Shown here piece by piece: positions 1 through 34,461 of a stretch of DNA of 34,461 bases (position 1 is its first letter; every line of letters starts with the position of its first letter). Made by a program: the position numbers and the translations under genes. The DNA lies in assembly GCA_023266115.1 (NCBI GenBank), contig JAHFRU010000025.1:1-34461 (forward strand), given 5' to 3'. The notes below the pieces were generated by a model, which saw nothing but the letters and a program-made list of their open reading frames with translations, did no database searches and was not told the DNA's origin. The stretch comes from Gammaproteobacteria bacterium (GTDB lineage: Bacteria; Pseudomonadota; Gammaproteobacteria; VBWC01).

Positions 1-60
1 CAATGGGCGTATCTTTTCAAACTGTTCACGACTCACATCACTGGGGTAGGTTCTGCGCAT
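1..60 (-). CDS. IS5-type transposase, N-terminal fragment (runs off window)
   Basis: Reading leftwards from an ATG at 60-58 the frame gives MRRTYPSDVSREQFEKIRPL, which matches the usual opening of IS5/IS4-type transposases (pattern: basic start, YPSD, then EQ-E-I-PL). The gene continues past base 1, so only 20 residues are visible and no catalytic residue can be checked. The call rests on this short N-terminal signature and on the terminus-like sequence just outside it. Confidence 0.6.
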   Translation of the reverse strand, partial: MRRTYPSDVSREQFEKIRPL

Positions 61-121
61 GGTCTCGCTTCGATTAAAACAGAAGCGTAAATCATAGACC
101 AAAGATCGTGAACAGGTTCTC
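1..121 (-). mobile_element. Right-hand end of an IS5-type insertion sequence
   Basis: The transposase start at 60 is followed outward by about 60 bp of AT-richer leader. This ends near 102-118 in a sequence that reads AGAACCTGTTCACGATCT on the minus strand, a form common at ends of IS5-group elements. The presumed outer edge falls at the stop codon (122-120) of the exonuclease gene, so the insertion may have fixed the last residues of that protein. The opposite end and the target duplication lie outside the window. Confidence 0.5.
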
Positions 122-1556
122 AGAGAAAAATCGCCGGTCTCTCCTGCCGTGTCGGAACACGCGGAACCCCGATCACGTCCAGCCCACGGCGCCGCCCGCC
201 GATGAACTTGCTCAGTATCCTGTAGGTATCCATATCGAATCGCGCCGACGCATGCCGCGTGATCGCCTCCAGCTCGGCCGCATCGTTGACTACACCGAGA
301 TAACACCACTGATCGACGACGTGAATATCCGCGCGCTCACTATCGGCGCCGGTTTCACGCACGCCGACAGGACCATCGTATGGCCAGGTCTGCAAACGAA
401 GCGGCTCCAGCGCCTCGCGCAGACGAACGCGGTGCTGCAGCGCGGATTCCTGACCGGTACACGCGCCGCGGCAGCGCTTCAGCTGCCAGCCGAAACAGGC
501 GCCGGTGCCTTGTTCGAGGCCGATCACCTTCAGACAAACCTGATGCGCCTGGGCAAGGGCGCGCAGTGCGCTCTGGCCCTGACGTACGGACCTGAACAGT
601 CCGTACAAATGCCGGGTATCGGCTAGCTCCAGCTGCCCGATCTCCACCAGTCGCGGCAGGGGCTCTTCCGCCGCGTCCCAGTAGAATCCAACCGCGCCCC
701 TGGTCTGCCGCAGACGACGGTTGCAGAGCGGCGCCATCGTCTTGATCAGTTCGACTTCCTTCAACAATGCGCCAAGCTCGCCGGCGGTTTCTATCCACTC
801 GATACGCCGGACCTGCAACGACAGCTGCGTGTCCTTGTTGTTTTGATGATCGCCGGAGAAATGCGCCATTACGCGTGAACGCAGACCCACGCTCTTGCCG
901 ACATACAGCGGTACATCCTTGTCGCCATAGAACAGATACACGCCCGGCCGGTCCGGGATGGCGTCCAATAACGACGCGTCGAGATGCGGCGGCATGCTGA
1001 CGCGCTGTTGTTGCGCGTCGAGCGCGCCCTGCACGGCATCCGCGCCTTTCTGCGCGACAAACGCGCGCAACAGGTCGTGCAACACCCGCGCGTCACCGAG
1101 CGCGCGGTGACGCGCGGTGCAATCCAGCCCGTGGCGTTGCATCAGCGCATCGAGATTGTGGCGCGCATGCTCGGCATACAGACTGCGCGACAATTTGACC
1201 GTACACACAGACACAGGATTAAACCGTTGCCCGAGGCGCCGAAACTCGTTGCGCAGAAAACCGTGATCGAAACGCGCGTTGTGCGCGACCATCACCCGCC
1301 CGGCCAGCCGGGCCGCGATCGCCGGCGCTACCTGTTCAAATGCCGGCGCATCGGCCACCATCTCATTGGTGATGCCGGTCAGCACCTGGATATATTCCGG
1401 AATCGACGCCTGCGGATTCACCAGCGTGCTCCACTGCTCGACGATCTCGCCGTCATCGACGAGCACGATACCGATTTCCGTGACACGGTCGTGCGTCGGC
1501 CGCGCGCCGGTGGTTTCGACATCGAGACAGGCAAGGCGGCGATATCGGTTCAGCAT
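120..1556 (-). CDS. DEDDh 3'-5' exonuclease fused to a GIY-YIG (UvrC/Cho-like) nuclease
   Basis: A 478-residue protein with two nuclease modules. Residues 1-170 are a DnaQ-like proofreading exonuclease fold: D and E in CLDVETTG near residue 12, the D of AHNARFDHGF, and H and D in HRALGDAR, giving the DEDDh set. Residues about 200-290 are a GIY-YIG domain (RPGVYLFYG then PLYVGKSVGLRSRV), followed by a UvrC-like segment (LCNRRLRQTRG). The family is known as epsilon-subunit-like exonuclease/GIY-YIG fusion proteins with a presumed DNA repair role; the substrate is not established from sequence. I chose the ATG at 1556 because homology begins there; the open frame extends 51 codons upstream without similarity. 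The 3' end abuts an IS end. Confidence 0.88.
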   Translation of the reverse strand: MLNRYRRLACLDVETTGARPTHDRVTEIGIVLVDDGEIVEQWSTLVNPQASIPEYIQVLTGITNEMVADAPAFEQVAPAIAARLAGRVMVAHNARFDHGFLRNEFRRLGQRFNPVSVCTVKLSRSLYAEHARHNLDALMQRHGLDCTARHRALGDARVLHDLLRAFVAQKGADAVQGALDAQQQRVSMPPHLDASLLDAIPDRPGVYLFYGDKDVPLYVGKSVGLRSRVMAHFSGDHQNNKDTQLSLQVRRIEWIETAGELGALLKEVELIKTMAPLCNRRLRQTRGAVGFYWDAAEEPLPRLVEIGQLELADTRHLYGLFRSVRQGQSALRALAQAHQVCLKVIGLEQGTGACFGWQLKRCRGACTGQESALQHRVRLREALEPLRLQTWPYDGPVGVRETGADSERADIHVVDQWCYLGVVNDAAELEAITRHASARFDMDTYRILSKFIGGRRRGLDVIGVPRVPTRQERPAIFL

Positions 1557-1659
1557 TGTCAGGGACACATCCGCAATAAGGAGATGGAGGCAACCACAGG
1601 ATAGTACCGCAAAAGCAGTGGCTGCCGGTGCACCGGCTCGCCCTATCGTTATTGTCCAG

Positions 1660-2484
1660 TCACGTCCAACCTGCCGGATCCACGTGATAATAGCCACGCA
1701 ACGCTGCATACAGTTCGCGATGTTCGCGCGCCAGCTCGCGCGGCTTTTCGAAAAACGTCTCGGTGGCGACCGCGAAGAACTCCGCCGGCTCCGTTGCGCC
1801 GTAGGGGTTCAATACCGTTTCCCGGCCGGCCTCGATGTCGGTGAGCAAGCGGTCGTATTCGCGCTGGAATACGTTCGCCCAGGTGGCCGCAGCCGCCGCC
1901 GAACTGAGTAAGGGCGCGCCGTCGCCCCCGCCGATCTCGAAATCCAGCTGATGGGCAAACTCGTGCAGCACGACGTTGCCGCCGTCCTCGAAGTTGCTGG
2001 CGCCGTATTCCACGTCATCCCACGATAAAATCACCGGGCCGCGCTCCCACGCCTCACCGGCACGCTCCTGCGTTTCCGCGGACACGATGCCGGCGCCATC
2101 CTCTTCCTGATGATCCACCGCATACGTGGATGGGTAGACCAGAATCGTTCGGAACAACGGGAACATCGTCGTCTCGCGATTCAACAACAACAGGCACGCC
2201 TGGGCCGCTACCACCACGCGGACAGCCTCCGTGATCTCAAATCCGCCGCGACCGACGAAGGTCTTGTCCGCCAGAAAAACCAGGACCAGACCATGCAGCT
2301 GCTCACGCAACTCCATGGGCAACCGCCGATACACCGGCATGCGGTCTTTCAGGATGGCGAGCCACGCGGACGGAAACCGCTGCGCCCCGATACGCGCATG
2401 GCGGCGCCGGCGGATCGCGGGAGCACCGAGGATCCATGCGATAATCAGGACACCGCCAGCGACAGCCACCAGCAACACTTCCAC
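1660..2484 (-). CDS. mtfA: MtfA-like zinc metallopeptidase (M90)
   Basis: A 274-residue protein, close to the roughly 265 residues of E. coli MtfA. It carries the zinc motif HEFAHQLD followed by an acidic/glycine stretch, and the conserved tail EFFAVATETFFEKP with a downstream glutamate ligand. A hydrophobic segment near the N-terminus (LLVAVAGGVLIIAWIL) could anchor it. MtfA in enterobacteria binds the Mlc repressor and so affects PTS glucose uptake; whether that holds here is inference. The open frame runs far upstream antisense to the GST gene. I chose GTG at 2484 because GGAGG lies 6 bases before it and homology starts there; an ATG one base upstream is out of frame. Confidence 0.85.
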   Translation of the reverse strand: MEVLLVAVAGGVLIIAWILGAPAIRRRRHARIGAQRFPSAWLAILKDRMPVYRRLPMELREQLHGLVLVFLADKTFVGRGGFEITEAVRVVVAAQACLLLLNRETTMFPLFRTILVYPSTYAVDHQEEDGAGIVSAETQERAGEAWERGPVILSWDDVEYGASNFEDGGNVVLHEFAHQLDFEIGGGDGAPLLSSAAAAATWANVFQREYDRLLTDIEAGRETVLNPYGATEPAEFFAVATETFFEKPRELAREHRELYAALRGYYHVDPAGWT

Positions 2485-2712
2485 ATCAAACCTCCGGCGC
2501 TTGACAGCATGTTGTACTGTCGCGATGCGCCACCCGCGGGCTAACGCCGACCGGGAGCTGCGACCGTTCAATTTATCATAACCGGCTAGCAAAACAGGCG
2601 ACGACCAGGTCTCCGTGAGACCGTTATCACGCACCACTTGCCGCGGACATGCAATCGCTATAGTGTCTGTAACGCGCCGCCTGACGCCGCGTATACGATA
2701 CTGGAGCCTGCC

Positions 2713-3315
2713 ATGAAATTGTACGGATCGCTGACCTCGCCCTACGTGCGCAAGGTGCGCATCGTCGTGTTGGAACACCGGCAGGACTGCGAGTTTATCG
2801 TCGAGGGCCCGATGGATCTCGCCGGCAACGTCGCGCGGCTCAATCCGCTCGGCAAGGTCCCGGTGCTGGTCCGTTCCGATGGCGAGGTCATGTTCGATTC
2901 GCCAATGATCGTCGAATATCTCGACGGCCTCGCCGCAACACCGTTGATTCCAACAGGCGATGAACGCTGGCGGGCGCAACGCTGGCATGCGCTCGGACAG
3001 GGCATGGTCGACGCCACCGTGACGCGCATGATGGAAACCCGGCGTGCCGCCGAAAAACAGGATCCCGGCGTGATTGGCCGCCAGGAAGACAAGATCGCTG
3101 TGGCATTACGCTTCGCAGATGATCATATCGGGACAGGGGAGTTCCTGATCAACGAGGCATTCAGCATCGCGGATATTTCGCTCGGCGGCGCGCTGGCGTA
3201 TCTCGATTTGCGCTACACGCGTGACTGGCACAGCGCATATCCGCGCCTGTCGCGCTGGTTCGGCGCCATCAACAGCCGGCCATCATTTATGGAAACTGCG
3301 CCACCGTCGGGCTGA
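2713..3315 (+). CDS. Glutathione S-transferase family protein (YibF-like)
   Basis: A 200-residue protein. Residues 1-80 form the thioredoxin-like half, opening MKLYGSLTSPYVRKVRIV, where the S/P/Y region is the glutathione site seen in YibF-type GSTs. The segment GKVPVLVRSDGEVMFDSPMIVEYLD has the cis-Pro and the Asp-Ser pair that hold the glutathione gamma-glutamate. Residues 90-200 are the helical domain, with FSIADISLGGALAYLDLR. It probably conjugates or reduces a thiol substrate in the cytoplasm; the substrate is unknown. The start is the ATG at 2713 with GGAG about 7 bases upstream; the open frame begins earlier without similarity. It is divergent from mtfA. Confidence 0.88.
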   Translation: MKLYGSLTSPYVRKVRIVVLEHRQDCEFIVEGPMDLAGNVARLNPLGKVPVLVRSDGEVMFDSPMIVEYLDGLAATPLIPTGDERWRAQRWHALGQGMVDATVTRMMETRRAAEKQDPGVIGRQEDKIAVALRFADDHIGTGEFLINEAFSIADISLGGALAYLDLRYTRDWHSAYPRLSRWFGAINSRPSFMETAPPSG

Positions 3316-3349
3316 CCGACAGGCGTTACGACCCCCCACCCCCGAACAA

Positions 3350-4214
3350 CAGTGTCTTTTGCGCTGATCTCCGTCCGGGCATAGCGACCGACAAGCGCGC
3401 AGGCCGCAACCATTGAGCTGGCCAGCCCGACGAAACCGGCCGTATTGCGCGAACTCGACACCTCCGAAGGCTGAACAGTTGCCCGCCGGCGGACCGTCGG
3501 CTGAGCCGAATGAAGGACGACGTCCGCCGGTGGCAGGAGATAGTGCCGGTCGCGTACCATGTCGACGACTGGAACAGCCTCGCTGGCGCGACCGGTTTTC
3601 GGATGCCGGCTACTCAGCGCGACAAAGCGGTTATCAGAAACGTGATTATCTAAGAGGCTGTCGAAAAACAGCCTGTGTGCGGTGCCGGGGCGCACCGCCA
3701 TTGTTCAAACAGGGTTTTATCTGTTTGAACAATGAAGCAAAGCACCCCTATCAAATTAATAGGGGTGCACTTTTTGCTTTGCGCGCTGGAAAAGACCATG
3801 GATGGACTTTTTCAACATCCTGCTAAAGGTGATCTGCACACCCGGCTGGATCAATAACGGCCGCGGCTGTCCGCCGCGACCACCGATACCGGCGTACTCA
3901 AGGCCGTGATCGGCAGCACCAGTGCCAGCGCAGAGTTCACGCCATCGCGCCCACTGCCGACACCGCTGCTACTGAATGTCGCATTTCCGGGCTTCGATCT
4001 CGTCACCGACGTGGCCGCCGGCGATAACGTTAGCAAACGGCTCCAGCACAACTTTATGGTGCTCGCCGTTCAGCAATATCGGCAGGCACCCGGTGACGAC
4101 CGGCATCACTGGCCGCTCGATGGCCTCACTACCGCGATCCCGGCCGATGCCACCGGTATCGCGTTGTCGGTAGATCCGACGCCGCTGCAGGCGACCGGCG
4201 GCTGGCTACGGTAA
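3350..4214 (+). pseudogene. DUF1223 thioredoxin-like secreted protein, frameshifted and interrupted
   Basis: Three reading frames must be joined to recover a DUF1223 protein. The first gives ELDTSEG up to about 3473. The second, after a one-base loss, gives GCNSCPPADRRLSRMKDD and VPVAYHVDDWNSLA (the family's CxxC and HVDYW motifs) to about 3583. The third gives WRDRFSDAGYSARQSGYQKRDYL up to 3650. A hairpin-rich element then occupies 3653-3823. After it come CTPGWINNG, another frameshift near 3885, and a final frame to the stop at 4212-4214 ending PLQATGGWL. Removing the element with one TA restores a good alignment. DUF1223 proteins are usually exported thioredoxin-fold proteins of unknown role. 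Start is uncertain; a GTG near 3354 is followed by an in-frame stop. Confidence 0.8.
3653..3823. mobile_element. 171-bp MITE-like element made of stacked hairpins, flanked by TA
   Basis: The element interrupts the DUF1223 pseudogene between two TA dinucleotides (3651-3652 and 3824-3825). Its ends are imperfect inverted repeats: left AGAGGCTGTCGAAAAACAGC, right (reversed) GCAGGATGTTGAAAAAGTCC. Inside are four perfect stems: 3655-3661/3668-3674, 3679-3685/3692-3698, 3700-3712/3721-3733 (13 bp) and 3742-3751/3759-3768, the last nested in GCAAAGC/GCTTTGC. It encodes no protein of note. TA duplication is typical of IS630/Tc1-mariner elements, but the parent transposase is not visible here. Confidence 0.65.
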
Positions 4215-4361
4215 CAATTTTTTTTGATTCTGGTGCCACCGGCTGGCGACAGTCACCCGGCAAACGGACAGTATTTTCCCGACCGCACGACTCTGTTGTT
4301 ATTGCCAGGGAACCGGCGTATCAATATGAGCAGGCACACAACCTTGTGAAGGAGCGACGCC

Positions 4362-4625
4362 ATGAGCAAAGGATTGTTTAATCTCGACACCCTGGTGGAA
4401 GGGCTGCAACAACAACGTGATGAGATCAAGGTTCAGCTGCATCTCGCCAAGGCCGAGGCCCGCGACGAATGGGCAGAGACGGAAAAGAAGCTCGAACAAC
4501 TGAAGACCAAGGCAAGCCGCATCCGCGAGGAAGCGGGCGCGGCATCAAGCGATGTGATTGAAGCGGCAAAACGGGTGGCCGAGGAAATCAAGCGCGGCTA
4601 CGCGCGCATCCGCAAGCAGATCTAG
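4362..4625 (+). CDS. Small charged coiled-coil protein, function unknown
   Basis: An 87-residue protein with no signal peptide or membrane segment. Almost the whole chain from about residue 10 to 87 is predicted helix rich in E, K, Q and A with heptad-like spacing (GLQQQRDEIKVQLHLAKAEARDE and onward), which suggests a coiled coil. AAGGAG lies about 8 bases before the ATG, so translation looks genuine. I do not recognise a named family. The gene stands alone between the DUF1223 pseudogene and the convergent mutarotase gene. Confidence 0.75.
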   Translation: MSKGLFNLDTLVEGLQQQRDEIKVQLHLAKAEARDEWAETEKKLEQLKTKASRIREEAGAASSDVIEAAKRVAEEIKRGYARIRKQI

Positions 4626-4747
4626 ACGATCGGCGTACCGCATGGCTATCCTGCGCGACGCGATGCAAGCGGTCGAACAATCCCGGCAGTTTATCTGCTG
4701 CGATTCTGCACCCGGGCATCTTGACCGGAACATCGCAGGCCACCCGG

Positions 4748-5647
4748 TTATTTTGCAACGCGGTAACCGACCGACAGCCGGTGCTCGGCGCCGGGCGCCA
4801 GGGTGACGGCATTCTCCGCCGTGTTCGCGCTTTCAACGCACACCATGCCGAGGTAGCCATCCTCGCCCATGTCACCCATTTTTTTTGCCTTGTCTATCCA
4901 CGGATTCCACACCACGGTCGAGTGACTGCCGGACTTGGTGATATGAATGCGCCGCTGCCACTCGGCGTCGTCGATAATGCACTCCGCCTCCGTGTTTACA
5001 TAAACGCGGTCGGTCTCGCCGGTAAACAGCACCGGCCCGATCTGTTGCCGGCGCTGCGCCGCGCCCACCTTGTCGAGATACTCCGCGCCGTCGAGCCCGT
5101 TTACCTTGACCTTGCGCACGTCGCCGACCGCGAAATAGGTGTGCAATGCCTCCGTAAGGGTGAGCGGCTTTTTGCCGGCGTTACGCGTCACCAGCTCCAG
5201 CTCCAGCGTATTGCTCACCGTCACATGCAACTCCACCGGGCTTGCATGGGGCCACTGCCTGCGCGTGATATCGTTCTCGATCAGTTCGAACGCCAGGCGC
5301 ACCCGGCCGTCGATCAACGGCCCGGCCCTGGTCACCCGCCACGGCACTGTGCGCGCGTACCCGTGCGCCGGGTAGCCCGACTCGGAGGCATGCGTCCCGA
5401 ACCACGGCCAGCACACCGGCGCGCCACCGCGTACCGACTTGCCCGGCACAAACTTCGCGTCATTCGACAGCCAGATCACCGGCTTTTCGCCGTCCGGCGC
5501 CCACGCGATCACCTGCGCTCCCTGCAGCGCGATTGTCGCCCTGCCGTGCGCGGCCGTCACCTCGGCAAAACCGACCCCGGCATACTCGCTGAAAGTCAAC
5601 GCGCCGGGGATACCAAAACGCGTGTTCAATTCCGCTACGTCTGTCAT
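4748..5647 (-). CDS. D-hexose-6-phosphate mutarotase (glucose-6-phosphate 1-epimerase)
   Basis: A 299-residue aldose 1-epimerase-fold protein of the YeaD/HPM type. It interconverts the alpha and beta anomers of glucose-6-phosphate and related sugar phosphates in the cytoplasm. Visible family signatures are ATIALQGAQVIAW, PVIWLSNDAKF, the phosphate-site region RGGAPVCWPWFG, PAHGYARTVPW (active-site His), LTEALHTYFAVGDV and VVWNPWIDKAKKMGDMG, then the C-terminal APGAEHRLSVGYRV. Length fits the family. The ATG at 5647 is preceded by GGGAGCGG. It runs convergent with the coiled-coil gene, with a 122-bp gap holding nothing I recognise. Confidence 0.92.
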   Translation of the reverse strand: MTDVAELNTRFGIPGALTFSEYAGVGFAEVTAAHGRATIALQGAQVIAWAPDGEKPVIWLSNDAKFVPGKSVRGGAPVCWPWFGTHASESGYPAHGYARTVPWRVTRAGPLIDGRVRLAFELIENDITRRQWPHASPVELHVTVSNTLELELVTRNAGKKPLTLTEALHTYFAVGDVRKVKVNGLDGAEYLDKVGAAQRRQQIGPVLFTGETDRVYVNTEAECIIDDAEWQRRIHITKSGSHSTVVWNPWIDKAKKMGDMGEDGYLGMVCVESANTAENAVTLAPGAEHRLSVGYRVAK

Positions 5648-5783
5648 CGCCGCTCCCTCACTATGGTCCTTGCCTCATTGCTCAGACAGGAATCCGGATA
5701 CTGGCCCCGGGCAACGCTTCCCGCATTGAGGCCGCTACAAAGCCGAATCAAACCTTCGATGTACGCGCACAACGTAACGGGCG

Positions 5784-5879
5784 TTACGCGCCCGGTATCC
5801 CGATCGGCCCTGGCATGTCCGGAACGATCGAACAACCGGCCAGCCAGACAAGTAATACAGCCGCCACGACTATTCTCAT
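5784..5879 (-). CDS. Putative 31-residue lipoprotein
   Basis: A short frame with the look of a tiny lipoprotein: MRIVVAAVLLVWLAGC is a hydrophobic leader ending in a lipobox (LAGC), followed by a Pro/Gly/Ile-rich tail of 15 residues (SIVPDMPGPIGIPGA). Cleavage at Cys16 would leave a 16-residue lipid-anchored peptide. GAGGGAA lies about 7 bases before the ATG. The stop codon sits in a 7-bp inverted repeat (CGTAACG/CGTTACG). It lies 136 bp upstream of the mutarotase gene on the same strand. Very short, so the call depends on the lipobox and ribosome site. Confidence 0.55.
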   Translation of the reverse strand: MRIVVAAVLLVWLAGCSIVPDMPGPIGIPGA

Positions 5880-5922
5880 CACCGTTCCCTCGCGGTTGAT
5901 CCGGTGTTTACGGGCCCGCAGC

Positions 5923-6411
5923 TTAATGCTGATGCCCGCCCGCGCCGTGCGCATGGCCATGCGTCAGTTCCTCGGCCGTCGCGGCGCGCACGCCGACCAC
6001 TTCGACATCAAACACCAGCGTCTTGCCGGCCAGCGGATGATTCGTATCGACGTCCACGGTTTTCAATCCGGCCTTGACGACGATTACGTCGCGCGGGCCA
6101 TGATCGGTATTGACCTGAACCGCCATGCCTGGTTTTAGTTTCTTCGCGGCGCGACCGACCACATGCTTGAGCGACACCCGCTGTACCGCATCATCCTGCC
6201 GCTGCCCGTACGCCTGCTCCGGCGGCAACGTCACCGACAAGGTGTCGCCGGCCTGCTTGCCGGCCAGCGCCGCTTCCAGCCCGACCAGCATACCGCGATG
6301 CCCGTGCAGATACACCAGCGGCTGACCGTCGTGCGAATCCTCAAATACTGCCTCACCGGGCTCACTCAATCGGTAATGAAACGACACCACCGAATTCTTC
6401 TCAATCAACAT
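5923..6411 (-). CDS. slyD: FKBP-type peptidyl-prolyl isomerase, SlyD-like
   Basis: A 162-residue SlyD-type protein: split FKBP domain ([20 protein letters not shown] at the N-terminus, [12 protein letters not shown], and [14 protein letters not shown] at the end) with the inserted chaperone flap between about residues 70 and 120. The His-rich tail [12 protein letters not shown] is a shorter form of the metal-binding tail of E. coli SlyD. Known roles of the family are proline isomerisation, chaperone action and nickel/metal handling for hydrogenase. I chose ATG 6411 ([11 protein letters not shown]); the open frame runs 42 codons further without homology. It is divergent from the YkgJ-like gene across 147 bp. 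Confidence 0.92.
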
Positions 6412-6558
6412 GCCTGCTCTCCACCCTCTGTCATTAAACCCTGCGGCAAGGCCAGTCAGCCGGACCGACTTTACCGGCCGGGATACCGCGCTTGCTTTCC
6501 CCGGCGTGCCAGCAATAATAGCGGGCTTTATGTTCACCTACCAAGCGTTATCGAGGGC

Positions 6559-6954
6559 ATGTCCGTGTCCGTGATTGCGATCAATCCCTGCCTGAACTGC
6601 GGTGCGTGCTGCGCCTATTATCGCATCAGCTTTTACTGGGCGGAGGCCGCGCCGGAACTCGGCGGCACCGTGCCCCCCGAGTTTACCGAACAGTTGACGT
6701 CGACCCGCGCGGCGATGAAGGGAACCCACGGCAGGAATCCGCGCTGCGTCTGCCTGGCCGGCGCGGTCGGTGAACCGGTGCATTGCGCGATCTACCCGCA
6801 GCGCCCTGGCGCCTGTCGCGAATTCGAATACAGCTGGAAGAACGGACAACCTAACGAAAGGTGCGATCAGGCCCGCGCTGCCCATGGCCTGCCGCCATTA
6901 CCGGGGCCCGCTCCGGTCACACCGGATCACCCGATCGCGCCCGAGGCGGCATAG
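6559..6954 (+). CDS. YkgJ family cysteine-cluster protein
   Basis: A 131-residue protein opening [20 protein letters not shown]. The family signature is a set of cysteines, here CxxCGACC near residues 11-17, CVCL near 60, HCAIY and [10 protein letters not shown] near 75-95, and a final NERC. These fit a zinc or Fe-S binding domain of the UPF0153/YkgJ group whose biochemical role is not known. The ATG at 6559 has GAGGG close upstream. The open frame extends upstream antisense to slyD, but similarity starts only at this Met. Confidence 0.85.
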
Positions 6955-6998
6955 CGTTTCGTGCGGTGGGTCACTAAAACCCGCAAGCGACATTTCCG

Positions 6999-7014
6999 AC
7001 AATGTCGACATTGT
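6999..7014. promoter_or_regulatory. Perfect 16-bp palindrome, candidate activator site
   Basis: ACAATGTCGACATTGT is a perfect palindrome located about 95 bp upstream of the -24 element at 7107. That is a normal place for an upstream activating sequence of a sigma-54-dependent activator, and such an activator is encoded at 7617. The link between this site and that protein is inference. Confidence 0.5.
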
Positions 7015-7106
7015 GCGGCGACATCTTCCGTTTTCATTGCCAGAGCTACCTCGCTGCAAAAAATTTTTCGCTATTGGTTCATGCGCTTGGAAAGAACCGG
7101 CCGCAT

Positions 7107-7121
7107 TGGCACGACGATTGC
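7107..7121 (+). promoter_or_regulatory. Sigma-54 (-24/-12) promoter
   Basis: TGGCACGACGATTGC matches the sigma-54 consensus TGGCACG-N4-TTGC exactly, with the invariant GG and GC 10 bases apart. Transcription would begin near 7133, about 15 bases before the AGGAG of the next gene. Together with the activator gene 500 bp downstream this is strong evidence for sigma-54 control. Confidence 0.75.
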
Positions 7122-7161
7122 GACAGGCTTGAGTGCCACACACTCACAGGAGCACATGACC

Positions 7162-7410
7162 ATGGCTGAAAATCTGTCAAACAGCGAAGCAATCCTGCGC
7201 TACTCCGCGAGCTTGCTAGTCAGCATCGCCACGCTGTCGCTCGATCTTGCACCAGAGTGGATCGCCCTCGCCTCGTTTAGCATCTGCTATCTGGCATTCA
7301 CCGCGATGATGCAGCGCGATCCGCTGTACGGCTTAATCAGCGTACTCGCCAGAAAGGCCACCGCGAAAACCCCGATACCATCCGGTGTCAACGCCCCTGC
7401 CACGCTGTAA
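7162..7410 (+). CDS. Small inner-membrane protein, DUF2892-like
   Basis: An 82-residue protein with two hydrophobic stretches (ASLLVSIATLSLDL and WIALASFSICYLAFTAMM) separated by a short turn, then RDPLYGLISVLARK. This layout resembles the two-helix DUF2892/YgaP membrane module, whose usual CPLY motif appears here as DPLY, lacking the cysteine. AGGAG ends 9 bases before the ATG at 7162 and 3 bases before an ATG at 7156, so I prefer 7162. It is the only gene directly behind the sigma-54 promoter and ends in a hairpin at 7449-7477. Function unknown. Confidence 0.7.
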   Translation: MAENLSNSEAILRYSASLLVSIATLSLDLAPEWIALASFSICYLAFTAMMQRDPLYGLISVLARKATAKTPIPSGVNAPATL

Positions 7411-7448
7411 ACCCTCATAACAACAAAATATTCCACCCCGCCCCCTTT

Positions 7449-7477
7449 CCGGACCGAGCCACCCCTGCTTGGTCCGG
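7449..7477 (+). terminator. Probable hairpin terminator
   Basis: CCGGACC pairs with GGTCCGG and the stem continues AGC/GCT past one mismatch, with a short C-rich loop. The following tract (TCCTTCATT) is only weakly T-rich. It lies 39 bp after the small membrane protein gene. Confidence 0.5.
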
Positions 7478-7514
7478 TCCTTCATTGCCACGCGCCGGCA
7501 CGAACGAGTGATCA

Positions 7515-7529
7515 TGGCATTTAAAATGC
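7515..7529 (+). promoter_or_regulatory. Weak sigma-54-like site overlapping a palindrome
   Basis: TGGCATTTAAAATGC keeps the TGGCA and TGC blocks with GG and GC 10 bases apart, but the -12 half is ATGC rather than TTGC. The same bases form the palindrome GCATTT-A-AAATGC. It lies 88 bp upstream of the activator gene and could be a promoter, an operator, or both. Confidence 0.35.
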
Positions 7530-7616
7530 ACGCCCGAAGATTGATGGAATGTCATCAAGCCTTAAGAACCATGTCTCATTATCCGGTGTGACGCACTGTT
7601 ATCTTACCGAGGAACC

Positions 7617-9215
7617 ATGCTCCCCATGAACCCGGAAACCTGCCCGATGCTTTCTTCAGAAACGGCGAGCGTCATTCTGAGCGCGACTAAATTGATCGGC
7701 AAATCGAGCGCGACGCCTGCTGCGATCGGCGGACTACTTGAGCTGCTGTCCGATCGCCCGTCGCTCGAACGCGGCCGGGTGATACTACCGGACCCGGTCA
7801 CCGGCGTCCTGCGTATCAGCTACGCGCACGAGCTGACCGAGCGCCAGAAGCAGCGGGGCACGTATGCGCCGGGAGAGGGTGTCACGGGCCGGGTCATGAG
7901 CACCGCCAAGATTGCCTTGATCCGGGACATCCGCAAGGACGCAGAATACCTGTCCCGGGTAACGACTCCGGCGCCGAACGCCGCGGAACCCGTCGCTTAT
8001 ATCGCCGTGCCGATTATTCATCAGGACCTGCCTGTCGGTGTGCTGGCGGTACACCGCGCCACAAAACACCAGGACGGGTTCGAAACCGACTTGTATATAC
8101 TTCAGATCTTCGCCGCCATGATCGGGCAGTTGCTGCTGCTCGACCAGCAGATGCTGCGGCGGGCGCAGGAGGCGGATACCGTGGCACGACCATCGCCGGC
8201 CGCAAAGATCCATGAACCGGCCTCGGTACACGGGATCATCGGCAACAGCAAGGCACTGCGGCACGCGGTCACCGAGGCACAGAAGGCGGCCGGATCTGAC
8301 GCCACCGTCATGCTGGTCGGCGAATCCGGCTGCGGCAAGGAACGCTTTGCACGCATGATCCACCTCGCCAGCGAGCGACGCGACCAGCCCTTCGTCTGCA
8401 TCAACTGCGCGGCGATTCCGGCCAACCTGCTCGAGACCGAGCTGTTCGGTCACGAAAAAGGCGCCTTTACCGGCGCGATTGCCGTGCGTGCCGGAAAATT
8501 CGAAATCGCCACCGGCGGTACGCTGTTTCTCGACGAAATAGGCGACATGCCACTCGACCTGCAGGCCAAACTGCTGCGCGTCTTGCAGGAGAGAAGCGTA
8601 CAGCGTATCGGCAGCAATAATGAAACGCCGGTGGATGTACGTATCCTGACCGCGACGAACAAACCTCCGGAAGAGGCCGTCAAGCGCGGCGACTTCCGCC
8701 TCGACCTGTTTTACCGGTTGAACGTGATACGCATACTCCTGCCACCGCTCAGGGACCGGAACGGGGATATAGAACTGCTTGCGCTGTACTTCCTCGCGCG
8801 CTACAACCAGCAATACCGCCGTGATCTGGTGCTGGAAAAATCCGCGCTGAACTGCCTGGCAACGTACGACTGGCCGGGCAACGTACGACAACTCGAAAAC
8901 ATTATCGAACGGCTGGTGATCATGTCGGAGAACGACCGCATCGGTGCGGCTGAGATCAGTGCCGTGCTGACAACGGAAGCGGCTATCGATATCGACGACA
9001 TCGCCGGGCATTCCGCCCCGGGCACCGACACCGCACGCACATTCTCGACCGGCACCGACGCGCGCCCGTACCAGAAAGTCAGCCACGCCGACAAGGGGCA
9101 CATCATGGCCGCGCTGCGTCTCGCCAAGGGCAACAAGACCCATGCCGCGCGCGCTCTCGGCATGAGCGCGAGACAACTTCAGTACCGCCTGGCGAAGCTG
9201 AATATCGCGTCATAA
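7617..9215 (+). CDS. Sigma-54-dependent activator with GAF sensor (NifA/NorR type)
   Basis: A 532-residue enhancer-binding protein. Residues about 15-175 are a GAF sensory domain, about 205-435 the AAA+ ATPase, and about 490-530 a Fis-type helix-turn-helix ([20 protein letters not shown]). The AAA+ part has Walker A GESGCGKE (235-242), the sigma-54 contact loop GAFTGA (282-287) and Walker [12 protein letters not shown] (300-310), all intact. The GAF ligand is not evident; NifA, NorR and other members sense different signals, so the gene should not be named further. The ATG at 7617 follows GAGGAA. Likely target: the sigma-54 promoter at 7107 through the palindrome at 6999. Confidence 0.92.
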
Positions 9216-9262
9216 CCCGGGCGCTGAATCCCCCCTCCGGCTGATCGCCCGCACGCCTGCCC

Positions 9263-9676
9263 CTACGATGCGGCCAACAGCTGCTCCAGCGCTGCGCGCA
9301 ATGATCGCTCATCGGTCACGTTATCCAGTGCCGCCCGCCGCCTGCCATCCGGGCCGAACAGCAACAGCATCGCCGAGTTCACCCGCTGCTGTTGCAGAAA
9401 CGCCCGATCTTTCGCCGATTCGAGCTCGACGACAACAAACTCCACGCGACCGGCGTAATCGTCGCGCACCGTATTCATCAACTCCATCAAGCGCTGGCTA
9501 TACACCGTGTTTTTATCGTGCGTCAGTACCGCAACAGGTTTACCCCGGCCGATCTTCGACGTGTCGTCGCTGAAGCCCCTAGGCAACAACATCACGCCGA
9601 CGGCCAACACCACACCGATGATCGCAAGCGTGATCAGCGTACTACGGATAGCGAAACCGGACTGAAGTCGAAGCAT
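9263..9676 (-). CDS. Membrane-anchored thioredoxin-like protein, DUF4174-like
   Basis: A 137-residue protein with an N-terminal membrane anchor (STLITLAIIGVVLAVGVMLL, about residues 12-31) and a soluble domain outside the membrane. The order PVAVLTHDKN..., VEFVVVELESAKDRAFLQQQRV, SAMLLLFGPDGRRRAALDNV resembles a thioredoxin fold of the DUF4174 kind. There is no CxxC, so it is unlikely to be a disulfide oxidoreductase. I took ATG 9676 with AAGG 7 bases before it; an in-frame TTG lies two codons upstream. It is convergent with the activator gene. Confidence 0.65.
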   Translation of the reverse strand: MLRLQSGFAIRSTLITLAIIGVVLAVGVMLLPRGFSDDTSKIGRGKPVAVLTHDKNTVYSQRLMELMNTVRDDYAGRVEFVVVELESAKDRAFLQQQRVNSAMLLLFGPDGRRRAALDNVTDERSLRAALEQLLAAS

Positions 9677-9831
9677 CGTCAAGCCTTATTAATGGAACGC
9701 GTGATTGCCAGTCGCATTAATAATCGAAAACGCCCGCGTTGTCATTCCCGGGCAGCAAAAAAATATCGCACAGCAGATGAGGTTAATTGTCAGGTACTAT
9801 GTGCGCCAGGCGGATATGGGGGCGGATAGCG

Positions 9832-10575
9832 ATGGCGCATTGGCTGGACGGCGTTATAAAGGAAAAGCGTCAGTGGACGGAGCGGTTGTTTTCGCTGCGC
9901 ATTGCAGCGCCTCTGCCAGGCTTTACCGCCGGGCAATTCGTGCGTATCGCGCTGGACATCGACGGTGAACAGGTGGACCGCCCGTATTCGCTGGTGAACG
10001 CGCCACACGAGCCGCTGCTGGAAGTCTATTTCGATATTGTACCGGGCGGACCGTTGACACCGCGCCTGGCCAGGCTGGAGCCTGGCGATCCGATCAAGGT
10101 CATCGACAAGGCGGCCGGTCTGCTGACGATCAATGAGATACCCGATGTCGACCACCTGTGGATGCTCGCGACCGGCACCGGCATCGGTCCGTTTCTGTCA
10201 GCACTGAAGACCGACGAGCCGTGGCAGCGGTTCAAAAAGATCGTGCTCGGCTATTCGGTGCGCCAGACCAGGGAATTGTCGTATATGGACACCATCGCGG
10301 CGCTCCAGGCGGCGCGTCAGGACCGGATGGTGTTTGTACCATTCGTTACGCGCGAAACGCCGGCCGGCGCGATTCATGCGCGCATTACGTCAGCGATTGA
10401 AAGCGGCTTGCTCGAAGCACGCGCCGGTATAGCGCTGGGCCAGGATTCATCGCATGTGATGCTATGCGGCAATTCCGCGATGATCACCGAGGTCTCCGAC
10501 CTGCTCGCCGCGCGCGGCATGCGCCGCCACCGGCGCCGCGAGCCCGGCCATATCACGACAGAGAAGTATCACTGA
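9832..10575 (+). CDS. fpr: Ferredoxin/flavodoxin-NADP+ reductase
   Basis: A 247-residue protein of the bacterial Fpr type that moves electrons between NADPH and ferredoxin or flavodoxin. The FAD half has RPYSLVNAP (RxYS FAD site) and the LARLEPGDPIKV segment; the NADP half has MLATGTGIGPFLS, the LGYSVRQTRELSY region and HVMLCGNSAMI. The C-terminus is GHITTEKYH, similar to the E. coli tail that stacks on the flavin but ending in His rather than Trp. The ATG at 9832 follows GGGGGCGG; the open frame begins earlier without homology. Confidence 0.92.
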   Translation: MAHWLDGVIKEKRQWTERLFSLRIAAPLPGFTAGQFVRIALDIDGEQVDRPYSLVNAPHEPLLEVYFDIVPGGPLTPRLARLEPGDPIKVIDKAAGLLTINEIPDVDHLWMLATGTGIGPFLSALKTDEPWQRFKKIVLGYSVRQTRELSYMDTIAALQAARQDRMVFVPFVTRETPAGAIHARITSAIESGLLEARAGIALGQDSSHVMLCGNSAMITEVSDLLAARGMRRHRRREPGHITTEKYH

Positions 10576-10594
10576 GCATACCGTCTGGCGGCTG

Positions 10595-12514
10595 CTAACC
10601 CGACACTACCGGCGGCATCGGGCAATGGATCGCCGCCGCGATCGCCCGGATGATTTCGACCTCGTCTATCCGCACCTGCTCGTTGGCGCGGGAAATCGCA
10701 ATGCAGGCCTCCAGCAGTTTTTTCTTCTGCTCCGGTACCAGACGGTCGAGTTGCCTGAGCGCGTTGTTGACGGTGACGAATTGCAGAGATGCGGCCGGAT
10801 CGAGTTCGCCGGCTGCCATTTCGACAGGCTCCATACCCTTGACGAAGGCGTGCCGGGCGGCAGCTTCGTCCGGCGCATCGGCGCGGGCAAGCATCGACAG
10901 CACGACACGGGTCTGAATGCCATGCTGACGCAGGTACCGGTTGTAAACCACGCGCCGCGCGGGCTCAAGTCCGGCATCCAGCGCGTTGAGAATAACCGTG
11001 CTGACGACCCATTCAAACATGCTGATGTGGTTATCCGCGCGGATAATCGCCATCATCACACCGGAAAATCGCTGGTTTTGCAGCGGCGACAGCGCACGCA
11101 GCGCTGGAATGGCCATTTCGACCAGCGGCAAGTAGTGCTCGCGCGGCTGCATGGCGAGCAGTTTATAGAGCACACCGACATGCTCGAACACGCCCTCCTC
11201 GGCGCGGCCATGGATCACTTCGAGCTGCTGGCGTTTGATGGTGTCGTCGCGGTCAAGCAGCATCGCATAGACCAGTGCCCGCGCCGAATACGGTTCGCGC
11301 GCGGCGGCCTTGAGCGACGGCGGCAGGTTATCGAGCAGTCCGTAGCTGGCCGCAAGCTGTTGGGCGCCGGGCATGCCGAACGTGCCCAGCTGGTTTAGCG
11401 CGCCGGTAACCGCAGTGACGACCGCGATGCGGCTCGCGAGCTGTTCCTTGTGGCCGTCAGTGATCTCCTCGGTCTTGCGCTGCTCGAGCCAGGCGGGTGT
11501 GATCCGGGGGTAAGCGCCGTCCCACCCCGGGTCGACACGGCGGATGCGCTCGGCGAGCGGCGGGTGCGTTGCAAAAAAGGACTGCACTCCGGCGGCGAAG
11601 TAGAAATGGCTGGCCTGCGGTGCCGCCGGACTGATCAACCGCGCATGATACGGATAACCGCCGATCATTTTCAGCGCGCCGGCGATACCGTGCGTCGTGC
11701 GCGTGAACTGCACCGCGGACGCATCGGCAAGATACTCGCGCTGACGATTAATCGTGGCCTTGATCAGGTTGCCGAAGAACGTACCGCCATAGCCGATCAC
11801 GGCGAGGCCACCGCCGAGCATAGCCAGCGCCGCGACGCCACCGCTGCCACGCGATGACGAACGCACGCGACCGTACGAAAGCATGCGCAACAGATAAGTG
11901 CCCAGCAGACCGAGGAACAGGATGCCGTGCAGCCAGCCCGTGAGGTGGTTGTTCAGGCGCATGTCGCCGTTGATAATGTGGCTGAATTCGTGTGCGATAA
12001 CGCCCTGCAGCTTGTCGCGGTCCAGCAGTTCGAGCGCGCCCTGCGTGACACAGATCACGGCATCGTCGGTGGTGAGCCCAGCGGCGAACGCGTTGATGCC
12101 GTCTTCATTTTTCATGACATACAACCGCGGCACCAGCACGCCGGCGGCGATAGCCATTTCCTCGACGACGTTGACATAGCGGCGCAACAGAAAATCCTGC
12201 GTGTTCTGCGGCACCGCCTGGGCGCCGAGCATTTCGGCGACGACATGCCCACCGGCGCGCAGCTGCGCTGACTTGTACAGCGTGCCAAGCGTAACGATCA
12301 GCAGGATGAAGAATGCGACGCTGGAGTGGACACCACCATCCAGGCTGGCCGCAAACGACGCGAAGTCGCGCTCGACCGCTCCGGCATTCATATACAAGAG
12401 AAAGATGACCAGCAGGTCGGTCAACGCGATCAGCGTAAAAACGGCCAGCACAAACAGGGCCACGAGCCGGAAAATGGCGCGGCGCGCGTCTGCCTGTGCC
12501 TCGAAAAAATTCAC
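10595..12514 (-). CDS. M48 family (HtpX-like) membrane metallopeptidase with TerB-like tail
   Basis: A 639-residue protein, more than twice the length of HtpX. Two N-terminal membrane helices (about 18-42 and 66-80) precede the peptidase domain with HEFSH at 175-179 and a third zinc ligand in REYLADASAVQFTR near 265; further helices lie at about 193-212 and 225-250. The C-terminal half is helical and ends in a TerB-like pattern (MMAIIRADNHISMFE, then EVEIIRAIAAAIHCPMPP). It probably degrades or processes membrane proteins. It starts with GTG 18 bp after lemA and is surely co-transcribed; LemA/M48 pairs are common. Confidence 0.88.
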   Translation of the reverse strand: MNFFEAQADARRAIFRLVALFVLAVFTLIALTDLLVIFLLYMNAGAVERDFASFAASLDGGVHSSVAFFILLIVTLGTLYKSAQLRAGGHVVAEMLGAQAVPQNTQDFLLRRYVNVVEEMAIAAGVLVPRLYVMKNEDGINAFAAGLTTDDAVICVTQGALELLDRDKLQGVIAHEFSHIINGDMRLNNHLTGWLHGILFLGLLGTYLLRMLSYGRVRSSSRGSGGVAALAMLGGGLAVIGYGGTFFGNLIKATINRQREYLADASAVQFTRTTHGIAGALKMIGGYPYHARLISPAAPQASHFYFAAGVQSFFATHPPLAERIRRVDPGWDGAYPRITPAWLEQRKTEEITDGHKEQLASRIAVVTAVTGALNQLGTFGMPGAQQLAASYGLLDNLPPSLKAAAREPYSARALVYAMLLDRDDTIKRQQLEVIHGRAEEGVFEHVGVLYKLLAMQPREHYLPLVEMAIPALRALSPLQNQRFSGVMMAIIRADNHISMFEWVVSTVILNALDAGLEPARRVVYNRYLRQHGIQTRVVLSMLARADAPDEAAARHAFVKGMEPVEMAAGELDPAASLQFVTVNNALRQLDRLVPEQKKKLLEACIAISRANEQVRIDEVEIIRAIAAAIHCPMPPVVSG

Positions 12515-12532
12515 TCGCGTCCGGAACGCGGC

Positions 12533-13129
12533 CTAAAACGTCACGTTGGGCGCCGGCTGGATCGCAGCGCTGTCTTCAAACTCGAGCAAGATCGCATCCT
12601 CGCTAAAACCAAACATATTGGCGAGCATGTTCGGCGGAAACGACTGCCGGAAGGTATTGAAGGCCATCACGGCGTCGTTGAACGCCTGGCGCGCGAATGC
12701 AACCTTGTTTTCGGTGGAGGTCAGCTCCTCGCTGACTTGCTGCATGTTCTGACTGGCCTTCAGGTCCGGGTAGTCTTCCATAACCACGCTGAGCCGCCCG
12801 AGCGCATTGGTCAGCGCACCTTCGGCGCCGATCAGCGATTTCATTGCGCCGGCATTGGCCGGATCGGCGGCAGCCGTGCCGAGGCTTGAGAGCGCGGTGT
12901 TGCGCGCCGCGATGACCGCCTCAAGCGTCCCACGCTCGTGCTGCATATATCCCTTGGCGGTTTCCACAAGATTCGGAATCAGATCGTAGCGGCGCTTGAG
13001 CTGCACCTCGATCTGCGCGAAAGCGTTCTTGAAGCGGTTCTTCAGCGCGACCAGCGTGTTGTAGATGGAAATAATGTAGAAGACAAGCAGCGCAATGATC
13101 ACCAGCGTGACGATCGAGGTGGTATCCAT
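12533..13129 (-). CDS. lemA: LemA family protein
   Basis: A 198-residue protein with one N-terminal membrane helix (VTLVIIALLVFYIISIYN) and the LemA signature LKNRFKNAFAQIEVQLKRRYDLIPNLVETAKGY. The rest is a helical bundle with ALGRLSVVMEDYPDLKASQNM and FNDAVMAFNTFRQSFP, both family landmarks. Role unknown; the protein is a membrane-tethered helical bundle, mostly outside the cytoplasm by family prediction. AGGAG lies 8 bases before the ATG. It forms a two-gene operon with the downstream M48 peptidase. Confidence 0.93.
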   Translation of the reverse strand: MDTTSIVTLVIIALLVFYIISIYNTLVALKNRFKNAFAQIEVQLKRRYDLIPNLVETAKGYMQHERGTLEAVIAARNTALSSLGTAAADPANAGAMKSLIGAEGALTNALGRLSVVMEDYPDLKASQNMQQVSEELTSTENKVAFARQAFNDAVMAFNTFRQSFPPNMLANMFGFSEDAILLEFEDSAAIQPAPNVTF

Positions 13130-13455
13130 TGTTGTTCTCCTGTAACAGGTGAGTGTTGTCTGTCGCTTATTGTCGGTATTCGGCGCACATCGCGCAAACC
13201 CGGTGCGGGCATTTGTTGGTTAGCGTACTGGATCCCCCCCTGCGCGGGAATGATACGGCGGGAATTGGCAGGGTGCTCCCGGGCCCGGGCGACTCAGGCA
13301 GACAGGGGATCGCGCCGTGACTGCCGGCATTGACGATATCCACATGCACTGCGATCAGGATTATTTTACCAAGCGTGGTAACGAGTCAACGCGCAAGGTC
13401 ACCCGCTACTTTGGCGCGGACAGCATTAACCTATTCAAGGGTAAAACAATCGTCG
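13130..13455. other. Intergenic region with a dispersed-repeat-like inverted sequence
   Basis: No gene is supported here. The stretch near 13230-13255 (GGATCCCCCCCTGCGCGGGAATGATA) resembles the short dispersed repeats of the GGATTCCCGC...GCGGGAATGA kind found in many proteobacteria. The lemA promoter should lie in the left part. A 64-codon plus-strand frame at 13317 overlaps the receiver gene and looks spurious. Confidence 0.35.
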
Positions 13456-13842
13456 CTACGCCAGCTTGGCAAGAAGCTTGGACACGATATCAGGCCCGGT
13501 TTCGGCGTTGATGGGCTTCAGTACATAACTGGTAATGCCCTGCTTGCTGCATTCGACAATGGAATCCTTGTCAGCGACGGACGTGAGCATGACGACCGGC
13601 AGCTTCTGGTCCGTTTCGCGGATCTTTTTCAACGTCGCCTTGCCGTCCATGATCGGCATCACGATATCGAGAAACATCAGGCGGACCTGCTTGGTCGGGT
13701 TATCGAGTATCTTCATCGCCTCGCGGCCGTTTTCGGCCTGCAAGACGTTGGTATAACCGAGCGTTGCCAGCACACGCCGGAGACCTTCGCGCATGATCAT
13801 CGCATCGTCCACCACCAGAATCGTCGCGTCCTTGTCCAGCAT
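13456..13842 (-). CDS. CheY-like single-domain response regulator
   Basis: A 128-residue receiver domain with the full phosphorylation site: D12 and D13 (VVDD), phospho-acceptor D59 (MFLDIVMP), T87 (MLTS) and K109 (VLKP). No output domain. It follows the CheX-like gene after 6 bp on the same strand, so the two are almost certainly co-expressed; CheX proteins dephosphorylate CheY-type receivers, which makes this the obvious partner. No kinase is encoded nearby. The output (motility, chemotaxis or another process) cannot be told from sequence. Confidence 0.92.
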   Translation of the reverse strand: MLDKDATILVVDDAMIMREGLRRVLATLGYTNVLQAENGREAMKILDNPTKQVRLMFLDIVMPIMDGKATLKKIRETDQKLPVVMLTSVADKDSIVECSKQGITSYVLKPINAETGPDIVSKLLAKLA

Positions 13843-13848
13843 GTTTCA

Positions 13849-14397
13849 TCACGCCTCGTTATGCATAAGATAGCTGAAGTAGAAGCGACCACTGTCATGG
13901 ATGTCGATCGGCACACTCAGTATCTGTTTCACACCCTCGAGCAGAAACTCGCCGTCTTCCCTGTTGAGAAAATAAATCGGCGTGCCGAAGGAAATTTTTA
14001 TATTTGCCTCGCCAAGATGGCGCGTCGCCAGCCCGATTACGGTGTTTGAAAATTCCGCCAGCGCGCCGCGAATATCCTCTGTTAGTACCGTGGCGGCCTC
14101 CGTTGGGCCGAGCATCCTGGCCAGCACCCGGTTGCCGATCGCGAGCGCCGTGCCCAGGTCGTAGTTCATGATGATCTTGCCGACAACGCCGCTCGCGTTC
14201 CTGGCGACGATGCACACGGCAAAATCCTTGAAGTTGAAAACGTCGAGCGGGTCACGATAGGTCAACAAGTCGCTGTCGCCCTTCAGATCGGCCATTGCGT
14301 TCAGCATTCTGATCGTCTCGTCGACGAACGGCAGCAGTATCGTGTTGCGAACTGTACTGCGAAATTTCCCTTGCAGCTCCATCAGGTGGCCTGTCAT
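13849..14397 (-). CDS. CheX-like phosphatase of receiver proteins
   Basis: A 182-residue protein of the CheX/CheC/FliY phosphatase family. The catalytic ExxN motif is E115-F-S-N118 in GALAEFSNTVIG, and only one such motif is present, as in CheX. The fold landmarks FKDFAVCIVARN and GVVGKIIMNYDLGTALAIGNRVL match. It should remove phosphate from the receiver encoded 6 bp downstream. The start is uncertain: the first Met (14397) has no clear ribosome site, and the Met at 14382 (MELQGKF) has AGG 9 bases upstream. Confidence 0.8.
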   Translation of the reverse strand: MTGHLMELQGKFRSTVRNTILLPFVDETIRMLNAMADLKGDSDLLTYRDPLDVFNFKDFAVCIVARNASGVVGKIIMNYDLGTALAIGNRVLARMLGPTEAATVLTEDIRGALAEFSNTVIGLATRHLGEANIKISFGTPIYFLNREDGEFLLEGVKQILSVPIDIHDSGRFYFSYLMHNEA

Positions 14398-14696
14398 GGA
14401 CGTGTTCTGGTTTTTACGGTCATCGGCCAGGCTCGCAGTATTCTTGAATGCCGATGGCGGCCAAATATCGACCGATCCGGTCTGTTAGATCTCTCGGGGT
14501 ATGGCTCGTGAAACGGGTATCAGGCCGGGCCTGCCTTCAGGAAATCGACTCGGCGTGCCATAACAATCCTCGGTCACCATTGTGCAACAGCGCTTCATGG
14601 CCAGTGACTCCGGCAACATTTTTTCGTAATGTGGCTGTATGGATACGCTCTTATATAAGTATTCTGAATACGCATGACAGCGAGAGGCGCCAACCA

Positions 14697-16295
14697 ATGA
14701 TCATGGTCGCGACATGGGTGTCGCTGGCTTTCGTGCTCGGCCTCGTCGTACGGACCTTCGGCCTGCCACCACTGGTCGGTTACCTGGGCGCCGGCTTCAT
14801 CCTGAGCGCGTACGGTTTCGAGTCCGATCCGGCGCTGGACGCCATCGCGCACGCCGGCGTGCTGTTATTGTTATTCATCGTCGGCCTGAAGCTGCGCCTG
14901 CGCACACTGATTCAACCGGAAGTACTCATCGGTTCCGTGCTGCACATGGCCGTCGTCAGCGCGGTCATCGTGGCGCTACTCTATTCAATGACGACGCTGC
15001 CCATGCAGGCCGCGTTGTTTACCGCCGTTGCGCTGTCGTTCTCCAGCACGGTGATCGCGGCGAAGGTACTGGAAGGAAAAAAGGAGTTGCGCGCATTCCA
15101 CGGCCGGGTCGCGATCGGCATTCTCATCGTGCAGGATCTTGTGGCCGTTGGCTTATTGAGCTTCACGGGCGGGCACGCGCCATCGCCATGGGCGCTGTCA
15201 TTGTTCGGGTTGTTTTTCCTGCGACCGCTGTTTTACCGGCTGCTCGATATCAGCGGCCACGACGAATTATTGCTGCTGTTCGGGCTGTTGATCGCATTCG
15301 TGTTCGCCGGCGCCGGCTTCGAGTTTTTCGGCCTGAGCTCGGAACTGGGCGCCGTGCTGTTCGGCATATTGCTCGCAGATCACAAGCGCGCGGTCGAGCT
15401 GTCGGATTCGCTATGGGGGCTGAAGGAGGTGTTTCTGGTCGGATTCTTCCTGCAAATCGGCATGGCGGGCGTACCGGACTGGCTGACGTTCTGGCATGCG
15501 GCTTTGTTGTGCCTGCTGCTACCGGTCAAGGCCATGCTGCTCTTTTTCATCCTGCTCGTGTTCAAATTGCGGGCGCGCAGCTCGTTCCTCGCCGCGCTGA
15601 CACTGGCGACCTACAGCGAGTTCGGCCTGATCGTCGCGAACATGGGGGTACGTAACGGCTGGCTTGCCACCGACTGGCTGGTGCTGCTAGCGATTGCGGT
15701 GGCGCTGTCGTTTGTCATCGCCGCGCCGTTGAACCGCCATGCGCACGTGATCTACTCGTGGCTGGAGCAGTGGTTGCTGCCGTTCGAATCAGGCCGGCGA
15801 CATCCAGACGACAAACCGATCCTGCTCGGCAACTCACATTTGCTGGTGATGGGGATGGGCCGGGTCGGCACCGGTGCGTATGACTTGCTGTCGGAACGCG
15901 GCCAGCGGGTGATTGGCATGGACTCTGACCCGGCCAAGGCCGAACACCATCGCAGCGAGGGACGGCGCGTGCTATATGGCGACGCCGAAGACCCCGGCCT
16001 GTGGGAAAATCTGTCGTTCGATGAAGTGCACGCGGTACTGCTCGCAATGCCGGATCTTGAGGCCAATACGATGGCAGCGAGACAGTTGCGCAAGCGCGGG
16101 TTTGACGGGCTGATCTGCGCCACGGCCGTGCATGCAGAAGAACTCGACAAAATACGCAAGGCCGGCGCCGACGTCGCTTATAACTATTATGACCAGGTTG
16201 GTGTCGGTTTCGCGGAACGTGTCTGGGAATTGATGCACCGGGACACGAGTCCGTCGGCTCCGGAACACGACAAGGATCCCGTACTGCCCGCATAA
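14697..16295 (+). CDS. Monovalent cation:proton antiporter (CPA2, Kef type) with TrkA-N domain
   Basis: A 532-residue membrane protein. About a dozen hydrophobic helices cover residues 1-350, including GYLGAGFILS near the start, LLLFIVGLKLRLR, FSSTVIAAKVLE and LGAVLFGILLADHK, the usual landmarks of KefB/KefC-type exchangers. Residues about 380-510 are a TrkA-N nucleotide-binding domain with a Rossmann loop (LVMGMGRVGTGAYDLL, then GMDSDP). It probably exchanges K+ or Na+ for H+, gated by NAD(H) or a related ligand. ATG 14697 has GAGAGG upstream; another in-frame ATG is at 14703. The 300 bp before it hold only a possible TATAAG promoter box near 14654. Confidence 0.88.
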   Translation: MIMVATWVSLAFVLGLVVRTFGLPPLVGYLGAGFILSAYGFESDPALDAIAHAGVLLLLFIVGLKLRLRTLIQPEVLIGSVLHMAVVSAVIVALLYSMTTLPMQAALFTAVALSFSSTVIAAKVLEGKKELRAFHGRVAIGILIVQDLVAVGLLSFTGGHAPSPWALSLFGLFFLRPLFYRLLDISGHDELLLLFGLLIAFVFAGAGFEFFGLSSELGAVLFGILLADHKRAVELSDSLWGLKEVFLVGFFLQIGMAGVPDWLTFWHAALLCLLLPVKAMLLFFILLVFKLRARSSFLAALTLATYSEFGLIVANMGVRNGWLATDWLVLLAIAVALSFVIAAPLNRHAHVIYSWLEQWLLPFESGRRHPDDKPILLGNSHLLVMGMGRVGTGAYDLLSERGQRVIGMDSDPAKAEHHRSEGRRVLYGDAEDPGLWENLSFDEVHAVLLAMPDLEANTMAARQLRKRGFDGLICATAVHAEELDKIRKAGADVAYNYYDQVGVGFAERVWELMHRDTSPSAPEHDKDPVLPA

Positions 16296-16780
16296 GCACT
16301 CATGCACCTCCGTGCGCTGCCCCGGCTTACCAGCCTGGTACAAATCAGCGCCGTCATCAGCAGGTATTTGATCGCCGCGCATTACGGTCGTGTGCCATGT
16401 TGTACTTCGCCTTTACATTTCTCGCGCAGCGGTTGCCGGTGCATCGGCTCGGGCAGCTGCTACAGCCCTCACGACAAAAGACGCTGCAAACGGCTTGTCG
16501 CAGAAGGTGTCGATCTGCCTGGCGATGCCGGCGCCGGGACTGGCGGTATCACTACTGAAGGCGATCCACCCGGGTCACACCTTCATCGAAAACATCGTCG
16601 AATGGAATTTCGCGCTATTGATGTATCTGTTCTTTGTCGCGACCTCGCTCGCGTAGCGATCGACGTCGTTCGCGGCGGAATTTCCTGTAAAATTTCCCGA
16701 CAAATACGGCGAAGGATGTTCGCGACGCGGATTCACCGGACTGAAATCGTTTGGAAAAACCGCCGTTCGTCGTCACTCGC
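16296..16780. other. Gap with possible decayed coding sequence
   Basis: No intact gene is supported. A plus-strand frame from 16302 opens MHLRALPRLTSLVQISAVIS, faintly like the start of UbiB-type proteins, but it runs into unrelated sequence. A second frame ends at 16656 with a hydrophobic tail (FALLMYLFFVATSLA). The pieces are in different frames and could be remnants of one gene, but I cannot identify it. Confidence 0.25.
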
Positions 16781-16809
16781 TTCCGCAGCGCACAAAAAAA
16801 ATGTAGAAT
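16781..16809 (+). promoter_or_regulatory. Sigma-70-like promoter for the small secreted protein
   Basis: TTCCGC at 16781-16786 and TAGAAT at 16804-16809 are separated by 17 bp. The -10 is good and the -35 weak. Transcription would start near 16816, leaving a leader of about 38 bases before the ATG at 16854. Confidence 0.4.
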
Positions 16810-16853
16810 GCAACTGTTTTTTGATCAAACCCGAAACCCTGGAGGCCTTAGTG

Positions 16854-17096
16854 ATGCGCTTGAAACTCGCTGTAACAGGAGCCGCGTTGGCTGGATTATT
16901 GGCCATGGCATTGCAGCCGGCGGTCGCCGGCGACGACAAAAAACGTAGCAATAGCCCGCCGCCTCCGTATCAGGGACCGACCGGAAGCACAACAACCCCG
17001 GGCTATGCCGAAAGACTTGGTTTTATCTTGGCCCCGGTAACCCAGCAGCCGCCGCAACTACTGCTACCGTCGCCACGCAGCAGCAAGAGCGACTAA
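16854..17096 (+). CDS. Small secreted proline-rich protein, function unknown
   Basis: An 80-residue protein with a clear signal peptide (MRLKLAVTGAALAGLLAMAL, cleavage likely after PAVA near residue 25). The mature part of about 55 residues is rich in P, S and T (SPPPPYQGPTGSTTTPGYAE) with no cysteines. GGAGG lies 8 bases before the ATG; an in-frame GTG is one codon upstream. It has its own promoter-like sequence and ends before two strong hairpins, facing the giant HYR-repeat gene. No family recognised; both neighbours being exported proteins may be meaningful. Confidence 0.65.
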   Translation: MRLKLAVTGAALAGLLAMALQPAVAGDDKKRSNSPPPPYQGPTGSTTTPGYAERLGFILAPVTQQPPQLLLPSPRSSKSD

Positions 17097-17106
17097 TAAC
17101 TGACGC

Positions 17107-17150
17107 GTGACGGGCTACCGGTCCGGAAAAGTCGTCCGGTAGCCCGTCAC
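17107..17150 (+). terminator. Strong 15-bp hairpin after the small secreted protein gene
   Basis: GTGACGGGCTACCGG pairs perfectly with CCGGTAGCCCGTCAC across a 14-base loop, 10 bp past the stop codon. There is no T tract after it, so it may stabilise the mRNA 3' end rather than terminate on its own. Confidence 0.55.
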
Positions 17151-17177
17151 ACGCAGGATCGAGGTTGCCTAACGTAG

Positions 17178-17208
17178 AGGCCGGAGCGATATCGCTCCGG
17201 CCTTTTTT
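17178..17208 (+). terminator. Rho-independent terminator
   Basis: AGGCCGGAGCGAT is followed by its exact reverse complement ATCGCTCCGGCCT and a run of six T (17203-17208). This is a textbook intrinsic terminator for the plus strand; the palindrome could also serve the convergent HYR gene, though without a matching T run in that direction. Confidence 0.85.
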
Positions 17209-17275
17209 GTTTGTGTCGAGGAAGTACTAATATCGGTGGCAACGTGCGCCCGCGCGGCCCGGTCGCCGCCGCTAT

Positions 17276-20200
17276 TTATTCACTTGCTGGCACGGCAGCT
17301 TCCGCGGCCGGTGCTTGGTCTTTTTCCATCGCAGTGACGGGCTTTGCCGCCGGCGCGACAACGGTGACCTGTTGCGTCGCCGTACCCTTTTTGCCGGAAC
17401 TATCTGTCGCAGTCCACGTGACCTTATGCACGCCGATCTTGAACGGGCCGGTCTTGTCGGGTTTGGCGTCGAGTTCACCGTCGATCACATCGACCGCAGT
17501 CGCGGCGCCCAACTCAACGTCGGTTTCGTCACCGTCGGACTCAACAGTAATATCGGCGGGCGGCGTCACCACCGGCGAGCCACGATCCTCCACCGTGACG
17601 AACTGCGTGAGGCTGCTCTCGTTGCCCGCGCGATCCTTCGCATGCCAGGAGATCACCGTGGTGTCGATCGGATAAACGGCGGGCGCATCGCTGGCCACGG
17701 CCACTTCGCCGTCGACCAGATCAACCGCCCTGGCCTCGCCGGGATCGACGGTGGTTTTTTGGCCGGTCGCTTCCGTCACAACATCCTCCGGTACAACGAT
17801 CTCCGGCGGCGTGGTATCGGTGACGGTCACCCGCTGGATGGCCGTCGCCGTGTTGCCCGTGCTGTCCGTTACACGCCAGGTGACAGTGTAGCTACCCGGC
17901 GCGAAGGGTCCGGCCTGGTCAGGCGCCGGGGACAACGCGCCGTCGATGTTGTCCGTCGCGGTCGCCTTGCCAAGGTTTATCGCCGTCAACGGTCCGGTCG
18001 CTTCCACCGTCAAGTCCTTCGGCGCCGAAATCGTCGGCGCAGTCCTGTCGGTGATAGTCACCGCCTGCGTCGCGGTGCTGGCATTCCCCGCGGCATCCGC
18101 GACACGCCACGTAACGGTATGCGCGCCGGGCGCGAACGCCCCGATGTGGTCCGGCGTCGCTTTCAATGCGCCGTCGACGCTGTCCGTTGCCGTCGCATCG
18201 CCCAGCGCGACCTCGGTCTTCGCACCGGTCGCTTCAAGCGTGACATCCGCGGGCGGCATGAGTACCGGCGCGGTGGTATCAACCACTGTCACCGTCTGCG
18301 TTGCCTTGCCGGTATTGGTCGCCGCGTCGGTGGCGCTCCAGGTAATCTTGTGTACGCCGACGGCAAAGGGACCGGCCTGGTCAGGTTTCGCCGCCAGATT
18401 GCCATCGACCAGATCGACCGCTGTCGCCACACCAAGGTCGACCGACGTCGCACGACCAGCGGCTTCCAGCGCCACATCCGGGGGTGGCATCACCACGGGC
18501 ACCGTTTTATCGCTGACGAACACGCGTTGCGTCGCGGTGTTCAGATTGCCGGCCCGGTCGCTGACGCTCCACGTAATGGTATGCACGCCCGGCGCAAACG
18601 GTCCGGTTTGATCCGGTGCCGGCGCCAGCGCGCCGTCGACCTTGTCAGTCGCCGTCGCGCTGCCGAGATCGACCGCGGTTACCGCACCGGTGGCTTCCAC
18701 CCGCACATCCGCCGGCACGGTAATTAACGGCGAGGTCGTATCGACCACCGTAATCTTGCGCGCCACGCTGCTGTTGTTGCCGGCCTTGTCGGTCACGGTC
18801 CACGTCACCGCGGTCGTTCCGACTGGATAGGCGTCCGGCGCGTCGCTGGTCGGCCGCATCGCCCCGTCAACCATATCCTCCGCTGATACCTTCAGCGTCG
18901 CCGGTGTCGCCGGGCCAGTCGCCTCGATGGTGATATCCGCTTCCGCGACGATGCGCGGCGGCGTTTTGTCCGTCACCGTCACCGGCTGCTCCGCGCTGCC
19001 GGTATTACCGGCCTTGTCGGTCGCGCGCCAGGTGACGGTATGAACACCCGGCACAAACGGGCCGGTCTTGTCCGGTTTCGCCGCGAGGTTGCCGTCAACG
19101 AGATCACTCGCAACCGCTTCGCCGAGCTCTACGCCGGTAACAGCACCGGTCGCTTCGATCGTGATATCGCGCGGTGGGTTAACCATCGGCGGCGTCGTGT
19201 CCGTGATCGTGACTCGCTGTTTTACGCTGACGACGTTACCAGTAAAATCAGTCGCCTTCCACGTCACCTGTGTCGTGCCAACCGGAAATGTACCAGGCGC
19301 ATCGTTGGTGACAGCTGGTTTGCTATCGACAATGTCCGTGGCAGTGGCGTTACCCAGCACCACCGGCGTGGCGAGGTTGGTCGCTTCCGTGATGATGTCC
19401 CCCGGCACGGTAATCACGGGCGCGATCGTATCCCGGACAGTTATTTTCTGCGTCGCGCTACCGGTATTGCCCGCCTGGTCCTGGACGCTCCACGTAATGG
19501 TATGCTCGCCAACGGCAAACGGCCCGGTGACATCCGGTGCCGGGGACACGGCGCCGTCGACCAGATCAACAGCGGTTGCGATGCCGGGGTCGACCGGCGT
19601 CTTGAGATCGGTGCCCTCGATCACTACCGCCGGTGGCGGCGCGACGCGCGGAGCAGTGGTATCCGTTACCGTCACCTTCTGCGTCACTGTCACCGTATTA
19701 CCGGCCGTATCCGTGATGCTCCACGTCACGGTATGGGCGCCGACCGTAAACGGGCCGGTGGTATCGGCCGTCGGCGTGAGTTTGCCGTCGACGCTGTCGG
19801 TGGCGGTCGCGACACCCAGCTTGACGTCGGTCAGGGCGCCGCTGGCTTCGACGGCGATGTCCGCGGGGGCGGTGATCGCCGGCGCGGTGGTGTCGGTGAT
19901 GGTGAGGGTCTGGGTCGCGCTGCCGGTGTTGCCGGCCTTGTCTTTAATGCTCCACGTGAGGGTGTGGACGCCGACGCTAAACGGGCCGGTCTGATCGGCC
20001 TTCGCGGTCAGCGCGCCGTCGACGATGTCCACTGCCGCGGCCACGCCCGGGGCGATCGGGGTCTTCGCTCCCGTGGCTTCGACGGTGATGTCGGCCGGGG
20101 GCGTCACGTCCGGCGCGGTGGTGTCGCTGACGGTGATGGTTTGCGTCGCCTTGCCAAGGTTGCCGGCGGCGTCAGGCACGCTCCAGGTGATGGTATGGGT

Positions 20201-21775
20201 GCCCACGCTAAACGGGCCGGTCTGGTCGGGCTGCGGCGGCCGGTCGCCATCGACGATGTCGGTGGCGGTGGCGGCGCCGAGGTCGATCGCGGTGGCGGCG
20301 CCGGTCGCTTCCAGCGTGATGGCGGCCGGCGGTGTGACGACCGGCGCGGTCTTGTCGGTGATGGTGAGGGTCTGGGTCGCGCTGCCGGTGTTGCCGGCCG
20401 CATCGGTGACGCTCCAGGTGATGGTATGGGTGCCCACGCTAAACGGGCCGGTGGTGTCGGGCTGCGGCAGCAGGTCGCCGTCGACGATGTCGGTGGCCGC
20501 GGCGGTACCGGCTTCGACTGGGGTTTCCGGGCCGCTGGCTTCGAGGGTGATGGCGGCGGGCGCGCTGACTTTGGGCGCGGTGGTGTCGCTGATGAGGAGG
20601 CGTTGGACGGCGCTGCCGGTGTTGCCGGCCGTATCCGTGATGCTCCACGTCACGGTATGGGCGCCGACCGTAAACGGGCCGGTGGTATCGGCCGTCGGCG
20701 TGAGTTTGCCGTCGACGCTGTCGGTGGCGGTCGCGACACCCAGCTTGACGTCGGTCAGGGCGCCGCTGGCTTCGACGGCGATGTCCGCGGGGGCGGTGAT
20801 CGCCGGCGCGGTGGTGTCGGTGATGGTGAGGGTCTGGGTCGCGCTGCCGGTGTTGCCGGCCTTGTCTTTAATGCTCCACGTGAGGGTGTGGACGCCGACG
20901 CTAAACGGGCCGGTCTGATCGGCCTTCGCGGTCAGCGCGCCGTCGACGATGTCCACTGCCGCGGCCACGCCCGGGGCGATCGGGGTCTTCGCTCCCGTGG
21001 CTTCGACGGTGATGTCGGCCGGGGGCGTCACGTCCGGCGCGGTGGTGTCGCTGACGGTGATGGTTTGCGTCGCCTTGCCAAGGTTGCCGGCGGCGTCAGG
21101 CACGCTCCAGGTGATGGTATGGGTGCCCACGCTAAACGGGCCGGTCTGGTCGGGCTGCGGCGGCCGGTCGCCATCGACGATGTCGGTGGCGGTGGCGGCG
21201 CCGAGGTCGATCGCGGTGGCGGCGCCGGTCGCTTCCAGCGTGATGGCGGCCGGCGGTGTGACGACCGGCGCGGTCTTGTCGGTGATGGTGAGGGTCTGGG
21301 TCGCGCTGCCGGTGTTGCCGGCCGCATCGGTGACGCGCCAGGTGATGGTATGGGTGCCCACGCTAAACGGGCCGGTGGTGTCGGGCTGCGGCAGCAGGTC
21401 GCCGTCGACGATGTCCTCGGCGACTGCTGCACCCAGTTCGACCGATGTCGTCGGGCCGGTGGCCTCGATGGAAACATCGGCCGGTGCAATCACTTTCGGC
21501 ACCGTCGTATCCGCCACGATGACGGTATGCGTGCCGGACGTCGTATTGCCGTGCTCATCGGTGGCAGTCCATTTGATAATGGTCTTGCCGACCGGAAACG
21601 AGCCGGAAATTTCACCCGGCCTTACCGGTGTAGAGGCACCGGTTGCTTCAACGGAAACATCCGCCGGCGCCGTAACCTCAGGCGGAGGCGCACCGGCGAT
21701 ACGGGCCGGCTTGTCGGCCGCCAACACCGCGCTCGCGCTCGTCACCAGAACCAAAATTACTAGCAGCCGCTGCAT
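17276..21775 (-). CDS. Giant secreted protein of 19 HYR (hyalin) repeats
   Basis: A 1499-residue protein. Residues 1-19 (MQRLLVILVLVTSASAVLA) are a signal peptide. The rest is 19 tandem HYR units of about 77 residues, each running APADVTLEATG..., ATATDxVDG, TGPFxVGxHTITWxVTDAAGN, and an Ig-like ending ATQTVTVTDTTAP; the first unit is shorter. The chain ends in an Ala/Glu-rich tail with no LPxTG, PEP-CTERM or membrane anchor. HYR domains are Ig-like adhesive folds, so a cell-surface or matrix role is likely but unproven. Units 2-5 and 6-9 are near copies of each other at DNA level. It faces the small secreted protein gene. Confidence 0.85.
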   Translation of the reverse strand: MQRLLVILVLVTSASAVLAADKPARIAGAPPPEVTAPADVSVEATGASTPVRPGEISGSFPVGKTIIKWTATDEHGNTTSGTHTVIVADTTVPKVIAPADVSIEATGPTTSVELGAAVAEDIVDGDLLPQPDTTGPFSVGTHTITWRVTDAAGNTGSATQTLTITDKTAPVVTPPAAITLEATGAATAIDLGAATATDIVDGDRPPQPDQTGPFSVGTHTITWSVPDAAGNLGKATQTITVSDTTAPDVTPPADITVEATGAKTPIAPGVAAAVDIVDGALTAKADQTGPFSVGVHTLTWSIKDKAGNTGSATQTLTITDTTAPAITAPADIAVEASGALTDVKLGVATATDSVDGKLTPTADTTGPFTVGAHTVTWSITDTAGNTGSAVQRLLISDTTAPKVSAPAAITLEASGPETPVEAGTAAATDIVDGDLLPQPDTTGPFSVGTHTITWSVTDAAGNTGSATQTLTITDKTAPVVTPPAAITLEATGAATAIDLGAATATDIVDGDRPPQPDQTGPFSVGTHTITWSVPDAAGNLGKATQTITVSDTTAPDVTPPADITVEATGAKTPIAPGVAAAVDIVDGALTAKADQTGPFSVGVHTLTWSIKDKAGNTGSATQTLTITDTTAPAITAPADIAVEASGALTDVKLGVATATDSVDGKLTPTADTTGPFTVGAHTVTWSITDTAGNTVTVTQKVTVTDTTAPRVAPPPAVVIEGTDLKTPVDPGIATAVDLVDGAVSPAPDVTGPFAVGEHTITWSVQDQAGNTGSATQKITVRDTIAPVITVPGDIITEATNLATPVVLGNATATDIVDSKPAVTNDAPGTFPVGTTQVTWKATDFTGNVVSVKQRVTITDTTPPMVNPPRDITIEATGAVTGVELGEAVASDLVDGNLAAKPDKTGPFVPGVHTVTWRATDKAGNTGSAEQPVTVTDKTPPRIVAEADITIEATGPATPATLKVSAEDMVDGAMRPTSDAPDAYPVGTTAVTWTVTDKAGNNSSVARKITVVDTTSPLITVPADVRVEATGAVTAVDLGSATATDKVDGALAPAPDQTGPFAPGVHTITWSVSDRAGNLNTATQRVFVSDKTVPVVMPPPDVALEAAGRATSVDLGVATAVDLVDGNLAAKPDQAGPFAVGVHKITWSATDAATNTGKATQTVTVVDTTAPVLMPPADVTLEATGAKTEVALGDATATDSVDGALKATPDHIGAFAPGAHTVTWRVADAAGNASTATQAVTITDRTAPTISAPKDLTVEATGPLTAINLGKATATDNIDGALSPAPDQAGPFAPGSYTVTWRVTDSTGNTATAIQRVTVTDTTPPEIVVPEDVVTEATGQKTTVDPGEARAVDLVDGEVAVASDAPAVYPIDTTVISWHAKDRAGNESSLTQFVTVEDRGSPVVTPPADITVESDGDETDVELGAATAVDVIDGELDAKPDKTGPFKIGVHKVTWTATDSSGKKGTATQQVTVVAPAAKPVTAMEKDQAPAAEAAVPASE
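19701..20491 (-). repeat. 791-bp direct duplication inside the HYR gene, copy proximal to the 3' end
   Basis: This block recurs at 20625-21415 with an offset of exactly 924 bp, that is 308 codons or four HYR units. By eye the copies differ at one base only: CTC at about 20411 versus CGC at about 21335, changing Ser to Arg in WSVTDAAGN. Other HYR units of the gene are much more diverged. Confidence 0.85.
20625..21415 (-). repeat. 791-bp direct duplication inside the HYR gene, copy proximal to the 5' end
   Basis: Partner of the block at 19701-20491. Near identity over 791 bp in a region where other repeats differ freely points to recent unequal recombination or slippage, in frame, by a four-unit step. 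Confidence 0.85.
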
Positions 21776-21974
21776 GATGAATTCTTTCTCGGGTAACTAC
21801 CTTCCAGCACGTCATGATATATCGACAGCAGCCCCCAACGGATTAGGCAGGCGGTATGCCTGCTTGCTTGGATAAACAAAGTATACCGTAGCCTCCCGGT
21901 ATTTTAATGGTCGCGCCGGATATCTGTTGGCACATCGCTTTCGGTACACGGAATCAGGTGCCTGGGCTTCCGGT

Positions 21975-22245
21975 CCCCGCGACGCTACCACGACCGCCCA
22001 AAATAGGGGCTGCCGATCGACCCACTCCCGCGCCGGCTTTGCGGCTGCAGGTCACGCGCGTCACACAGCCATAGCCCGAACGCCGCCCTGTCATCCCGCA
22101 CCAGACGTACTGCGACGTCGACCATATCCTGGCCCCGCGCGACATGACCCAGCGCGCCGCGTGCAAAAAAGCGTTTGTAACGCGCTTCGGATAATCTGGC
22201 TAGTTTCGCCTGCGATTCGCGCGCTGTTCGGCGTCGTTCCGCGAT
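21975..22245 (-). pseudogene. DUF2288 protein, frameshifted
   Basis: Reading leftwards, three frames together give a DUF2288 protein. The first piece is NDAEQRA near 22240. The second, in another frame, is QAKLARLSEARYKRFFARG, then GHVARGQDMVDVAVRL and DDRAAFGLWLCDARD, the core of the family. A shift near 22040 then leads to REWVDRQPLFWAVVVA, matching the family's conserved end, after which the normal C-terminus is lost. No usable start codon is in frame with the core. DUF2288 proteins are small proteobacterial proteins of unknown role. The locus sits between the HYR gene and the cold-shock gene. Confidence 0.75.
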
Positions 22246-22286
22246 TAGTGTTATTCAACAGTCGTGACTTTTCCGCCCCAAAATGC

Positions 22287-22316
22287 AAAAACCCCGCAAT
22301 CGCTTGCGGGGTTTTT
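22287..22316 (-). terminator. Intrinsic terminator of the cold-shock gene
   Basis: CCCCGCAA pairs with TTGCGGGG across a 4-base loop, with A5 on one side and T6 on the other, so it can act in both directions. It lies 22 bp past the cold-shock stop codon. Confidence 0.85.
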
Positions 22317-22338
22317 TGGTCGGAAAGGTTAACGAGTG

Positions 22339-22545
22339 TTAGCTTGCGAGAGTAACGTTCGTCGCCTGCAAACCTTTGGGTCCCTTCTCAACTTCGAAGT
22401 TAACGGATTGACCTTCCTGCAATGACTTGAAGCCGCCGCTCTGAATTGCCGAATAATGTACGAATACGTCGTCGCGACCATCCGCAGGCGATATAAAACC
22501 GTAACCCTTCGACTCGTTAAACCACTTCACAGTACCTGTTGCCAT
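22339..22545 (-). CDS. Cold-shock protein (CspA family)
   Basis: A 68-residue single cold-shock domain with both RNA-binding motifs: RNP1 KGYGFISP and RNP2 VFVHYSAIQ, and the start [13 protein letters not shown]. It binds single-stranded nucleic acids and acts as an RNA chaperone in the cytoplasm. AGAGG lies 9 bases before the ATG. About 240 bp of AT-rich sequence lies upstream, consistent with the long structured leader usual for csp mRNAs; TTGAAA and TGTATT spaced by 17 bp near 22700-22730 on the minus strand are a possible promoter. Confidence 0.95.
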
Positions 22546-22786
22546 GTAAATTACCTCTGTAATAACTGATCTTTATTTAAGTGTTCAATTGCAAATCATA
22601 CGAGGCAAATTGCAGGAGATTACCGAGAGGGACACTTCTGAATTGTCTTGAATAATATGCAACCGTTCCGAGTATAACTGAATTGCCAAGGACAATACAT
22701 CATATTTCTTTCGACTTTTCAAGCGTCTTGCCCATAGCTGCCGGTTCACGCCCTTAACGGGCCTAGCGGTGTTTGAAGGCGCCCGT

Positions 22787-23935
22787 TCACCACAAACGCC
22801 TCTCCAGCTCCACCTTTAGCTGACGCTGCATCTGCTCCGGTCCGGCGAGTATCACACCAAGTTTGCCGGCGAGGATCACCCCCCAATTGACAATGACGAC
22901 GCCGGCACCGATGAAGTCGCTGTACTCAATGCCAGTGAGATCAATTTCGCCGAGACAGCGCCTGCGGCTGTCGACCTGGATCGCACACCATTCGTCCAGT
23001 CCGAGCTGTTGCGCAATCAATACCGCGTAGGCGCTATCGCTGTACCACGGCCGGCAACCGATCGGCAGGTAACGAGGGCGATCGCCGGCCATCACCACCG
23101 CAACCTCAAAATCGAACGCACCGCGTAAACCGACGGCGGCCAGCCATGTCGCTATCGGCTGCACAACATGCCACGGCGCGTGCTCAGAGGGAAAGCGCGT
23201 GGCCTGATGAACGTGGTCGGCGCGTCGTTTCTCGGTCACCGCAACACGCGTGGCGATATCATCCACTGCTGTGTAATGCAGCGTCAGAAAACAATCCGAC
23301 GTGAGTTCCTCCTGAACTTGCAATGGAACAGGCGGCTCAAAATGCGTCAGCGCGTCATTCAGTGCCGCGCTGGAAGCGCATCGATAAATACCACCGCCAT
23401 AGGTCGGAGCACTGGCCTTGAGATAACATGGATACGGGAACGTAGTGACATCCTTGATATCGCGACGACGATCAAAGCGCCAGGTGCGCGGAACGTCGAC
23501 CTTGAGCTCGCCGGCAAGTTGAATGAAGTTGTTCTTTGAGCCCATATAACGCACCGCCTCGCACCACTTGCGATCGTCGTGATGGCGCTGCGCCTGCTCA
23601 TCGAAAAACTGCACTGATATCTCCTGACCCGCCAGCTGTATGATCCATGAGAAATTCGTATCCCATATCACATCGCGCGAATGCGTCAAGCCGATGCGAT
23701 CATAATGGCGGACGATCGCGGCCCATTCACCACGCAATTCGGGCGCCAGCTGTATCGTATCCTCAGGATTCGATAACCCCAACGCGCGCGCCGAGTACAA
23801 TCGCATTAGCGGATCGGTACTGCGCGCAAAGCGACTGATATCGTGATTCAGAATCCGGCGCTTGCCGCCCGAGCCCGGTACTCGCGCATCCGCGTTCATC
23901 GGTCTGACCGCTGCCCCTGCGTTGCCAATCGCCAT
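22787..23935 (-). CDS. ATP-grasp-fold protein with altered metal-binding motif
   Basis: A 382-residue protein. Residues about 130-320 read as an ATP-grasp domain: the nucleotide lysine in PYPCYLKASAPTYGGG (K173), a hinge VQEEL near 207-211, and FDFEVAVV near 275. In related ligases the metal site reads like PIECNPRFNG; here residues 291-300 are PIGCRPWYSD, so the Glu and Asn that bind magnesium appear replaced by Gly and Arg. The tail VIVNWGVILAGKLGVILAGP looks like that of one ATP-grasp subfamily. Substrate unknown; it may be inactive or bind metal differently. It is 1.1 kb from, and divergent to, the amidoligase cluster. The start at 23935 is a best guess. Confidence 0.6.
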   Translation of the reverse strand: MAIGNAGAAVRPMNADARVPGSGGKRRILNHDISRFARSTDPLMRLYSARALGLSNPEDTIQLAPELRGEWAAIVRHYDRIGLTHSRDVIWDTNFSWIIQLAGQEISVQFFDEQAQRHHDDRKWCEAVRYMGSKNNFIQLAGELKVDVPRTWRFDRRRDIKDVTTFPYPCYLKASAPTYGGGIYRCASSAALNDALTHFEPPVPLQVQEELTSDCFLTLHYTAVDDIATRVAVTEKRRADHVHQATRFPSEHAPWHVVQPIATWLAAVGLRGAFDFEVAVVMAGDRPRYLPIGCRPWYSDSAYAVLIAQQLGLDEWCAIQVDSRRRCLGEIDLTGIEYSDFIGAGVVIVNWGVILAGKLGVILAGPEQMQRQLKVELERRLW

Positions 23936-24229
23936 TCCATGTTCCCGTTATTAATATTATTTTTGGACAAGCGCCTCCCCTGGCAGCGGCTCAAACAGAA
24001 AAAGCCACACCGCGATCGGATTAACTCCCCGGATACTGCTGGAAAACGCACAACGGTATATCGTACAGATACGGCTTGTATCGGGCGACCGCCTGGAACC
24101 TTGAACTGACTAAAACAGCGAGTGTTGTCCATATCTGACCTCTTCGGCGCGAATCTGCAGACAATCAAGGTCTGGCCAATCGTCGTCAAACCGACACGCT
24201 GCATGCGCAGCCGGGCGAATTCGCCGGAC

Positions 24230-24551
24230 TCACACATGCGCTTGCTGAACCGGGTTATAGGCTTCTCCCGCAGGCATGGCGCGCTGCGACATCCACTCAT
24301 CGAGCAACGGGACCAGCGCTGGGATCGCACGGCCGGGCACACCGCAAACACAATCCCATGGAGTTCACCGTCGTTCACGAACGGGATCACCGGCGCCACC
24401 GGCACGCCCACGGGTATGTCGCCATCGGTCAGATCGGGCGATCGAACGGCACATCCGGTGAGTCGTCCATCACCATCGTACGCGAAACGGGATGCTCTTC
24501 GGAACCACGGCACTCACGCCAACCATCATCAAACGCATCGCGATTTTGCAT
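24230..24551 (-). pseudogene. Possible frameshifted gene of unknown family
   Basis: Three successive frames read like protein. From an ATG at 24551: MQNRDAFDDGWRECRGSEEH to MDDSPDVPFDRPI, with a stop at 24429. In the next frame: DGDIPVGVPVAPVIPFVNDG, ELHGIVFAVCP. In a third: RAIPALVPLLDEWMSQRAMP, GEAYNPVQQAHV, with a stop at 24230. Joined they would make a product of about 105 residues. I do not recognise the family. An inverted repeat AGTGTG-AG-CACACT lies just upstream (24558-24571). Real decay and an assembly indel are both possible. Confidence 0.35.
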
Positions 24552-24773
24552 GTATTAAAGTGTGCTCACACTGCAAATAGCACCGCCGGGTTTCCCAATC
24601 CTGTCCCCCTGAGCGTATTGCGGGCAATCGGCGCCGCCGATAATTAAAAATTAAAGCGCGGTTTCCGCGTGTTATGAAATGCGCAACCGGCAGTAACAGA
24701 CCGCTAATCATTTTATGCGCTGCGGTCTCACCGGATTCACTCCTGCCGAACGACGAAAACCTGGTCTGGCTGG

Positions 24774-24941
24774 TTAACACATCGACACCACCGAATCCGC
24801 GCCCACGCGAAACCGCATCAGCCGCTCGCCGGCGACAAAGAAACGCGCCAGCACCTGGATCACGAGCCGCATGAGCACCGCCCAGATACCCGCATAACCG
24901 CTGGCGATAACCTGATCAAGCACAACCGAACGGCTTTCCAA
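24774..24941 (-). CDS. Possible 55-residue membrane peptide or gene remnant
   Basis: A minus-strand frame from TTG at 24941 ends at TAA 24774 and contains SGYAGIWAVLMRLVIQVLAR, FFVAGERLMRFRVGADSV: amphipathic to hydrophobic in character and with natural codon use. There is no clear ribosome site. It may be the end of a lost gene. The rest of 23936-25077 holds nothing else I can support. Confidence 0.25.
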   Translation of the reverse strand: MESRSVVLDQVIASGYAGIWAVLMRLVIQVLARFFVAGERLMRFRVGADSVVSMC

Positions 24942-25077
24942 TCGATTAATGTGTCATGTGGTAACCAGGGTCTTCAACGATTTATCGGACCCGCCCCGGC
25001 CTCACCGGCCCAACGCCGCTGGCCATCGAGCACTGTATATTTGGAAAACCCCGGCCGCTCACGTAATATCGCGCGCT

Positions 25078-25791
25078 GTGGACCGCACGTTACAACTCGA
25101 GATTCTCCCCCAACCGAACGACAGCACCTGCGGACCCACCTGTCTGCACGCGGTGTATCGCTACTATGGCGAGACTCTGTCGCTGGATCAGATTATCGCC
25201 GAAACGCGCGAGCTCGAAACCGGCGGCACGCTCGCAGTATTTCTCGCCTCACATGCACTGCGGCGCGGTTATAACGCGACCATCTATACCTATAACCTGG
25301 GTGTATTCGATCCGACCTGGTTTACCAGGCCCGATATCAATCTTGCCGAGCGCCTCAAGAAGCAGGCGAAACACAAGAACGACACGAAACTGGAACATGC
25401 GACACAGGGTTATCTGGAGTTTCTCCGGCTTGGCGGCAAAATCGAGTTCGTTGACCTTGGCCCGGAGCTGATCCGTCGTTACTTGAAAAAAGGGATCCCG
25501 ATCCTGACCGGGTTGAGTTCCACCTATCTCTACCAGGCGGCGAGAGAATCCGGCACAAATGTTACGCAGGATGACGACGTGCGTGGCGAACCAGCCGGTC
25601 ATTTCGTGGTACTGTGCGGTTACAAGAAGGAACCACGTACTGTGATGGTGGCGGACCCGTATCTGAAGAATCCGCTGGCGCCCGGTCAATATTATGAGAC
25701 CGGAATTCATCGCCTCATCGGCGCGATACTGCTCGGCGTGTTGACGCATGACGCGAACCTGCTGATCATCCAACCTAAAAAGAATGTATAA
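25078..25791 (+). CDS. C39-like (papain-fold) cysteine peptidase of an amidoligase cluster
   Basis: A 237-residue protein if it starts at the GTG at 25078. The catalytic set of a C39/papain-like fold is visible: Q12 and C18 in LPQPNDSTCGPTCLHAVY, H175 in AGHFVVLCGY and D193 in VMVADPY. There is no signal peptide, ABC transporter or membrane domain, so it is a free-standing cytoplasmic enzyme and not a bacteriocin exporter. It starts the gene set with RimK-like, GCS2-like and N-formylglutamate hydrolase genes, so it probably cuts or forms the amide link handled by those enzymes (inference). The start is uncertain: the frame extends to 24949 and no ribosome site is clear. Confidence 0.75.
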   Translation: MDRTLQLEILPQPNDSTCGPTCLHAVYRYYGETLSLDQIIAETRELETGGTLAVFLASHALRRGYNATIYTYNLGVFDPTWFTRPDINLAERLKKQAKHKNDTKLEHATQGYLEFLRLGGKIEFVDLGPELIRRYLKKGIPILTGLSSTYLYQAARESGTNVTQDDDVRGEPAGHFVVLCGYKKEPRTVMVADPYLKNPLAPGQYYETGIHRLIGAILLGVLTHDANLLIIQPKKNV

Positions 25792-25800
25792 TCTTCACAC

Positions 25801-27273
25801 GTGGGAATTCTAATCGTTGTCAATTCGCCCAAGGACTGGCCGATCGCGAGCGGCCAGGCGCAGGTGATTTCGGCCAAATCCTATCTCACCAATCCGACCT
25901 ATACCAACATGCGCGGCGTCAAGGTTTTCAACCTGACGCGGTCATACCGTTACCAGAGCATGGGCTATTACGTGTCGCTGCTTGCGGAAGCACGCGGACA
26001 CAAACCTTTGCCGAGCATCAACACCATACAGGACATGAAATCGCAAACCATTATCCGGTTTGTGTCCGACGATCTCAATCAGCTGATACAGAAAAGCCTC
26101 GCCCCGATACAATCGAAAGAATTCGTACTGAGTATTTACTTCGGCCGCAACCTTGCCAAACGTTATGACCGTCTGAGTCTTAATCTGTTTAACCTGTTTC
26201 CAGCACCATTGCTGCGTGCACGCTTCGTACGCGGCCGCGAATGGCAGCTGCAGAATATCAGCCCGATCTCATCGAACGGCATCCCGGCGGAACATTGGCC
26301 GTTTGTGCTCGACATGGCGGCACAACACTTCGCCGGCAAGCGGTTCCGGGCGCGAAAACGTTCGGAAACCCGCTATGATCTCGCGATACTGCACAATCCG
26401 AAGGAAATGCACGCACCTTCCGATGAACGCGCCTTGAAGAAATTCGTCAAGGCCGCGGAGTCGCTCGGCATCGCCGCGGACCTGATCACCAAGGATGACT
26501 ACGGCACGCTCGCGGAGTATGACGCATTGTTCATTCGCGAAACCACGCAGGTCAACCATCACACCTATCGCTTTGCGCGCCGCGCCACCGCCGAGGGCAT
26601 GGTGGTCGTCGATGATCCGGACTCCATCCTTAAATGCACCAACAAGGTTTACCTTGCCGAGCTGATGACGCAGCATGATATCCCTATCCCCAAGACATGG
26701 ATCATCAGCAAGGAGAGCCTGCCCAAGATAACCGGCGAGATATCCATGCCGTGCGTGCTCAAACAACCCGACAGCGCGTTCTCGCAGGGCGTCATCAAGG
26801 TGCACGATATGGAGTCCTTTATATCGGAAACCAAACGGCTGCTGGATAAATCGGATCTGATCATCGGCCAGGAGTATCTGCCAACCGATTTTGACTGGCG
26901 CGTTGGTATTTTCGATCGCCGCCCGCTTTATGTATGCAAATATTTCATGGCACGCCAGCACTGGCAAATTGTCGAACATGACGAACACGGCAAGTCGCAC
27001 GAAGGCCGCGCTGAAACCTTCACTGTCGAGGAGGCCCCGCCAAAGCTGATACGTATCGCGTTACGGGCCGCCAATCTGATCGGTGACGGTCTGTACGGTG
27101 TGGATATCAAACAAGTCGGCAAAAAATACTATGTTATCGAGGTCAACGATAATCCCAGTATCGATGCCACCGCCGAGGACCGGGTGTTAGGCAACCAGCT
27201 CTACACCGATATCATGTCGGTATTTCTCAAACGCATCGAGCAGCGTAAAGGCGGACGGCGCGATGCAGACTGA
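25801..27273 (+). CDS. RimK-like ATP-grasp ligase with N-terminal RLAN domain
   Basis: A 490-residue protein. Residues 1-150 match the extra N-terminal domain of long RimK-like proteins (GILIVVNSPKDWP, GYYVSLLAEARGHKPLPSI). Residues about 190-480 are the RimK-type ATP-grasp: nucleotide lysine in PCVLKQPDSAFSQGV, hinge LIIGQEYLPTDFDWRVG, and an intact metal motif EVNDNPS (447-453). Such enzymes join a carboxylate, usually of glutamate, to an amine through an acyl phosphate; E. coli RimK adds glutamates to ribosomal protein S6. This one is twice the length of RimK. The GTG start lies 9 bp after the peptidase stop and the gene overlaps the next by 11 bp, which implies coupled translation. Substrate unknown. 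Confidence 0.85.
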   Translation: MGILIVVNSPKDWPIASGQAQVISAKSYLTNPTYTNMRGVKVFNLTRSYRYQSMGYYVSLLAEARGHKPLPSINTIQDMKSQTIIRFVSDDLNQLIQKSLAPIQSKEFVLSIYFGRNLAKRYDRLSLNLFNLFPAPLLRARFVRGREWQLQNISPISSNGIPAEHWPFVLDMAAQHFAGKRFRARKRSETRYDLAILHNPKEMHAPSDERALKKFVKAAESLGIAADLITKDDYGTLAEYDALFIRETTQVNHHTYRFARRATAEGMVVVDDPDSILKCTNKVYLAELMTQHDIPIPKTWIISKESLPKITGEISMPCVLKQPDSAFSQGVIKVHDMESFISETKRLLDKSDLIIGQEYLPTDFDWRVGIFDRRPLYVCKYFMARQHWQIVEHDEHGKSHEGRAETFTVEEAPPKLIRIALRAANLIGDGLYGVDIKQVGKKYYVIEVNDNPSIDATAEDRVLGNQLYTDIMSVFLKRIEQRKGGRRDAD

Positions 27274-28510
27274 GCCACAGTTTCTGGGTCTGTTCGAGGG
27301 GTACGGCATCGAACTCGAATACATGATCGTCGACGCCGAGACCCTCGACGTATTGCCGGTTACGGATCAGGTATTGCACGCGGTTACCGGTGAGTTCGCC
27401 CAAGAAGTGGAAACGGGCGAACTCGCATGGTCGAACGAACTGGCGCTGCACGTCATCGAAATCAAGACCAACGGGCCGGCAACCGCGCTGGCGCCGTTAC
27501 CGGAATATTTCGCCAAGGACATCACCCGTATCAATCAACTGCTTGGCCCGCTAGGCGGGCGGCTGATGCCAACGGCGATGCACCCGTGGATGGATCCGCT
27601 CACTGAAACCCGGTTATGGCCTCATCATGACAGCCCGATTTACGAAACCTTCGATCGTATTTTCAGTTGCAGCGGTCATGGCTGGTCGAATCTGCAGAGC
27701 GTGCACGTCAATCTGCCGTTTGCCAATGATCGCGAGTTCGCCAAACTGCACGCCGCAACCCGTTTGATGTTGCCCATACTACCCGCGCTGGTTGCCAGTT
27801 CGCCCGTGATTGAATGGCGCGCCACAGGCGTCCTCGATAACCGGGTGAACGTTTACCGCAGCAACTCGCACAAACTGCCGTCAATCAGCGGGCTCGTCGT
27901 TCCCGAGCAGTTCTATACGAAGCGCGATTATGAACAGAATATTCTTGAACCTATCTACCGCGATCTCGCGCCTTACGACCCCGATGGCGTGCTGTGCCAC
28001 GAGTGGGTAAACTCGCGCGGCGCCATTGCACGCTTCGACCGCAATACGATTGAGATCCGTTTAATGGATATCCAGGAATGCCCGCTGGCCGATCTCGCCA
28101 CGGTGGCGCTCGTCAGCGAGACGATCCGTGCGCATACCGAGGAATTGTGGCTGTCGCTGGCCGCGCAGAAAAAATGGAAGATCGAGCCTTTGCACGAGAT
28201 TCTGCTGCAGACAATGACCGATGGTGATCAGGCCGTCATCGACAATCGCCGTTACTTGCAGGTATTCGGCTATCCCGAAGGCAGTAAATGCCGGGCTGTT
28301 GACTTGTGGCAGCACATTATCGAAACGCTTGCCCCGGGGATCGACGCGCGACAACAGTGGCAGGAAGCCTGGGATATCCTGACGCAGCGCGGGCCACTGG
28401 CGCGGCGCATCCTGACCGCGGTCGGTGACAGGCCGACACATGATGACATACGAGCGGTTTACCGGCAGCTATGCGCCTGCCTCGGCGCGGGCAAGATGTT
28501 TGCCGGCTAA
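27263..28510 (+). CDS. GCS2-type glutamate-cysteine ligase-like carboxylate-amine ligase
   Basis: A 415-residue protein of the glutamate-cysteine ligase GCS2 group. Landmarks are YGIELEYMIVDAETLDVLPV (metal-binding Glu pair), EWSNELALHVIEIKTNGP-like sequence at 52-73, the SCSGHGWSNLQSVHVNLPF region, and NTIEIRLMDIQECP near 255. The fold is that of glutamine synthetase, forming an amide from a carboxylate and an amine with ATP. Because it sits between a RimK-like ligase and an N-formylglutamate hydrolase, a product other than gamma-glutamylcysteine is likely (inference). It overlaps its upstream neighbour by 11 bp and its downstream one by about 70 bp. Confidence 0.85.
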   Translation: MQTEPQFLGLFEGYGIELEYMIVDAETLDVLPVTDQVLHAVTGEFAQEVETGELAWSNELALHVIEIKTNGPATALAPLPEYFAKDITRINQLLGPLGGRLMPTAMHPWMDPLTETRLWPHHDSPIYETFDRIFSCSGHGWSNLQSVHVNLPFANDREFAKLHAATRLMLPILPALVASSPVIEWRATGVLDNRVNVYRSNSHKLPSISGLVVPEQFYTKRDYEQNILEPIYRDLAPYDPDGVLCHEWVNSRGAIARFDRNTIEIRLMDIQECPLADLATVALVSETIRAHTEELWLSLAAQKKWKIEPLHEILLQTMTDGDQAVIDNRRYLQVFGYPEGSKCRAVDLWQHIIETLAPGIDARQQWQEAWDILTQRGPLARRILTAVGDRPTHDDIRAVYRQLCACLGAGKMFAG

Positions 28511-29204
28511 ACCAGTATTGCTGATTACCTGCGAACATGGCGGAAACACCATTCCCGCCCGCTATGCGCGGCTGTTTCACGGTACACAAAAAATTCTCAA
28601 GAGCCATCGCGGACATGATATCGGCGCGCTGAATCTCGCACGCTATCTTGCCCGGCACCTGAGAGCGCCACTGCATTACTCAACGGTATCGCGCCTGCTG
28701 GTTGACCTGAATCGATCGCCGCATCATCGCCAGCTCTTTTCCAGTCAGACACGCGTCCTCGACCGTGCGTCGCGGGCGGCAGTGCTTGCCCTCTACTATT
28801 CGCCCTACCGCAGCGCCGTCGAGAAACGCATCGTCCAGATAATCGCACGCGGCCATTCCGTCGTGCATGTTTCGGCGCACAGTTTCACACCGGTATTCAA
28901 CGGCAAGACACGCATGGCGGACATCGGCCTGCTCTACGATCCGGCACGTCGCAGCGAACGGCTGTTTTGTACGCGTTTTCAAAACGCGTTAAGCGACTTC
29001 GCACCGACACTGCGGGTGCGAAAGAATTACCCGTACAAAGGAACCGCGGACGGCTTCGCGACCTACTTGCGCAAAATATTCTCCGGGACTCACTACGCTG
29101 GCATTGAGCTGGAAGTCAACCAGCGCCTTTTTCTTGACGCCAAACTCGATTGCGGCAGAATACGCCTGAACATCTTGCGCGCGTTGACGACAACATTCGG
29201 GTAA
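28440..29204 (+). CDS. N-formylglutamate amidohydrolase family protein
   Basis: A 254-residue zinc hydrolase of the N-formylglutamate deformylase (HutG/FGase) family. Visible motifs are LLITCEHGGNTIP (zinc His), KSHRGHDIGALNLARYLA, LLVDLNRSPHH and VVHVSAHSFTPV (further zinc and catalytic residues), and YKGTADGFATYLR. It lies in no histidine-degradation context, so the likely substrate is an N-acyl or glutamyl amide linked to the ligases upstream (inference). It overlaps the GCS2 gene by 71 bp if ATG 28440 is used; GTG 28425 and TTG about 28500 are alternatives, the last fitting where homology starts. Confidence 0.85.
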   Translation: MMTYERFTGSYAPASARARCLPAKPVLLITCEHGGNTIPARYARLFHGTQKILKSHRGHDIGALNLARYLARHLRAPLHYSTVSRLLVDLNRSPHHRQLFSSQTRVLDRASRAAVLALYYSPYRSAVEKRIVQIIARGHSVVHVSAHSFTPVFNGKTRMADIGLLYDPARRSERLFCTRFQNALSDFAPTLRVRKNYPYKGTADGFATYLRKIFSGTHYAGIELEVNQRLFLDAKLDCGRIRLNILRALTTTFG

Positions 29205-29773
29205 TCAATCGGTTCCCCGTGCCCCGCAGCGCCATGATAAAACCGTCGGCCCGCGTGCCAAACCTGTCGGGTGCACCACGCTTATCCGTCGCATCGAATC
29301 AACACGATGTTTTGCTTGAAGAACGCTTTCTTCGACAACAAATCGTAAATATTTGGCGGAGTATGTTTATCGGAATTGATCAAGGTTGTAAGTGGCCACG
29401 GTTAGGAATAGTGTGGAATCGTGGTTCGGGTGTTACACAGGGTATCGCGGCAAAGGCTTCTATATTTTTCGTCACGACGAATGCGGGGATGCTTGAGCAC
29501 TTGCATCGGTTGACAGTCGCACGGGTGAAAAAACCCGGTTACCCTTGATGTGACGATTCGACAGTGAGATATGCAAATTGGTCGACGGACTCCGGCAACT
29601 CACTCCGCATCAGCTCGCTTGCTTTAAGCGGACATATGCGACTCACTGAGGTTATGCGGTTTACCGATACTTCAGTCACTTGGGTAGCTGCGCTGTGTCA
29701 GGGGGTAACAGCACAACTGTGATTGACGCCAGTCCTGAATGTTTTTGGTTTGTCCACCACCACGAAGCAACCT
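29205..29773. other. Gap downstream of the amidoligase cluster, AT-richer, no gene supported
   Basis: A 132-codon plus-strand frame (29150-29548) starts inside the hydrolase gene and shows no natural protein pattern. Base composition around 29300-29480 is visibly lower in GC than the flanks. GCTGT and ACAGC form a short stem near 29688-29712. The region may hold the promoter and leader of the 68-residue peptide gene, but no clear -35/-10 pair stands out. Confidence 0.4.
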
Positions 29774-29789
29774 AGGAGGTGACACCCGC

Positions 29790-29996
29790 ATGAATAACTC
29801 TCTGAATTACTCGGGTTTTAGTGACATGTTTTTTGACACGACAATCAACAATGCGGCCAACGCCAGCCAGCGCGCGCACTCCGCCGCAAACCTGACGAAA
29901 ATCGGAAGCCCCGGGCAACGGATCGTATTGATCGACAGCGCCAGCCGCTTGCCGGTCGCCGAGAATACAACTGAGACGGAGGTGGAGACACAATAG
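29790..29996 (+). CDS. 68-residue peptide, function unknown, very strong ribosome site
   Basis: A short frame with AGGAGGTGA (29774-29782) 7 bases before its ATG, a near-perfect Shine-Dalgarno sequence and the best in the window. The peptide is rich in Asn, Ala, Ser and Thr, opens MNNSLNYSGFSDMFFDTTIN, has no cysteine, signal peptide or membrane helix, and ends in an acidic Thr/Glu tail (ENTTETEVETQ). No family recognised. Its position after the ligase/hydrolase cluster, its length and its Glu/Thr-rich C-terminus make it a candidate substrate of those enzymes, but this is only inference. A GGCGGC/GCCGCC hairpin follows the stop. Confidence 0.65.
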   Translation: MNNSLNYSGFSDMFFDTTINNAANASQRAHSAANLTKIGSPGQRIVLIDSASRLPVAENTTETEVETQ

Positions 29997-30110
29997 ACCA
30001 TCGATCGGGCGGCGCGTCATGATGCCGAGACGCCGCCGTCCTGCGCGGAACTTACCGCAGCGATCCGGTGGCAACTACCGGGGTAATAGTTACATCCCCT
30101 CCGAATCCTG

Positions 30111-30137
30111 TATACTTCCGCCCCATTTGTAATGGGG
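30111..30137 (+). promoter_or_regulatory. gpmI leader: -10 box and hairpin over the ribosome site
   Basis: TATACT at 30111-30116 is a good -10 element, though no clear -35 is visible. Just after it, CCCCATT (30121-30127) pairs with AATGGGG (30131-30137) across a 3-base loop. The GGGG in the right arm is the only purine-rich site before the GTG at 30145, so the hairpin could hide the ribosome site. Confidence 0.45.
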
Positions 30138-30144
30138 AAATAAC

Positions 30145-31731
30145 GTGGACTACTCTCCTGATGCACCCCGCCGACCGGTCGTCCTGATCGTACTCGATGG
30201 CCTGGGTATCAACCCGGATCAACACAACAACGCCATCGCCGACGCCCATACGCCGCTGCTCGACCGATATTTTGCGGAATATCCGTTGACCACGCTACAG
30301 GCCTCCGGGCGCGCGGTTGGTCTGCCTGACGGTCAAATGGGAAATTCGGCGGTGGGTCATCTGACGATGGGGTGCGGTTCCGTCATTCGCCAGGATCTGG
30401 TGCGCATTGATGACGCGATTGCAAGCGGCGAATTTCCCAACAATCCGGCGTTAACGAAAGCGATCAGAACAGCCACATCGAACCGTCGGCCTGTCCACCT
30501 TTTCGGCCTGCTCTCCGATGGTGGAATACACAGCCATATTCGCCACTTGCTGGCATTGATCCGCTTGTGCGCCCAGCACGGCGCCGTGCCACTGCTACAC
30601 GTAGTGACGGACGGCCGTGATTCACCGCCCCGCTCGGCGCTGTCTTTTCTGGACCAGGTTGAACCCGCCCTGCTGGAAGCGGGCGGTGCTTGCGCAACGG
30701 TCACAGGCAGGTATTACGCGCTGGATCGGGACCAGCGATGGGATCGCACCCAACGTGCCTGGCGAGCGCTGACACTGAATGACGGGGAACGTTTTCATAC
30801 CGCCCAGCGAGCTATCCAGAATTCCTATGGCCGCGGCATTACCGACGAATTCATCGAACCGGCCATTCTGCCGGCAGCGGTGCCGCTGCAGGCCGGCGAT
30901 CAGTTGATATGTTTTAACTACCGCAAGGATCGGCCACGCCAGATTATTGCGGCGCTCGGGTTGGCGATGTTTGACGATTTCGACCGGCACAACGCGCCCC
31001 GTCCGACCGTCACCTGCATGATGCCTTACAATCGCGCGTTCGACCTGCCCTATGCCTACGAACCCGAAACACCGGCCGCGACTCTCGGCGAGGCCATCAG
31101 CAATGCGGGGCTGAAACAATTTCGTTGTGCCGAAACCGAGAAATACGCGCACGTCACCTACTTCTTTAATGGCGGCCGCAGCGATCCCTTCCCGGGCGAG
31201 ACGCAAACGCTGATACCGTCGCCAAAAGTTGCCACCTATGATCTGCAGCCGGAAATGAGCGCACAAGAAGTGGCCGACACGGCAATCAATGCGATACGGG
31301 CGGAAGAATACGCGTTCATACTCGTCAACTTCGCCAACGGCGACATGGTCGGTCACACCGCGGTCCCCGAGGCCGTCATAAAAGCAGTGGAAACACTGGA
31401 TCGCGAGGCGGGGCGGGTTATCCAGGCGGCCGAGGCAGGCGGCTATTCGGTCATACTGACATCGGATCACGGCAACTGCGAAGAGATTCGAAATCCGCGC
31501 ACGAATGCGCGTAACACACAGCATACGGTTTACCCGGTACCGTGCCTCGTGATGGACTCAATGACCTGGTCACTGCACGAGCACTGTGGCCTGGCAAACA
31601 TCGCTCCTACCGTTCTGCAACTGATGGGGCTGGAAAAGCCGCGCCAAATGCTCGCCAAGTCGCTATGCGCAGGCGCAGTAACCGGCATGCGCGAGGATAC
31701 GCCCAGGACGATGATGGCCGGAGCCGCCTAG
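30145..31731 (+). CDS. gpmI: 2,3-bisphosphoglycerate-independent phosphoglycerate mutase
   Basis: A 528-residue protein of normal length for GpmI, which interconverts 3- and 2-phosphoglycerate in glycolysis. The alkaline-phosphatase-like metal site is intact: D18 in VLDGLG, nucleophile S68 in QMGNSAVGHLTMG, HVVTDGRDSPP, FNYRKDRPRQI, FANGDMVGHT, and LTSDHGNCEE near the C-terminus. It starts with GTG. It is convergent with the glutamate dehydrogenase gene, separated by only a few bases from the latter's natural end. Confidence 0.97.
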   Translation: MDYSPDAPRRPVVLIVLDGLGINPDQHNNAIADAHTPLLDRYFAEYPLTTLQASGRAVGLPDGQMGNSAVGHLTMGCGSVIRQDLVRIDDAIASGEFPNNPALTKAIRTATSNRRPVHLFGLLSDGGIHSHIRHLLALIRLCAQHGAVPLLHVVTDGRDSPPRSALSFLDQVEPALLEAGGACATVTGRYYALDRDQRWDRTQRAWRALTLNDGERFHTAQRAIQNSYGRGITDEFIEPAILPAAVPLQAGDQLICFNYRKDRPRQIIAALGLAMFDDFDRHNAPRPTVTCMMPYNRAFDLPYAYEPETPAATLGEAISNAGLKQFRCAETEKYAHVTYFFNGGRSDPFPGETQTLIPSPKVATYDLQPEMSAQEVADTAINAIRAEEYAFILVNFANGDMVGHTAVPEAVIKAVETLDREAGRVIQAAEAGGYSVILTSDHGNCEEIRNPRTNARNTQHTVYPVPCLVMDSMTWSLHEHCGLANIAPTVLQLMGLEKPRQMLAKSLCAGAVTGMREDTPRTMMAGAA

Positions 31732-31745
31732 CAGATCATCCCTGC

Positions 31746-31884
31746 TCAGGGCCAGATACCGCGTTGCAAGGTGACCGCCGCGAGCCGCTCGACCGCCACC
31801 ACCAGTGCCGCCGTACGCAGATCAACCGGTGCGGCCGCCACCGCCCCACCTGCTCCCGACGTGGCGTCGGCACTGGCCATCCTT
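31746..31884 (-). pseudogene. Out-of-frame C-terminal tail of the glutamate dehydrogenase
   Basis: In a frame shifted from the main gene the minus strand reads PVDLRTAALVVAVERLAAVT then LQRGIWP and stop (31748-31746), the conserved ending of bacterial glutamate dehydrogenases. The shift must lie in the linker between about 31840 and 31884. Restoring it would give a protein of about 460 residues. An assembly indel is a simple explanation. Confidence 0.7.
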
Positions 31885-33129
31885 CAGCGTCAGCCATCGG
31901 TCTACCACCACATCCACCGCGCGATACATCTTGCTCAGCAGCTTGCGATTGACGTGCTCGACGTCCCATTGCTCGTTGTCGATGTTCTGCACCCATTCAA
32001 AATAACTGACCGTCACACCGCCGGCGTTGGCGAGAATATCCGGGATCACTACAATGCCTTTCCTGGCAAGAATGGCGTCAGCGTCCGGGGTCACCGGTCC
32101 GTTGGCTGCCTCGACGACAAGCTTCGCCTTGACGCGGTGAGCGTTATCCCGGCGAATCTGGCTGCTGATCGCCGCCGGAACCAGAACGTCGCACTCGATC
32201 TCCATCAACTCCTCGTTGGTCACGGTGCGCGTATCCGGCAGCCCGACGACGGTACCGTGCTCCTTCTTGTAGGCGGCCACCTTGCCAAAATCGAGGCCGG
32301 CTTCGCGATAGATCCCACCCTGCGAATCACTCACCGCCACCACGGTAGCACCGGCCGTCCTGAACAAGTCGGCGGCAATGGCACCGACCTGACCATATCC
32401 CTGAATAACCACGCGCGCACCTGACAGATTGTCACGATGGGGAACAAGCTTTTTAGAAAGAAATCGCTCCGTTGCCAGCAGGCACCCGCGCGCGGTAGCT
32501 TCGCGACGACCGAGTGAACCGCCGATGCTGATCGGCTTGCCGGTGACTACCGGCAGATTGTTCCGGTCCGGATGCAGCATGTGGTACGTGTCATAAATCC
32601 ACGCCATGGTCTGTTCATTCGTGTACATATCCGGCGCCGGGATATCGGCGTGCGGGCCAATGTTGTCACCCAGCTCGGTAATGAAGCGCCGGGTAATGCG
32701 GCGCAATTCCGCTTCGGATAATGTCTTGGTATCACACACCACGCCGCCCTTGGCACCGCCGAACGGCACATCGATCAATGCGCACTTCCAGGTCATTAGG
32801 GCAGCCAGCGCCGTCGTCTCGCGGCGCGTCACGGTCGGGTGGTAGCGGATGCCACCCTTGCCGGCGCCCAGCAGGCGGCTGTGCAGAACGCGGTAACCGC
32901 GAAACATGCGTACCGATCCGTCGTCCATCTCCACCGGAAAACAGACCGAGACTGTGCGTTTCGGCGAGGTCAGAAAATCGATAATGCCGCGCTTGAGACC
33001 CTTGATATGGGCAGCGGCGCGCTGGAACTGCTGCCGGTAAATATGAACCGGATCGAGATCTTCATGCTGCGCGTCATCCCCGGCGCACTTGCTGGACTTC
33101 AAGGTTGACAGGGACGGCCGGTCTTTCAC
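31822..33129 (-). CDS. Glutamate dehydrogenase (Glu/Leu/Phe/Val family), C-terminus frameshifted
   Basis: Catalyses reversible oxidative deamination of glutamate. Signatures include KGGIRYHPTVTRRETTALAA, MTWKCALIDVPFGGAKGGV (catalytic Lys region), APDMYTNEQTMAWIYDTY and the NAD(P) Rossmann loop VVIQGYGQVGAIAADLF. The catalytic part is intact. After RWLTLKDG the frame ends in an unnatural Gly/Arg tail at 31822, while a second frame gives the usual family ending (see 31746-31884). I prefer GTG 33129, preceded by AAGGA with a 5-base gap; ATG 33153 lacks a ribosome site and lies only about 10 bases past a TATAAT box (33168-33163). Confidence 0.88.
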   Translation of the reverse strand: MKDRPSLSTLKSSKCAGDDAQHEDLDPVHIYRQQFQRAAAHIKGLKRGIIDFLTSPKRTVSVCFPVEMDDGSVRMFRGYRVLHSRLLGAGKGGIRYHPTVTRRETTALAALMTWKCALIDVPFGGAKGGVVCDTKTLSEAELRRITRRFITELGDNIGPHADIPAPDMYTNEQTMAWIYDTYHMLHPDRNNLPVVTGKPISIGGSLGRREATARGCLLATERFLSKKLVPHRDNLSGARVVIQGYGQVGAIAADLFRTAGATVVAVSDSQGGIYREAGLDFGKVAAYKKEHGTVVGLPDTRTVTNEELMEIECDVLVPAAISSQIRRDNAHRVKAKLVVEAANGPVTPDADAILARKGIVVIPDILANAGGVTVSYFEWVQNIDNEQWDVEHVNRKLLSKMYRAVDVVVDRWLTLKDGQCRRHVGSRWGGGGRTG

Positions 33130-33162
33130 TATTTTCCTTTCGTCGATATACATCGTGACTTA

Positions 33163-33168
33163 ATTATA
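33163..33168 (-). promoter_or_regulatory. Consensus -10 box of the glutamate dehydrogenase gene
   Basis: TATAAT on the minus strand, 34 bp before the preferred GTG start. A matching -35 is weak. Transcription would start near 33156. Confidence 0.4.
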
Positions 33169-33283
33169 TAGCAATGTTTGCCGCTAATTCAGCTGACTGT
33201 TCGCTGGCTGCGCCGTTGATCCGGAAAATGATATAAGACTGCTGCAAACGACGCATGCCGCCAATACGGAATACGGATATCTT

Positions 33284-34075
33284 ATGGAAACCAAATTGTT
33301 CGAAGACCGAACCCGCGTTAGTGCGCGGGCACTATTCGTCGGTCACCGCATAGACCTGCGGGCCTTCGAGCTCACCAGACGGCTGGCGATTTCGCCGCTG
33401 CTTGTTGATGCAGGATCACACGGCTGCGCCGTCCTGTTCCGCTACGGAGTTGTGGCACTTTTCGGCCTGAGTGCCAGCGAGGAAGTCAGCTTTCTCGCCG
33501 AACTAAAGCCGCTGATCATTGATCCGATTGAAACGACGGTTCATGAAGACGTGATTATCGAACTCGGCGATGAAAGCAAGGAAGGCATAGTCGGGCCGAA
33601 TATCGTGTTACGCGAATTTACGATCGAGCGCCTGCAACTGATCGCCGATGTACTGTCCAAAAGCGTCGTGCTGGAGTACTACGAACGACGTATCGCCGGC
33701 AGTTTTGACCGGATCGAGCCGTTCGCGAACGAACTGCAGACCGGGGGGCAACATCGCGAGCCCGGAAAGGAGCTGTTGCGGCATATCGGCGATACGCTGT
33801 CGATCAATGCAATGATGGTCGGGCGCGTGGAAATCAGCGAAAAACCAGAGTTACTCTGGGAGCAACCGAAACTCGAGGGGCTTTACCTGCGACTGGAAAG
33901 CGAGTACGAACTGCGCGAACGGCACTTGTCGCTGGAGCGGAAACTCGCGCTGATATCGCAAACCGCCGGAACATTCCTGAGACTGCTGCAGGACAAACGT
34001 ACATTGCGTGTCGAGTGGTATATCGTGATCCTGATTTTCGTTGAAATCATTATCTCCGTTTCTAAAATGTTCTAG
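33284..34075 (+). CDS. RMD1/YagE family (DUF155) membrane-anchored protein
   Basis: A 263-residue protein of the RMD1/SIF2 (DUF155) family: VSARALFVGHRIDLRAFEL, CAVLFRYGVVALFGLSASEE, FTIERLQLIADVLSKSVVLEYYE, and a long helical segment LLRHIGDTLSINAMMVGRVE. It ends in one membrane helix (VEWYIVILIFVEIIISV), the usual tail anchor of this family. Yeast relatives are mitochondrial and sporulation or meiosis proteins; the bacterial role is unknown. The gene is alone, divergent from glutamate dehydrogenase across about 150 bp; the ribosome site is weak (GGATAT before the ATG). Confidence 0.85.
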   Translation: METKLFEDRTRVSARALFVGHRIDLRAFELTRRLAISPLLVDAGSHGCAVLFRYGVVALFGLSASEEVSFLAELKPLIIDPIETTVHEDVIIELGDESKEGIVGPNIVLREFTIERLQLIADVLSKSVVLEYYERRIAGSFDRIEPFANELQTGGQHREPGKELLRHIGDTLSINAMMVGRVEISEKPELLWEQPKLEGLYLRLESEYELRERHLSLERKLALISQTAGTFLRLLQDKRTLRVEWYIVILIFVEIIISVSKMF

Positions 34076-34079
34076 CAGG

Positions 34080-34364
34080 CTACCTGGCCGGCCCGTCAGG
34101 CCACGTCGTCAGGTCGATGCACCGGACGAACGGCAGCAGCGTCATTCCCGGCAGTGCGATCGGTAAGCTGCCGATTATATTCAACCAGGAGCCTGCGTGC
34201 GCCATCTGCGGCATAGTGATCTGGCGGCGCGAGGAAACGATCGCATTGGGGAGCGCTGCCACCGGCAACATGAACGCGAAGGACGCCGCTATTACGGCCG
34301 CCACCGGCCACCCCAGCGGATGGATCTGCGTCGCCAGCCTCAACGAGCCTGTAGAAAAAGCCAT
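34080..34364 (-). pseudogene. C-terminal fragment of an SLC13/DASS sodium-coupled transporter
   Basis: The minus strand encodes LRLATQIHPLGWPVAAVIAA, SFAFMLPVAALPNAIVSS, and ITMPQMAHAGSWLNIIG, which correspond to the last 80 or so residues of SLC13-type dicarboxylate/sulfate carriers (family motif FMLPVATPPNAIV, then IPQMARAGLWLNLIG). The rest of the transporter, about 400 residues, is missing: upstream of about 34335 the frame turns into unrelated sequence. The family motif's TPP is changed to ALP here. The fragment cannot be functional. The upstream break coincides with GGCTTTTTCTACAGGCT, which resembles the ends of the hairpin-rich element at 3653. Confidence 0.7.
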
Positions 34365-34461
34365 CCACCAATCCGGCTCTTTCTGTTTCTAAAACGTGTG
34401 AGTGATTTCATCAGGATTTTCTGTTTTGTCTTAGGCGCGGATTTCGGTGCTCTGCACGCGT
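34365..34461. other. Window end, no feature seen
   Basis: About 100 bp of AT-richer sequence with no open frame or structure I can support. Confidence 0.3.

Follow-up and report, generated by a model that had tools for sequence, protein, structure and literature searches.

A four-gene cassette in which a GCS2 ligase takes the place of a GNAT acetyltransferase beside an RLAN ATP-grasp ligase

The window considered here is the whole stretch of DNA that was analysed, 34,461 nucleotides of contig JAHFRU010000025.1 from a Gammaproteobacteria bacterium (VBWC01). Between positions 25078 and 29204, it carries four intact and tightly packed genes on one strand (Table 1). Moving along the cassette, the first two genes are 9 bp apart, the next two overlap by 11 bp and the last two by about 70 bp. 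These coordinates bear out the layout described by a sequence-only reading of the same DNA. No clear ribosome-binding site precedes the GTG start of the first gene at 25078, while the last gene has three candidate starts (GTG 28425, ATG 28440 and ATG 28443), which set its overlap with the GCS2 gene at 68-86 bp.

Table 1. Genes and domain of the cassette, in window coordinates
Feature	Position	Strand	Details
Papain-like Peptidase_C39_2 cysteine hydrolase	25078..25791	+	237 aa, GTG start, Pfam
RLAN + RimK-like ATP-grasp carboxylate-amine ligase	25801..27273	+	490 aa, Pfam
RLAN domain PF14401 inside the ATP-grasp ligase	25873..26307	+	Pfam
GCS2 (glutamine-synthetase-fold) carboxylate-amine ligase	27263..28510	+	415 aa, Pfam PF04107
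FGase-family (N-formylglutamate amidohydrolase-like) zinc hydrolase	28425..29204	+	259 aa counted from GTG

The family assignments rest on Pfam matches above the curated cut-offs, i.e., Peptidase_C39_2 for the first protein (52 bits, cut-off 24), RLAN PF14401 (162.5 bits, cut-off 25) together with a RimK domain (35.5 bits) for the ATP-grasp ligase, GCS2 PF04107 (95 bits) and FGase (90.6 bits). At the level of NCBIfam equivalogs, the cassette proteins match known families below threshold only. The ATP-grasp protein falls under the cut-offs for RimK, LysX, MptN and glutathione synthetase; RimK is its nearest characterised family, with 68.6 bits for TIGR00768 (cut-off 143.4) and 17.9 bits for NF007764 (cut-off 331). 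GCS2 scores far under every GshA and YbdK cut-off, and the FGase-like protein obtains 20.8 bits from the HutG model TIGR02017, the cut-off of which is 278.75. Because all equivalog matches are sub-threshold, the four proteins have known folds but no curated function.

The residues expected for catalysis are at least 93% conserved across the 35-46 relatives compared for each family. They comprise the predicted oxyanion residue Q12, nucleophile C18, H175 and D193 of the C39 protein, K321, R367, D435, E447 and N449 of the ATP-grasp ligase, E17, E19, E59, E66, H148, R252, E264 and R266 of GCS2 (46 relatives, with H63 also listed as conserved) and E37, H38, H152 and E230 of the FGase-like protein. 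The catalytic roles of these residues are those that we take from general family knowledge. The motifs described as intact in all four proteins by the sequence-only reading are indeed present and nearly invariant, and judged on these residues the whole set of four looks catalytically competent. Structure models of GCS2 and the RLAN-RimK ligase were built from five-sequence alignments and reach a pLDDT of 52 each, at which the pockets are unreadable. The nearest folds to the low-confidence GCS2 model are YbdK (1r8g) and plant GCL (2gwc), and PDB sequence searches returned no close solved relative of GCS2.

When species-representative contigs were scanned with the RLAN-RimK ligase, relatives appeared at 99% identity in G022, a gammaproteobacterial MAG of the host's genus, and at 58-59% identity in two Balneolaceae MAGs and one Bdellovibrionales MAG. 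The C39-RLAN-GCS2-FGase order surrounds each of these relatives, with one contig (L004) ending before any FGase gene. Conservation of the four-gene order thus extends over the host class, Balneolaceae and their phylum, and Bdellovibrionales and theirs. RLAN ligases are carried by 80 of 369 genomes of the host class, 35 of 296 in the phylum of the Balneolaceae genome and 44 of 291 in that of the Bdellovibrionales genome. A whole-genome search with the type B GCS2 alignment (type B being the RLAN loci with GCS2, described below) found this subfamily in 16 of the 369 class genomes (429-803 bits), all 16 of which carry RLAN (hypergeometric p 6.6e-12). With an order common to three phyla and a GCS2 subfamily found exclusively with RLAN, the arrangement far exceeds what chance would give. 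Genome G115 has the set in two parts, with C39-RLAN on one contig and GCS2-FGase on another, both away from contig ends. This split and the restriction of FGase to loci with GCS2 are the grounds for pairing the papain-like enzyme with RLAN-RimK and FGase with GCS2. No GCS2 relatives were found in phage records, and a defence-system reading was rejected, PADLOC giving no anti-phage model match for any of the four proteins.

The names GCS2 (glutamate-cysteine ligase family) and FGase (N-formylglutamate amidohydrolase) could evoke ordinary glutathione-synthesis or histidine-degradation genes brought together by accident, an explanation that draws on the family names only and that we consider extremely improbable. 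The host has its own gshA (PF08886, 613 bits) adjoining gshB (PF02955, 254 bits) on contig 35, apart from the cassette, which therefore does not serve housekeeping glutathione synthesis, and the cassette GCS2 is the host's sole PF04107 protein. Among the 15 class genomes with type B or split type B sets tested for a gamma-glutamylcysteine ligase of their own, host included, 12 have PF08886 and 2 have PF04262, G215 being the only one with neither. The sub-cut-off GCS2 scores, taken with the separate gshA-gshB pair, led us to reject the housekeeping glutathione reading, and the score of the hydrolase far below the HutG cut-off likewise rejects HutG; adjacency conserved across phyla also speaks against an accident. 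No hut genes were found within the window. The sequence-only reading had named two findings that would refute it, rare adjacency of the four genes elsewhere and an ordinary gamma-glutamylcysteine ligase and histidine-pathway deformylase behind the GCS2 and FGase names. Neither holds: the genes are regularly adjacent in three phyla, and family, separate gshA and scores set the two enzymes apart. Its view of the cassette as a real functional set is supported, and its proposal that a glutamyl conjugate is built, attached and trimmed is a hypothesis.

The neighbours of RLAN ligases were counted with profiles built from the data in 156 loci from three phyla, with up to about 13 kb around each and a few of the loci sharing a genus or a genome. 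Two contexts emerge. In type A (101 of 156 loci), a GNAT acetyltransferase is present, and in the majority a Pfam check shows it fused to a DUF3335 papain-like domain beside RLAN; the Balneolaceae phylum has nine loci where GNAT and RLAN-RimK make up one protein and where a papain-like gene was not found nearby. In type B (47 of 156), GCS2 is present and the order is nearly always C39-RLAN-GCS2(-FGase). GNAT and GCS2 occur together in none of the 156 loci (Fisher p 6e-32). FGase is seen solely with GCS2, in 35 of the 47 GCS2 loci and 0 of the 109 others. Since the p-values treat loci as independent, which RLAN loci are not, the zero overlap and the tree are better guides. The papain-like proteins of the two contexts are homologous, as the type B protein aligns with DUF3335 (PF11814) with an hhalign probability of 97% (E 9e-11), including the Q, C, H and D positions.

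The cassette has the RLAN ligase and, 9 bp upstream, the papain-like partner; it has no GNAT, and GCS2 and FGase are found there instead. It is a variant of the commoner RLAN system, with GCS2 standing in the place of GNAT. FGase is an accessory component: a reading in which all four enzymes are obligatory was rejected, as 12 of the 47 GCS2 loci are without FGase. The C39 gene was not detected in 5 of the 47. The system is modular: the RLAN core usually comes with a papain-like gene, and the exchangeable part is GCS2, which may or may not be accompanied by FGase. Because no papain-like gene was found near the GNAT-RLAN-RimK fusions, the smallest unit would seem to consist of two activities that form amides.

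A tree of 148 RLAN proteins sets most of type A apart from type B. In a more careful tree of 64 rows, the nine GNAT-RLAN fusions group with type B with a support of 100/100. The best topology nests these fusions inside type B, and a single type B clade is not rejected (AU p = 0.09). Two independent GNAT/GCS2 swaps are accordingly not claimed. Whichever topology holds, one of GNAT and GCS2 has taken the place of the other at least once among RLAN backbones that are related. Within the supported type B groups, members of different phyla are interleaved, and the distances of the four proteins co-vary (r 0.64-0.86 overall, 0.45-0.73 for cross-phylum pairs alone), which suggests that the cassette spread as a unit.

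Several other genes of the window and of the surveyed loci deserve mention. Upstream of the cassette, the minus strand encodes a 1499-aa protein with many HYR-like repeats (17276-21775), containing a near-identical duplicated block with 231/462-bp periods, and a 382-aa protein divergent to the cassette (22787-23935). The latter has no Pfam match, looks ATP-grasp-like by eye, gave nothing credible in a PDB search and, among the fetched loci, is present only in the host's genus. Downstream lie an archaeal-type glutamate dehydrogenase gene (31822-33153, minus strand), which did not turn up in the type B loci fetched from other genera, and a DUF155 (RMND1/Sif2-Sif3) gene (33284-34075). DUF155 occurs near RLAN in 14 of the 156 loci, in two phyla, in type A and type B alike and often directly adjoining RLAN (besides the window: L041, L045, L060, L073, L078, L082, L084, L100, L105, L108, L162, L164 and L166). 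Azospirillum brasilense, a cultured soil bacterium, has a type A locus. Two loci are unusual. The Pseudomonas aeruginosa plasmid pZYPA1927 (L219) encodes an RLAN ligase at 3905-5494 with no GNAT or GCS2 nearby and close to glutamate/aspartate ABC transporter genes, neighbours that give a weak hint of a glutamate-related substrate. A 9-kb Legionella adelaidensis record (L217) carries the type B trio RLAN-GCS2-FGase at 41-3232 along with the housekeeping genes dapF, fur and bamE; its "plasmid" label may be an assembly artefact.

The mutual exclusion of GCS2 and GNAT in related loci suggests that both cap an amine. They probably do an equivalent job, in its simplest form by capping the same amine. 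The best reading is that the RLAN core works with an amine-capping partner, either GNAT (acetyl) or GCS2 (gamma-glutamyl, together with FGase). In the model that we prefer, to which we grant a little less than an even chance, the two ligases and two hydrolases of the cassette together form a pathway for a small capped peptide. GCS2 would use ATP to activate the gamma-carboxylate of glutamate and couple it to the amine of X, which may be an amino acid or a small amine; the product would be gamma-Glu-X. RLAN-RimK would then activate the free carboxylate of X and attach to it another amino acid, Y, which judging by RimK is probably an acidic one, to yield gamma-Glu-X-Y, so that the chemistry would run in the GshA/GshB order. 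The papain-like enzyme could hydrolyse or transpeptidise the bond made by RLAN-RimK, and glutamate could be recycled by the FGase-like enzyme, which would cleave a bond of the N-acyl-glutamate type adjacent to the GCS2 product. In type A, GNAT and the RLAN ligase would make an N-acetyl-X-Y product, the minimal natural unit presumably being an amine-capping enzyme plus an ATP-grasp ligase. The two products are proposed because glutathione and NAGGN follow the same logic; indeed, Ngg, a GNAT-type enzyme, both N-acetylates a glutamine and links it to another (PMC8070244).

Several findings favour the capped-peptide pathway, namely the gene order shared by three phyla, the mutual exclusion of GNAT and GCS2, the restriction of FGase to GCS2 loci and of this GCS2 subfamily to RLAN carriers, the GNAT-RLAN-RimK fusions, the precedent of Ngg, the co-varying distances and the host's separate gshA and gshB, as well as G115, which keeps both halves although the set is split. 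Against it, a quarter of type B loci do without FGase, C39 is undetected in five GCS2 loci, GNAT and GCS2 could act on different molecules, and by analogy with RimK, which itself modifies S6/RpsF, a protein substrate would be equally compatible with the ATP-grasp family. The main rival is accordingly reversible protein tagging, since RimK modifies ribosomal protein S6 (RpsF) and RimB removes the tag, forming a writer/eraser pair (PMC11957791). RLAN-RimK would extend a protein C-terminus, an amine would receive a gamma-glutamyl group from GCS2 or an acetyl group from GNAT, and both hydrolases would act as erasers of the tags. RimK being the nearest characterised family (TIGR00768, 68.6 bits) fits this scheme, as does the type A GNAT, which exceeds the cut-off for RimI (87.9 vs 86.4 bits), an enzyme that acetylates protein N-termini. 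However, RLAN-RimK stays well under the RimK equivalog cut-offs, no target gene is linked to the cassette, the GCS2 family is known for small-molecule amides, and a choice between two unlike amine caps is more readily imagined for a metabolite than for a single site on a protein. We regard protein tagging as a serious though rather unlikely explanation.

Other metabolic roles meet more resistance from the gene content. The ligases might conjugate glutamate to a toxic amine or acid, from which the hydrolases would release it for use, as GCS2 and glutamine-synthetase-fold enzymes gamma-glutamylate amines and FGase is a catabolic family. Yet the loci examined show no conserved oxidoreductase, transaminase or transporter accompanying the set, and replacement by GNAT misfits an obligate gamma-glutamyl route, which makes detoxification or degradation improbable. 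Graspetide-like biosynthesis of a ribosomal peptide, by ATP-grasp macrocyclisation and C39 cleavage of a leader, is less probable still: ATP-grasp ligases make graspetides (PMC8939145), and leader cleavage is a task of C39-type peptidases in other systems, but the tightly packed genes leave no room between them for a precursor gene, a transporter is absent, and type A systems get by with two proteins, or with one fused protein.

If the capped-peptide pathway is correct, a widespread peptide metabolite would be hidden, as would a tag under the rival scheme, behind standard annotation names such as "RimK family protein", "glutamate-cysteine ligase family protein" and "N-formylglutamate amidohydrolase", all three of which appear in the Legionella adelaidensis record. 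A bolder proposal, which we advance as doubtful, is that of a new class of low-molecular-weight peptides in at least three phyla, built on the RLAN core and capped with acetyl by GNAT or gamma-glutamyl by GCS2; the present cassette would make, trim and recycle a gamma-glutamyl tripeptide in parallel to, and separately from, glutathione in the same cell. For RLAN, which has a name but no assigned role, the rule that its partner is GNAT or GCS2, never both, places a direct and testable constraint on its chemistry. The domain is named in Pfam, presumably after the amidoligase survey of Iyer et al. 2009. A published description of the four-gene set was not found in the literature searched, which excludes that survey, where the set may already be on record. 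The cassette belongs among the predicted amidoligase systems.

Among known systems, type A is like the cassette in its RLAN-ATP-grasp family and homologous papain-like domain, and differs in the fusion of GNAT with the papain domain, or in some loci with RLAN, and in lacking GCS2 and FGase. The nearest worked-out chemistries are glutathione synthesis (GCS and ATP-grasp) and NAGGN synthesis (GNAT and ATP-grasp). Glutathione synthesis likewise employs a glutamate-cysteine-ligase-like enzyme followed by an ATP-grasp ligase, whereas the cassette uses other subfamilies, an RLAN-bearing ATP-grasp that is RimK-like rather than GshB-like, and extra hydrolases. As for Ngg, which presumably has no RLAN domain, its model TIGR03103 matched none of the window's proteins at E 0.01 (NCBIfam) and gave the type A GNAT-papain protein of L041 a score of 30.7, with a cut-off of 569. 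The NAGGN pathway (AsnO, Ngg and a peptidase) resembles the cassette in that an acyl-transfer and a peptide-bond step produce a capped dipeptide and that the operon includes a peptidase gene (PMC8070244), and the cassette is unlike it in having no asparagine synthetase-like gene. Finally, RimK/RimB also couples a RimK-like ATP-grasp ligase to a dedicated hydrolase (PMC11957791), but RimB is an aspartic protease, in contrast to the papain-like hydrolase of the cassette, and the Rim system contains neither an RLAN domain nor GCS2.
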